From positions 3,867,832 to 3,931,831 of the forward strand of contig JACTAT010000002.1 of the NCBI GenBank assembly GCA_014526335.1: a DNA stretch of 64,000 nt, given 5' to 3'. Shown here one piece after another: positions 1 to 64,000 of this stretch. The first letter of the stretch is position 1, and each line of letters begins with the position of its first letter. The position numbers and the translations under genes are program-made. Origin of the DNA: Chrysaora quinquecirrha (taxonomy: Eukaryota; Cnidaria; Scyphozoa; Semaeostomeae; Pelagiidae). Below the pieces are notes generated by a model that saw only the letters and a list, made by a program, of their open reading frames with translations, ran no database searches and was not told where the DNA came from.

Positions 1-144
1 TTCATATGAAAACAATAGAGATTCCAGCTGAGGGCGTATGAGATTCCAAGGAGTGAATTACCCCTTTGTTGTGACCAAGTATTTTTACTAAGCTTGAATC
101 TGTTGCTGCATGCTGAGTTAATAAATTTTTCTTCATTTAAACAG

Positions 145-2280
145 GACATGGTTCTTCTTTGCATACATCTGCATTGCCTCATGAAAGTTTGCCGCATCAA
201 ATGCATACACACCATGGCATTCAGCACTTGTATCCTTTTGGAGGTCGCTGGTCTAGTTTTTCTCCTGGTAATGGCACAAGCTCTGCAGAAATGAACACAA
301 CTTCTGGAGGTACAGCTCACAGTGCCACAAAGCATAGCTCTGGATCGCATGTTTCATCTGCTGTAGCACCAGCTGCAACTACCCAGACCTGGTGGGGTAC
401 ACCCTCTTTGCACCCAGGACTTTCAAATTCAGATCTTCATTCTTTCCCTTCAGTTCCATGGAATGCTCATGAGCACCATGACCACCATGAGCCACTAAGC
501 TCGACAAGAGAAAGCCATGGATCTCCCTATCACAGTGCACATCTGAGAATGTCAAATGGGCTTCTTTCATCTTCAAGACACAGCCATAGTTACCATCATC
601 CTCATGGCAGTCAATTTCAAAGTGGGACACTGATCCATTTTCCTCATGCTTCCAGTCATCAGTCATCTTCAAATAAAAATGAACAACCATGGCTATCAAA
701 TGCAGGAGACTTGTCATCTCATTCCATGTCCTCAAGCCCGTCAGATATTTCACAGTTTCATAAAGACAAAGCTGAAAAGGTAATGCATAATGACCCTCTT
801 CTCAGTTCTGCTACAGAGACAAAAGAAAAAAATCAACCAAAGAGTTCACTATCTGCAAATTCTGTTGGTTTATTCAAAGAAAAAGAAATGTCAGGTTTGT
901 ATGGTGCAGATCTAGAGATTCCATCAGTTAGGGAATCAACTAAAGAGCCAATGCATAAGCAAAATGTAAATTTAAGTGAAAAAGACAACACCAATGAGAT
1001 GCGTGTGAAGGAAAAATCAATTCTTAATCCTGAATCAGAATTCCCAGTTGATAGATCCAAACATAGCCTTCATTCAATGTCATCAATGATTGGTACGTGG
1101 CACAACGACCAAGAAAGGAAGCAGATACATGGTGGTCATGATGCTAAATGCACTAAATACAGCAGTTATTACAGAGTGGCTGAAATTGAACACCCAACCA
1201 AGGAATCTAAAGCCAAAGAAGATTCTCATTCAAAACAGAGCCATTTCTCTCCAGACAAAAGTTATGCATCATACCCTTATTCGATGCCATCAGACTTAGA
1301 AAAGAGCAAGTCTAGTCATGGTGTAATTAATAAGAAATCTTATCTTCATGGGGCTGATAAGCATCTATCAAAGCATGACACCTTTCATATGCATGTTCCA
1401 AATCCTGCTTCTCCATCTCATAGGGTGAGTACGTCAAGCAGCCTTCATAGTGAAAGAATGTCTAGAGCACAAGCAACCCAGGACTGGGTTAACCAGCACC
1501 CTGCTCTTTATACATCTAGCCCAGAGCATCTAATAAAGCATGACCAGAGAGCAAAATATTCTGAAGAAACAAGTTATACCAATCAGTTTGAAAGAAAGTC
1601 AGACTCACTGCCATCAGCATTTCATCAGTCATCTGCAAAGTCAGCCAATGCAAAGAGCTCTAGCAGAGTCGAGAAGACTGCTAAACGAGAACAGCATTAT
1701 GAAAGTCCACTGAATTCGTCTTTACCAAGATATTCTGGCATGTCAAAGGTTTCTAAGCCAGAATCACCCAAACTGCACACAAAGCATCAGGAATCTCACC
1801 ACTCCAATGCTCCTAGGTTTCACCATAGTAAACATCCATTCAATGTTGATTTTCTAAGTGTCAGTGCCGATTCGGAAAAGAAGCATGAAACTGAAGAACA
1901 TAGCTATAAAACCGATTATATGAATCCATCTGACAGAGTGTCTGTCATTAAGGGTATGCCAGCAATTCCTGGACTAAAAAAGGACGTATCAGGCCCAATG
2001 GTGAATGAGCATGTTAGAAAGGATGTCTTATCGCCAAGAGCAGATCCATTTGAAGCTGCTAGGATGAAGAAGCCTGCCTCCTTACTGGATACTCCTTTGC
2101 CTCCTAAAAAGATCGCTGCAGTTACTCCTAGAGATCCGCATATCACAAGCCAGGCAGAGACCAGCTCTAAGTCCAGCGAGGATGGTAGTAGCAGTAGTGA
2201 AGAAGACTCCGAGGATGAGGAAGAAGAGGAGGAAGCAACTAAGGAAGCTGGGAGCCAGGAAAATGGCACAGAAAATGATG
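145..2280 (+). CDS. BAZ2-like exon: His/Ser-rich disordered N-terminal region
   Basis: Single 2.1 kb exon giving about 712 residues, entered with two bases of a codon from an upstream exon (acceptor AG at 143-144). It is rich in His, Ser, Pro and Lys and shows no folded domain. It ends in an acidic run of Ser, Glu and Asp (about 2160-2280) that continues into the next exon. The donor is GTAGGT at 2281. Large, poorly conserved N-terminal regions of this kind are usual in BAZ2 proteins. The assignment to the gene rests on phase continuity with the acidic second exon. Confidence 0.85.
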
Positions 2281-5200
2281 GTAGGTTATTATTCTGTTAC
2301 CTTTTACGTTAGGTGTAAGGTCTATTTTTTGTAGAGTTGTACAAAACTCATGGATAGCAAAAAAAGAGCGGAAACGTCCTTGGTCTAGCCCAAAAAAGCT
2401 TTTTTCGTCTGATACTCGACAGACTATGAACGTCAAAAACAGACCGCAACAATAGACTTAGGCGGAATTCATACGAAGATGCAGATCGAAATGCACCAAT
2501 AAGAGTCAAGCTGAAATGGCATTGTTGGTATTGTTGAACATCAGTCAGCTTGTGGGAAACAGCGGGAAGACCAATGGAATTAATTGAAGAGTCTAATGGA
2601 ATCTGTCCGTATCATGACCAGTTTAAACAAGTCGGTTTGATTTGCTATTTGGTTTGAAGAGCAGACAAAGAGTTTTTATGAGAAAACATCTTTGTACCAT
2701 CCAAGCCTAAATCGGTCATTTCACTTTCTGCTGCATAGAATTCATTTGAAATTTTTAGACTCCTTTTCACGATGCAATCTATCTGCGCTACTTCTAAGCC
2801 CCTGGAGTTACGTTTGAATCAATTAGCTCCTGTTATTTCATAAAATTTAACAAATATCAACTTAGATGTTTCTTATAAAAGTTGATCCTATAGAACAGCG
2901 TGTATTTCTTCTAACAATAGCAGTTTTTGTTTGATAACAGTCTTTTTCTCTCAATCAAGACGACAGTGAAGACGGTAGCGAGGAAGGATCAGAAAAAGAA
3001 AGCACTGCCTCTGGTTCAGAGTCTGATGAAAACGAGAGCCAGTCACAGTCTACTCAAGATCAAGATCATTCTGATATTACAAGTCTAACAGGTTCAACAC
3101 CCGAGAAGAGAAAAGCCAACTTTCAGCAAGGCAGAGAAACAAAACGTAGGAAAGTTGTCGACGAAAATCTTCTCAAAGTTCCATTGGAGAGCGGGTAAGC
3201 ACGGGGATAGTGATAAACTGTTTATATCGTTCCTTTTCAATATTAATCGTACTATTTGATTAAACGCCGGGGCGTTAATTGAAATTCCAAGCTATTCGAG
3301 GGAGGCGTTTATTTTCAAATCAATTCTTGTTGTCGAGACTAATCAGGAAATGACCTAAATTTGAATAAAATGCCTAATGCTTTTTTATGTAGAAAGGAAA
3401 GAAATCTTCAAGAGACAGAGAGCCTATTCCCTAGCTTCTATCATAAAGCCAGGTTTTTGTTGACATTGCGCACAGTCAGAACATTTTGTCGACTGCTCAT
3501 TGCCGATTTTTGGAACTAATTTGTCGCAGCTGGCCTGTTGGGATAAGTGCTCTCGCAACTAGTTGGGAACAAGTTCCCTTTCGACAGCAGCTAGTCAGTG
3601 CACAGTTCCATAAAGTTTTGTATGTTCTACTACTATGATTGGTTGCCAACTGAATCCTATTAGTCACTGCCGAGCTGAGCGCTCCCGCGACCTCGACCAA
3701 CTGTACCCTATAGGTTCTGACTAGTTGTTGGCATGTCGACATTAGATAACAGATACGACTAGCTGGCATTATTTCTGTCGTGTCGTAGATTGACATAATC
3801 CTAGCTTATGGTATGTCGGTTCCATGATTCGATCTTTCGATATCATCAACTTGTTTATGATTGATTTTTCCACAAGTGGCATACCACAATAAGTGGAACT
3901 CGAACCTGAACTGCATGACCAGAGAGTCAACAACGTGTCCACTGAGTTACATGAAATCGCCGAGTAACTCTCCAAGTCATACAGCCCAAGGCTCTCCTCC
4001 CGTTTTGACTTTTTCGTGTTTCGGCTATGTTGAGCCTTCTTCAGCACCATACCTATTTTTATATATATTTGTCATGAATGGCGAACACAAGGATCTATAC
4101 AAGCCGTTCTTATCTATATCTATCTTATATCTATCCAAACTTGTTTATGTTTATAGATGGAGAAGGCAGATCAGAATTCGTCCTACTGGTAATGGAGACA
4201 GCATCAGAGGGGATGTTTATTATTTTGCACCGTGTGGAAAGAAAATTCGTACTTACCCTGAAGTCACAAAGGTGAGATGGTTTAATCTTATCATGCTGCT
4301 AAAATCCAGGCCCATAGACACTGGGGGGGGGGGCAGGTCTCTGCCCCCCGACGTCTATAATCCATATGTATAATCCATTGTTTTAATGTATGGTTGCATA
4401 TTGTGCCCATTGTCTCATTGCCGCTATAGCGCTACTCTACCTCAATGCAGTCATAGCCTAATTTTTTATTTATCTTACCAAATTTTTTATTTATATAACC
4501 ACTGGTTCTTTTAGTACTTGGAAAAGAATGGTATACACGATCTGAACCTTGAAAATTTCAGCTTCTCGACAAAGACTACTGTCGGGGAATTCTTGGAGTC
4601 AAAACAGGTAAGAGAAAAATTGCGTTAATCATAGACTAGATTAACTGGATAAGACTCTTCTTTCGAAAAATCAGTTACAAATAGTGTAATGCTCTCTACT
4701 TACTTTCAAGGGATCTAAATTTGTCGCTCTCAGTGAAGAGGAGGTTCTCAGGCGTCACGAACTTGAGAAGGAAAGACAAACATTACGCTATGAAAGGATG
4801 TCCAAGAAGAGAGAGAAAAAGAAACTCAGAAATGGTATAAAGCTTTTCTTACGAAATTAAACTTTTTTCCGTAATGAAAATTGAATCTTTGCTGAAATGT
4901 TAGAAGGAAAAGGGTTAGTGGTGCAAAAGTTTGTTATCTAAAAAAGCTGCATTTAACTAATACTGGCAACAGTTTCCCTTGAAAGAAGTACTATAATGGT
5001 CATATCTCGGACATTTCTACTAGACTTATTACCTGAGTCGTAGTTATTGCTATTGAATTGAATTAATTGACCCCCAAACTCAACTCAATTAAGTTCAAAC
5101 TCAATTCCAATGTGAGCGAAATGTAGGGACTTGGGACACGTCGACGTTTCTAAGTCAATTCAGGGTAAAAGAACAGTTTGTGCATGACATAGCAGTTGCA

Positions 5201-8200
5201 GCTTTGACCTGATCAGTGATCTCGTCCTGTTGTTACCTCGCGAAGGACGTTGTAGGTCCGTTTGCCGTTTTAAAAGACCTCATCGACCAATGCACCAACC
5301 AAGTAGGTAGTGCTAATCACAGAAGACCTAACAGCAGTCACAGACGACAGGAGTATCTTGAGAAAGAAGGCATGGTCTGATTAGACAACCTGCCTTGATA
5401 ATGTTGGTAATGAAGGCCATGAGATTGAAATCAAGTATGTAGCAATAATGTTTTGTCCTTTTTTCAGAGCAGTCAAGGCGAGCTCAAGAAGCTAAGCAAA
5501 GAAAAAAGGTAGAAAGGCAAGCTGCTATGGAGGAAGCAAAAATATTGAAGCAACAAAGCAGTAAGCCGTTTGTTTCTTTTCCAAAGCTTTATAAGATTCT
5601 GTGACGTCTTGGTTTAATCCTGCTGGCTTCTGGTTTCAGAAGGTTTGCCAGTTTGGGGTTCGAGCCCCAGCCATGGTAGCGTCTCGACCAGGTTCAAGGT
5701 CTTGATTAGTTAACCTAATACTGAGATCCTGACGACTGGCGCCGCTCCTTAACCTCCACCTTTGTTCTTTTCAAATTCAACGTCTGTTATTATTGCAAAG
5801 TTTCTAGAAACTTCCACTGTCACATGTTCCTCGCTAGCCCCCACTAGACAACAAACACTTGCTTACAATACGCTCGGTTTAAAAATTCGACCTTGGGGTT
5901 TTAGACAAACGAACCATAAAAAGAAAACATCAGCATTCAATCGGACAGAAGTTTCTCTTATGTAAAAGGGACCCCTGAAATGTTTTTCTACTTTCTTGTA
6001 GTTATTTAATTTGAATTTATCATTATGCTGATCCGTACCGGCACAGTGACATTGGGGGCCTTTCTGGGTTCCTGCTGGACCTTTTACTCCGCCTGACCCC
6101 TCTCTTGTTGGCGGTCTTGCAAATTCACCTAGCTGGTATTCAGTACAGATCTGAATTCTAGACTTTGAGAAACAACATGAGCGTCTAGAACTTAGACATC
6201 TTGGGATATAGCTTGTTCTGTTTTTAATTTGCCTATCATGGAGTCCTATTCTGTGATGGAGTATTGTATAGACTTTGGATAGTTTTGAATTGTTTTTCTC
6301 GTTGCCAGTGAAAGCTATTGCGGATCAAAAACGGCGAAAGAAGGAGAATGAAAAACAACACAGAGAAATGGTAAGATAGAATTACTGATGCCTTTCGTTA
6401 TGATGCAACAGTCAAACAAAAGAGGAGACTATGGGTGTATTTTTTTGATAACCTTCTGTTTTCAGCAGACTTTCCGAATTTCTAAAACGGTAGACTTGGC
6501 AGGAAAAAGTTTTCGGTACCAAAAAAACACGCTTTCCGAAATTCGCAGGCTGACGCAACAAGGCTACCGTCTCCTTGGTTGCCACACTTGTGAAATTTGT
6601 TTGAGCATGCGCCGTTCTTAAGGGATGCCGAACAAACGTCAAAACGAGATTCCTTGCGAAGTCGCCGAAGCCTTCCAGCTTCGGGAGCAGAAGGTTTTGG
6701 AGGCCTGCGAAACCTGCCGTTTTCAGAAGACTGTACCAAAAAATACATTTCGACATCTACCGAAAAGAGAAGGCGTCTACTGAAAACAGAATGTGACCAA
6801 AAGAATGCGCCCTATAAATCGAGTGGTTTTTAGGGAAGTCCTTGACAAGTAAAAAGATTCGGTACTGGGTTTTCTGTAGCTAACCTGGAAGTTTGTGGCC
6901 ATTTGTTCATGGAATAAGTTTTTCAAAAGTGTTTAATTATTAAGCAGGTTTTATGAAGGAAGATGAGGGTACCAAAGACAAAAGGATAGTCTCTTACGCT
7001 CATTTTTTAAGAAAAATTTGGTTGGGTCTCATTACTGTTAATAGTTTTTATAAACAATACGAGTTCCAACAGTTTCTTAGCTTATTTCTGTTAATTTGAA
7101 AGTGCAACGGGGGCTAGTAAACAGGGGCTGCAGATATTCAAAACGATGAGACGGCATGAACAATCTAAAGTAATCGATGATAAAGAAATTTTTGCATTGT
7201 TTTTTAATATAAAATATCAACAAAACAAAGCAATTGAAAAGTTTACATGCATATTCCACAGGAATATCCGAATACTAGAAATTACTTATTTTTTTTGCTG
7301 ATCCTAGTGTTGTATTATAAAGCAGTTCCTTTAAGGAAAACTGTGTGTTTTCAAGAAGGTCTGAAGAAACGAAATTTGTATCTTAATCACAATGCTTCGT
7401 ATTATTTCAAAGGAGAGAATTCAGAAGCAAGAACAGATCAGAATCGAGAAAGAAATGAGAGCGAGGTCATTACAACAGGTTAGCTTATAAGAATTTCACT
7501 GGCCTAACGTTTATTTTTTTTCCTCATCGTTAAACTTTAGGTAACATTAACATTACGTAACAGTCAGGCGAATGCTTGTATTTCTCATAAATCTGTAAGA
7601 TCAGCAAGAACTTAAAAATCATCCTTAAAGTCCATCTCTCTATTTAATCTCTATTTATTTCATATAAGCGATTTTAGAATTAGCGCTCCTCTACGGGTCC
7701 CCTCTATATACTGATCTATATTATAGCTGATAGAATGAAATAAATACAAAATTTTTAACGATAATGCATTTGTTATATAAAGCTTCAGTCGTCTAGCTAT
7801 TTTCAACTACAATCTAAAAACTCCTGTACTAAATAAAGGCTAATAGTGTTATTGTCTTTTAATATTAAAACTTTCAAATGCCCTTCTTGAATAGCCTGTG
7901 TTCCAGACTCGAATGGAGTTTGCTGCCAGAATAATCTGCAACGCTACATTTTAACTCCTCTGGAAGTAAACACCAGTTGAGTCTGCAACACAGGCTATTC
8001 TTGAATGTCAGGGGTCTGTATAATAGAGATCTGATGATAGGCTCGAAACGGTGTGGTTAAGAGTTAATTTGATGCGAGAATTTGTGAATTTTTAAGGAGA
8101 AACAACACAAACAAGAAAGAATTAGAATGGAAAAAGAGGTACGCCAGAGAGCTTTACATGAGGTAACTGCCATGCCTCGTAATCACGAAGAGATAGTCAA

Positions 8201-11200
8201 AAGACGTAATAATGATATGGAAATTTTGGAAACACTAAGCGCTCTTTGCTAATGTTTTAGGAGTTTTCTTTCGTAAATTTATCTGGAGTATACTAAAAGT
8301 TTGCTAAACATCACTATAGTTTAATTTAGATAATTAAAATGCATAAACAAGGCAACCCAGTATAAAACAAAAACATTTTGATTTAAAATTATATTTAGTT
8401 TATTTTTGTAGTTTATCTGTTAAAACATAAATGAAATCTCAATCTCATTGACTTTTTCAATTGTCTTAGGCAAGACGAAGCAAAAAGGAAGCACTACAGC
8501 ACGCGAAAATGGAAGAAGCGATGAGAAAAGCGCGGGTAAGTGAGATTTTCTCGCGTTTTTTATATTTCCTTGCGTTAAGGCCAAATGCATGTTGAAAGGA
8601 TAAAACTCCGAGGAATTCCTTCGGTGAATAATAACGCCTAAAGGAAAAGATAGATTGAGAGACAAGGCCAGACGGCACAAGAAGACAAAAAGCTTGCATT
8701 TGATCATATTTGTTAATCTTTTGTCCCAGCATACCCGTTTGACTCCTTCAAGGCTAACGAAAGGAAAAGAATGCATAAAAAGTGACTAAAGTATTAGAGT
8801 TTTTGTGTTGCCTCTTATCTATGGCTTTGCTTGGCTTAGCTTACCATTCAATTTTCAACCAATTTCCTTATCGTTTCCTTTCTCTTAAAATGTCTTTCAG
8901 GAACGCGAACTGAAGCGGCAACAGACTGTTATTCTAAAACAGCAAGAAAAGGAACGACGAAAACAACATTTGATGATGATCAGAGCTTTAGAATCGCAAC
9001 GCAAAGCTGAAGTAAGCTCATTTTCACTGCGAAATTCAAGTTTAGGTCCTGGTTAAACGATCAAACATTCTTTGTCAAACATCTGAAATTTGCTTGTCAA
9101 ACATAATGTTTGACCGTTAAGTCATATCGACGAGCGAATTCTGCTTGCTAAGCAATGTGTTTTGTGAGGCAACCAAACAGCCAAACAATGTTTGATTGTT
9201 TGATGAGAGCTTTATAAGTTATCACTTCACAAAGTCACAAATTACCGTATATCCTCGAATTACCCTCCCTGGGGGCTATGGTATTTCTATATTGTATTCA
9301 TTATTTTTGAGGGAGGCTTATTCGAGGTGGGGGCTTAAACGGGGGGACTTATAAAATTTTTCACCAAAGCATGATTTATCATCGACTAAGAGAATGCATT
9401 ATTCTGTCATAACTCGATAAAGCACCAATATGGACTCAAAAGGCCAACACCAACATGTCAGGGGTGGGGCTTATTCGATGGGGGCTTATTAACAATTTCT
9501 CACTCTAACGGTAGGGGCTAATTCGAGAGGAGGGCTTATTCGAGGGGGGGCAATTCGAAGATTTACTGTATTCAAATAATGTTTCATGCTTTGCTCTTTA
9601 TCTTCATTGTTATTTTATCAATCAATTTTTTAAGATGCCCATCAAATGCTAAATACAATTTATTTTAATGTTTTTTATGTAATTTTGAAGGAAAGGGAGC
9701 GAAAGAAGGAAGAAAAGAGACTTGAGAAAAGATTATTAAAACAGAGAAAAATGGTAAAAATTAAAATTGATTTTCCATATCTTGTTTTAAAGTTTTCTTC
9801 CACTAATTAATAACTTATTTGTGACCTTTCATTTATCCTTGTGATCTCTAGGAACAACGAAGGTACGAGCGAACTTTGGCACGTGAATTGAAAAAGCCTG
9901 TTGATGATATGGTTATCAATGATGGAAAGGTTATTATTAATATTAAGCATTTCATTAAAATCGACATTGTTTGTCAAACATTTAATGATTTGTTTTGCAA
10001 GCAATATTTGACCGTTTTGACCACGTCACAAACATTGCCTGATAAACAGAATATTGTTGGTAAAGTATTTGTGGGCGTATCTTTTTTTGGTAACCTTCTG
10101 TTTTCAGCAGACTTCCGAATTCCGAAAACGGTATAGACTTCGCAGGAAAAAGTTTCCAATACCAAAAAACATGGTTGCTGAAAACGGTAGGCTGATCAGA
10201 AATCCTCAACTTAAACCATTCATTTTAAGCGAGAACTAGATTCCTTGCGATGTCTGCAAAACCTTCTAGCTTCGTGCACAGAAGGTTTTGCAGGCCTTCT
10301 AAACCTGCCGTTTTCAGAAGACAGTACCAAAAAATACGTGTCGACGCCTGTCGAAAAGAGAAGGCGTCTGCTGAAAACAGAATGTGACCAAAAAATACGC
10401 CCTAGATTTACTTATGGTTGAAGAGTTCGTTTATTGCTTTGGTCATGTGCTTGACATAGGTAACTATTGCTCAGTTTAATACAAATTATGAGTACCCAGA
10501 GTATTGGTTCTAAAATATCAGCTAGGACCCAAGCTGTGAAGGCCTGGCTAAACTAGGAGACGTGTCGCCCACAACATTGTCGCGCGTGACATGTCCCTAA
10601 TTGATGTCTCCCAGTTTAGCCACCTCCGAAACTTTGTAGTTTGTGACAAAATTTGAAGCGAGAGACACGCAAATGTTTCTGGGAGACAGCAGAAACATTA
10701 CTTGTCTCCACGACTCGAGGGACATGTTCCTTGCTTTACACGCGCATGTTTAGCCACCCTTGGAAACATGCAGAATACAATGTCACACACGATATGTCTC
10801 CTAGTTTAACCACAGGTTAAGACAATGCAAACTGTATGGCTGTGCTAAACAAAACCCTGAACTGTCAATGGATGAAAAGTGCCTTCTTGGTCACGTCGGG
10901 AGTGTTTTATTTGGAATTTTAAACCTCCCAAATTTTAAGACAGTAGGACTTCACAGGGATGGGAAGACATTTGCCAACCAACCCAAATATTGGCCCCTGG
11001 CAAAATGATCAAACGTTGTTTGTCAAACATTTGAAATTTCCTTAGCAAGTAAAATGTTTATAGTTTTGAAACGTCACAAAATATTGCCCGTCCAACATTT
11101 TTATGATTTTGAATCCTTTCAAAAACATTGTGCATTAAATTTTTGCTTGTCAAGCAATGTATTGTGACGTGGCGAAATGCTCGAATAATTTTCAATAGCA

Positions 11201-14200
11201 AATTTATGATTTCTCGTAAACAATGTTTGATCGCTTGGCCAGGAAATGGTAGTGTTGGCATGTTTTAAGTTTGCTCAACCTTCTGCCTGTTGGAATTGGT
11301 CCTGATCAGACACACCGTTTACTGGCTTTAATGATAAGAATTACATTTCAAGCTGAAGTTTACTTTCCTATTCGACTAAGGTTGTTGCATTGTGAAAGTT
11401 CTATATATGTTTTTTTCTTACCGAACTCTGTATATTTTTTATGATGAACTTGACTGTTTTAATATCCTGTTGTAGATCCTGAGTCTGATTTTCCTGGAAT
11501 GGCAGATTTGCAAGCAGCGCTTTTGAATGAGACATCAAATGAAGACGCACTTTTTACGGCTTGTGAATCTCTGCTTTCTGTGGCACTTCATGATCCAGGA
11601 GCTTCGGTATGATTGCCACTGGTTTTAACTTTTTCACTCTTAATCTTAAGTTCTAGCCAAATAATAAAACATTGTTTGTTCAACATCTGAAATTTGCTCA
11701 TCAAGCAATTTTTGAGCGTTTTGCCACGCCATTAAACGCTGCTTTTTGACAAGATCAATGAACAGAATTCGTTGTACGATGTTTGATAAAGTACAAGAAC
11801 ATTTTTTGCTTTGCTTAAGCTTTTGCTTAAATGTTTGATGTGCATTTTTTGGCGACGTGGCCAAACAGTAAAACATTTTGCTTGACAAGCTTATTTCAAA
11901 TGTTTGATAAACATTGCTTGATGGCCTGGCCAGGGCCTTTGTCCAAAATCTGAAATATCCTTGTCAAACAAATTGGATGATCGTTTGCCACGTCACAAAA
12001 CATTGCTTGTCAAACCCTTTTTGCTTGTGAAAAGCAGAAAATGTTTTTGAATTGCTGTGTTTCCAAACGATTCAGCATTGCTTGTAAAGCAAATCTCAAA
12101 TGTTTGACCAACAATGTTTGATGGCCATGGTAGTGAGGAAAACAGGTCGTATAAAGCAAAATTTAGTATATTCCTGTTTTGGGAATTTTTCATAAACTAA
12201 ATTAATATTTTTTTCTCAAAGGCTGCTACGACATTGGGAGTTAGTTTGCAAAATGTTGAGCTAAACGAAGGCAATGTTTCCGAAGTTCTTCGATTGTTTA
12301 TTCTTGCAACAAATGAACATAAACCACACGAGGTAAGATCGCCTGTTTAGACTGTTCAATCTTTTTACATCTGACTTGTGTTACACTCTAAGGATTGATG
12401 TTTGACCTTTTATAATTAACTTTTCACATTTGACCTCTTTACATCTGACCTATTTGCATTGATCTCTGACCTTTGTCGTCCAATGCTATCACCTTTGACC
12501 CAATGCTATCACCTTTGACCTTTTAACTTGTGATAAAGAATATTCTGATTAAAAAGAGTGTATTCAGTTTTACTACACCATTATTGTTTTTCTGATTCTA
12601 GCTTGCTGAGTTGCTTACTGATAAGCCGATCCATAGTCTATCACCTGTGAAAAAAGCTGCGATTCTGGCCTATCTTGTCAACGAACTTCTTTGCAGTGAC
12701 AGGATATACAAGTAAGATAATTTTTGTAGATTTTGAAGAGAAGCGACAAGAAATAATATATGTGCACTTACTAAGGCTGTTTCTGACACACTATGAGCCA
12801 CAATAATCACCGCTTATCATGACAAGCCTTTGATGTTAATCGGCGTAAAGTTTCGGAAGAGCTCCGTCTCCCATCAACTAGCAACGAGAAAGCAACGAGG
12901 GCCATGATCAAGTATTCTGTTTGTGTTTTTTTGCTCTTTTTCAATTCGATCAACGCAATAAATGGAAGAAGAATCACATTTTTCATTTCCCTATTATAAA
13001 CGACTGAGCTCCCCCGAAACATTGCTTCGATAAATATCAAACGCTTGCCATGATGAGCAGAGGAAAATCTAGTTGCATTGAAATCTGAATTTGAAATCCT
13101 AAGCTAAAAATATGTGATTTTGTAACAGAACATAAGTTCATTGCTACCAGAAACGCAAAGTTTCCTCTTGTTTACTTTTTCGATGTGCTGTCTGCTTACC
13201 TAACTTATCTTTGCTGTTTTCTACATCCAGCGAAATGGAAAACTGTCTGGAGCACATGTCGAATTTAAGAAGAGATAAATGGAATATGGAGGGAAGAATA
13301 CGCAAGTATGAAAATAGTTTTAGTCAAAATCCTGCATTTCCTGCCTTTCATAAATTAGTGTGTCCTGTTGTATTTGCATGCAGTAAAGCCCAAACCTTGA
13401 AGGCGTCACACTGTTAGAGATTCAGACCTTTAATTCTTGAAGAACAATTGGAAAACAATGGGTCAATTAAAAGAGAATAATGGGCTGTGGTAGAAAATGG
13501 GTTTCTTAATAGTGGGACTTGACCATATAGACCTAACCTTCATTGAATGAGCCCATGGCATAAAGGCGTAGGAACCGGGTGGGCCAAGGGGCCTCCACTT
13601 TTCCGAAAGTCAAGAAAAAGCATTAGTATACTTATCGTGCAACTTCAAAGCTTTATTTTTGTGCTAGAAGACAATTTTTCAGCTTCTTCGAGTTGTGTAA
13701 GACTTTTGAGAAAGGAAAACAAAGATAGAGACTTACTTACTTACTTAGGGGATACTTCTGTATATCTCAGGCTTCGTATTTTCTGCAACTAACAAACAGA
13801 ACAGTGCATACATTACATACAGAAAGGCGTACAACATTACAAGGTGCTCCCGCAAAATTTTAGCCGATCCGCAGCAATATGCCTTACATTCGGAGCTTCC
13901 GGGGAGCCTGGTAGAACTTGTCTCATATAGAAAAGATGCAGTTTATTATTACTTAAATCGTACTTTCACTCGTAGACTGAAGGCCGATCTGAAAACAAAG
14001 AAGACGGAGGCAGGTACTCAGAAGGAGCCTGAAGATAAGTCGACTAGTTGCAAACCAAAGCCCAAAGCGTTGGCTAAGAAATTAGCCAATCAGGATGACG
14101 AAGCCAGTAATGCATCCATGATTAAAGACGAGGATGATGATGACGAAGATGATGATGACGATGATGATGAAGATGATAAAGATGATGATGATAAGGACAG

Positions 14201-17200
14201 TGATGATGAAGATGCTGATGATGACGATGCTGGCGAAGAAGATCAGGAAGAAGATGAAAGTGATGATACCGATGTGAGTAACAGTTTTCTGAGGTTTTTT
14301 AGACGTTTCATCTTGCTTGTTGGCAAGTCTTTGTTTTTAGAAGCAGCCATGCTCTGTTTGGATAACCTTGAATTTGTTTCTCTACGTTTCGTATAACTGC
14401 TTGCACAGATTATCTTCGGTTCACTGAGGGATACAAACTGACAATTCACTATAAAGGACACACATTATACAACAAAAATATAGTTTATGAAAATACTGAG
14501 GCGCAAAAATGCTAAAAATTACGAATAAATTAAGTATAATAATTAGGCTCAAGTTCCCAAAAAGTAAGGTATGTAATCTGAGACCGTCCTGTGACGTTTT
14601 CAAAATCATTGCGCAAAAAATTTTCAGCAATGTTTTGTGACGTGGCCAAACGTTCAAACATTGCTTGATAAGCAAATTTGTTTGACGAAATGTTTGATCG
14701 TTTGGCTAGGACTTTAAGTTTCTAAAATCACAGTTTCACTAAACAACCACTTGAACAACAAAAGTGAGATATATATTCTGAGACCTTCCTCAAAATTTTC
14801 AAATTCATTGCCCACTCCTAAGTCAAAACAAGTGTAACTTTTCAATGAATTGAATCTGTCGCTTAAAAATAAATTCAAAAATATATTTAGGCTCAAAATT
14901 TAGATTTTTAAAGAATATTGAGGCTCAATAAAAGTTAAGATATTCTTTTACAATTAAAGTGTCTAAGTAACAAAATAGGTATGAGGGATAAGTGATATAA
15001 TCCATAGAAGTTTGGAGTTAAAATCAATGTTTTCAACATGTAAAAGAGCCTAATATTCATATGTTATAGTAGCAGAATTTTACTTTTCCTTAATTTACAT
15101 TTTGCGTTTTTTTTCAGGACGAAACTGAGCCGACAACTGCAGAGGAAATCGAAAAAAGAATAAACAGATTAGAAAAAGTAAGTAAAACTAAGATATCAGA
15201 TACTCTGAAGAAAATTTTGTGGTTTTATTTTAATTTATTATTTCACTAGCTACCCCATTTCTCCAAATCAAAAGATTTCTCGTTTTTGATGAAAAAAATC
15301 GTACAAAGCATCCAAAGTTTAGTCTAAGTACAAATTTTCGCTGTCCTAGTACTTGTATTATTATAAGCATTCAAACTTCCCGATTCTATAAAGGCTTTGA
15401 CCGCAGAAAGTGAAGTAGGTGAAAATTCTACACCCCCTGGGCCTAAGCCGTTGTAAAACTGTGAACTATGAACGCTCGTAGAAACGATAATACTAGTGCT
15501 GAGAAAGTAAAACTTTGCACCTAGACTAAATTTTGGGTGCTTTATACGAATTTTTGCACCAGAAACGTTATATCTTTTGATTTGGAGAAATTAGAATTCT
15601 ACTGAATCGCTTTATTCGAGCAAAATGCATCTGGTATTTGAAATGGGGAGACGAAAGCACTTTGGCCTGCTATTGTAAAAATACTCTTAGAATGAGTTTT
15701 ATTTGTGTGTTACCACTGACGTTTCCTGATGTTGTTTGCCTTTTTTGAATTTTTTCTCCTTTTCCTCCTAGAAACATTCAAAATATCGGCATAAGCTATT
15801 CACTGCTTCACATACGCTGCGAGGACTTTCCTTAGGCCAAGATAGATATAAAAGACGATACCACATCCTGCCACACGCTGGTGGTGTTTACATTGAGGGA
15901 ATGGAAAGTAGTGAAGTCCCTGATGTCTCATCAAGAGAAAACGTGGAAGACGAGAAAGCAAAACATAGAACGCGGACGGCTAGCGGAAATTATATATCGG
16001 ATGAAAATGCTACGCCTATAGAAGAAAATAAGAAACTCTCATTAGGACTTCCTTCACCTATTAATGTTCCCAACAACGTTGATAAGACTGTTATCAAGTC
16101 TCCAATGATGCGAAGTCCAGTGCTCGGTCCGGGAATTACAAGCCCGAATCATCACGCTCATGCAATGAATAATGTCTTAGACCGAGAACATTTTATGGGT
16201 CCGAGTGAAAAATCCGGACTGCTATCACCAAGACATGCTGGGCTTTTTTCACCTACTGGATTTAAAGATAAACCCTCAATGAAATGGTTCAGTTTGTTTC
16301 CACAGAAAGCCTGCGACGAAACGTCACTGACAAGATCGAGTATAGTAATGCCTTCTGCTAATAAGGGCAGGCAGATCGTTCCTCCAAACGTAAGGCTTTT
16401 GAGCCAAGACAGACAATTTGTTAATTCGTTATCAAACCCAAACGCTGTGGATCGTTTTAGTATGCCAGGCCAAGGAGCAAGTCACCATCATGATAACTTA
16501 TCAGGCCATAATTTAATGGGTAACGCAGTGTATCAAGGTCATCATGAAACCAAGTTTCCTGGAATGCCTCATTGCAATGATCTGCAAAGAACTGGATGGC
16601 CTTCCTCTGATGTTGATATACAGAAACTGATGGAACAGGACCCACAGAAAGCTGCTGTTCTGTTGGATATCCAAAGCTTAGAGCCTGCACCAGTTCCCGA
16701 AGGTACCTGAATAGTATCTATTATTTTTAGAATCCAATTCCAATAATATTCTATAATCCAAGTCCTCATCTGTAAGCTTTGTAGAAGAATGGTTGGTGAT
16801 CGTCTCGGATCTTTTGAATGGTAAAGGAACAAGAACCTGATCAAGAATACAATCTTACCCCCTATTATTTTGCATTTGTTTTATTCCGCCTGTATGTGCT
16901 TATAAACAAGGCCTTTCAAATAGAATTTGTTTTATTCAATGATTTTATTCATTTTATTATTCAATGTTATAGCTTTGTTTGTTTGTAAGCTTTTAACAAA
17001 ACCGAAGGCGCTGGCCATGTTTAACCATTATTTGTCAAACATTCGAAACTTGCTTGCACAATGTTTGACTGTTTGGCCTCATCATAAAAAATCGTTCGTC
17101 AGAAATGTTTTGCTGGATACAAGCACAAATGTTCCAAGTTTTTCAAAAACATTTGTGAGTGAATTCTAATTTTTAAGCAATGCTTTTTGTGATGTGGACA

Positions 17201-20200
17201 AACGGTTAAACATTGCTAGTAAAGCAGATCTCACATGTTGGACCAGCAATTTTTTATCCTTTGGCCCGCGCCTTATTTTACTTTTTTCAATGTTATAATT
17301 TAGTGTTTTAGCTAAACAAATTTTAAAAGGGGTTGATTCCTCTATCTATCGTCTGTCTTTAACGAATAGATACAGTGAAAATTCTTTGTAACGATGATTT
17401 CTGTTTTTAGACAAACGTTATGGTTGGTGGAGAATCACTGATCCTGATATGGTTCATAAGCTTCTGAAAACGCTGAACACGCGGTAAGTATTTTTTAATT
17501 CTCTGCACATGCTTGAATTTTAACACTTTTCATCTGCATCTTTTTTTATAAAAAGAATAAAAAAGTAAAAAGAAATAACATATTCATATGCACCTTTCTC
17601 TTAGTAGATGTTGCTCTACTCTAATCCAAGTTGAAAATTAATGCAATTAAGGTAGTCCAATTTGTTTCAGTGAACGTATATTTAATTATCTGCATGACCA
17701 TGGGAAAAGTCATGTATATAATGTACGGGAGAGCCTGCTCACAAATTGGGATACTCAATGCCCCGACCAAGTTTAAAATTACTGTAAATTCTATGAAAAT
17801 GACAGTGGAAGTTCGTCGTTAGACATTCTATGTTTGTCTATGGTCGTTGCAGTTTCCTGGCGTGGTGGGATTTTGAACTTTACATTAAAACCTTGTCTTT
17901 GTAACAACGAACTTCTTCATTATATACAAGTTAAAATGTCACTAAGAGGTTTCTTTTTATGTTATAGGGGCATCCGTGAGAAAATGTTGCACAAAAGTCT
18001 TACCCGGCACACAGACTATGCTTGTAGTTCATGCAAGAAAGAAAAAGAAGCATGTAAGTCTAGAATTCAGTTTGTTTGTTTGTTTGTTTGTTTGTTTGTT
18101 TGTTTGTGTGTTTGTTTGTTTGTTTAGATTACTTTCTTTAACTAAAAGGCTGGTATACCTGAAATTGTTGATAAAATCTGTATCTCTTTGCTCTCTAGTC
18201 CATATCGAAAACCAGGAAGAAGAAGAAGTTAAAGATCCAGAAACTTTGAAAAGTCCGAAAAAGGAAAAACAGAAAAGCTTCAAACCATTGCCACCTGGAA
18301 AAATAGAGGATAAATCCTTTCCACAAGTTGCTTTTTCAATGGATAAAGCTTTGCTGATGGAAGTTGAAGAACTCGAAGAGAAAATGTTCTCTGCTAGTTT
18401 ACAGAATAAGGTAGGCCTAAGCAAACAATTTTGTAGGTTTTAATAAATAATCGTAGATAGGAGCTATGTACTGTTCTAGTAGCGAAATAATATGTCTGAC
18501 ATTTGCTGTCTTGCTTATTGATGCCAAAATCGCATGCATCGTGCTTGCTTTTTATAAGCACCCGAATCAGCCCTTGTGAAGTTAACTAAGTAATGTTTTG
18601 TGATGTGGCCAAACGATCAAGCATTTAGCTTTATTAGCAGATTGCAAATGTTTGACTAATAATGTTTGATCGTTTGGCCTGGTCCTAATGCTTGAATTCC
18701 TTTTTTATAGACCTGGAGATTGTCTCAGAAGGCGTCATCTAATGTTACATACATTAAGAAAGGTAATTTCTTTAATATAATAATCACATTGTTTTATTTT
18801 CCAAAGAGGAAAGAAGAATGATTTTGTATCTACTTTCTTTAAAGCATTTGCGTTGCTTAGTTAAATAGAGGATGCTGACAGATTGTAAGGCACATATACA
18901 TGAAAAGTCTTGCCACCAACTTGTGAAAAGTAATCTCGTTTCTAGATAATGTGCTGGGGCAAAAAGTTTAGGAATGTTAGGTTTTTATATAAAGAGGGTT
19001 ATTTGGACCTCCATTTAACTACAGTCGGTTTAGTTAGTTACTGTTCTATTATCTTTGCAATTTCTTCATTCCTGTTGTTAGAATCAAAGTTGAAATCAGA
19101 AGAAAAACCTCTTGAGTTAGCGAAAGCAAGAATCCTCTCTCTGGAGCGTGGTATTGAAAGACGCTACTTAAAACCACCATTCCGATTGGAGTAAGTGAAT
19201 TTTGAATTTGCAGTTTGTTGTCATACAAATGTCTGCAATGTCTTGTTTTTAAGTTTTCTTGTATAAAGAAAAGTGATAATTCATTATCCTTGTCTTTTGT
19301 TTCTAGAAAACACCCAAACCAATCGCACGTCTCGAAAAGCAATGGTGACAACTCTCAAGGTTAGATACATTTCATTCCTTTGAATAAATATAGTCACATT
19401 CTGATTCATAAATTTCCTTTCGTGGCACTGTACATGGCTTTACAAATGAACGTGGCAAGTTTATGGTTGTGACAAATTTATGGGTTATTAAGGTGCTTCT
19501 AGTCTTGTACTTCGAAGTGTTTCAAAGTCCATCCATGCATTTGTATACAGAGACCTGTATTCCGCCTGTATGTGCTTATAAACAAGGCCTTTCAAATATA
19601 ATTTGTTTTATTCAATGATTTTATTCATTTAATTCTTTTTTTTTATTTTGTTTGCAGCTGAAGGACAACCTCAAAGGTGAGTACTGAAATTTGATGCAGT
19701 ATAGTTTCATTCACTACTTTCGCACTTCGCTGCAGCTTGTTGCAGGTATTCAATGCCTCTAGCCCATCCCCTCCCCCATGTAAGAGCGAATGATCTGGAC
19801 ATAACATAGTCATCCAGTGCTTCCTCTTTTATCTCCACTTCGTTTAACAGACGTTTTATTATCCAGGCAAGAATCTCGTAGAAAATTCCCTCGACTGATT
19901 GAAGTTTTATGTGTATCATTTTCTATTTCCGAATTTGATGCGACTTTGAAATGAATTTGGTACATATAGTAAGAACTGATATTCATGGACTGTTTTACTA
20001 CCCAAATGCAATATTTGTCTCAATTTGTTCCTATAATTCAGGAAGCACTGTACATGTCTAACCTTTCTCTGCTCTTTCCATATTTATTATTGATCGTTAT
20101 ATTCTTTTTCTTTTTAGCTCTGATAAGGATTGGCGTATCACCCCCAGTTTGCTTCTGTGGCGTGAAACAGTTGAAGGCTGCACTTCGTCTGCCCAACTCG

Positions 20201-23200
20201 TGATGTGCATCAGCATGTTGAAAGATTGTATTGCATGGGAGAGATCGATCATGAAAGTCGTAAGTTTTGTCAACAGTTTGTGTTGTGCCAAGCATCGCAT
20301 TAAGTAAAGCTAGAGTTACAGTAGTCTTAGAGATAATTGTTTTGCGTTTGTGACTCTTCTTATTCTACCTGTCTGCCTAATACCTTTTTCACTGAAATTA
20401 TCTGTTTTTTTTCCTAGTTTTGCATTGAATGCAGAAAAGGTGACAACGAAGAACTTCTGCTTCTATGTGACCAGTGTGATAGAGGCTGTCATACATACTG
20501 TTGCCATGTATGTTATCAAAAAGAAACACCTTAGAGCTACTTACAGTTAAAATTTGGTCTTATTTCAAACTCATTTGTTTTGTGTACCACTCTTTTAAGT
20601 CTCTTAAGTCTGATATTTCTTTTTTTTGCAGCCTAAACTTGAGAGAATACCTGATGGAGACTGGTTTTGCAGAGAATGCATCATGATTGTAAGTTTCTAT
20701 TTCATTTCATATCTTGTTTGTGTAAGCTTCGCATTTTATATACAAGTAGTACCTTGATAAGGAATTTGCAGCTTAAAATTGCTTGGAAAATAAGGAACTA
20801 GCTTGACTTATTACATGAGGCCTACTCTTCGTAAACAGGAACAACAGCAACAAAAACAGCCATACAGCTGGGTGATTTCTGGAAGCTAAAAATGTTTCGG
20901 TGGATATTACTGGGTCTTTGTTTCATTTGAATCATTGAGGTCTCGGAATCAACTCTTGGTTCTCAACCACATTTTATGACTCTGCTGTTAAAAGTCTTGA
21001 ACGTTAAGATAATTTTTTTAATGTTTAATTTGTCTTCAGGCATCTGGAAGTGATCAATGTTATGGCTGCCAAGGGTCAACAGGACGAAGATTGAAATGTG
21101 AATTCTGTCCAAGATATTATCATCTTCAGTGTGTTGATCCCCCTCTTCAAAAGTAAGCTCTCTTCGTTCCTTTGTTTATTAACCCTCGTTCCTATCTTAA
21201 GCTATTTTCGTTGCTATCCATTTTCATAATCGGCGTTTTCGTCAGTAAAAGATTGCTCTTGTTTCATTTCCAAAAAGATATCTCAATTCTAAAACTTTCG
21301 ATTTTATTTAAATGAAATTGACAGAAATAATTTTAAGTCAATTTCCTACCAGCGTTTCTTGTTACCATGAGTTTCATTCTGTAATTTGATCAGAGTTCGA
21401 CTTTCGAATTTTTATTTTCGTGAGAGTTTGACTTTTGAATTGGAATTTTCATAAGAGTGCGAAGCAGGCGTTGGCCACGTGGTCAAACATTGTTGATCAA
21501 ACATCTGAAATTTCCAGCTCAAACAAAATGTTAAACCGTTTGGCAATGTAGCACAACCTTGCTTGTCAAATATTTTTGCTTGTGAAAAGAAGGAATTGGT
21601 TTTTGAGTTTTTCAAAAACATTGCTAGGCAAATTATGCTTGTCCAACAATGTTTGATGACGTGGCCAAACCGTCAAACATTGCTGAAAAAAACCCAAAAT
21701 GTTTGACCAACAGTTTGTTTCATATCTGAAATACAGCTGGTTGTGAGATATTTTCCTTTATAGATGCACTATAAATATTTCGATGCTTCTTTACAGGACC
21801 CCACGTTCACCCTGGGCTTGCCCTGTTTGTAAGAAAGAACGCCAGAAGAATAAAAGACCGCAGAAAAGAAAGAAGAGACCGGAAGATGAATTCGAAACGT
21901 TGTCAGCGTTTGAAAAATTCGACATTCCTTGTAAGTTTGTTTTAAGGAAAGGTTTTTTAACTGTCATAACTCTAGTTATAGGTTTTGTGATGATAAACTT
22001 CTCATGTTGTCGCTTAGTTTGTTTTTTTTTGTGAGAAGAGTTTGGATTGACCAAGATTTCATTGCAATTTAGGGGGTCCCTACCGCTTGAGCAGTGTACA
22101 AGTTGTAAACGTTAACTTAAAACTCGCATATGTTGATGCAAAAACAGTTTCTGAGAGGTTTTTATTGTATTTCAACAGAGCATTATAGCCACCCCTTTTG
22201 TTTTGGCTCTTTCTGCATACGTAATTTCGACAATGTTCTGTTCGATTTCAAGAATGAAGTTTAAGGACTTAAACTAGCTGCACAAGTCTCGCGTTTTTAC
22301 TGTAAGTATTGTCTTTGGACAGCTCTGGCCAAGAATCAGTGGCCTATCAGTTCTAAGGATCATAGCAGAGACTCGAGTATCGAGTCTACTAGGGAGCTTT
22401 AAACTGCATTCTAAACGGGTAGAATGTTGTTAGCCGTCATATATGATTTCTGGTCAATTTTGTCCTCTTTACACGTATTAGACTGATTACCTGAGTCGTA
22501 GTTATCGCTATTGAAATACATGCTAGGACGCTCAAACTACGACTCATAATCGAACGGTTATCTTTCTGGACTTACGTTTTCTGCCTCGTTCTCATATTAC
22601 CATGGTTACAGTGATGTCAACGGTAAGTGGTTGTAATGGCCTAAATCTACCGGGTCTAAAACGCTGTGAAAAACAATGTTTCTGTGTCTTAAAACTTAAC
22701 TTACTAATTGTTTTGCAGAAAGCTCTTACCAACCCAGCTTTTTCGATATTCGTTCAAAACTTTTTGCGTGATTTAGTACTAAAACGGCTGCCGAACAGGG
22801 CTCGTATGTTTTGCTGTTTTGCTGTGAGGGGCAATGAACCAGCCTCGTTTCAATGCGCGCCAACTTTTTGGCGCGGGCCAGTCCAGAAAAATGCCGTAAT
22901 ATTATGAGTCCCAGTTTGAGCGACCTCGGTTTGGTATTAGTCTCGGTCTGATGAGCGATAACTGGGACTCAAGTAATAAGTCTAAAAGCTTGCGCGAATA
23001 CCAGTAGACAGAACCACCTTTCATCCTACATCAGATGTGTAAACACACCCGTGTGAATCGTAGTCGGCTCAGCACAACAAACCCGTCAGATTCGGGATGA
23101 TAATCTTCCCCTGCAATCCTCAGATCCACAACATCAAACATAATAACAAGCTCCTATATGAACCCTGTGAAGAGCGATACCTGTGACCCGTGTAGTGCCT

Positions 23201-24195
23201 CATGAAATACAGGACTGTCTAATCTGCATTTGCATCATCGTTATGTTTAGAATTCGCTTCAGAGTTCAACATCCGAATTTGTATCTTCAGCAGAGTTCGT
23301 CAGAATAGAGGCTTTTGCAATAGATGGCAGCTGTTTTTGTCAGCCCTTCGTTTTTATCAAAGGCTTGCGAAAGAAAATCTCTAACTAAGGGAATTATTCT
23401 CAGGATTCCGTCGAAAATCCTTAACAAAAATGAAGGACAGTAACATGGCTTTTATATAGCGCCGTTATAACTGGACATATTTAGCAGCGCTTTACAACTA
23501 TTTACCCCCTTAGCTCAGGCCATTTTTTCTTTTTCTATTTTTTTGCTATACTTCCTGGGGAGCATGCTATATATCGACTCGCGTCTGTCATACAGACAGC
23601 GCTAGGAGGGTTTTTAGGCCTTCATCACTAAACCAATTTACACCTTGGTGCGGTGTCACAGAAGGCAAGGTTTCTACACCTTGTTAATTTGTGCTCTCTA
23701 GCCTGGATTTGAACCACTGACCTTGAGCCCAAATGGCGCAAGTGCTAACCACTACGCTATGCTGCTCATGGTCTGCCGCCATCTGTTTCTTCAATTGAGT
23801 TATCTGCCCTACTGTTTAACAAGCAGTCAAAATGTCTGTGGTCGGTCGTGTTCTTGGAAATATATTGTTTTGGTTGGGCCAGCAGACGTGATCTAGTTTG
23901 TCACTGTATCTTTGCGCTCTGATGCTAGTCAAATTGAAGTTGCAATCGCCTCAAGAAAGGATCTCTGAGAAATCCGTTTTTCTAGGTTGGACAGGCCGGT
24001 AAACGTATGTTAAAATTCTTTGACAAAAGATGGGTGGAAGTTATCAAGAACGAAGGTCAGATCAAGAGACAAGAATCCAAATACATGGGAATGGAAAGCG
24101 ACAACAGTGAAAACTACGATAATGATGATGACGATGATGGCGATGGCGATGGAAATAATAGCAGTGAAATCGACAGCGACGATGCAGAAGTATGA
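145..24195 (+). CDS. BAZ2B-like: BAZ2A/BAZ2B-like (toutatis-type) chromatin-remodelling regulatory subunit, 5' partial
   Basis: Nuclear non-catalytic subunit expected to partner an ISWI ATPase and to read DNA and histone tails. Exons placed by GT/AG sites and matching phase: 145-2280, 2960-3194, 4157-4271, 4515-4607, 4711-4834, 5468-5560, 6309-6370, 7413-7478, 8097-8162, 8470-8535, 8901-9011, 9691-9753, 9852-9929, [gap], 11476-11606, 12222-12332, 12602-12711, 13231-13305, 13976-14273, 15118-15177, 15772-16702, 17411-17483, 17968-18053, 18199-18410, 18711-18762, 19082-19190, 19307-19359, 19658-19676, 20118-20259, 20418-20507, 20632-20688, 21040-21152, 21797-21930, [gap], 23986-24195. About 2,120 residues are visible, close to the known length of vertebrate BAZ2 proteins. 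Domain order TAM/MBD, coiled coil, DDT, WHIM, PHD, bromodomain is diagnostic. The first exon starts in mid-codon, so the start lies upstream. One exon is missing before DDT, and the N-terminal part of the bromodomain is missing. Vertebrate BAZ2A versus BAZ2B cannot be separated. Confidence 0.93.
2960..4607 (+). CDS. BAZ2-like exons: acidic linker and TAM/MBD-like domain
   Basis: Exons 2960-3194, 4157-4271 and 4515-4607. The first is Asp/Glu/Ser-rich and has a basic cluster KRRK near 3147, a possible nuclear signal. The next two carry the TAM (methyl-CpG-binding-like) fold. Visible hallmarks are GWRRQIRIR at the start, YYFAPCGKK in the middle and YPEVTKYL, then FSFS and VGEFLE. In BAZ2 proteins this domain binds DNA or RNA rather than methyl-CpG specifically; that is known for the family and not shown here. 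All three junctions are phase-consistent. Confidence 0.93.
3265..3340. repeat. Fragment of the TTATTCGAGG-type repeat
   Basis: In the intron 3195-4156, the words GGGGCGTTAATT and CTATTCGAGGGAGGCG match the family seen complete at 9245-9570. Short and degraded. Confidence 0.4.
3465..3765. repeat. Short inverted-repeat element, AACTAGTTG family, copy 1
   Basis: Intronic. Shares words with 62980-63420: GACATTGCGC / GGCATTGCGCTCAGTCAGAA, CTGCAACTAGTCGGCGCACAGTTCC-like text, and GACC.CGACCAACTGTA near the end. CGACTGC, AACTAGTTG and GTCGACAT words recur in opposite orientations, which suggests a non-autonomous DNA element. Target-site duplication not determined. Confidence 0.5.
4711..9929 (+). 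CDS. BAZ2-like exons: long charged coiled coil
   Basis: Ten small exons (4711-4834, 5468-5560, 6309-6370, 7413-7478, 8097-8162, 8470-8535, 8901-9011, 9691-9753, 9852-9929 and the end of the TAM block) encode an almost uninterrupted Glu/Lys/Arg/Gln helix of about 240 residues. It ends in ELKKPVDDM, the conserved motif preceding the BAZ2 DDT domain. Three consecutive exons are exactly 66 nt and, with the 111- and 63-nt exons, are phase 0 at both ends, so skipping any of them would keep the frame. The last donor (GTTATT at 9930) is weak. The next expected segment, a conserved RIPGL-type stretch, is not found. Confidence 0.9.
5015..5065. repeat. Solo end of the TAGACTTATTACC element family
   Basis: Carries the terminus TAGACTTATTACCTGAGTCG seen on both ends of 22478-22985. 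Only one end is present here. Confidence 0.5.
5625..5690 (+). repeat. Possible tRNA-derived SINE relic
   Basis: GGGGTTCGAGCCCCAGCC (about 5656) looks like a tRNA B box with its T-stem, in intron 5561-6308. The A box region is weak and no cloverleaf is evident, so a degraded SINE head is more likely than a tRNA gene. Confidence 0.3.
6432..6817. repeat. MITE, family II, copy 1
   Basis: About 385 bp in intron 6371-7412 with matching ends: GGGTGTATTTTTTTGATAAC and TTCTGTTTTCAGCAGAC on the left, and the reverse complement GTCTACTGAAAACAGAATGTG...GCGCCC on the right. Internal arms (GAAGGTTTTGGAGGCC, AACCTGCCGTTTTCAGAAGA) also pair. The terminal inverted repeat is about 38 bp. Flanks read TA on both sides, consistent with a TA target. 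No coding capacity. Confidence 0.8.
7890..8008. repeat. Small hairpin element, GAATAGCCTGTGTT ends
   Basis: Begins GAATAGCCTGTGTTCCAGACTC and ends GAGTCTGCAACACAGGCTATTC, a near-perfect inverted repeat of about 22 bp around about 70 bp. Intronic (7479-8096). Confidence 0.7.
9048..9215. repeat. MITE family I (CAAACATTG palindromic) copy
   Basis: About 170 bp: CCTGGTTAAACGATCAAACATTCTT on the left, AAACAATGTTTGATTGTTTG on the right, with the internal words TTGCTTGTCAAACA and AATGTTTGACCG. Both arms alternate CAAACATTG and CAATGTTTG, giving a foldable palindrome. One of at least eleven copies in the window. Confidence 0.75.
9240..9572. repeat. TTATTCGAGG-type dispersed repeat
   Basis: Starts ACCGTATATCCTCGAATTA and ends CAATTCGAAGATTTACTGTA, with repeated G-rich words GGGGGCTTATTCGAGG inside. 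The outer ends are weakly inverted. Fragments with similar words occur at 3265, 36965 and 63700. Confidence 0.55.
10070..10413. repeat. MITE, family II, copy 2
   Basis: Same family as 6432-6817, about 340 bp. Left end GGGCGTATCTTTTTTTGGTAAC, right end GACCAAAAAATACGCCCT, both followed inward by TTCTGTTTTCAGCAGAC and its complement. Inserted next to, or inside, an older family I element whose remains lie at about 9950-10050. Confidence 0.8.
10535..10825. repeat. MITE family III (GGAGACATGTCGC) copy
   Basis: Left end AAGGCCTGGCTAAACTAGGAGACG, right end ATGTCTCCTAGTTTAACCACAG, with CGCGACATTGTCGCGCGTGAC-type words in the arms. Inverted repeat about 30 bp. Further copies at 38575-38862 and a solo end at 48270. 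Confidence 0.7.
10995..11245. repeat. MITE family I copy
   Basis: Left end CCTGGCAAAATGATCAAACG, right end ATGTTTGATCGCTTGGCCAGG, so the outer 20 bp are inverted. It sits in the intron where an expected BAZ2 exon is missing. Confidence 0.75.
11476..14273 (+). CDS. BAZ2-like exons: DDT domain and acidic Asp-rich stretch
   Basis: Exons 11476-11606, 12222-12332, 12602-12711, 13231-13305 and 13976-14273. The DDT helices show ALHDPG, the segment NVSEVLRLF, AAILAYLVNELL, and the end motif KWNMEGRIRKLK. DDT domains bind DNA or the ISWI partner. The last exon continues into a run of about 50 residues of almost pure Asp/Glu encoded by a GAT-rich repeat (14120-14270). The first exon needs one base from an upstream exon that is not visible. 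Confidence 0.92.
11650..12135. repeat. Two adjacent MITE family I copies
   Basis: 11650-11935 and 11936-12135, back to back, separated by GATGGCCTGGCCAGGGCC. Each has CAAACATTG words in one arm and CAATGTTTG words in the other. Intron 11607-12221. Confidence 0.7.
12478..12525. repeat. Short tandem duplication
   Basis: CCAATGCTATCACCTTTGAC occurs twice head to tail in intron 12333-12601; the surrounding TTTGACC words suggest a degraded small satellite. Confidence 0.6.
14585..14715. repeat. MITE family I copy (partial)
   Basis: Right half is well preserved (GTGGCCAAACGTTCAAACATTGC, TTTGATCGTTTGGC); the left half is reduced to CAGCAATGTTTTGTGACG. Confidence 0.6.
15118..17483 (+). CDS. BAZ2-like exons: WHIM motifs with long variable insert
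   Basis: Exons 15118-15177, 15772-16702 and 17411-17483. WHIM1-like text is GQDRYKRRYHILPHAGGVYIEG (split across the motif about 15835-15900; key residues G-Q-D-R-Y and H-A-G-G). The long exon then continues with about 260 residues of low-complexity Pro/Ser/His sequence. The next exon begins YGWWRI, the WHIM2 start. In ISWI partners these motifs contact the ATPase and linker DNA. Junction phases agree. Confidence 0.9.
15245..15602. repeat. MITE with ~110 bp inverted termini, family V
   Basis: Left end ATTTCTCCAAATCAAAAGAT is matched by ATCTTTTGATTTGGAGAAAT-type text at the right end. Pairing continues through AAAGCATCCAAAGTTTAGTCTA and TTTCGCTGTCCTAGTACT versus the complement of AGTGCTGAGAAAGTAAAAC. 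About 355 bp, intron 15178-15771. Confidence 0.75.
17005..17272. repeat. MITE family I copy
   Basis: Starts GCGCTGGCCATGTTTAACC and ends TATCCTTTGGCCCGCGCC; the internal words TTTGTCAAACATTCGAAA and GTGGACAAACGGTTAAACATTG match the family. Confidence 0.65.
17968..20259 (+). CDS. BAZ2-like exons: WHIM2 end and linker before the PHD fingers
   Basis: Exons 17968-18053, 18199-18410, 18711-18762, 19082-19190, 19307-19359, 19658-19676 and 20118-20259. The first continues RGIREKMLHKSL, a conserved BAZ2 signature after the WHIM. The last carries the conserved tryptophan-rich helix ending CIAWERSIMKV immediately before the PHD. The 19-nt microexon at 19658 is supported by AG/GT sites and by phase on both sides. 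Intron 18054-18198 has a GTTT microsatellite. Confidence 0.85.
18062..18125. repeat. (GTTT)n microsatellite
   Basis: About 60 bp of GTTT units with one GTGT interruption, directly after a BAZ2-like donor site in intron 18054-18198. Confidence 0.9.
18572..18695. repeat. MITE family I copy (short)
   Basis: ATGTTTTGTGATGTGGCCAAACGATCAAGC on the left and AATAATGTTTGATCGTTTGGCC on the right. About 120 bp. Confidence 0.65.
20418..20688 (+). CDS. BAZ2-like exons: PHD finger 1
   Basis: Exons 20418-20507 and 20632-20688. A canonical Cys4-His-Cys3 zinc finger: CIEC, then GDNEELLLLCDQCDRGCHTYC, then a second exon ending IPDGDWFCREC. GDNEELLLLCD is the hallmark of BAZ2/BAZ1 PHD fingers, which bind the unmodified histone H3 N-terminus. 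The acidic GDNEE residues expected to contact H3 are intact. Confidence 0.96.
21040..21930 (+). CDS. BAZ2-like exons: second PHD-type finger and basic linker
   Basis: Exons 21040-21152 and 21797-21930. A second Cys4-His-Cys3 pattern follows the first finger directly: CYGC, CEFCPRYYHLQC, then PWACPVC. It is followed by a Lys/Arg-rich stretch (QKRKKRP) and ends before FDIP with a GTAAGT donor at 21931. Vertebrate BAZ2 proteins usually have one PHD finger; a second is recalled for the insect orthologue toutatis. The next exon should start the bromodomain but is not visible. Confidence 0.88.
21462..21720. repeat. MITE family I copy
   Basis: Intron 21153-21796. GTTGGCCACGTGGTCAAACATTG and GATGACGTGGCCAAACCGTCAAACATTGC flank several CAATGTTTG words. 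Confidence 0.65.
22478..22988. repeat. TAGACTTATTACC element, complete copy
   Basis: About 510 bp. Left end TTAGACTGATTACCTGAGTCGTAGTTATCGC is complementary to right end GCGATAACTGGGACTCAAGTAATAAGTCTAA. A second inner inverted pair (GCTCAAACTACGACTCATAAT / ATTATGAGTCCCAGTTTGAGC) follows. The interior includes ORF-like text with no recognisable domain. It lies where bromodomain exons were expected. Confidence 0.75.
23425..23775 (-). repeat. tRNA-derived SINE (copy A)
   Basis: Read on the minus strand from about 23771: GCAGCATAGCGTAGTGGTTAGCAC gives a pol III A box, and GGTTCAAATCC about 35 bp on gives a B box. The body runs to a tail with AAAGCGCTGCTAAATATG and GGCGCTATATAAAAGCC, the GCGCTATATAAA motif common in invertebrate SINE tails. 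Acceptor stem pairing is poor, so it is not counted as a tRNA gene. Confidence 0.7.
23986..24195 (+). CDS. BAZ2-like terminal exon (copy A): end of bromodomain and acidic tail
   Basis: Acceptor TTTTTCTAG, then 69 residues and TGA. The start GQAGKRMLKFFDKRWVEV matches the end of the bromodomain alpha-C helix of BAZ2 proteins (pattern AG..M..(F/Y)F.K.W). An Asp/Gly/Glu/Ser acidic tail follows. Helices Z, A and B with the acetyl-lysine pocket should precede it but are not seen between 21931 and 23985. The same exon occurs again at 30960-31169. Confidence 0.85.
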   Translation, partial: VGQAGKRMLKFFDKRWVEVIKNEGQIKRQESKYMGMESDNSENYDNDDDDDGDGDGNNSSEIDSDDAEV

Positions 24196-24399
24196 AGGTT
24201 AGCTTTCAGTTGTTTTGAAATCTATTGACAAACGCCGATTTTCGCAATATTGCCCTACGCTGTACGCCTACACGGACGATGAAACTGTTTCCAAGTTGGT
24301 AACTATAACTATGCTGGCAGAGACTCCGTTTTATTAAGTCATTCGACCTTGTCTGGTCTTTGTCAGTTTATGTGATATCTGTTATTGGCTTTAGGCTGA

Positions 24400-24492
24400 G
24401 GTATGACCAAACATTATTTGACAAGCAAAACGTTTGACCGCTCGGCGAAATTGCTTGCGAAACAAATGTATAAAAGATTAATGTTTGAGCAT
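24400..24492. repeat. MITE family I remnant (A)
   Basis: ATGACCAAACATTATTTGACAAGC, then AAACGTTTGACCG. Truncated at the right compared with 31374-31505 in segment B. Confidence 0.6.
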
Positions 24493-25439
24493 AGTGGGTT
24501 CGCTAAACACCAAAATCGGTATGAATTGTGCATTTTATGATACAAGCATGAAATTTGGCACAAGTACACAGTTTGATGCGCCAAACAAAATGAGAAACAG
24601 ACCCAACTCAGAAAATGGCCCCGAAAGCTATTTTTAGACTGGGGTACTTGGGCCCAGCCCCCACAGAGTTTTCTTCTATAACTTGGAAACTATTTGCGAT
24701 GCGCAGCCGAAAGTTAGTGCAGTTACTTATTTTAATATGCTTAATACAAGGAATAACAAATCCATTCAAAAATTCCCTGAAAGCTATTTTTAGACTGGGG
24801 TACTTGACCCCAGCCCCAAAACATTTTAGACAGGGCATTTTGGCAACATTCTAGCAAACTGGGTAACGGGAAATTTTAAAGTAGTTTTGGACTCTTTGGT
24901 GGTTGGTGGTCATTTTAAGACTTGAGAACATTCTGGCAAATCAATGGTTGTGACGTCATCGATGACGTAGAAAAGTTACGGTCAGTGAAAATCTGACTTT
25001 TGAATTTTGTGTTTTTAATGATATGGTTAGAAAGAACATCTCAAATGGAGCAAAAAATTATGAAACACCAATTCGATTTGGCTTAATACTCAGAAGTTAT
25101 TACTATTCGAAATTCGTGTGACGTCATCAAAACGCAAAGCTGATATTTTGAGTCTTAACCGTTTCGTGCATAAATCTTTCTTTTGATGTGCTCAGCGTTA
25201 CTTTTAGGATAAAAGCATCATGTTCTTGATCACGTACGCTAATTTTTGTCATCTCAAACCTTAAATTACGAAGAATGCTCGTAATTTCAATTGCGATACA
25301 GCTAGCGCTCCGAACTATCATGAATGTTGAAAAAGATGCAAAAGATAAAACATTTTTGCTTACTTTATCTGAGAATGGTCTTTAATTTGAATTATGTAGC
25401 CGTAAATGTTCGAGAAGACGGCAGACACCTATGTCGATA

Positions 25440-25850
25440 AGCTGTAGACAAAGGCATAGGCAAAGGCATAGGAATAAGTGTAGGTGTAGATGAAGGCATA
25501 GGTGTAGGTTAAGGCACAGGTATAGGTATAGGCAAAGACATAGGCGAAGGCATAGGCATAGGCACAGATGTAGATCTAGTTATAGGCATTTGTGTAGGCG
25601 AAGGCATAGGCGCAGGTGTAGACGAAGGCAAAGGCATAGCTGAAGGCACAGAAACAGGTGTATGTGTAGGTGAAGGCAAAGGTCTAGGCTAATAGTTTGC
25701 ATAGGTATAGGTGTAGGCATAGGCGAAGGCATAGGCACAGGCACCGGCGTAGGTTTAGATGTAGCAAAGGCATAGGCGAAGGCATAGGCACAGGTGTAGG
25801 TGTAGATGAAGGCATAGGTGTAGGCGAAGGCATAGGCACGGATATTGCTT
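25440..25850. repeat. 6-bp minisatellite, GGCATA/GGTGTA/GGCGAA units (A)
   Basis: About 400 bp of hexamers of form GGNNNA (GGCATA, GGTGTA, GGCGAA, GGCACA). Open frames on both strands (Gly-Ile-type plus, Met-Pro/Thr-Pro-type minus) are by-products of the 6-bp period. Confidence 0.9.
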
Positions 25851-26949
25851 GTTTGGAAACCAGGCTTGGTGGTGGATTGGAGGAATTCAAATACTACGGT
25901 TCATCCGAAACACAGAAAAATCCGTTCACTTTCGTGTTAAAGTACGAAGTGTGCCACTTTTATCAGTCTTAATAGGCATAATACAGAGATTTATACAAGA
26001 TTACAATAACAGTAATCGATAAGCTATTTGAATTGACTTTTGCAAAGAATTTTGATTACGTTTTAGAGCTTCAAGGTGAGAGACGCAGTTCGCAAGTTGT
26101 TACGTTGACAAATGTATAAATTTGTAAGTGCGGCTTTGTGGGATGAGTTCTCCAATAATAGCAGAGACGAGCACTGAATGATAATAATAAAAAACGTAAG
26201 AAAAAGGCTAAATAGGATTTATAGGCTAAGTTCGCAGATTCAGATATTATCTGGCTTGTGGCTCCTATTCTGGCACAAATTTTGTTGCCGAAATATTGAA
26301 CTAAAACTGAATCGGTCGATTGGTTTCGCTAAGATTCGCTCCAGTTCATTTCAGCAATCGCAAGTAGCTGGCAAGTGGCTGCGCAATTTCTTCTTGTCTT
26401 TCGCCAATCTTGTCGACTGAAATGGACATACCTTTTGATGATATGGAGTTTCGTCTATGCAATGAAACTCAGCCCTCAATGGCAGTTCCCCTCTTTCTTT
26501 GAGCATTCTTCCTAACCAAGTGACCACGTATCAAAATGCGGCTGTTCAACTTTTGTAAGCAGTGCCCCTATTTTTGGTATATGATTACCTTGAGATCCAC
26601 TTTTTAGTGCTTAGATCTATCTAGCTCAATCATATTAACATTCTCAGAGAAAGTAAGCAGAAAATGTTTTATCTTTTGCATCTTTTTCAATATTCATAGT
26701 AGTTCGGAACCCTAGCTGCATCGCAATTGAAATTACGAGCATTCTTCGTAATTTAAGGTTTGAAATGACAAAAATTAGCGTACGTGACCGAGAACATGAT
26801 GCTTTTATCCTAAAAGTAACGCTGAACACATCAAAAGAAAGATTTATGCACGAAACGGTTAAGACTCAAAATATCAGTTTTGCATTTTGATGACGTCACA
26901 CGAATTTCGAATCGTAATAACTTCTGAGTTGGAAACCCTAGAGGGCTAC

Positions 26950-27600
26950 ACCCGAGTACCCATTTCTAAAAATAACTTTGGAGGAATTTCGTTGAATGGA
27001 TCTGTTGTTTGTGTATTAAGCATACCAAATATGTAACCTTGCTAATTTTCAGTTCTGTATTGTAAATAGTTTCCGAGTTATAGAGGAAAAATTTTTAGGG
27101 CTGGGGTCAAGTACCCCAATCTAAAAATAGCTTTCGGGGGAATTTTTTGAGTGGATCTGTTGTTCGTTGTATTAAGCATATTAAAATATGTAACTGTACT
27201 CATTTTCAGTTCTGTATCGTTAATAGTTTCCGAGTTATAGAAAAAATGTTTTTGGGGATTGGGGTCAAGTACCCCAGTCTAAAAATAGCTTTAGGGGGAA
27301 TTTTTTGAATGGATCTGTTTTTCGTTGTATTAAGCATATTAAAATATGTAACTGTACTCATTTTCAGTTGCGTATCGGAAATAGTTTGCAAGTTATAGAA
27401 AAAATATTTTTGGGGCTGGGGTCAAGTACCCCAGTCTAAAAATAGCTTTCGGGGGAATTTTTTTGAATGGATCTGTTTTTCGTTGTATTAAGCATATTAA
27501 AATATGTAACTGTACTCATTTTCAGTTCTGTATCGTTAATAGTTTTGAGTTATAGAAGAAAAAGTTTTTGGGGATTGGGGTCAAGTACCCCAGTCTGAAA
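26950..27600. repeat. ~155-bp tandem modules in the right arm (A)
   Basis: About five head-to-tail units each with TGGGGTCAAGTACCCCAGTC, AAAAATAGCTTTCGGGG, GTATTAAGCATA and CATTTTCAGTTCTGTATCG. The CAAGTACCCC core is itself palindromic. Matching units in segment B at 34060-34700. Confidence 0.85.
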
Positions 27601-27730
27601 ATAGCTTTCGGGGCTATTTTCTGAGTTGGGTCTGTTTCTCATTTTGTTTGGCGCATCAAACTCTGTACTTGTGCCAAATTTCATGCTTGTATCATAAAGT
27701 GCACAATTTGACTCCTAAGCGATTGCACTA

Positions 27731-28500
27731 GTTAAAGTGTCTAGAAAGAGGCTATACAAAATAGAGTGTCTAACTGTTAACTATTACCAAATAGTGTCTA
27801 GTGTCTTATAAGGGATTTTTTTCTCAAAAGTGTGATTGTGTTTTCAATGCAAATATTGCTATTTTCTGGTTTTGTTTGTGTTATTTCAGGGAAATTATTA
27901 TCTTTTGTAGGTATATAAATATTCTTGGGATTGTGAAACCATCAAATTTGAGCCAACATTTTGTTGTTGCTTGTTCTTGTGATGCCAAAGAAATTGTTGC
28001 TAAACTTGGATACCAAAGCTCTCTCGAATGCCTTATTCAGCATCATCTGGTATTGCTGCTTGCAAATTCATGGTATTGAGAATTTCAACCGTCATTGCTC
28101 TTGTGTCACTTGGAAGGAAGAGGATGTCGCATTGTTCACTTCGGTAACAGAACTTATATTGAACTTGCTTACGTTTGTGAAGGCAAAAGAAAAAGACATT
28201 GATATATATGAAAGGCAAGGGAATCATGTTTGTATTATAAACTGTGTGACAAGACTAGTTTACCGTGTGTGCTATATTAAAATGGGGTTTGCGAAAAGGG
28301 GAAGTAAGGAAATGACAAATAGTAAGTATATTGGGAACACTGAAATTATATCTTCTTTAGTTCCCAGAAGAAAAATGCCAGCATCTTTCCACAAACCGAT
28401 AGTTAATTTATTTTCATTTCGTTTAGGTAATTTTATTGAGGATCATGTTGGCATTCCCAACACGGAATATTTCTACATCACTCAAATTCCATAAAGTCCC
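27731..28500. other. AT-rich stretch in segment A, no recognised gene
   Basis: Open frame 27961-28494 (+) would give 177 residues but shows no domain, no good start context and frame breaks against copy B (35009-35416 keeps about 135 residues). 27731-27940 has no counterpart in B. Function unknown; probably non-coding repeat. Confidence 0.4.
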
Positions 28501-28799
28501 TATTACAGTGACGGTGTATTACTATATGTTCTAACTATTATTCATCCCTCCCGAGTGTACTTTACCTGAGCCATTTCGTTCAGAATTTCGGATACTGGCC
28601 TAAATCCCGTTTAACGACAGGGTTTTCCAACGAATGCAGCCCAGAATTATTGGCTTTCTGTTTACATAGAAACGGTACTATAGAGAATAACGGTATGACT
28701 TAGGAAAATGCTGATGCAAACGGTATGAAATGATTGAGGTATCGTCTGAAACAAAGGAATCTGGTATGATTTTCTCGGTGAAGCAGAGTTTAATCACTT

Positions 28800-29278
28800 T
28801 ATACAATGCAATCTTCATGTCATGTTATCTTCATCGCAGTTTCAAGATTATATTCATTTGCATTTTCATTTTATGTCATATTCATTCGTGTATTCATTCC
28901 ATACCTTATTTATTAGTGCCTCTACTTCATACCGTACCGTATTCATTAGTGTCTCCATTGCATACTGCATATTCATCAGCGAACCGCATTCATTTCATAC
29001 TGTACCCATCATGGTCTTAATTTCGTAGCTACTTTATTTACTAACATCTTTACTTAGCCACATATTCGTCAGCGTCTTTATTTCATTCCGTAACTATTAG
29101 ATCCTTAATTTCCCACTGTAATCATTGGCATCTTAGTGCCATTCCTTATTTATTATCATCGTCTTTTCATACCGTATCTATCAAGCTTTAATTTCATACT
29201 CCGTTCATTTCAACTTGGTTTCATACCGTATTCATTAGCATCTTCGTTGCATTCCGGTTTCATCAGTGTGTTCATGTT
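28800..29278. repeat. TTCATNCCGTA minisatellite (A)
   Basis: Irregular units of about 30 bp built from CATACCGTATTCATTAG and CATCTTNATTTCATACCGT. Counterpart in segment B at 35800-36312, with more indels between copies than the rest of the duplication. Confidence 0.8.
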
Positions 29279-30278
29279 TGAACTGAGCTTGACAACGAGT
29301 GAGAAACGTGCTTATTCTACATCCAGTTAGTTCAACTTACTACCCGACAACAGTTAGCTTTACTGAAACTGTTATGATTTTAGCATATCAGTAGTCCAAA
29401 CAGGTTGAGGAACTGTAGTTAGTCGTGTAGACTGTTTTCACGTGAGAATGCTTAAGCTAGACTATGCATTTATTTGGTCTTATCGATATGTATGACTTAT
29501 AGTCGTATCTCGCGAATCTCTAACCAGTGTATTGCTACTAGTCATAATGAGTCTATATTGATTATTGAACTGTAGTTAATCGTATTCAGTTATCGTTAAT
29601 CTGATGTTGACTATAGTACTTAAAGTATTCTATACGAAATGTATGTGAATTTAAGATGGTTAGTGTTAATCGTTAATCGTTAATTGGTTAATGCTAGTTA
29701 ATGTAATCGGTTAATGGTTAATGGGATTAGTATCGTTAATGTAAGTTAACTTAAGTGTAATGGTTAAGTTAATGTTAATCGGTTATATAGATTCAGATTA
29801 TCGTATTAAATTATTATATTGTACTAATTAATTTGTTTATGATTAATTCAATTATAATGTAATATGAATTACATGTATATGTATGTTATATCCTATGTGT
29901 TTACAAATTATCATACCATATATTGCGAGAATTCTGATGATTCTTGATTAGAATGATAATCTTAATATTTCGTATGTTTATACCAGAGATATACATAGCA
30001 TCAGATAAGAGCAATCTGAATGATGATTTAGCAATGCTTGATTAGCTTGATCATCTGTCAAGTTATCGATGCATTGCAATCACTATCACTTTGGTATGCA
30101 TGGTCACAGTTGAAATGTTGTTTTATCATGATAATCGTTTATATTATCACTTTAGTTATATTCTTCTACAGTTCATGTTACTATCGTTATTTTATTCATT
30201 TATCGATTCATATTCTTCTTTTATGTTACTAACTATTCATATTAATTTTTTATATTCTACTTATAAGTTCATTATGTA
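29279..30278. other. 1000-nt spacer between the duplicated segments
   Basis: By first and last differing bases the spacer is exactly 1000 nt. It is strongly AT-rich, has no ORF with a domain, and none of the short-element families. It drifts through loosely repeating words (TTAATCGTTAATCG, GGTTAATG around 29660-29790). A short part (about 29935-30000) loosely resembles 45745-45800 with many indels. Possibly filled-in gap sequence. Confidence 0.6.
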
Positions 30279-30399
30279 TCAGAATAGAGGCTTTTGCAAT
30301 AGATGGCAGCTGTTTTTGTCAGCCCTTCGTTTTATCAAAGGCTTGCGAAAGAAAATCTCTAACTAAGGGAATTATTCTCAGGATTCCGTCGAAAATCCT

Positions 30400-30747
30400 T
30401 AACAAAATGAAGGACAGTAACATGGCTTTTATATAGCGCCGTTATAACTGGACATATTTAGCAGCGCTTTACAACTATTTACCCCTTAGCTCAGGCCATT
30501 TTTCTTTTTCTATTTTTTGCTATACTTCCTGGGGAGCATGCTATATATCGACTCGCGTCTGTCATACAGACAGCGCTAGGAGGGTTTTTAGGCCTTCATC
30601 ACTAAACCAATTTACACCTTGGTGCGGTGTCACAGAAGGCAAGGTTTCTACACCTTGTTAATTTGTGCTCTCTAGCCTGGATTTGAACCACTGACCTTGA
30701 GCCCAAATGGCGCAAGTGCTAACCACTACGCTATGCTGCTCATGGTC
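30400..30747 (-). repeat. tRNA-derived SINE (copy B)
   Basis: Counterpart of 23425-23775 in segment B, differing only in homopolymer lengths. Confidence 0.7.
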
Positions 30748-30959
30748 TGCCGCCATCTGTTTCTTCAATTGAGTTATCTGCCCTACTGTTTAACAAGCAG
30801 TCAAAATGTCTGTGGTCGGTCGTGTTCTTGGAAATATATTGTTTTGGTTGGGCCAGCAGACGTGATCTAGTTTGTCACTGTATCTTTGCGCTCTGATGCT
30901 AGTCAAATTGAAGTTGCAATCGCCTCAAGAAAGGATCTCTGAGAAATCCGTTTTTCTAG

Positions 30960-31169
30960 GTTGGACAGGCCGGTAAACGTATGTTAAAATTCTTTGACAA
31001 AAGATGGGTGGAAGTTATCAAGAACGAAGGTCAGATCAAGAGACAAGAATCCAAATACATGGGAATGGAAAGCGACAACAGTGAAAACTACGATAATGAT
31101 GATGACGATGATGGCGATGGCGATGGAAATAATAGCAGTGAAATCGACAGCGACGATGCAGAAGTATGA
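30960..31169 (+). pseudogene. Second copy (B) of the BAZ2-like terminal exon
   Basis: Same acceptor, same reading frame and identical 62-residue C-terminal part as 23986-24195. It lies inside duplicated segment B and has no further upstream BAZ2 exons of its own. Either an orphan exon carried by a segmental duplication or, more likely, the same exon assembled twice. Confidence 0.75.
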
Positions 31170-31540
31170 AGGTTAGCTTTCAGTTGTTTTGAAATCTATT
31201 GACAAACGCCGATTTTCGCAATATTGCCCTACGCTGTACGCCTACACGGACGATGAAACTGTTTCCAAGTTGGTAACTATAACTATGCTGGCAGAGACTC
31301 CGTTTTATTAAGTCATTCGACCTTGTCTGGTCTTTGTCAGTTTATGTGATATCTGTTATTGGCTTTAGGCTGAGGTATGACCAAACATTATTTGACAAGC
31401 AAAACGTTTGACCGCTCGGCGAAATTGCTTGCGAAACAAATGTATAAAAGATTAATGTTTGAGCAACAATGTTCTATTCCTTGACCAAGGCAATAGACTT
31501 TATAGTGGGTTCGCTAAACACCAAAATCGGTATGAATTGT

Positions 31541-34500
31541 GCATTTTATGATACAAGCATGAAATTTGGCACAAGTACACAGTTTGATGCGCCAAACAAA
31601 ATGAGAAACAGACCCAACTCAGAAAATGGCCCCGAAAGCTATTTTTAGACTGGGGTACTTGGGCCCAGCCCCCACAGAGTTTTCTTCTATAACTTGGAAA
31701 CTATTTGCGATGCGCAGCCGAAAGTTAGTGCAGTTACTTATTTTAATATGCTTAATACAAGGAATAACAAATCCATTCAAAAAATTCCCCCGAAAGCTAT
31801 TTTTAGACTGGGGTACTTGACCCCAGCCCCAAAACATTTTAGACAGGGCATTTTGGCAACATTCTAGCAAACTGGGTAACGGGAAATTTTAAAGTAGTTT
31901 TGGACTCTTTGGTGGTTGGTGGTCATTTTAAGACTTGAGAACATTCTGGCAAATCAATGGTTGTGACGTCATCAATGACGTAGAAAAGTTACGGTCAGTG
32001 AAAATCTGACTTTTGAATTTTGTGTTTTTAATGATATGGTTAGAAAGAACATCTCAAATGGAGCAAAAAATTATGAAACACCAATTCGATTTGGCTTAAT
32101 ACTCAGAAGTTATTACTATTCGAAATTCGTGTGACGTCATCAAAACGCAAAGCTGATATTTTGAGTCTTAACCGTTTCGTGCATAAATCTTTCTTTTGAT
32201 GTGCTCAGCGTTACTTTTAGGATAAAAGCATCATGTTCTTGATCACGTACGCTAATTTTTGTCATTTCAAACCTTAAATTACGAAGAATGCTCGTAATTT
32301 CAATTGCGATACAGCTAGCGCTCCGAACTATCATGAATGTTGAAAAAGATGCAAAAGAAAACATTTTTGCTTACTTTATCTGAGAATGGTCTTTAATTTG
32401 AATTATGTAGCCGTAAATGTTCGAGAAGACGGCAGACACCTATGTCGATAAGCTGTAGACAAAGGCATAGGCGAAGGCATAGGAATAAGTGTAGGTGTAG
32501 ATGAAGGCATAGGTGTAGGTTAAGGCACAGGTATAGGTATAGGCAAAGACATAGGCGAAGGCATAGGCATAGGCACAGATGTAGATCTAGTTATAGGCAT
32601 TTGTGTAGGCGAAGGCATAGGCACAGGTGTAGACGAAGGCAAAGGCATAGACAAAAGCATAGGAAAAGGTGTATGTGTAGATGAAGGCATTGTTGTAGCC
32701 GAAGGCATAGGCGCAGGTGTAGACGAAGGCAAAGGCATAGCCGAAGGCACAGAAACAGGTGTATGTGTAGGTGAAGGCAAAGGTCTAGGCTAATAGTTTG
32801 CATAGGTATAGGTGTAGGCATAGGCGAAGGCATAGGCACAGGCACCGGCGTAGGTTTAGATGTAGCAAAGGCATAGGCGAAGGCATAGGCACAGGTGTAG
32901 GTGTAGATGAAGGCATAGGTGTAGGCGAAGGCATAGGCACGGATATTGCTTGTTTGGAAACCAGGCTTGGTGGTGGATTGGAGGGGAATTCAAATACTAC
33001 GGTTCATCCGAAACACAGAAAAATCCGTTCACTTTCGTGTTAAAGTACGAAGTGTGCCACTTTTTATCAGTCTTAATAGGCATAATACAGAGATTTATAC
33101 AAGATTACAATAACAGTAATCGATAAGCTATTTGAATTGACTTTTGCAAAGAATTTTGATTACGTTTTTAGAGCTTCAAGGTGAGAGACGCAGTTCGCAA
33201 GTTGTTACGTTGACAAATGTATAACTTTGTAAGTGCGGCTTTGTGGGATGCGTTCTCCAATAATAGCAGAGACGAGCACTGAATGATAATAATAAAAAAA
33301 ACGTAAGAAAAAGGCTAAATAGGATTTATAGGGTAAGTTTGCAGATTCAGATATTATCTGGCTTGTGGCTCCTATTCTGGCACAAATTTTGTTGCCGAAA
33401 TATTGAACTAAAACTGAATCGGTCGATTGGTTTCGCTAAGATTCGCTCCAGTTCATTTCAGCAATCGCAAGTAGCTGGCAAGTGGCTGCGCAATTTCTTC
33501 TTGTCTTTCGCCAATCTTGTCGACTGAAATGGACATACCTTTTGATGATATGGAGTTTCGTCTATGCAATGAAACTCAGCCCTCAATGGCAGTTCCCCCT
33601 CTTTCTTTGAGCATTCTTCCTAACCAAGTGACCACGTATCAAAATGCGGCTGTTCAACTTTTGTAAGCAGTGCCCCTATTTTTGGTATATGATTACCTTG
33701 AGATCCACTTTTTAGTGCTTAGATCTATCTAGCTCAATCATATTAACATTCTCAGAGAAAGTAAGCAGAAAATGTTTTATCTTTTGCATCTTTTTCAATA
33801 TTCATAGTAGTTCGGAACCCTAGCTGCATCGCAATTGAAATTACGAGCATTCTTCGTAATTTAAGGTTTGAAATGACAAAAATTAGCATACGTGACCGAG
33901 AACATGATGCTTTTATCCTAAAAGTAACGCTGAACACATCAAAAGAAAGATTTATGCACGAAACGGTTAAGACTCAAAATATCAGTTTTGCATTTTGATG
34001 ACGTCACACGAATTTCGAATCGTAATAACTTCTGAGTTGGAAACCCTAGAGGGCTACACCCGAGTACCCATTTCTAAAAATAACTTTGGAGGAATTTCGT
34101 TGAATGGATCTGTTGTTTGTGTATTAAGCATACCAAATATGTAACCTTGCTAATTTTCAGTTCTGTATTGTAAATAGTTTCCGAGTTATAGAGGAAAAAT
34201 TTTTAGGGCTGGGGTCAAGTACCCCAATCTAAAAATAGCTTTCGGGGAATTTTTGAGTGGATCTGTTGTTCGTTGTATTAAGCATATTAAAATATGTAAC
34301 TGTACTCATTTTCAGTTCTGTATCGTTAATAGTTTCCGAGTTATAGAAAAAATGTTTTTGGGGATTGGGGTCAAGTACCCCAGTCTAAAAATAGCTTTAG
34401 GGGGAATTTTTTGAATGGATCTGTTTTTCGTTGTATTAAGCATATTAAAATATGTAACTGTACTCATTTTCAGTTGCGTATCGGAAATAGTTTGCAAGTT

Positions 34501-34815
34501 ATAGAAAAAAATATTTTTGGGGCTGGGGTCAAGTACCCCAGTCTAAAAATAGCTTTCGGGGGAATTTTTTTGAATGGATCTGTTTTTCGTTGTATTAAGC
34601 ATATTAAAATATGTAACTGTACTCATTTTCAGTTCTGTATCGTTAATAGTTTTTGAGTTATAGAAGAAAAAGTTTTTGGGGATTGGGGTCAAGTACCCCA
34701 GTCTGAAAATAGCTTTCGGGGCTATTTTCTGAGTTGGGTCTGTTTCTCATTTTGTTTGGCGCATCAAACTCTGTACTTGTGCCAAATTTCATGCTTGTAT
34801 CATAAAGTGCACAAT
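31541..34815. mobile_element. Foldback-like element (copy B)
   Basis: Same structure as 24524-27707: outer inverted ends, two left and about five right modules carrying GGGGTCAAGTACCCC, inner arms around 32100-32360 and 33770-34020, and the hexanucleotide core. Slightly longer because the core array is longer. Confidence 0.7.
32455..32945. repeat. 6-bp minisatellite (B)
   Basis: Same array as 25440-25850 with an additional block of about 65-70 bp, i.e. a length polymorphism between copies. Confidence 0.9.
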
Positions 34816-35799
34816 TTGACTCCTAAGCGATTGCACTATTAAAGCAGTTTGTTGAAATTACTGAAGAGTAATGTTTTCTAGGATAACAATATTACTTGTA
34901 TTGTGAAACCATCAGACTTGAGCCAACAGTTGCTTGTTGTTGTAATTTTGTTGTTGCTTGTTCTTGTGAGCCAAAGATATTTCTGCTAGCTGGGATGCCA
35001 ATGCTTGCTTGAATGCCATATTAAGCAACATCTGGTATTGCTGCTTGCAAATTCATGGTATTGAGAATTTCCACCGTCATTGCTCTGGTGTCTCTTGGAA
35101 GGAAGAGGATGTCGCATTGTTCACTTTGGTAACAAAACTTATATTGAACTTGCTTACGTTTGTGATAGCAAAAGAAAAAGACGTTAATATATATGAAAGG
35201 CAAGGGAATCGTGTTTGTATTATAAACTGTGTGACAAGACTAGTTTACCGTGTGTGCTATATTAAAATGGGGTTTGCGAAAAGGGGAAGTAAGGAAATGA
35301 CAAATAGTAAGTATATTGGCAAGACTGAAATTATATCTTCTTTAGTTCCTAGAAGAAAAATGCCAGCATCTTGCCACAAACCGATAGTTAATTTACTTTC
35401 ATTTCGTTATAGGTAATTTTATTGAGGATCATGTTGGCATTCCCAACACGGAATATTTCAACATCACTCAAATTCCATAAAGTCCCTATTACAGTGACGG
35501 TGTATTACTATATGATCTAACTATTATTCATCCCTCTCGAGTGTACTTTACCTGAGCCATTTCGTTCAGAATTTCGGATACTGGCCTAAATCCCGTTTAA
35601 TGACAGGGTTTTCCAACGAATGCAGCCCAGAATTATTGGCTTTCTGTTTACATAGAAACGGTACTATAGAGAATAACGGTATGACTTAGGAAATGCTGAT
35701 GCAAACGGTATGAAATGATTGAGGTATCGTCTGAAATAAAGGAATCTGGTATGATTCTCCTCAGTGAATCAGAGTTTAATCACTTTATACAATACAATC

Positions 35800-36312
35800 T
35801 TCATGTCATGTTATCTTCATCGCAGTTTCAAGATTATATTCATTTGCATTTTCATTTTATGTCATGTTCATTAGTGTATTCATTCCATACCTTATTTATT
35901 AGTGCCTTTATACCGTACCGTATTCATTAGTGCCTCAATTGCATACTGTATATTCATCAGCGTAATGCATTCATTTCTTACTGTACCCATCAACATCTTA
36001 ACTCGAAACTGTATTCTTTAACATCTTCATTTCATACCGTGCCCAAAGGTCTTAATTTCGTAGCTACTTTATTCATTAACATCTTTACTTAGCCAAATGT
36101 TCGTCAGCGTCTTTATTTTATTCCGTAACTATAAGGGCCTTTATTTCCTACTGTGTTCATTGGCTTCTCAACTTCATTCCGTATTCATTTTCGTCGTCAT
36201 TTCATCCCGTATCTGTCATGCTTTTTTGATACGCTGTTCATTACTATCTTAGTTTCATACCGTATTCATGAGCATCTTCATTGCATTCCGGTTTCATCAG
36301 TGTGTTCATGTT
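35800..36312. repeat. TTCATNCCGTA minisatellite (B)
   Basis: As 28800-29278; unit order and number differ, e.g. an additional CATTTCATACCGTGCCC unit near 36030. Confidence 0.8.
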
Positions 36313-37190
36313 ATACCTCCACGGCAAGCGTTTTCTTTTAAACGAAAGATAGCACGGTCAGATATGGCACCGTTTTCAAAAGGGTATCGCGTATAACTAA
36401 TAGGAAAGGAAAGGCTTTTGTAGAAAAATTCGTTTGATACAGCGTTTTTGGACTGATGTACTAACTTCAAAAACATTGATTTCAAAGAACTGTATTATAG
36501 TGGTTTTTGTATTTAAATTTGGTAATAATACAGAGACTGTTTTGATGATAACTTGTCAGTAGCGATTATTTGTCAAATTTTATGGTTTTTGATTAAAAGA
36601 TTGTATGTAAAATGCTTACTGAAGAGAATGTCCTATGAGTTTTAGAAGTGTTTAATGCTTTCCAAACTGTGGATTTGTTTCTATCTGGGCGTTTAAGTTG
36701 GGCTTTCAAGTAGGATTTTCAAGATCTCTTTTAGTGTCAGAGAATACGATATGATCTACTGTTCCTCGATTAAGCACTCGGGCCACTTTTTCAAAACTCA
36801 TCGTAAAGAGGAGCAGTAAATTGAAAATTTATGAATAAACTAGCGTTCAGACGAAAAGTTGGTTTGCAGCAACTGGCAAAATGTGTCTCTTGATTCATCA
36901 CATCTTGATCTTGCAAAAACAGTTAAATGAGTCTCCATGCAAACATGATGTACATGATGGGCAGCCCATTCTAAAGGGGTGCCTATTCGAGGGAGGACGC
37001 TCATATCAACACCAAGTTAAACGTTCAAATAATTTTGCTTACATGTTGCTTTGATGCAAAGATTACAAATATTGCACTGCAAGGATTTAGAAATGATGCC
37101 TTTGTACAGAGACTGATGATAAAAACAGAAAGTTTATAAAAACTTGTTAGAATTATATAATAGCTCTCCCATTATACGGCGAAGTCAATT
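36313..37190. other. Intergenic DNA between segment B and the GPCR gene
   Basis: No coding signal. A short TATTCGAGGGAGG fragment lies at about 36985. Otherwise unique AT-rich sequence. Confidence 0.5.
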
Positions 37191-37214
37191 TAGTGTTGTA
37201 CGACACTTTTCAAA

Positions 37215-37285
37215 CGCTTTATTTATTTATTTATTTGTTTATTTATTTATTTGTTTGTTTATTTATTTATTTATTTGTTCATTTT
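37215..37285. repeat. (ATTT)n / (GTTT)n microsatellite
   Basis: About 70 bp of ATTT units with GTTT interruptions, downstream of the GPCR gene. Confidence 0.9.
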
Positions 37286-37480
37286 TCCCCAGATTTATTG
37301 ACGTATTGTCCATTTTGGCGTAGCTACGGGGTATGGGGTGCCATACCCTTTCTCCAAAACAATTTCGAGGCTGCTAAAATTCGAGAAATTTTTGGCAATT
37401 TTGAAATTGCCAAAATACGGGAAATTTTTTGCTGTAGAGCATTTTTTTGGCAAAATCGTATGGCTGTTGTTAAGCTTGGT

Positions 37481-37486
37481 TTTATT
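37481..37486 (-). terminator. Poly(A) signal for the GPCR gene
   Basis: AATAAA on the minus strand (TTTATT on plus), 48 nt past the stop codon. Confidence 0.45.
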
Positions 37487-37533
37487 GTACGATTTCATAA
37501 CCTGAGCTCTTATTAATTTCAAATTATTATTTT

Positions 37534-39235
37534 TCATTCTTCTTCAATCTTTTCTAGTGACGAAACCCTTTTCGGTTTCCTTCTCTCGCCTTCTTCAATT
37601 CTATTACAACAACAACAACACGCAACAAAACCTTGCTTCAGTGTCCCCGCTATTTCTCTAAGAGTTTTGCAGTACTCTCCTTGTTGAAAAGCGTAAACAA
37701 AGGGATCCAAAGCTGCATGAAAATATAAAGCCCAGAATGCTATTTGATCCACCAGTGCCATCCACTTTTCCAAAATTTTGAATGTATTTAGTATTACACT
37801 AACAAGTATAGGTGTTCTGAAAAATACAAAAGACGCTATAGCCATAAGAGATACCATTATAATTCGCCGCTGCCCAGTCTCTATGCAACTGTCATCCGTT
37901 GCGATGCTCGCAACTATCCAACCTTTGGCGATCCTCGTATCTGAATCTCGTATTGCGAAAAGAATTGCCGAGTAACAAATTACTAGTAAAACGAATGGGA
38001 AGGCGTAAGCAACGAAGGCCAGTGTCCCGTTATACGAGAAATATTCAATCTTGCCGATGTCTTGATAATGACAGCTGAATATTCGCGTAGAAATTTCGTA
38101 TTTTCCCCAATGAAACATTGGCCCGATTGCTAGTCCAATCGCCATGGTCCAACCCAGAGCCAAGAAGGTAGCGCTCGTCAATCCTGATACGGTGTGCTCT
38201 AGAGGTCCGGTTGCCATAAGGCATTGATATAGGCAAATTGAGGTGATAATGAGTACGCTGGCTGCCATGAATGTTGTGACCATGAAGGACGTCAAAAAGC
38301 AGAAGGTTGATGTGCTTCCCTGAAAATATATATGTTAACAATGTTATTAATGTCGTTTTACGTAAAGGTCATCATCTCCTTATACGATTTGCAGAATGGC
38401 TATATATGGTTAGAGAGTATTAATGGCAATCTGTAGATAATGGCTTCAATTTCTGATCAAGTCAGTTGGCTTGATCTTAGCGGAGTGAGTATTGAGTAGA
38501 TTAGCCTGCTTTCTGCAATTCTTGGCAAAAGGGCATAAGGAATTACAAGGTGCTCATGGGGTGGACTGGCCCAGACCCACTTCATTTAAGCTGAGGCGAA
38601 AGTAGGAGACATGTCGCGCGCGACATTGTATTCGTCGTGTCTCGCAGGGTGGCTAAGCATGCGAGTGACCAGCGAGAAACAAGTCTCCCAAGTCGCGGAG
38701 ATTAGAAATGTTTCTGTTGACTCCCAGAAACATTTGTGTGACAAATTTTGTCTCGCGCTATAAAGTTTCCGAGGTGGCTAAGCTGGGAGGCATTGACGGG
38801 ACATGTCACGTGCCATAATGTCGTGTGCGACATGTCTCTTAGTTTAGCCAGACCTTTAGAAGGGAGGTAACTCAGCCAGACATCTCCGACTCCGAGCAAG
38901 TTAGGAATAGTATGGTTGTCAGTGGGTTTGAAGTGTAAACAGAAAGATAAAAAAAATTGAATGCTATTACAGAACTTATAGATACATATACATAGTAAAA
39001 GTATTTCCAATTCTCTTCTTACTTTGTTCTTGAAAACAATTTGTCCAACAGCGTATGGTATGCATGTACATGACATCCCAATGTCTGCGATAGCCAGATT
39101 GAATAAAAACACATTCAGTGGCCTTTTCAAAGAGCGATTCCAACATATTACAATAATAACAAGTGCGTTGCAGAGGATGGCACACATTGTTACCACAGCC
39201 ATGATAATGCCAATGACTTGAGTTATCAGTAGCAT
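37534..39235 (-). CDS. Class A (rhodopsin-like) G-protein-coupled receptor, orphan
   Basis: Two exons: 39235-39023 and 38319-37534, joined in phase 0 (donor GTAAGA, acceptor TTTTCAG), 332 residues. Seven hydrophobic segments. TM1 starts eight residues from Met, so the N-tail is very short. TM2 has the LAIAD motif. The conserved disulfide cysteines are present (TFCF at the top of TM3, FSCHY in loop 2). TM7 has DPFVY, a normal NPxxY variant. The DRY box at the end of TM3 is replaced by CLY. TM7 has no lysine at the retinal position, so it is not an opsin. The C-tail has five consecutive cysteines, likely palmitoylated, then a charged end. Ligand unknown. The intron contains a family III element. 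Confidence 0.85.
38575..38862. repeat. MITE family III copy
   Basis: In the GPCR intron. AGGAGACATGTCGCGCGCGAC on the left, GTGCGACATGTCTCTTAGTTT on the right, with paired CCTCGGAAACTTTA-type and TCTCCCAAGTCG words inside. Confidence 0.7.
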
Positions 39236-40066
39236 TGTGAATGTTTATTTCAAACTCTCTCGAGCTCGAAAGATACGCTAACTTGTGGTATTTTATAATC
39301 TTCTATTTTCAACAAACGCTGATTGCCCTTGCGAGGTTCTTGAAATAAAGCTTTGATTGAAGCCAGGCTTGACTTAAAAACCAAAGTGTGTTCAAAATTT
39401 GCATAGTTTCTCTAGCTCTTCGTTGTTTGCCTTCCCTTATAAAATGCAATTCATTTTTACGTAGATAAGATGCTTTTAGCATGATTCAATTTGCTTTCGA
39501 AATAACAGGTAGTCTGGGGGTAGTGTGTAAATTTTGAATCAAAAGATAGCTCTTGCAGACGTTGCGAAAGTCTCCCAAAATGAGTTATAACAGTCAAAGT
39601 TAGCTGCGCCAAAAAGTATCGCGTACAAATTGTTGTTTTGAAGTATTTAGATAAGACGATAACCTTAGATTTACACTAAAAATCAAAGTTTTAATAAAAT
39701 CAGCATAAGGCGGCATAAAAATGAATTTTAGCTGGTTGTTGCATTGCTTAGCTTTTGAGTAAGGTAAGAAAGTGTACTCATGCGTGATAATTTTCCGTTG
39801 AAGACACGGAGCCTCGAGCTGGTAAATTATGCTCAAACCGAAGTAGAGGCAATTTGGCCTAGTCCTTTATCTGCCTTTTGAAGAAGATGAGAAGTGAGGT
39901 GTTTTCTTTGCTCCTAATAAAATAGCAAGCAGCATGAAAGTATTTTGTAAAGTATCCAAAATTCGGCGAAAGCTTTTAAAGGGAAAACAAAAAATTCAAG
40001 CTAAACTTCTTTGAACCGACTGAGTATTTTTGAAAATAAGATAAAGTGGGCCAAATCGAACGAATC
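39236..40066. other. Divergent intergenic region between GPCR and OXSM
   Basis: About 830 bp between the two start codons, which face away from each other, so it should contain both promoters. No clear TATA box or conserved element is seen. No repeat family recognised. Confidence 0.5.
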
Positions 40067-43000
40067 ATGTTACCAAATTCTAGAAGATTTTTGACGAAAT
40101 GTGCTCAAAGTATTCCTTCCTGGAAAAGATGTGGACGATTGTACAGAGACTCTATTGGTACAAATTGCTTTTGCACTTCAACTGATGTTAAAAATGAAGG
40201 CAAGAGGAGAGTTGTCTGCACTGGAATAGGTAAATAGTAAATAAAGAAATGAAGCAAACAAATATACATTGTCATCATATTATTTTGGTATCTGCTGGAC
40301 ACCGGACCCCACATTGGAAAGTTTCCATTGCACTTCCGCAGCTGCTAAATTGTTTAACTTAGGGAAACAATAGATCTAAAACAATAGGTTAAGCCAGGGT
40401 GGAATCCATGTGGCCTACACCGGAGAAATCCGGCGTGAAGTTTCGAAAATTTCTGGCGTACTGGCGTGAATCTTTCAGAAATACAATAGAAAGCATTACT
40501 ATTTTCCTAATAGAACAATGGATCTATTGTTTCTATTGGCGTGAAAGCAGTTTTCATTGGCGTAATCTCCGGCGTGGAGGTTACCAAGGCACTTTTGCAA
40601 ATCTGCCAGACAACCACCAAATTTTCCAAACTTGTCTTGGGCCGTCGCCATCCCTCTGTCTGCAATGTTTGCCTCGTGCAAACTCAGACTGGAATTTTTG
40701 CACTCTGGACACTAAGAACTATTGTTATGCAAACAATAGAGCCATTGTTTTCTATTGTTTGATTGCACAGCAAAGTTCTTCTGTGCATACAACAAAGTTT
40801 CCACCCTAGATGCAAACAAAATCAAGCCTATTTCATTTAAGCCCTAAACAAAACTCTAACCCTTTACAACTTATGATTTATGACATTTATCACCCAACTT
40901 CAGTCTAACATGTTCTGATATTCTGGAAAATGAGTTTCTGTCCGATTAGAGAGTTGCGTTAAAAAATAGGTCTGTTGTTTTCCAAGGCTTTCATCCCTCT
41001 ACATGGCAGACTCTCCACTCTGATAAGAATGCTGCATAACTTGCTATTTCAATCCCCATATTAAATGTTAATTTCTATAGAGTAACCTAGAATGACTGTT
41101 TGTATTTTAAGGTTTAGTAACACCAATAGGCTGTGGCACAGATATAGTATGGCAGAGGCTACTTGAAGGCAAATGTGGTGTGTCATTGATAGAGTCAGAG
41201 GGTACGTTTTTCTCCAATTTCAGATTATTACTGACAAGTTTTGGATGAATTTTATAATCAAGTAATTTTTTGCTATCTAAATTATTTGATGTTCTAGATT
41301 ATGCTGGGATTCCTTCAAAAGTAGGTAAGTTTAATTTTATCCATTTATATGTCGAATTTATTCACCTTTTTGAACTCTTATGAATACTGCATAATTAAAA
41401 GGTATGATGAATAAAAAACTGCAACACTATCTTTGTATTTTTCAGCTGCTTTTGTGCCAATAGGAGATGAGCATGGGAAACTCAATGCACTGGATCATGT
41501 TTCAAAGGCTGTAAGTTGTATGTAGCAATCATTGACTCTTGAAAGGCTAAGTTAAGAGTAAATAGACTGAAAGACTTAATTTGTTAGAGTACATTGGAAT
41601 ATAGCCAATTTTTTCGTATTTTTTTTATTGTACGCCTTGGATTACATTTATTTTTCCATCCATTTCCTTGTGGCTTTTAAGGGCGGCTTACTGTACATTG
41701 TTGTATCCAACACATCAAACAATCATATAACACTTTAACTTAAACTGCAAATTTCAAAATATACCAATTCCAATGCATTTGAAGTATCAAAGGTATAGAA
41801 GCCAGGTGTCTGCATGCTTCATGACACCTTAACATACTTTAGATGATCGTTTTTCAAATTTAGAATCTCTGCCTTCAGATGCTGGTCTTGTTAGTGCGGC
41901 TTATAATAGACGGCTGCTTACATTTTTTTCTGAACATCATTTTGTGCAGCTTATATTCAAGAGCAACTTATAAACAAGGGTGGCATACAATCGAAAAATA
42001 TGGTGTGCATGTTTTAAGAACTATAAACTATCAATGATGTCTTTAATTTTTTTATATAGGAGCTACGAAATATTTTACCTGCAACAGTATTTGCACTGGC
42101 AGCAGCAAATGATGCATTGAAAGATGCCAACTGGAAACCAAGTTCACAAGAAGAAAAACAAAGAACAGTCAGTAGAAGTATTATGATTCATAAGTTTAAT
42201 TTAATGCCTCTTAAAACATCTATCCTTTAATGAATTCAAATACAGTAAGTATGTATAAAGGTCAATGTAAACAATATAATTTTTTTAGGGTGTGGCAGTT
42301 GGTTCTGGAATGACAGGTCTAGAAGAAATCGGAAAAACATGGCAAACATTTTATACAAAGGTTAATGCAATTTTGATTCTTTCGTAACAACTTGTTGCTC
42401 TTTAGCAACCAAAGCCACAGATTCACTCTATCATAGACAGAGCTTTGTATCGTTGCGCAAATGATGATAATGAACGTAAACCGAGTTGTGGCGTTCTCTA
42501 AGTTGTGATTATGTCATGAGGATTTCCCAGTACATAAAAATCGTTAGGATAAAAGTAAAAATCGCGTTTTGGCGTTTTTGGTTGGTTTTTGGTAAATTTT
42601 CATTTAAAATATGTTGAAGACCAGCGGAAAATTTATTGCCATGGCGACCCATAGTAACTGTTTGAAAGAACATCGATCGCCATACGTATTTGAGTCTTGT
42701 TGCTTAATTCAAGACTGCTTTAAGTTATAAACTGTATCTTTCAGGGCTACAGAAAAGTCAGTCCGTATTTCGTACCCAAAATCCTCATCAATATGCCTGC
42801 CGGACATATCAGCATACAGCACGGTCTCCAGGTATGTGTTCTTTTCTTAGGGTAAGTAAGGCAAAGGCAAATCCAGGGAGCGCCGAAATCCCTAAATACC
42901 CCAAAAGATCGAAGAAAGAACTTTGCCTTGTTAAATTCGTCGTAGATTCCGCTCACTTATACCCCATCGCTCGCTCAAAATACTCTGAGGCAACAGCAGT

Positions 43001-46000
43001 TAAGGTTGTTGTTGCTGTTATTAAGGAGGTTCCTTACCGCTTTCAGTACTTGTCGAAATGACTACTAATGTATTTCATTGGTTGGGAGCAAGCCTTGAAA
43101 ATTACCTTAGAAAATTTAGTTTGTTATTGGCTTTTACAGCACAGAATTGTAGACTCGCTTTGAGTAAAACGGACTAGAATCGCTTTGAGTAGGTCGTTAC
43201 TAAGCAAGAGAACAAATCTTGAGTTAGAAATTACGAAAACAACTTTTAAGCTTAAATTTGTTGTAAAATTGCTGCGATTGTTTCTCCTTTCAGCCCTCTT
43301 TGGCATCTACCATACTGATGACTGTTCAACGAAACGTGTTCTTAGCATGTTTTGTTTAGAATTTAAAGCACTGGCAAGATTAAAATACATTGTTGGTCAA
43401 ACATTCGAGATTTTCTTTTGTAGCAATTTTTACCAGTTGGCTACGTCACAAAACATTGCTTGACAAGTAGAATTTACTGAGCAAAATTTTTTCTGATGTT
43501 TGACCAACTATGTTTGATCATTTGGCCAGAGCTTTAGGTTGTTGCTTTAGGCAATCCGGTATAAGACGATCTGCAAATCGTCCTGAAAATCATGGCGCTC
43601 TGGAGGTGATATGAAAATCAAGACGCGATGCGGTGGCACAGTGTAATCAGACCAATCCGATATATGACGCTCTCTGAAAGCTTGTTTTCCTATTGTTTCA
43701 CAAACGAAATGCGAAGCAAATCTGCGAAGGAGCTGCCGTGGCGTCTCAGTGTAACAAAACGCAACGATATCATGCCGGCATAGTGTAACTGGGGCTTCAG
43801 TCTGTTACTCAAAGTGATAATTAACATACTTTTTATAGGGTCCTAATCATGCAGTTTCTACAGCTTGCACCACTGGTGCCCATGCAATTGGTGACGCATT
43901 CACAATGATACAAAATGGGCATGCTGATGTTATGGTTTGTGGTGGAACTGAAGCTTCAACAAGTCCAGTTTCAATGGCTGGATTTGGTAGGTTCGTGAAT
44001 TAATTATATTTAGGGTTCTAGGGGGTCTCTGATTGAAGAGAAGTCTACACAGTAAGAAGCAAAGAACGTGGCAAAACGATAAGATAGCCATTGGTGCATA
44101 TTGATTACTTGATTGATTGATTATAGTATGCGAATGAATTTTCGACCCAATTTTCTCATCTGCTTATCAATGAGACACTTAAATGTAAAACATTAAACTG
44201 TAGACCAGTTTTTTATTTTATCACTACCGTGGCATCTACACTTTGCAATAACTTCTGACCGTCTAACACGCTGTCACTGTGATGTTTCCTTGTTCATTAC
44301 TGAGAGTATTATATAACCTTTGAGATGTACAAAGCTTCAGGATGGCGAGAAAAGCGGAACGTTTTTTTCAATCTCGTGTATTTTGCTGAACTTATACTCT
44401 TATTATACTCTGAAGCAGTATCAGACGAAAAATGCTTTTATGCATGACCAAAGATGTTCTCGCTCCTTTTTGCTTTCCTTAGAGTACTCTTGGATGAACT
44501 CCTTGACAGCAAGAAAAGCAAGCAAGCAGTCTTAGGCCTAATTAAATTTCATTTTTGACATGTGGTACGTTTATGACACTCTTGCAGATGATAAAGACAT
44601 CCGTGGCTTTTATCTTTTCCTATTTACTACAGCTGTGATGTCGAATTAAGCGTTTGATTGTCTTTTAGAGCCAGAGCGTTATCAACAAACTTCAATGACT
44701 ACCCAGAGAAGGCTTCGAGACCATTTGATAAAGATAGAGATGGCTTTGTAATGGGAGAAGGAGCAGGAATCGTTGTTTTGGAGGTAACAGAAATTTCTCT
44801 TTCCTAAACTATGTTAAGATAAAGTTTAAGTATGACCGACGACCGAGTGTTCACTTTGTTTTGCTCAATATCAAAACATTATGGCAGTGACTTTGCACAA
44901 CCCCAATGAGAAACGTAGACTTATTACATTCGTCGTAGTCTACGCTCCTCCACACTTCACCACCTCGCTCCAACTACTCTGAGGAAACAGCTGTAGGTTG
45001 TTGTAGTTGTTAGAAGCTGTTTCCGAAAGAGTAGGAGGAAAGTAATAAGTCTATGAGAAACGGGGGTGTTTGGTGCTGCTCTTTCTACTTGCTTTTTCAT
45101 GACTTACTAAGTCATGAATTGCGACATATTTGGCTTATCACAGCCGGATACCCTTTCATGCAATTTGCAAGTCTCATTCCATCGTCGAACAAGCTAACCA
45201 TCCCAAAGGTGATTCTATTATTTGATTTGTACTCCATTTAATGAAGATGGCGTTTTTTTTCTTATTCTTGTTCTGTCAGGAACTTGAGCACGCAAAAAGA
45301 CGAGGAGCAAATATGTATGCTGAAGTTTTAGGCTACGGAATGTCAGGTGAAAATATTCAACTTAAATTAAGTTTAATCTAGCCTAGCATCGAAGCATCGG
45401 TTAATGGGTTAATGGGTTAATCGGTTAATCGGTTAATCGGTTAATAGGTTAATCGGTTAATGGGTTAATTGGTTAATGGGTTAATTGGTTTAGCATCGGT
45501 TAATGGGGATTCATGATATAATTCGTATAATTCACAAATGTAATCATGTATTTTGCTTGATGTAGTTTAAATCTTCTGTTTAAATTAAGTTTAATCTAGT
45601 CTACCATCCAAGCATTTAGGGTTAATGGGGATTCATGATATAATTAATATAATTTACAAATGTAATCATGTATTTTCCTTGATGTAGTTTACACAAAAAC
45701 CCTATTTCGTAACCATTACTCGAAATCTTCTGATTTTTTGAGATTCTTGATAGAAAAGCAAGCATTAATATTTCGTAATGTTTTATACCAGGAGATGCTT
45801 ATCACATCACTGCACCATCTGAAGATGGCAGAGGAGCAATGCTTGCAATGAAGTCAGCATTGAACAATGCTTGTCTGTTGCCTCACGATGTTCAATATAT
45901 CAATGCACATGCAACATCTACACCTTTAGGTATGCAGTGGATAATACCAATTTATTTTCATATAATGCGTTATCCATATATATTCACTGTTAGTCACTAT

Positions 46001-46736
46001 TCGATCTTCTTGTCTTTGTAATTTTGTTTTTCTTGACTTCATATTATTCGATTTAATAACTATTCTTTTGTTTTTGACAAAGGTTACTAACAGTTAAATA
46101 AAGTTTTATAGGTATTGGTTTTTCAATCATTCTACAACGGACACAAGATGTAGACATTCTTCCACTGTCACTGTTACTCTCCGCTGCACTGAAGATATCC
46201 CTCCACGTTACAATTACCCTCCACTATACTGATGATAACCCTCCACGATACTCCGCATCCTCCACTTTCAAGATGGTATTCCTCCACGTTGCTGATGATA
46301 ACCCTCCACTGTACTGATGATTACGATTACCCTCCACATTGCATTGGCACTCTCCGCTGTACTGATGATAACTGTCCACGTTGTATTTGCACGCTTCACT
46401 ATACTGCACATCCTCCACGTTGCTGCACATCACGTTTTATGGGGTGAAAATCTTCACAGACTACCTACTACCATCGCAGACTGTCAAATCCAATCGAAAC
46501 CCCCAGTTTTTTACTGACCAAAGATCAGAGCTGTGACAATCGGCAACTTGCAAGATATTTTCACTGACTGTCTGCGATAAGTTAAAAATCATACAACCAA
46601 TTAAAACTAGGCTTTGATACTAAATATCTGTAATGTTATTTTTTCTTACTTTGATAAGGCGATGCTGTTGAAAACAAAGCAATTAAGGAGCTATTCTCCG
46701 ATCACTCTGAAAATTTACAAGTTTCTTCAACGAAAG
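40067..46736 (+). CDS. OXSM: Mitochondrial 3-oxoacyl-ACP synthase (KAS II type), 3' incomplete
   Basis: Condensing enzyme of mitochondrial type II fatty acid synthesis, which feeds lipoic acid production. Exons 40067-40229, 41112-41201, 41298-41324, 41446-41510, 42060-42167, 42289-42360, 42745-42831, 43839-43990, 44669-44783, 45280-45346, 45792-45929, 46659-46736; every junction is in phase, giving 387 residues. The first ATG yields a basic, Ser-rich presequence typical of import. Motifs: VTPIG near the start; catalytic cysteine in [36 protein letters not shown]; first catalytic histidine in [17 protein letters not shown] at the end. The second catalytic histidine (GHLLGA type) and the NSFGFGG motif belong to the next exon(s), about 70 residues, which I cannot find up to 49.5 kb. 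One donor (42168) is GTCAGT. Confidence 0.92.
40393..40812. repeat. Short inverted-repeat element, CAGGGTGGAA ends
   Basis: About 418 bp in the first OXSM intron. Left CCAGGGTGGAATCCATGTGG, right TTTCCACCCTAG, so the last ~10 bp are inverted (hAT-like CAGGGT ends, by resemblance only). GGCGTGAA and AACAATAGA words recur inside. Confidence 0.55.
42840..43065. repeat. Fragment of a CTGAGGCAACAGC-type repeat
   Basis: Words CGTCGTAGATTCCGCTCAC and TACTCTGAGGCAACAGC resemble 44915-45055. Only part of the element is present. Confidence 0.4.
43362..43545. repeat. MITE family I copy
   Basis: GGCAAGATTAAAATACATTG / GTTTGATCATTTGGCCAGAGC ends with GTCAAACATTCGAGA and CACAAAACATTGCTTGACAAG inside. OXSM intron 42832-43838. 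Confidence 0.65.
43545..43800. repeat. MITE family VII, partial copy
   Basis: Runs opposite to the full copy at 47598-48003. Shares TCATGGCGCTCTGGAGGTGAT, CACAGTGTAATCAGACCAATCC and the end ATGCCGGCATAGTGTAACTGGGGC; the other end is missing. Confidence 0.75.
44912..45058. repeat. Small TAGACTTATTAC hairpin element
   Basis: Left GTAGACTTATTACATTCGTCG, right GGAAAGTAATAAGTCTATG; inner TACTCTGAGGAAACAGCTG pairs with AAGCTGTTTCCGAAAGAGTAG. Related ends to 22478-22985. OXSM intron. Confidence 0.7.
45390..45510. repeat. GGTTAATC/GGTTAATG octamer array
   Basis: About 12-14 units of GGTTAATN in OXSM intron 45347-45791. The flanking text GGGGATTCATGATATAATT occurs twice (45500, 45627), so the array sits within a larger two-copy repeat. 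Confidence 0.85.
46140..46440. repeat. CCCTCCAC-TACTGATGATAA minisatellite
   Basis: Irregular units of about 25-35 bp with CCCTCCACNNTAC and TGATGATAAC, in the last visible OXSM intron. Confidence 0.75.
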
Positions 46737-46834
46737 GTAATATTCAAAAAGCATCAGCTATCCAAAATGTTCTGTTTATCTTCTATTTGTATTTCTGCTA
46801 TCAACTTTCATCTAAAGCAGAGTCATACAGTGTA

Positions 46835-47230
46835 TTACCGAGGGGGGAGGGGGTACGGGGGGGTACTTCATCAAATTTTGTTAGGGACGTGCCGCCCAAG
46901 CATTAAAAACCTACCCGACCTTATACCAATTTGTGGAGAATGTGTCTCCGACCTTAAACCAATTGTTTGAATACGTATACCCTATCTTGTACAAATTTTG
47001 TGACAATATTACACCAGTATGTGAAAATATACTAAAATCTTGAAAATGGAGGCTGATTTGTAAACCAAAATCGTGAAAATTGATACCGTTCCTTATACCA
47101 AAATCGTGAAAATCCATGCTGTTCTGGGCGGCACCTCCCCAGTACCCAAATTTAACATAGTGCGTCCCTGGAGTAATACAAAAGTCAGGTATTGACAAGG
47201 TAAGGCTGGCATTCACCAGAGCTGTCAAAA
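46835..47230. repeat. Short inverted-repeat element, GGGGGTACTTC family (VIII)
   Basis: Left GGGGGTACTTCATC then GGGACGTGCCGCCC; right GGGCGGCACCTCCCCAGTACCC. TATACCAAAATCGTGAAAAT repeats inside. Degraded text matching its right half and flank occurs at about 61900-62230; related ends at 55155-55560. Confidence 0.65.
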
Positions 47231-47597
47231 AGTTTCAAAGTTAGGCTTCTATAATACGAGACAATATTGGTGTATGTTACCCCATTCACAGTTGCACGGT
47301 AAACCAGCTGAAACTAAACTAACAAATGTTGCTTTCTGATTGGTCAATCCAGCAAGTCGAGTTTATTTGATTGTTTGAAGTTCATGTGGTAGGTTGCTGT
47401 AGTGGATGTATTCGTGCCTCTCCTGTGGAGATCTTGGATTTATTCCCGTTACCTGCTGACTGGGGTAAAACTGCTAATCTCATTTTAAGGAATTAGCGTT
47501 TCATCTTACGCCTCTAAAATTGTTGTGGATTGATGATGGTGATCCACCCGGCTTTGGAGGGATTAGTCAGCCCCTTCCCTCATCTAGGGGCTTGGTT

Positions 47598-48003
47598 TAG
47601 GCCCCAGTTACACTATGCCGGCATGATATCGTTGCGTTTTGATTTTCGTGCCGTCATAAGATTTTGCCAAGCAGTTGCACGAGCGCAGCGCCATGATTTC
47701 TGTGGCGATCATTGCAATTACACTGAGACGCAACGGCAGCTCCTTCGCAGATTTGCTTCGCATTTGTTTTGTGAAACAATAGAAAAACAAGGTTTCGGAG
47801 CGTCATGTATCGGATTGGTCTGATTACACTGTGCCGCCGCGTCGCGTCTTGATTTTCATATCACCTCCAGAGCGCCATGATTTTCAAGACGATTTGCGGA
47901 GCGTCATATACCGGATTGAGTCGTCATAGTGTAACTGAAAGCCCTATCCGATACAAAATTCATGGCGCGACGAGGCATGCCGGCATAGTGTAACTGGGGC
48001 CTT
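47598..48003. repeat. MITE family VII, complete copy
   Basis: About 405 bp. Ends GGCCCCAGTTACACTATGCC and its exact complement GGCATAGTGTAACTGGGGCC, with an inner ATGCCGGCAT palindrome. No coding capacity. Confidence 0.85.
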
Positions 48004-48775
48004 AAGATAAGTGCTGAAGAGAATTTATCTTTGATACAATCGCTGCAAGCTCTTGAACTTAGGCCCAGTTTGCGGTGAATGTTTTTGAAGAAATGGAAAT
48101 AAAAAGTATTGTGAAATTACTCCAGCAAAACTAATGGGTCTAGCAGAAAACCGTGCTTTATTGAAAGCTCTTTCCATTTTTCCGAATGCTCACTTTCGCA
48201 GGCAAAGAGTCTAGGTTTTTGAAAATGAGGGGACCACGTGTTCAAGAGAGTTGCAGCTTGGAACAGTGTGTCTAAAGGCCTTGCAAAACTAGGAGACTTG
48301 TTGCACGCGCCATTGTCGCGCGTGGTCCCATCGATGACTCACAGAAATGAAATTGTGCCATGTCCTGAAGAACATACCAGTAATTCAATTAGTCAAATTA
48401 GCTCAGTAAACTGCGGATATTTTATCGACAATAGTTACTGTTTTACACTTATCTATAATAACTATAGCTATATCTCTAGAAGTTGTAATATTACTTAATG
48501 GAGATTGAGTGCTTTTTAACGAGCTTTGATAAACGTCAATTGATAGTGGTTTTGAACAGAGAATAAATGATGAGCATTCATTATTATGTAACTTTCACAG
48601 GTGTGGCTTTTCCATCTCACATCATTTTCGTTCTCCTCAAATCTTTATCGTACTCTCAAGTGATAGAATGATATTATGAGATTTTTTGAATTGGTTGAAC
48701 TCTAGATTCTTATAAAACTCCAAACGCCTCCGTTCGTCCCTTGAACGATTTAGCTTCTGTTGTACTATGGGTAAC
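48004..48775. other. Non-coding DNA downstream of the OXSM fragment
   Basis: No exon recognised, including the expected OXSM C-terminus. A solo family III end (AAAACTAGGAGACTTGTTGC and CATTGTCGCGCGTGG) lies at about 48285-48330. Confidence 0.5.
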
Positions 48776-49220
48776 CCCATCATCATAATAATCATTATGA
48801 TTATCATTATCATCATAATCAGTATCATTATCATCATCAGCAGCACAATCATCAACATGATCATCTGCTTCATCATCATCATAATCAGCATCGTCATCAT
48901 TATCATAATCATAATCATCATCACCATAATAATCATCATCATCGTCCTCATCTTCGTCATCATCATCATCATCATCACTCATCATAATCATCACCATAAC
49001 ACGTCATCATCATCATCATAATCATAATCTTAGTCATAATCATAATCATAATCATAATCATAATCATTATCATCATCATCATCACCACCATCATTATCAT
49101 CATCATCATCATCATCACCATCATCGTCATCATCATAATCATCATTACCACCTTACTTACATCATTATCATCATCACCATCATCATCATCATCACCATCA
49201 TCATCATCACCATCATGATC
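48776..49220. repeat. (ATC)n compound microsatellite
   Basis: About 440 bp of ATC with ATA/ATT interruptions. Long poly-Ile/His, poly-Met and poly-Asp frames here are artefacts of the 3-bp unit. Confidence 0.95.
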
Positions 49221-49550
49221 ATCAGAAACTGCCCAGCGATTCTTGCGCAAAGACCTTGATATACAACAGAACTTGGGACAAAAACGTCCATCAAATCACA
49301 TCATGCAAACTAAAAATTTGTTACATATTATTTGCGTGATAGATTAATGTTATCCTTAGCTTAGCATGTTTTTGCGGATTTTAATGCTACGATTCCAAGA
49401 TGATTATAAGAGCTTACATTTACCTAAGTATATGACATTTACATTAAAGCCTGTGATCTGAGCTTCTCTGAACCGTAATAATTTGCTGTTACAAGAGTGA
49501 ATCTTACTGAATTTAGTTGTATATCTTTATGAAATCAGCAATATTCCTTA

Positions 49551-50960
49551 ATGATGTTAACAAATGCGATAACTGCTGGCACATGGCCTCCGAAACGCAC
49601 AGACGCGAAGGTTTTGAACAAAGGTGCTTCCTTTATCTGTGAACAGAAAACATCGTTGATAAAGCTAGATAAAAAACCGAGATACAAGCAGCAAGACCGC
49701 ACGACGATAACGTTTGATTTTACGAATTCAGAAAATGCATGGTCAGATGGAAGAAGCATTCAAAATCAAACCAAAGCCAGTACTGAAACTGATGGTAATA
49801 TTAATAACGAGAGTGTGGTTAGAGTAACAACTACTGAAAATCGTGGAAAGGAGACACTTAAGTTTACATCCAGTGCGAAGCGTAATATAAACACTAATAA
49901 CGAGGAATCAAAAAATCATTCTCCTTATGGTGGTTCAAAAATAAGCGACGATTTTCTCGGTGTCTCTATCGATTCAAACGTCTCTTCGGTTGACGTATTC
50001 GAGTCGTTTGACACAGTATCACAGATCTCGACGCTTTCTCAATTTTCAGAATCTGAGAAGATCGAGAAGTATTTTCCTACTGATTTATCTATAGTTAAAG
50101 CTTCACAGAATGCAGATAACTTGATTGATAATAAGGAAGCACAATTGTTACTGAATTGCCCTTATGATAAAACATACTACGATTTTATCCATGGAAGTTT
50201 TAGCGATGTTTCGTTATCAGAGCCAAAAGATCGATTTAGAGCGTTTGGGATCAGAGATTTGAAGTCAGAGACTAATCTCAGCGATCTTAAGGAGCATATA
50301 TTGTGCGCAGAGCGGAATAAAGACCCTGCGGCAGTAATTTCAAAGTGGTCTGTTACAGCTGAGGGAAGGGACAGATTTGGAACGACTGTTCTTAAGAAGG
50401 ACCCTTCTTGCGGAGCTGCCTCGAAAGAGTTGGCAGTGTTTGAGAAAAGGGAAAAATCGAAGTCCCCACGTGCAGGTGACTTGCTGATCTCCTTAAGCGC
50501 TGGTTATACATTTATAGACAAATCACAGAAAGAGCCTCGAAATCGAAGTAAAGTATTCTCCAGCTTACAGAGCATTGACAACGAGGGAATGACTATGAGT
50601 TATATTGATTCTTTAAGATATATAAAGCAGAGGGATGTGGAAACTTGTAGAGCTTCTGGTCCTGGGCTGAAAGATGGCATAGCTGGCAAGAAGACCACTT
50701 TTTATATATTCAGCGACAAAGACAATGCAAAGCTATTAAAAGTGTACGTAACAGGACCACGATTAGTGCCACCGAAAATGGAATTTGCTTGTTTGGCTGA
50801 AGGATTTTATTCTGTTAGTTACTGGCCCGAAAGAGTGGGATGGTATGTCGTGAACGTATTGTGGAAAGGCAAGCATATATCTGGTAGTCCGTTTCACGTA
50901 CTGATGTTGTTACCTAAGCGTAAAGTCTGGATAAAAGATCGGATTTTCGAGAGTCCGTGA
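49551..50960 (+). CDS. Intronless protein with one C-terminal filamin-type repeat
   Basis: 469-residue open frame starting ATGATG. Residues 1-365 are mainly Ser/Lys/Asn-rich and look disordered. Residues about 366-460 form a filamin/ABP280 immunoglobulin-like repeat: ASGPGLKDGIAGKKTTFYIF at the start, GFYSVSYWPERVGWYVVNV in the middle, and GSPFHV at the end, the standard strand G signature. Filamin repeats mediate protein binding and dimerisation, but a single repeat without an actin-binding domain is not a filamin. It could also be the end of a longer gene, but no upstream acceptor is needed. An AATAAA lies at 51837. Function not assigned. Confidence 0.75.
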   Translation: MMLTNAITAGTWPPKRTDAKVLNKGASFICEQKTSLIKLDKKPRYKQQDRTTITFDFTNSENAWSDGRSIQNQTKASTETDGNINNESVVRVTTTENRGKETLKFTSSAKRNINTNNEESKNHSPYGGSKISDDFLGVSIDSNVSSVDVFESFDTVSQISTLSQFSESEKIEKYFPTDLSIVKASQNADNLIDNKEAQLLLNCPYDKTYYDFIHGSFSDVSLSEPKDRFRAFGIRDLKSETNLSDLKEHILCAERNKDPAAVISKWSVTAEGRDRFGTTVLKKDPSCGAASKELAVFEKREKSKSPRAGDLLISLSAGYTFIDKSQKEPRNRSKVFSSLQSIDNEGMTMSYIDSLRYIKQRDVETCRASGPGLKDGIAGKKTTFYIFSDKDNAKLLKVYVTGPRLVPPKMEFACLAEGFYSVSYWPERVGWYVVNVLWKGKHISGSPFHVLMLLPKRKVWIKDRIFESP

Positions 50961-52336
50961 AAGCTTAATTTATAAGCTATATAGTATACTTCTTAATGTG
51001 TCGTTGTTGCAGTCAAGCAATTTCTTGCGTTTGAATACCAGAGAAGTGTACTATATTAATACAGTCATTTCTTTTATAAGAAACCTCGTATAAGAATCAA
51101 CGCCAGCCCTTGTCGTGAGAATCAAGAAACCCTTCTTGATGGACCAGAAGGGGAAAACATTATCCGTTTCCCAACTTCATAATTAATATCTTTTAATGTG
51201 GTCTAATATACAAGCAGTTGACACTTTTGGTTACGATATCCTACATTTTCTCATAGTACATCATGCTACCCTTAAAGAGTTTCAGCAAATTAGAATCGTT
51301 TTGTTATTGGGAAGTAAGAGAGTCTTCAAGAAACTTTTACATGTTAAAAGATTCAAAATCTAGGAAACCCTACTACGATTGGTGGACTTAAGTTTCTTAT
51401 AAAAAATTAGAGTTTGGATGTGAATTGCCTGTATTAGGATTAACGACAATTTTTACAAAAGTGAAAGCGAATAGCTATCACAGAAACCCTTCTTATCTCT
51501 CAGTAATATCTGAAATTTTTATATTAAAGCAATAACAATATGCTGTAACTTGCAATTAATCCTTATCAAAAACTTTTTGAGTGAACGAACCCACTAGAAA
51601 ATTGTTTGCTGTATGGTGCGGTAGATTGAAAATAGTCGTTTGGAAAGTTGAATACGCCTTTTTAAACATTTAATGGTTCTATGGAATAATTCTGCGAGCG
51701 CTGTAACGCTCTTTTACTGAAGAGTCTCTTACAATTTATCACTATGTAGTCTTTTTGCCGTACTTTCATTTCATTTTTCATTTTAAATTCTTTATACAAA
51801 AAATCCCTTCAGATTATAAACTTGACACTAAATTAGAATAAAATACATTTTAAAGGCGCTTAGACCCTGGCTTATTCAAGCACAATGTTTATCGTTTGGC
51901 CACGTCGCAAAACATTGCTCGTCAAACATGTTTTACTTGATTTGCTTGCATCAAGTAATAAATGTTTTCAAAACTTTCTCAAAGCATCGCGCAACAAATT
52001 TAAAGAAAACCAGATTAAGTCTCCATTAATCAGATCGTTTTGATTTGTTGGATAGACCAATGAGGATGCACAATTTGCTAATACTGCTTTCACGCTGACA
52101 CAATCTGCTTTATTTAAACCAGGTTAAATTTCCGCCAATCAGATCGACTTTATTTGTTGAATTGACCCATCAGAACGCAGTTGTTTTTAAAACTTGTTTT
52201 AATTGAAACATGCAGTGTGAAAGCAATATTATATGGTTAAATTAAAACATAATTAACTTGCAGTATCTATCGACAATAGAACTCTTAAACGTAGTGACCA
52301 GGAAATGAGTTTTGAAGCATTGATTTCTAATTTCAG
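50961..52336. other. Intergenic DNA
   Basis: No coding signal. A partial family I element (TTTATCGTTTGGCCACGTCGC, AAAACATTGCTCGTCAAACATG) lies at about 51880-51990. A minus-strand AATAAA at 52109-52114 could end the downstream glycosyltransferase gene. Confidence 0.5.
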
Positions 52337-53241
52337 TCAATCTACTTTCATGTATTTTAGATAGAGTTTCCCATATTCCATTGCTACATTCTTGAATATA
52401 TTTTTACTGATACCTTCAGCAGATATTTTAACTGGATGATACAAACTTCTCTCGATGCTGTAAACCTTAGCTAATGATACGCCGTTAGAAAAATCAACAT
52501 CGCCAAACATGTCGGGAAGATAAACACCATTAATATTGACCCGGTTTGCTTTCTTATCCAACATTGTAATCAACGTCGATGTAGCGACCTCTAGGAAAAC
52601 ACCATTCTTGTAGAACTCTTCAGCTAATACAACGTATTTCTTAGAAAACTGATTTGGAACATACATGAAATCAGACCAACTGCGCAAGCATAATCGCTTC
52701 CCGTCTGTATTTAGATAGTAGTCCTTCATGTTAGCCTCACCATTCCAAGATGCTACCGACTTTTCCAAATTGTCAAAGGCTTTCTTGCAGTTTGCAAGCG
52801 CAGCTGCACTGGACCACCAGTGCCAATTTGACGGTGCAGGTTTGTCCATTTCTGCCCCAGCTTTGTTTATAATTTCCTTACTAAACCATATTTTATCAAT
52901 CGGTAAATTGACCATCGTCCACCAGTTTACTATCATATCATCATTAACATACATATATCCTTCAAAATCTGGATTTCTTTTAATTGCCATGGCAACGCAC
53001 ATATAACCAAAATGGCCCTTTGCACCAGAAATTACTAATATACCGTTGTCTTCTGACTTTTCTGGCCCACAGTAGACTATTTTGCCGAAAACTTTGGAGT
53101 AATATTCATTCAGTATTGGTATATTTTGATAAAATGCATGGTTGAAGTTAATTGATAGAAGTATCCGTGAAAACTTTGTTGTCACTTTATTGTCCTTTTG
53201 ATATTTCGGTAACGAAACATTACTATTTATGTGATAATAAC
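52337..53241 (-). CDS. STELLO/DUF288-like putative glycosyltransferase, 3' exon
   Basis: One exon of 905 nt, preceded by a TTTTTTAG acceptor and needing one base from an upstream exon; 300 residues to the stop. It opens with a beta-strand-rich GT-A-like start (RILLSINFNHAFY, then GKIVYCGPE). It then has GYMYVNDDMIVNWW followed by DKIWF, resembling the DD.V.N.W...K.W region of plant STELLO and nematode DUF288 proteins, where the acidic pair is the metal-binding candidate. The N-terminal anchor expected for a Golgi enzyme would be in the missing 5' exon(s). The family match is from memory of motifs, so donor and acceptor are unknown. Confidence 0.55.
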
Positions 53242-55722
53242 CTAAAAAAGAAAATTTTAGAATTTAGATGCCAAAGTCTTTAAATTTAGTCAGTATAATA
53301 CGAAAAATATTGTCTACACCAGCTTCATAGGAAGCGGGGGGCTGGGGGCTTGAGCCCCCAATAATTCTGAAAACAATAGTACGAGGTAATAAAATCATGA
53401 CGTCATCAGATACTTTTCTGTTGTTCAGTCTCCATCCCTCCCCCACCCCAATCTGAGATTCCTTCCGACGGTCATGTACACTATGCAATCTTTCTGTGCA
53501 ACTTGTCGTGTTGCAAACAAGCGAAACGTGTTGCAGCAGCGTCGGATTGGCTGGCTTCTGCAGCTTGCCATCTCTCAGAAGTATAACACAAACCAATGTT
53601 TGCTCTCGCAATGATTGCTGCAGCGGTTGCAAGAACTTAATTTGCTTAATGAAGTATGGAAAGTAGTTTTGCTAGGTTGTATTGAGAATAACAGACCAAG
53701 AACTTTCCATCAGAGCAAAAGATCCTGATAAAAGGTATGGTCTGCAAAAGTGCCCTGTAACTATAAATGCCTTGGATAGGAAACGTCTCATTGCGATTCG
53801 AAAGTCAAATTAAAAAGGCCATTGGTCTGTTAGTTCATTGTTTCGGTCTGTTTCTGACGTTCATACTCTGAGGAGTGTCAGACGAAAAAAGCTTTTAAAG
53901 TATACCCGAAAATGTTTCCACTGTTTATTGCAATTTTAGGTACCTTTCTTTCGGCACGATTTCATTCCGTGGATCACAATCCCAATCCGTTCCGTTCAAT
54001 TTCATTCCGTGGATCACAGTGGGTCCGCATTTCTAGCGTATGATTAAATGGGACCTGCTGTCGAATCTTTCATTAATTTTTTGTAGAACTTGTTGCATTA
54101 TTGTTTCCAAATAACAAAAATGTCAAAATGTCGTATCTGAAAAGGTTCTAAGGAAAACTCATGAATTTTTTATTTTCATGGAATTGAAAGATTGAAACTA
54201 CCGTATACTGAGCTTATTGCAGGTAAATCGACAGGAAATTTTCAAAGCGAAAATTTTTATTTTTCCATGTTGATGACGTAAGCAAAAAAATAAACTTTCC
54301 CTCTCGCTTCCGGTAAAATAAATGTTTGTTCAAGAATTGGTCAGAATGAGAGGAGGACGTTTGAGGAAGCCATCCAAGCACAACGAATCCATTACACTGT
54401 AAAGTACTGTACAGGTTTCACTACAGATTTAAGGAAGGCTCCAATTAAGACACGAATTAGAGCAAGCCTTTTGAGCAAAAGCAAAAGCTATACATATGTA
54501 TCACTTCGCTTCACTTCACTTACCAGGCAGCCAAAATACGACAATAACCAATGAGATAACAATGAAGAATATTACTAATTTTGATCGATTGCTGAGACAC
54601 ACATTGTTGAGTTCCATCTTTCGATGTAAAAGATGTTTGAAAAGGCAAATGCTGCTTATCGTTTTATTTGACCGCTGTTTACGATTTTCCCTTCATTGTT
54701 TGAGAGATGAGAGCTGACTTGTATTCATGCAGTGTTTTCAAACAATAAAATCTTGACGTGTCAGGCGTGCCACTTGAGAGCGGGATCTTCTTTTCAATTT
54801 CGATTTCCTTCCCATTCTCAAGGTAGATTTTGTTGATGTTTGGCCATTTTGGGCGATTTTGGGTCGTAACTCTTGTGGGGCTGTTTTTTGCTGCGGTCTG
54901 ATATTGGTTATTGGTCAATTAATGATTAATTAATAACAATTTTATCGATCAATGCGATAAAATTGAAAAGAATACCTTATTGATTGATTTCAGGTTTCCA
55001 GATGCATAGCATCTGTAAAAAGCCAAACGATGAATTAAGGAATCAAGGAATCAGGAAAGAAGAATCAGGGAACATGGTTATTTAAAGTCAGCGAGATCAT
55101 CCAAAGGGCTATGCTAGGGATCAAGTGCTAAACTAAGCAAATTAAATCAAAATCCCGGGGGGGTACTTCAATATGTAGACATACTAGACGTGCCGCTCAT
55201 ATGGATGGGTTTTTTCGACTGAAATTCCCTACACGTGGGTCTGATATTCTGCTAGATTCTGGTTGATGGGTTGGTATTTCAGGATTCTGAAACGATGAAT
55301 TAACAGCAACAACAGAGCTCGGTCACATTGATTGCAAAAATCGCCGTCAGATTCGATTTTGCGAGACTTTTCGTGAATTCTAGCACTGTAAAAGGGTTTT
55401 AAAATCAACCAAATTCATACACAAGGGCTTGAAATTTCCCGATTTTCATGCAAATGGGTCAGAAATCCTTGAAAATCCTATCATACAAATGGGTCCTTTT
55501 GTCAAAGTCCAGATTCACGTCCAATCATGGACACATTGAAGTACCCACCCCGGGATCAAAATCTTCTAAATTTTTCACATTCTATCACTGATGCTTATTT
55601 AACCTAACCATGACAGATTTTTTAATGTTGTTTCACTAAAAAAATGCATCTTATCTAAAACTAGGTGCTCTAAAATGGTCCATAGTGCCACTGTGTGAAT
55701 AAAGTATTACAGCTTGCAGTTT
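53242..55722. other. Intergenic DNA with one short element
   Basis: No exon recognised. 55155-55560 is a family VIII-type element (left GGGGGGGTACTTCAA, right TTGAAGTACCCACCCCGGG). 53930-54010 has CATTCCGTGGATCACA twice. The glycosyltransferase 5' exon(s) may lie here but cannot be chosen. Confidence 0.5.
55155..55562. repeat. Short inverted-repeat element, GGGGGTACTTCAA ends (family VIII)
   Basis: About 405 bp with about 17-bp inverted ends (CCCGGGGGGGTACTTCAA / TTGAAGTACCCACCCCGGG). GACGTGCCGC near the left end is shared with 46835-47230. Confidence 0.75.
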
Positions 55723-57199
55723 TCACTGGGACTTTAAGAGCACACCATGAGAGCAATCATTGATCTGTTCATCTTGATCATGGATATCTGTTATTTCCTC
55801 GATTGAATTTTCCATGCTGCTAGGATCTTCGCCAGCAGACTGCTGATGGCAATGGCATGCAAATACTATTTTCAGCTGTAAAAACAACACTGGTACAGCA
55901 ACCAGAGAGACATGATACACAACATAAGTGGCACGGTCTGTTGATAGACTGGTACAAAAAGTTACAAATGTTACAATGGGAACAACAAGTGTTTTGAGCA
56001 GCGTATACAGATGAGTACGATTTCCTCTTGTGCCACCAGGTATTGCCCATGGATACATCAATCTTTCCCTTTGCAAAAAGGCCAGAACAAACAGTGCCAC
56101 CTGCATGAATCCAGCACCAAACACGATCACACAGCTTACTCTAACGGCAATTTTTTCATTGTGGCTGGCATGGCCAGTGTATTTGTTAACAAGCGTTGAA
56201 ACAAACGGAGTACCAGCCAAACATGCAAGGAATAGATTATTGCATAGATTCATTGCAGGGGTCAGAAGCTTGATTTGATGAAGTACAGAGTGATGCACAA
56301 ACCAAAGTATTGCAACTGTTATGAAGCTTCCCATATATGCAACAAACATTTGCCACATATCCAGGAGTGTTTTTCCAAGTCCTTTTTCAATCACTGTTGC
56401 TTTTTTGGGGAAATCCTCTGTTGTTATATCAAGAACAAGCAATGTTGCAACAATAGCTATTGCTGCATCAGAAAAATACTCAATCCTCTCTTTCTCGATG
56501 CGGCCTGTGAGAACTTGGAATCTTGGCATCTCTTCACTTCGGGACAGCAAAACGCTTATTGCAATAGGCAAGCAATCGTCGTATTAATGGTGTGAAGATC
56601 ACAACAATGATTAGAACCCATGACACTATAACATTTAAAGTGCTAAATGAAGCTGCCAAAATAAACAGCAAACAATTCAATGCCATCTTTCCAAATATTT
56701 GAGCTTTCCTTATTTTTTGTCCAGAGGCACTCAGGTTTTTCAAAGCTGAAGACAGGAGCCTTGGGGTGTGAAATGCATAGATAAACATTATGCATTCCGC
56801 AATTTCTAAAATTAATAAAATGACACATGGGAGAATAATTGCAACAGATTCTCTGCCATATTTCCCTTCAAGAGCTACAGTAAAGGGAAGAAATGTTGTG
56901 AACATTAACGAAAGTAGAGTTAAAACGACTATAAAGTCATCGATTTTGGAAATAACTTTGAATCGAAGAATATGTGATTCCCATATTGTGCAAATAACCA
57001 TAAACCCAACAAGGAAAACAGCAAGCTCTGGAAAACGACGAATTAGGCCCTCTTTTAAAGTTTCATGTTTTTCAAGTTCCAGCTTTCTGATTGGGATGAC
57101 AAGCAAGGTGGCTGCTGTGGCAAATACTGCATCACTGAAACCTTGAAGTCTTGCAGGAGAAACGATATCGGCTCTTTCGTATGCGTTACATGGCTCCAT
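55723..57199 (-). pseudogene. TMEM175-like: TMEM175-like endolysosomal potassium channel, intronless, one frameshift
   Basis: Two minus-strand frames overlap: 57199-56534 (221 aa) and 56571-55723. The first has RLQGFSDAVFA and about six membrane spans with TFLPF; the second has RIEYFSDAAIAIVATLLVLD and again about six spans. RxxxFSDA at the start of each six-helix repeat is the TMEM175 signature. Vertebrate TMEM175 carries both repeats in one chain of about 504 residues. Here a stop (AAG TGA, about 56534) ends repeat 1 and repeat 2 continues in another frame a few bases on, within the linker. A single-base indel would explain it. There are no introns while neighbouring genes have many, so it may be a retrocopy, or a real intronless gene with a sequencing error. 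Two separate half-size channels would also be conceivable. Confidence 0.85.
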
Positions 57200-57780
57200 G
57201 ATATTCGGATCGCTCTTTCGACGTCAACTGCAGTTCAACTCTTCTGGTGCTCGCTTTTGCTAGGCCCATCTGATTTCCCCTTTCAGTTTCAAACAAATGA
57301 CATCATTAATCACGTGCACGGCTATCTCTTTCGCTTTCCATTTCTTTCACGAAGGCGCAAAAACCTTGGGAATGGAACATTGAGAATTTCAAAGCATTTA
57401 ATAGAAGCTCAGTTACCCTACTTTCCCCATCCCCGTGAAAAACGTAGCTTTTATCTGCGAAAGCAGAAACAATCGATTGCAGTATAAAAGATCGCTGCAC
57501 CTTAGCAGCATGATGTTATATATTTATTTGTTAGGTGATGCTCCTAAGAAAGTGAAAGTTGAAGTATCTGAAACATTGGAGGCCATTCACGATTGAAAAA
57601 GAGGAGGTGGGGCAACATAAGTTACGATTTGCGAAGTGAAATCGATCATACCATGAAAATGAAAGCTATGATTACACTATTTATATATAGTTCAGCGCTT
57701 GGAACTGAAAGAAATTCCACATTTTCGCTCCTAATTTTGGTTCTCGGAAGGCTATAAGAAATCAAAACACGAGTAATAAC
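57200..57780. other. Region between the TMEM175-like start and the integrin 3' end
   Basis: Should hold the TMEM175-like promoter. A plus-strand segment 57534-57596, after a TTTGTTAG acceptor, could encode GDAPKKVKVEVSETLEAIHD and a stop, but no partner exons are seen. Confidence 0.4.
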
Positions 57781-57788
57781 AGGAGATC

Positions 57789-57794
57789 TTTATT
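57789..57794 (-). terminator. Candidate poly(A) signal for integrin beta
   Basis: AATAAA on the minus strand, about 650 nt past the integrin stop, in a very AT-rich 3' region with no other coding signal. Confidence 0.35.
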
Positions 57795-58445
57795 AAATAA
57801 TCGATCTTTATACAAAATAATGCATATCAAAGCAAACATATAAAATAACTAGTTGTACATTACAAAATTATCAAACATATTATATAAGAAAATAAGATAT
57901 AAAATATAGTTTACACATTTATGTGAAATGCAAAGCAATATTGCTCTTGTTAACTTCTCTTTCATCAAATTTCTCAAAATGGTTGCTATACGTTGTATAA
58001 TTATAAAAATCTGACCTTCCAAAAGTTGCTAATTGCATTTTATCTTGCCTTATGAAAAATTATTATACCAGGGTCGAATATGGACAGCGGAGTTTCACGT
58101 AGAGGCCTATTCACCCTGGGGACGAGGTAGATAAGTTTCCTAAAAATGTTTCTTAGTTTCTTAAAAAAAGTTGTTTAAAAATGACAGCCAAACAGCTTCA
58201 ATCTTCAACCAAAAATTATCTAAATTTTAAGACCAATGTTTCTAACTTCTTTGAGTTTGTTAAACAACAATGATCAAGCTGATTAACAATGGAGATTCCA
58301 TTATGTCAAATGAAAAGTGTTCATGATTATGATTATGAAAGGTTATGCGAATATTTCTTGCAAATTACGAGTTTCTATATTTGTAAAAATTTCTTCCCCA
58401 TTTGAGCAAGCTACCTTCAATTGTTTTTGTTTGTTTTTTGTTTGT

Positions 58446-61400
58446 TTATCGTTGACCAGCATAGACTGGGTTGTCGTACTTCTGTTTCGCCTGTTTATAG
58501 ATGGGATTCTCAGCCTGAAATTGACAGAAATACAAATTAAGTTATTTTGATACAAAACCGTTTCCTTTGCGATGTTTTCCAGTGATAAAGAATCATGATT
58601 AGTATTAAAGAATATCTATTTTGGGAAAAGGAATCCAGTACAAAATACTGTTATAAATGAGGGCTATTTCACTCTTTAACGTGTATGTATAAGATTCTCA
58701 AAAAGCAAAAGGATTTCCAAGGGATTTCCATTAAAATAAGAGGCTTTCTAGCAAGGGATTTCCAATAAGTGAATTGGCCCTCTGTTATAAATAGGCGTCC
58801 CTCCCAAGGTGCACAGTAGTTCAATCAATCACTGAAGACATTAGAATTGCAAGGGTGTATACGAGATCTCCAAGAAGTGAATTGACCCTCAGATAAATGT
58901 AAATCCTCTTTATGGTGTACAGTAGTTGAATCACTGAAGACTTTAGAATTCGACAGCTTCGTTCGGCTTTGCATTAGGGAGCTATTGCCATCAACTACCA
59001 AACCTAAGGAAACATTTCATGAAAATTTTTTGGAAATATGATCGAACTTTCACTAAAGACAGGAAAATCTGCAAACCCTTAGCATACCTTATTCCAGTCG
59101 GATTTGCCTCTGTCTTTCTCGAACTTTGAATATTCGTATCTATCCTGTAAAGTCAAAAAGTTACATCTTACAATGATGGTTATGAAATACTTTCTACTTT
59201 CTACTTTATGGCCTTGCGCAATTGTGCACCTCAAGAATGAACATGCCAACAAAACAATTTATCAATCAATCAATCAATCAGTCAATCAATCAATCAATCA
59301 GTCAATCAATTAATCAATCACAAAAGTATACAAAGATTGACTTACATATGCAGAAACCAGGAACTTCCAAACCAGTAGTGAGACAATCGCTGCCAAGAGC
59401 AAACCTCCTATGATTCCAAGAACGATTGCAAGTATGTTTGGCTTCGTAGTAATCTCTTGCGGGCAAGCTAGAAAAGACATATCTTTAAAAAGCTCTCGTA
59501 TTTTGGTAGCATGTCAAGCATATTTTGAGGCGTTCGAAAGGACGGTTTAAGTAAGCGAGTAGGTCTATGCAAGTAAGAGCGTTGATCACCAAACATTATA
59601 TCAACGGACTAAATCCTACAAAATTCTGTTCGAATCCTGTTGGTCACTTTGCATTGCTACGAAACACTTTTAGCGGTGGCAGACTGCTTGGGCGACTTTG
59701 CGCTTTACAGCCAAGGGCCAACCTGGTATTCTGATTCGTACAGAAATATCTAGGATCAACCATTAAGGTGGATAGGTCCATGGAGACGGGGTACGCGAAA
59801 TATTATACGAAAAGGCAGACAAGTATAAGGAATAAAAATAATCTTACTTTTTTTAGGGTTGACCCAAAATGTGAAATTTCCTGATGCGTCTGTTCCATAG
59901 GTGAAGACGATATAACAGCCATCTGAGTCAGGGGCCTGGCAAGTCCTATCTTTTGCTTGTGGCACTAAAATCAAAGACATCAAGGTAAGTGAACTAATCA
60001 TTTTACACCTTAGCTTCGTAAAACAGTTCAGAAGGAGTATATTGTGGAGCAGGAATTGCTTATAGAGAAAACACATCATCAGTTTGACTTACGTGTTCCA
60101 TTAGTTTTCACAATATTCAAAGAACAGTTCTTGCAGACATTTGGATCACCTTTGTTGAATACTTGACACAAAACGCAATCACTGTTCACAGAACACTGTC
60201 CTGGACAAGTCTGAGGAATAGAATATTAATATTTCGTTAAAAGGGGAAATAGTTCTTGACATAGTTAAAAACTATTTGCATGACACTCGGAGCATTTTTT
60301 AAGGGGTTTTTCGAGGCAATTACCCCAGTAGGCCCCTCTTCGTGCAATAGTTTTCTGAAGAGAAAAAGCCTATTTGCCTTAAAAAATTGACAATAGCATA
60401 GATGCAGCAAAACTGTTCAATGTAAACTGGATGCATGTAATAGCGAAAATTCATTCATCATGCTTATACCAGAATTTTTGGGCCCCATTTGCCAAGTTTC
60501 CCCACTAGTTACCAATCCTTAAAAATCCCTTGATGACACTCCTTAGAGTATGAAAGCGACAACAAATAGACCGAAATAACTGACTATGAAGAAGTTTATA
60601 GCCTGAAATTGAAACATGGATCGATATTTTTGGCTTTGCTTTTAGTATCACAGAGAGCTGGCGACTCTCCCCACTCTTCATGGCTCTGACTAACTTTGGT
60701 TGGACAGAACCCTAAATCGTAGATTCCAAGTTGCCAATCTCACCTAACAGTATAAAGTCGGGCACAAACAGTGCCAACATGTTGGCCAATATCGTCGCCA
60801 ACGATTGTTGGCCAACAAGTTTGCACGGTTTGCTACAGATGTCATATCCAAACAAACAACATGTTGTTAACGATTAAAAGATCATTTGTAGATGAAGTCA
60901 GCAAACCAAAACATCTCAGATGCTGTGATGGTATGGCAAACCGTACCAACATGTTGGCCTATTTCAGCCAGCATGTTGGCAAACAATTTTGGCAGGCCTT
61001 ATCAGTAAACTTCTTACCGGACATGTCTCACAATGTGTTCCCTGGTACCCTGTATCACAAACACATTTGTCGCAATCACATGTACCACGTTCGCTGCAAA
61101 CGACCTAAAAATTAAAAGAAATAAAAAGCTCAAATATTTCCACTGCTACCACGGAGCAGCAAACCCTTAACTGCATTACCAGCTAGATTAGGTAATAATA
61201 AAACAGTTGACTAGTCGAATCTATTTAGCTGACTGAAACGACTATAGGAAGAGCGAATTAGAAAATGCAGCCTACCCCATCTTTGACGCATTTGTGCTTA
61301 ACGAGTGTGCAGTTCTGAGTTCCACAGTTACTGCCAGTCCAGACGCCTCTGCAGTTGCATTTATTGCACTCACAGATGCCATGATCAGGGCCTACAAGTG

Positions 61401-63613
61401 AATACCAAATAGCATCAATCTGCAGTTAATACCTCGTCCACATAAAAAACGGCAACTTTACTTTACTTTACTTTAAAGCAGATAGTATGGCGCCAGGAGG
61501 CTTTTAAACGTGATGTAATGGGCTTATATCCAGGCAGCTTGCACTGGCAGCACACATAACTGAATGGAATATCATTGCTTTGGAAATCAAGAAGGGTTAC
61601 TTTCGAATTGGGCGTGGTGGGCAATCATTACTGTGGTGGTAATTTTGCGCTACTGTGGTGGATAATCTACACTGTGGTGGGTTACTATGCTTGTTGCGGT
61701 GATAGTTCTTTGCAAAACTACCACCATAACAAGCATAGTAACCCACCACAATAGTGCAAAATTACCACCAAAAATAGCGATTACCCACCACAGTAATGAT
61801 TTTTGGTTCGCCAGCGTGTGCCTCCATCCGGGGGCTATTCGAATTCGGAAATTCTAGATATTCTGAATTTTATAACGTCCTCAAGTTTAATAACACGACT
61901 CTCAAAATATCGTCTTAAATCGTGAAAATCAGTGATTAAGGTACTGGATCACTCCAGTACCCAAATTGAATAGTAAGTCCCTGAGTAATACAAGCACGTA
62001 TTGAGCAAGGTGGCATTCCACCATGCAGCTGTCAAAGATCAAAGTCAAATTGTTATACAGACATGATTGACGATTTACCCCATTCCGTGCACGTGAAAGC
62101 TAGTGATCTAAGTTAAATGTATGCTTTCAGTGTCATCATGTAATTCTGATTATGTAGTTATGTGTTGGTAGTGATGTTGTGTCTCTGTGGAGATGCTTGG
62201 ATTCTTTACGTGTGATGGTTATATTTACGCTTAGTATTGACGGCATTAGATTAGCTATTCATGTGCTCTAATTGGTTGTGCTTATCTGAGTGGTTTGACT
62301 TCATTAAGAATTTTAATGATTATGATGAAATTGGTTATGTCTGAAAAATTTACTGAAATTTTACGAATGATTTGTGTACTATGAAGACATTGCAATGTTG
62401 GTTGAGTAATGTAAAGCATTTTCTAGCAAGTAATATCTTAATTTCATAATGTTATTTTTAGTTAATGACATTTCTGAGCTTTTCTGAAGTTAATTTTACA
62501 TTTTTCATAAATGTGATATGTTCATCTTCGGCTATGTCATCTTTGAGTTTATGACATATATTGTTACTATGCAAATGCTTTAGATATACTGTAAACTTCA
62601 CTATGATCATTTATTTGCAGTATTGAATTTAATATGTTAGTATTTCGTCAGTTCACTAAAGCTTCATCACCAGTACCTTGCAGGAAATCTTCGTTGGCTT
62701 TTGATTACGATTTTTGCATAGTTGCTTACAGGCATATTCTCTTCCATATGATTTGTGCCAGTCTTCATGATTGCGATGGACATATAGTGCAGTCATTGCA
62801 TTCAAGCGAGTAGCTGTTGATTGCATGATTCGGGCCGTCATTGATTTTGAGCTATGCAACGCAGATCAATCGCTCAGCTTCAGACATTTGCATAAATGAT
62901 AAGTTGTTTGCTGAATTTGAAAGAATCAAGAAAGAGGGTCAGATAGCACCAGATATGCTGGAAAGCTTTGGAGGCTCCGGACGTATTGTCGGCATTGCGC
63001 TCAGTCAGAATCAGGACTAGTTGCCGACTACTAATCTGCGATTTTTTTGAAACTAATTTATCGCAAATGACCTTTCGACAAGCTCTCTGGCAACTAGTTC
63101 CTTCCTGACTGCAACTAGTCGGCGCACAGTTCCAAAAACATGGGCATGCTCTACTGCTATGATTACATAACAACTCAGTGGCGGAAATTCAAAATTCTGA
63201 TTGGTGGGGCCAAGAGGCTTAAATTCCAAACAGTCACTGTTCTCTTTTGTGCCATTTTCAAAAGAAATCGCAAAATTTCCGACAAAATTGGAAGAGGCAG
63301 AGAGAATGGAGCCCCCCTAACCCCCTATAATATCTGCCTCTGTGACAACTTATTCCCATCAGTCGCAGTCGACCTGTGCGCTCTTGCGACCGTGATCAAC
63401 TGTATCCCTTCACCCTATTCAGTACGGGGTCCGAACAGGTGCAGATTGGTACGGGGCGGGGCTTTTTGAGCCCCCTTGCTTACTCCAAAATGTTAAATGA
63501 TACAGATAAATGCCTAAAAAGATAAAGAGAAGTAAAGGACAACAACTTACGCAATTCTGCATTGTGAGTCATCGGCAGAAGCAGCATTATCACAGTTGCA
63601 TTTATCCCCATAC
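58446..63613 (-). CDS. ITGB-like: Integrin beta subunit, C-terminal half (5' end beyond window)
   Basis: Cell-surface adhesion receptor subunit. Exons, in order: 63613-63551, [missing], 61391-61276, 61104-61018, 60210-60093, 59964-59848, 59467-59346, 59144-59088, 58514-58446 (stop). Phases agree from 61391 onward. The first gives YGDKCNCDNAASADDSQC (EGF stalk). The next two are cysteine-rich integrin EGF modules (ICECNKCNC; GTCDCDKCVCDTGYQGTHCETC). Two exons form the beta-tail domain (CVLCQVFNKGDPNVCKNC; GCYIVFTYG). One gives the membrane span (ILAIVLGIIGGLLLAAIVSL) and WKFL. The tail has DRYEYSKFEKD, tryptophan, then NPIY and NPVY. These match the talin and kindlin NPxY sites and the membrane-proximal KFEK motif of animal beta integrins. 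Exon 63551 ends in phase 2 and 61391 needs phase 1, so at least one EGF exon is missing. Confidence 0.93.
58675..58960. repeat. Two-copy tandem repeat in the last integrin intron
   Basis: 58754-58850 and 58864-58958 share CCAATAAGTGAATTGNCCCTC, TGNACAGTAGTT and CACTGAAGACNTTAGAATT. Unit about 105 bp. Confidence 0.7.
59258..59325. repeat. (AATC)n microsatellite
   Basis: About 60 bp of AATC with GTC interruptions, in integrin intron 59145-59345. Confidence 0.9.
60762..60995. repeat. Palindromic element, CAACATGTTGGC
   Basis: GCCAACATGTTGGCCAATAT at the left, CCAACATGTTGGCC and CAGCATGTTGGCAAAC at the right, with GCACGGTTTGCTACAGATG complementary to ...GGTATGGCAAACCGTAC. About 230 bp; integrin intron. 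Confidence 0.7.
61440..61490. repeat. (CTTTA)n microsatellite
   Basis: ACTTTACTTTACTTTACTTTA, a 5-bp tandem of four to five units. Confidence 0.85.
61597..61805. repeat. Long hairpin, ACCCACCACAGT arms
   Basis: About 95-bp arms: GGTGGGCAATCATTACTGTGG, GTGGTGGGTTACTATGCTTGTT on one side and their complements AACAAGCATAGTAACCCACCAC, CACCACAGTAATGATT on the other, round a short loop near 61705. Confidence 0.8.
61860..62880. other. Indel-rich degraded stretch in the integrin intron
   Basis: 61900-62230 matches 47100-47450 in word order (CCAGTACCCAAATT, GTCCCTGAGTAATACAA, TTTACCCCATTC, CTGTGGAGATNNTTGGATT) but with frequent small indels. 62240-62640 is featureless AT-rich DNA. 62660-62860 on the minus strand holds cysteine-containing fragments in different frames (CNDCTIC, YGREYACKQLCKNRN) that could be a damaged EGF exon. 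Confidence 0.45.
62980..63425. repeat. AACTAGTTG-family element, copy 2, with an insertion
   Basis: Left part (GGCATTGCGCTCAGTCAGAA, GCAACTAGTCGGCGCACAGTTCC) matches 3470-3610. Right part (CTGTGCGCTCTTGCGACC) matches near 3680. About 170 bp of unrelated DNA (about 63176-63350) is inserted between. Confidence 0.5.
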
Positions 63614-63699
63614 CTACAAATCAGAAATAGTAATAGTAATAATTAATGTCAAAAGAAAACGTAAACAAAAATACCTCAATAATTAGATTAAAAGCCCTA

Positions 63700-63980
63700 T
63701 TCTATTGAGCAAGCCCAAATCGAGATATTTGAACTTTGAATAAGCACTTATTTCTTCCCGAATAAGCACTCCTCTCAAATCAGCGCCTGCTGTTGAATGT
63801 CACGTTTAAAATAAGCCCCATTCTTGGGCTTAATCAAATCATTACAGTTACACGATAGCAGAAATTTGCCGTGATTCTTGTAGATTAAATTAGGACTTAG
63901 TTCATTACATTGACTTGTGACAAGTCCCTCTGGAGGACTTGTAGCCATCTTGCAGCAGCCACGCATTACGACACTCCAGA
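63700..63980. repeat. AATAAGCACT / CTTATTCGAG-type repeat fragment
   Basis: GAATAAGCACTTATTTCTTCCCGAATAAGCACTCC and AATAAGCCCC words, related to 9240-9572; continues towards the window end. Confidence 0.4.
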
Positions 63981-64000
63981 AGAAATTTATAAGAAACTTT

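Follow-up and report, generated by a model that had tools for sequence, protein, structure and literature searches.

In passages of Ko et al. (2022; PMC9516828), false duplicates in genome assemblies are separated by gaps or depth-gaps that result when gaps are filled wrongly or reads contain errors. Their criteria for such duplicates include read depth of half or lower in each copy, discordant read pairs and one-copy k-mers. The locus analysed here lies in a 64,000-nucleotide stretch of the Chrysaora quinquecirrha assembly (the window) and resembles the false duplications with false exon gain described there, in that two adjacent near-copies lie on one scaffold, an abnormal stretch stands between them and a coding exon has been gained. 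Unlike the cases in those passages, the first copy here appears to be a hybrid whose tail belongs to a locus at a distance of 177 kb, a mirrored error appears to be present at that locus, and the stretch between the copies can be traced to a source. Homotype false duplication, attributed in the same passages to under-collapsed erroneous reads, resembles the first 1.2 kb of the two copies, where short indels and slips are the sole differences; their tails, however, are of two sequence types, so that the pair is no simple under-collapse.

True tandem segmental duplications that undergo gene conversion offer a further comparison, and the present arrangement is like them in having a pair at each locus, with similarity both within and between loci. 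It is unlike them in that the tails are reciprocal and almost free of substitutions, and in that the joint is error-like.

The pair and its partner upstream

Two near-identical copies of about 6 kb (A and B) surround a stretch of exactly 1000 nt, as the preliminary description had it, when the limits are judged by the first and last differing base (Table 1). On the plus strand TCAGAATAGAGGC is confined to 23300 and 30279, the starts of A and B, and GTGTTCATGTT to 29268 and 36302, close to their ends. The likeness is not due to chance, because the BLAST pieces have identities of 99.6, 95.2, 97.4, 94.7 and 85.6%, and it is uneven along the length of the copies. Between 23300 and 24490 the listed substitutions amount to five slips, all in one T run; between 24491 and 27730 there are 12 substitutions and indels of 37 and 90 nt; and from about 27.74 kb onward A and B diverge by 2-15% per block, and by more in the first block, the tails within a locus differing by 1.7-15% per block. 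The alignment contains indels of 37, 90, 131, 54 and 17 nt, the first of which had been put at 39 nt, and the single replaced stretch noticed earlier falls around 27740-27960 in A. The copies had also been likened to two haplotypes, a description too simple for one stretch whose first 4.4 kb agree and whose tails match two different loci.

Table 1. Positions of the features discussed, in window coordinates
Feature	Position	Strand	Remarks
Block collinear with C190:3691983-3727610	1..44300		second copy about 177 kb upstream, same scaffold
Copy A	23300..29278	+	5979 nt; window-type head, insert, tail identical to upstream locus tail (U2)
Last exon of BAZ2-like gene, copy A	23986..24195	+	69 aa then stop
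Insert in A	24222..27868		3.6 kb; absent from upstream locus (537 bp of different sequence in its place)
Nested inverted arms in A insert	24524-24827/27401-27708 and 25088-25377/26639-26929		
158-bp tandem array in A insert	26965-27636		
Tail of A	27904..29278		vs U2: 0 substitutions in 1374 matched bases, two 1-nt indels
Spacer	29279..30278	+	1000 nt; apparent low-fidelity copy of 44888-46114, same strand
Copy B	30279..36312	+	6034 nt; head, insert, tail continuing into 3' flank
Second last-exon copy, in B	30960..31166	+	splice acceptor and reading frame kept; end inferred from 69-aa length in A
Tail of B and following sequence	34875..36870		vs U1: 2 substitutions in 1968 matched bases, one 23-nt indel and four other indel bases
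Proposed source of spacer, or close relative of source	44888..46114	+	15.6 kb downstream of spacer

The collinear block upstream ends at the start of a 500-N run. Directly abutting 177-kb tandems were considered for the upstream and window blocks and rejected; sequence to the right of the run, compared with C190:3548000-3567999, gave only short repeat matches. The upstream locus also carries the pair (U1 and U2), without the spacer, and its joint, at about C190:3717350, holds 715 bp of unit sequence where A and B have 1000 nt between them. U1 and U2 differ by 0 substitutions in 970 positions of the head and 0 in 537 of the middle. All four combinations of head and tail are present, namely window/upstream in A, window/window in B, upstream/window in U1 and upstream/upstream in U2, such that at both loci the first copy joins its own head to the tail of the other locus, and head and tail of the second copy are both its own. 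The near-identity of tails across loci is less striking than a comparison with the 2-15% found within pairs would suggest, because the 3' flank adjoining the tails itself has only 58 mismatches in 3397 columns between the loci. Exchanged tails are the pattern that overlapping contig ends would produce in crossing between two homologous sequences.

On the sequence as assembled, the run of A, spacer and B is likely to be a false tandem duplication produced by assembly. The preliminary description had called this probable, and the mirror-image pair at the homologous locus, the tails identical across and divergent within loci, and the error-like spacer all lend support. In the real locus the segment would most likely occur once, as a window-type head, the 3.6-kb insert, a window-type tail and the 3' flank, which is the structure of copy B, here proposed as the genuine copy. 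Copy A would represent a contig end that followed the window-type head and insert before crossing into the tail of the homologous sequence, creating a spurious hybrid; this contig would then have been joined end to end with one starting in B, the overlap going unrecognised, and the joint would consist of a low-fidelity relative of 44.9-46.1 kb, 1000 nt long. At the partner locus the mirror-image error would have placed U1, with its own head and a window-type tail, before U2 at a blunt joint. The 12 substitutions and the 37- and 90-nt indels between the two inserts count against an artefact, being too many for one molecule read twice, and are assumed to be alleles or polishing errors in repeats.

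Nature of the spacer

No N bases lie between A and B, and the spacer consists of A, C, G and T in the assembly record too. It had been said to lack the short-element families found everywhere else, but it does have a relative in the window: the spacer aligns nearly end to end with 44888-46114, including the ATCGGTTA array located there, at a score of 260.6 compared with a maximum of 141.3 in 200 shuffles. Under each of three gap settings all 200 shuffles scored lower, and among 286 segment-strand trials this segment outranked the 285 others. Random or foreign filler was dropped as an explanation in view of this alignment. Elsewhere in the assembly no other match was found at the sensitivity of the search tool.

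Relative to 44888-46114 the spacer has more indels than mismatches and is poor in homopolymers. It shows 1.52 indel events per mismatch, compared with 0.11-0.48 in eight natural pairs that are less diverged (identity 0.69-0.90, versus 0.615 for the spacer) and with no more than 0.95 where natural divergence was simulated. Its homodinucleotide ratio of 0.739 is below the minimum of 0.858 among 761 overlapping non-repetitive 1-kb windows. An ordinary old duplicate was rejected, since divergence simulated at four natural levels, and at one with doubled indels, misses both the indel ratio and the homodinucleotide ratio, even though simulations at 35% substitution do match the identity and score. 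Read-error simulations reproduce the spacer in part: their lowest homodinucleotide ratio was 0.822 and their mean identities were 0.69-0.83, all higher than in the spacer, and the spacer's deletion:insertion ratio of 2.7 lies between those of natural (0.9-1.1) and read-like (4.4-7.1) simulations. Deletions do not favour homopolymers (144 of 304 deleted bases, at an expected fraction of 0.50). Judging from this profile, the spacer is probably unpolished long-read sequence, either raw or badly corrected. The false-duplication model leaves its exact size of 1000 nt unexplained.

Other accounts of the arrangement

A true tandem duplication of the 3' end of the gene at two loci would require heads homogenised within each locus, tails exchanged between them by gene conversion or crossing over, and a spacer inserted naturally in place of about 715 bp. 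Such a history fits the existence of a pair at both loci, the exon left intact in both copies and the insert differences, which separate copies or alleles could accumulate, yet it is unlikely in that it calls for two duplications, for tails exchanged twice at one place, very recently and as mirror images, and for a spacer that matches nothing else in the assembly and has a profile outside simulated natural divergence. There is a slender chance that the last BAZ2-like exon forms a real tandem pair at both loci, and that a very recent reciprocal swap of tails 177 kb apart left one joint with a stretch that is poor in homopolymers and degenerates fast.

The preliminary description had proposed a plain gap of fixed size between overlapping contig ends. 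On such an account the 1000 unknown bases joining the haplotype contigs would have been overwritten later, during gap filling or polishing, and the difference from the false duplication favoured here lies only in the origin of the joint. The exact length of the spacer, together with a 500 grid in the assembly (two 500-N runs, and 7 of 24 named contigs sized in multiples of 500), would suit such a gap, but the N runs seen measure 500, 500 and 3988 nt, with 1000 not among them, the spacer is made of ordinary bases with a recognisable source, and both the exchanged tails and the likeness to 44888-46114 would be left unexplained, making this a very improbable account.

LTR retrotransposons and LARDs have repeats that begin with TG and end with CA, and their outer ends are bordered by a target-site duplication. 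An element with long terminal repeats, or some other large mobile element, with little sequence inside would give a short unrelated stretch between direct repeats as seen here, but this reading was rejected and can practically be discounted: the repeats run TCAG...ATGTT, the last exon of the host gene lies inside them, and neither A nor B has an element end on its outer side, where homology to the upstream locus continues.

The doubled exon and its meaning

At least one coding exon, the last of the BAZ2-like gene, lies wholly inside the duplicate, which is what passages of Ko et al. (2022; PMC9516828) take as the criterion of false exon gain. A PHD finger match has an E of 1e-5, a WSD match reaches 23.7 bits, below the cut-off of 25.4, and the exon may encode a C-terminal bromodomain helix, its best PDB match being residues 95-115 of BAZ2B (E 0.34). 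Bromodomain-like core exons, read by eye, are present in the upstream locus and were looked for but not found in the window. Rfam (at the gathering threshold) and ARAGORN gave no matches in the window.

Taken at face value, the region would be a recent 6-kb tandem in which a chromatin-reader gene had its final exon doubled. Most likely this arose by an error of assembly, and the region should be left out of tallies of gained genes or exons. The signs seen here are available without reads, namely tails swapped between two loci and a joint that is rich in indels and poor in homopolymers relative to a traceable source, and these could be used to screen other assemblies.

The duplicated segment and its counterpart upstream

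The preliminary description placed two near-identical copies of ~6 kb, A (23300–29278) and B (30279–36312), on either side of a 1000-nt spacer (29279–30278), and sequence comparison confirms this arrangement. The assembly comprises 740 contigs and 327,998,173 bases, and the window, which corresponds to C190:3867832–3931831, carries filamin-, GPCR- and TMEM175-like reading frames, the paired TMEM175-like frames (see table) being perhaps a single two-repeat channel gene. Identity between A and B varies along the copies: five slips in one T run are the sole substitutions listed from 23300 to 24490, 12 substitutions and indels of 37 nt and 90 nt follow from 24491 to 27730, three further substitutions mark the point of divergence (27731–27739), and beyond it the remainder of A diverges from B by 2–15 per cent per block, with a higher value in the first block.

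An assembly search with the head (first part) of A gave 41 rows, and among the 40 of 792 candidates that were scored were A and B themselves, two additional head copies (C190:3713886–3714807 and 3717509–3718430, on the scaffold holding the window; 96 per cent across 922 nt), a 30-nt piece of B and 36 matches to a dispersed repeat within the query. Around these head copies, C190:3691983–3727610 is collinear with window 1–44300 at 0.8–14.7 per cent mismatches per window kilobase up to 44.3 kb; past 46 kb two thinly aligned kilobases show 18–21 per cent. The upstream block ends at the start of a 500-N run, which may stand for a gap or for sequence left out. Its tandem units, U1 and U2, are joined without a spacer at a position uncertain by ~1 base, and by coordinates the spacer occupies the place of 715 bp of unit sequence at that joint. 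Both units lack the 3.6 kb insert, which resembles a mobile element and whose 158-bp array has 4.3 copies in A.

The divergence between the two loci is high for alleles, and either divergent haplotypes kept in one scaffold or segmental duplications would fit; the reading of A–spacer–B as a false tandem duplication is independent of this choice. Left of the window, C190:3854845–3863843 is an inverted copy of 3738805–3745898 (77–91 per cent), followed by a 3988-N run (C190:3863844–3867831) that directly abuts the window.

Coordinates of features in the window and at the upstream locus
Feature	Coordinates	Description
U1	C190:3713727–3717349	first unit of upstream tandem pair
U2	C190:3717350–3720941	second unit of upstream tandem pair
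3.6 kb insert	window 24222–27868 and 31196–34874	two nested inverted-arm pairs and 158-bp tandem array
Dispersed repeat	window ~23444–23767	SINE-like, ~324 nt; at least 36 other places at 85–90 per cent (40 of 792 candidates scored)
Motif array	window 45362–45691	(ATCGGTTA)n beside 72-bp direct repeat
Bromodomain-like core exons	C190:3712761–3712844, 3713033–3713080, 3713435–3713518	three exons, upstream locus (region 3712574–3713603)
TMEM175-like frames	window 55723–57199, minus strand	two adjacent reading frames, overlap ~38 bases

Exchanged tails

U1 and U2 show no substitutions in the head (0/970) or middle part (0/537); the heads of A and B differ at 5/917 positions, all T-run slips, and that of A differs from either upstream copy at 41/970. 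After a switch point of ~35 nt with eight mismatches, the tail of A matches U2 without any substitution across 1374 matched bases, the two differing only by a pair of 1-nt indels. The tail of B has two substitutions against U1 across 1968 matched bases, together with a 23-nt indel and four other indel bases. Within loci the tails differ by 2.4–14.7 per cent per block (A versus B) and 1.7–14.6 per cent (U1 versus U2) in MAFFT alignments from which the first 250 columns were excluded, because unlike sequence was aligned there by force. Since the tails match across loci and differ within them, each locus consists in sequence of a hybrid copy (its own head with the tail of the other locus) and then a copy of its own type in head and tail.

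If contig ends crossed between homologous sequences and were joined to the next contig with the overlap kept, a single step at each locus would yield the pattern. A natural history, with tandem pairs real at both loci and tails exchanged, requires two tandem duplications and also two very recent tail exchanges at the same place. Two observations weaken this contrast: the inserts of A and B are not identical, and in the 3' flank by the tails just 58 mismatches in 3397 columns separate the loci.

Proposed source and nature of the spacer

Spacer positions 29284–30278 align to window 44888–46114 on the same strand (local alignment, cheap gaps) with 799 matches, 124 mismatches, 51 insertion events and 138 deletion events. 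The score of 260.6 compares with at most 141.3 in 200 dinucleotide shuffles and at most 180.7 in the remaining 285 of 286 segment–strand trials. Under stricter gap costs the aligned part shrinks to 29620–30249 or to 29665–29741 alone, both alignments still beating 200/200 shuffles. The motif of the tabulated array was the clue leading to this source. The alignment holds 1.52 indel events per mismatch, against 0.11–0.48 in eight natural pairs from this scaffold, which are less diverged than the spacer. Homopolymer bases are known to drop out of nanopore reads; homopolymer enrichment among the deleted bases was absent (144/304, expected fraction 0.50).

The homodinucleotide ratio of the spacer is 0.739. 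Across 761 overlapping windows of 1 kb, excluding any with more than 10 per cent tandem repeat, this ratio has a mean of 1.13 (s.d. 0.076) and a lowest value of 0.858; the TA value of the spacer, 1.13, exceeds their maximum of 1.046. With that filter off, 9 of 1587 overlapping windows fall lower, all from two repeat-rich places, one at window 48.2–49.8 kb. By fourth-order Markov score the spacer is not unusual (rank 74/262).

Simulations (40 runs per setting) covered five natural and six read-error settings. In the natural settings indels per mismatch did not exceed 0.95, homodinucleotide ratios stayed at 0.90 or higher and deletion:insertion was ~1; read-error settings gave mean indels per mismatch of 1.41–2.13, homodinucleotide ratios down to 0.822 and deletion:insertion of 4.4–7.1. 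The spacer, with deletion:insertion of 2.7 and identity of 0.615, was reproduced by none of the eleven; it lies closer to the read-error runs in indels per mismatch and homodinucleotide ratio, and its identity is matched by natural runs at 35 per cent substitution. We read it as low-quality or unpolished long-read sequence, perhaps from a diverged relative of 44888–46114.

A 500 grid is visible in the assembly: two N runs have this length, and 7 of 24 contigs have lengths that are exact multiples of 500, a sign of grid cutting during scaffolding. Because certain polishing programs also operate in 500-base windows, the spacer could be a pair of such windows left unpolished, or a gap of 1000 bases that was filled. 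It is also possible that its length is a coincidence, being set by where matching happens to stop.

Consequences for the BAZ2-like gene

In passages of Ko et al. (2022; PMC9516828), false duplicates may be separated by a gap or depth-gap originating from erroneous reads or wrong gap filling, and false exon gains are described with them; A–spacer–B would fit this kind. The duplicated segment carries the final exon of a gene of BAZ2-like type, and the best PDB matches of this exon, though weak (E 0.34), are BAZ2B bromodomains at their last helix; exons upstream of it match a PHD finger at E 1e-5 and, with a score under the cut-off, a WSD motif. No counterparts of the three bromodomain-like core exons were found in the window, which has different sequence in their place (22478–23057), so its gene copy looks incomplete. 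The exon copy in B keeps its acceptor and frame intact, and an annotation pipeline could therefore predict a false extra exon.
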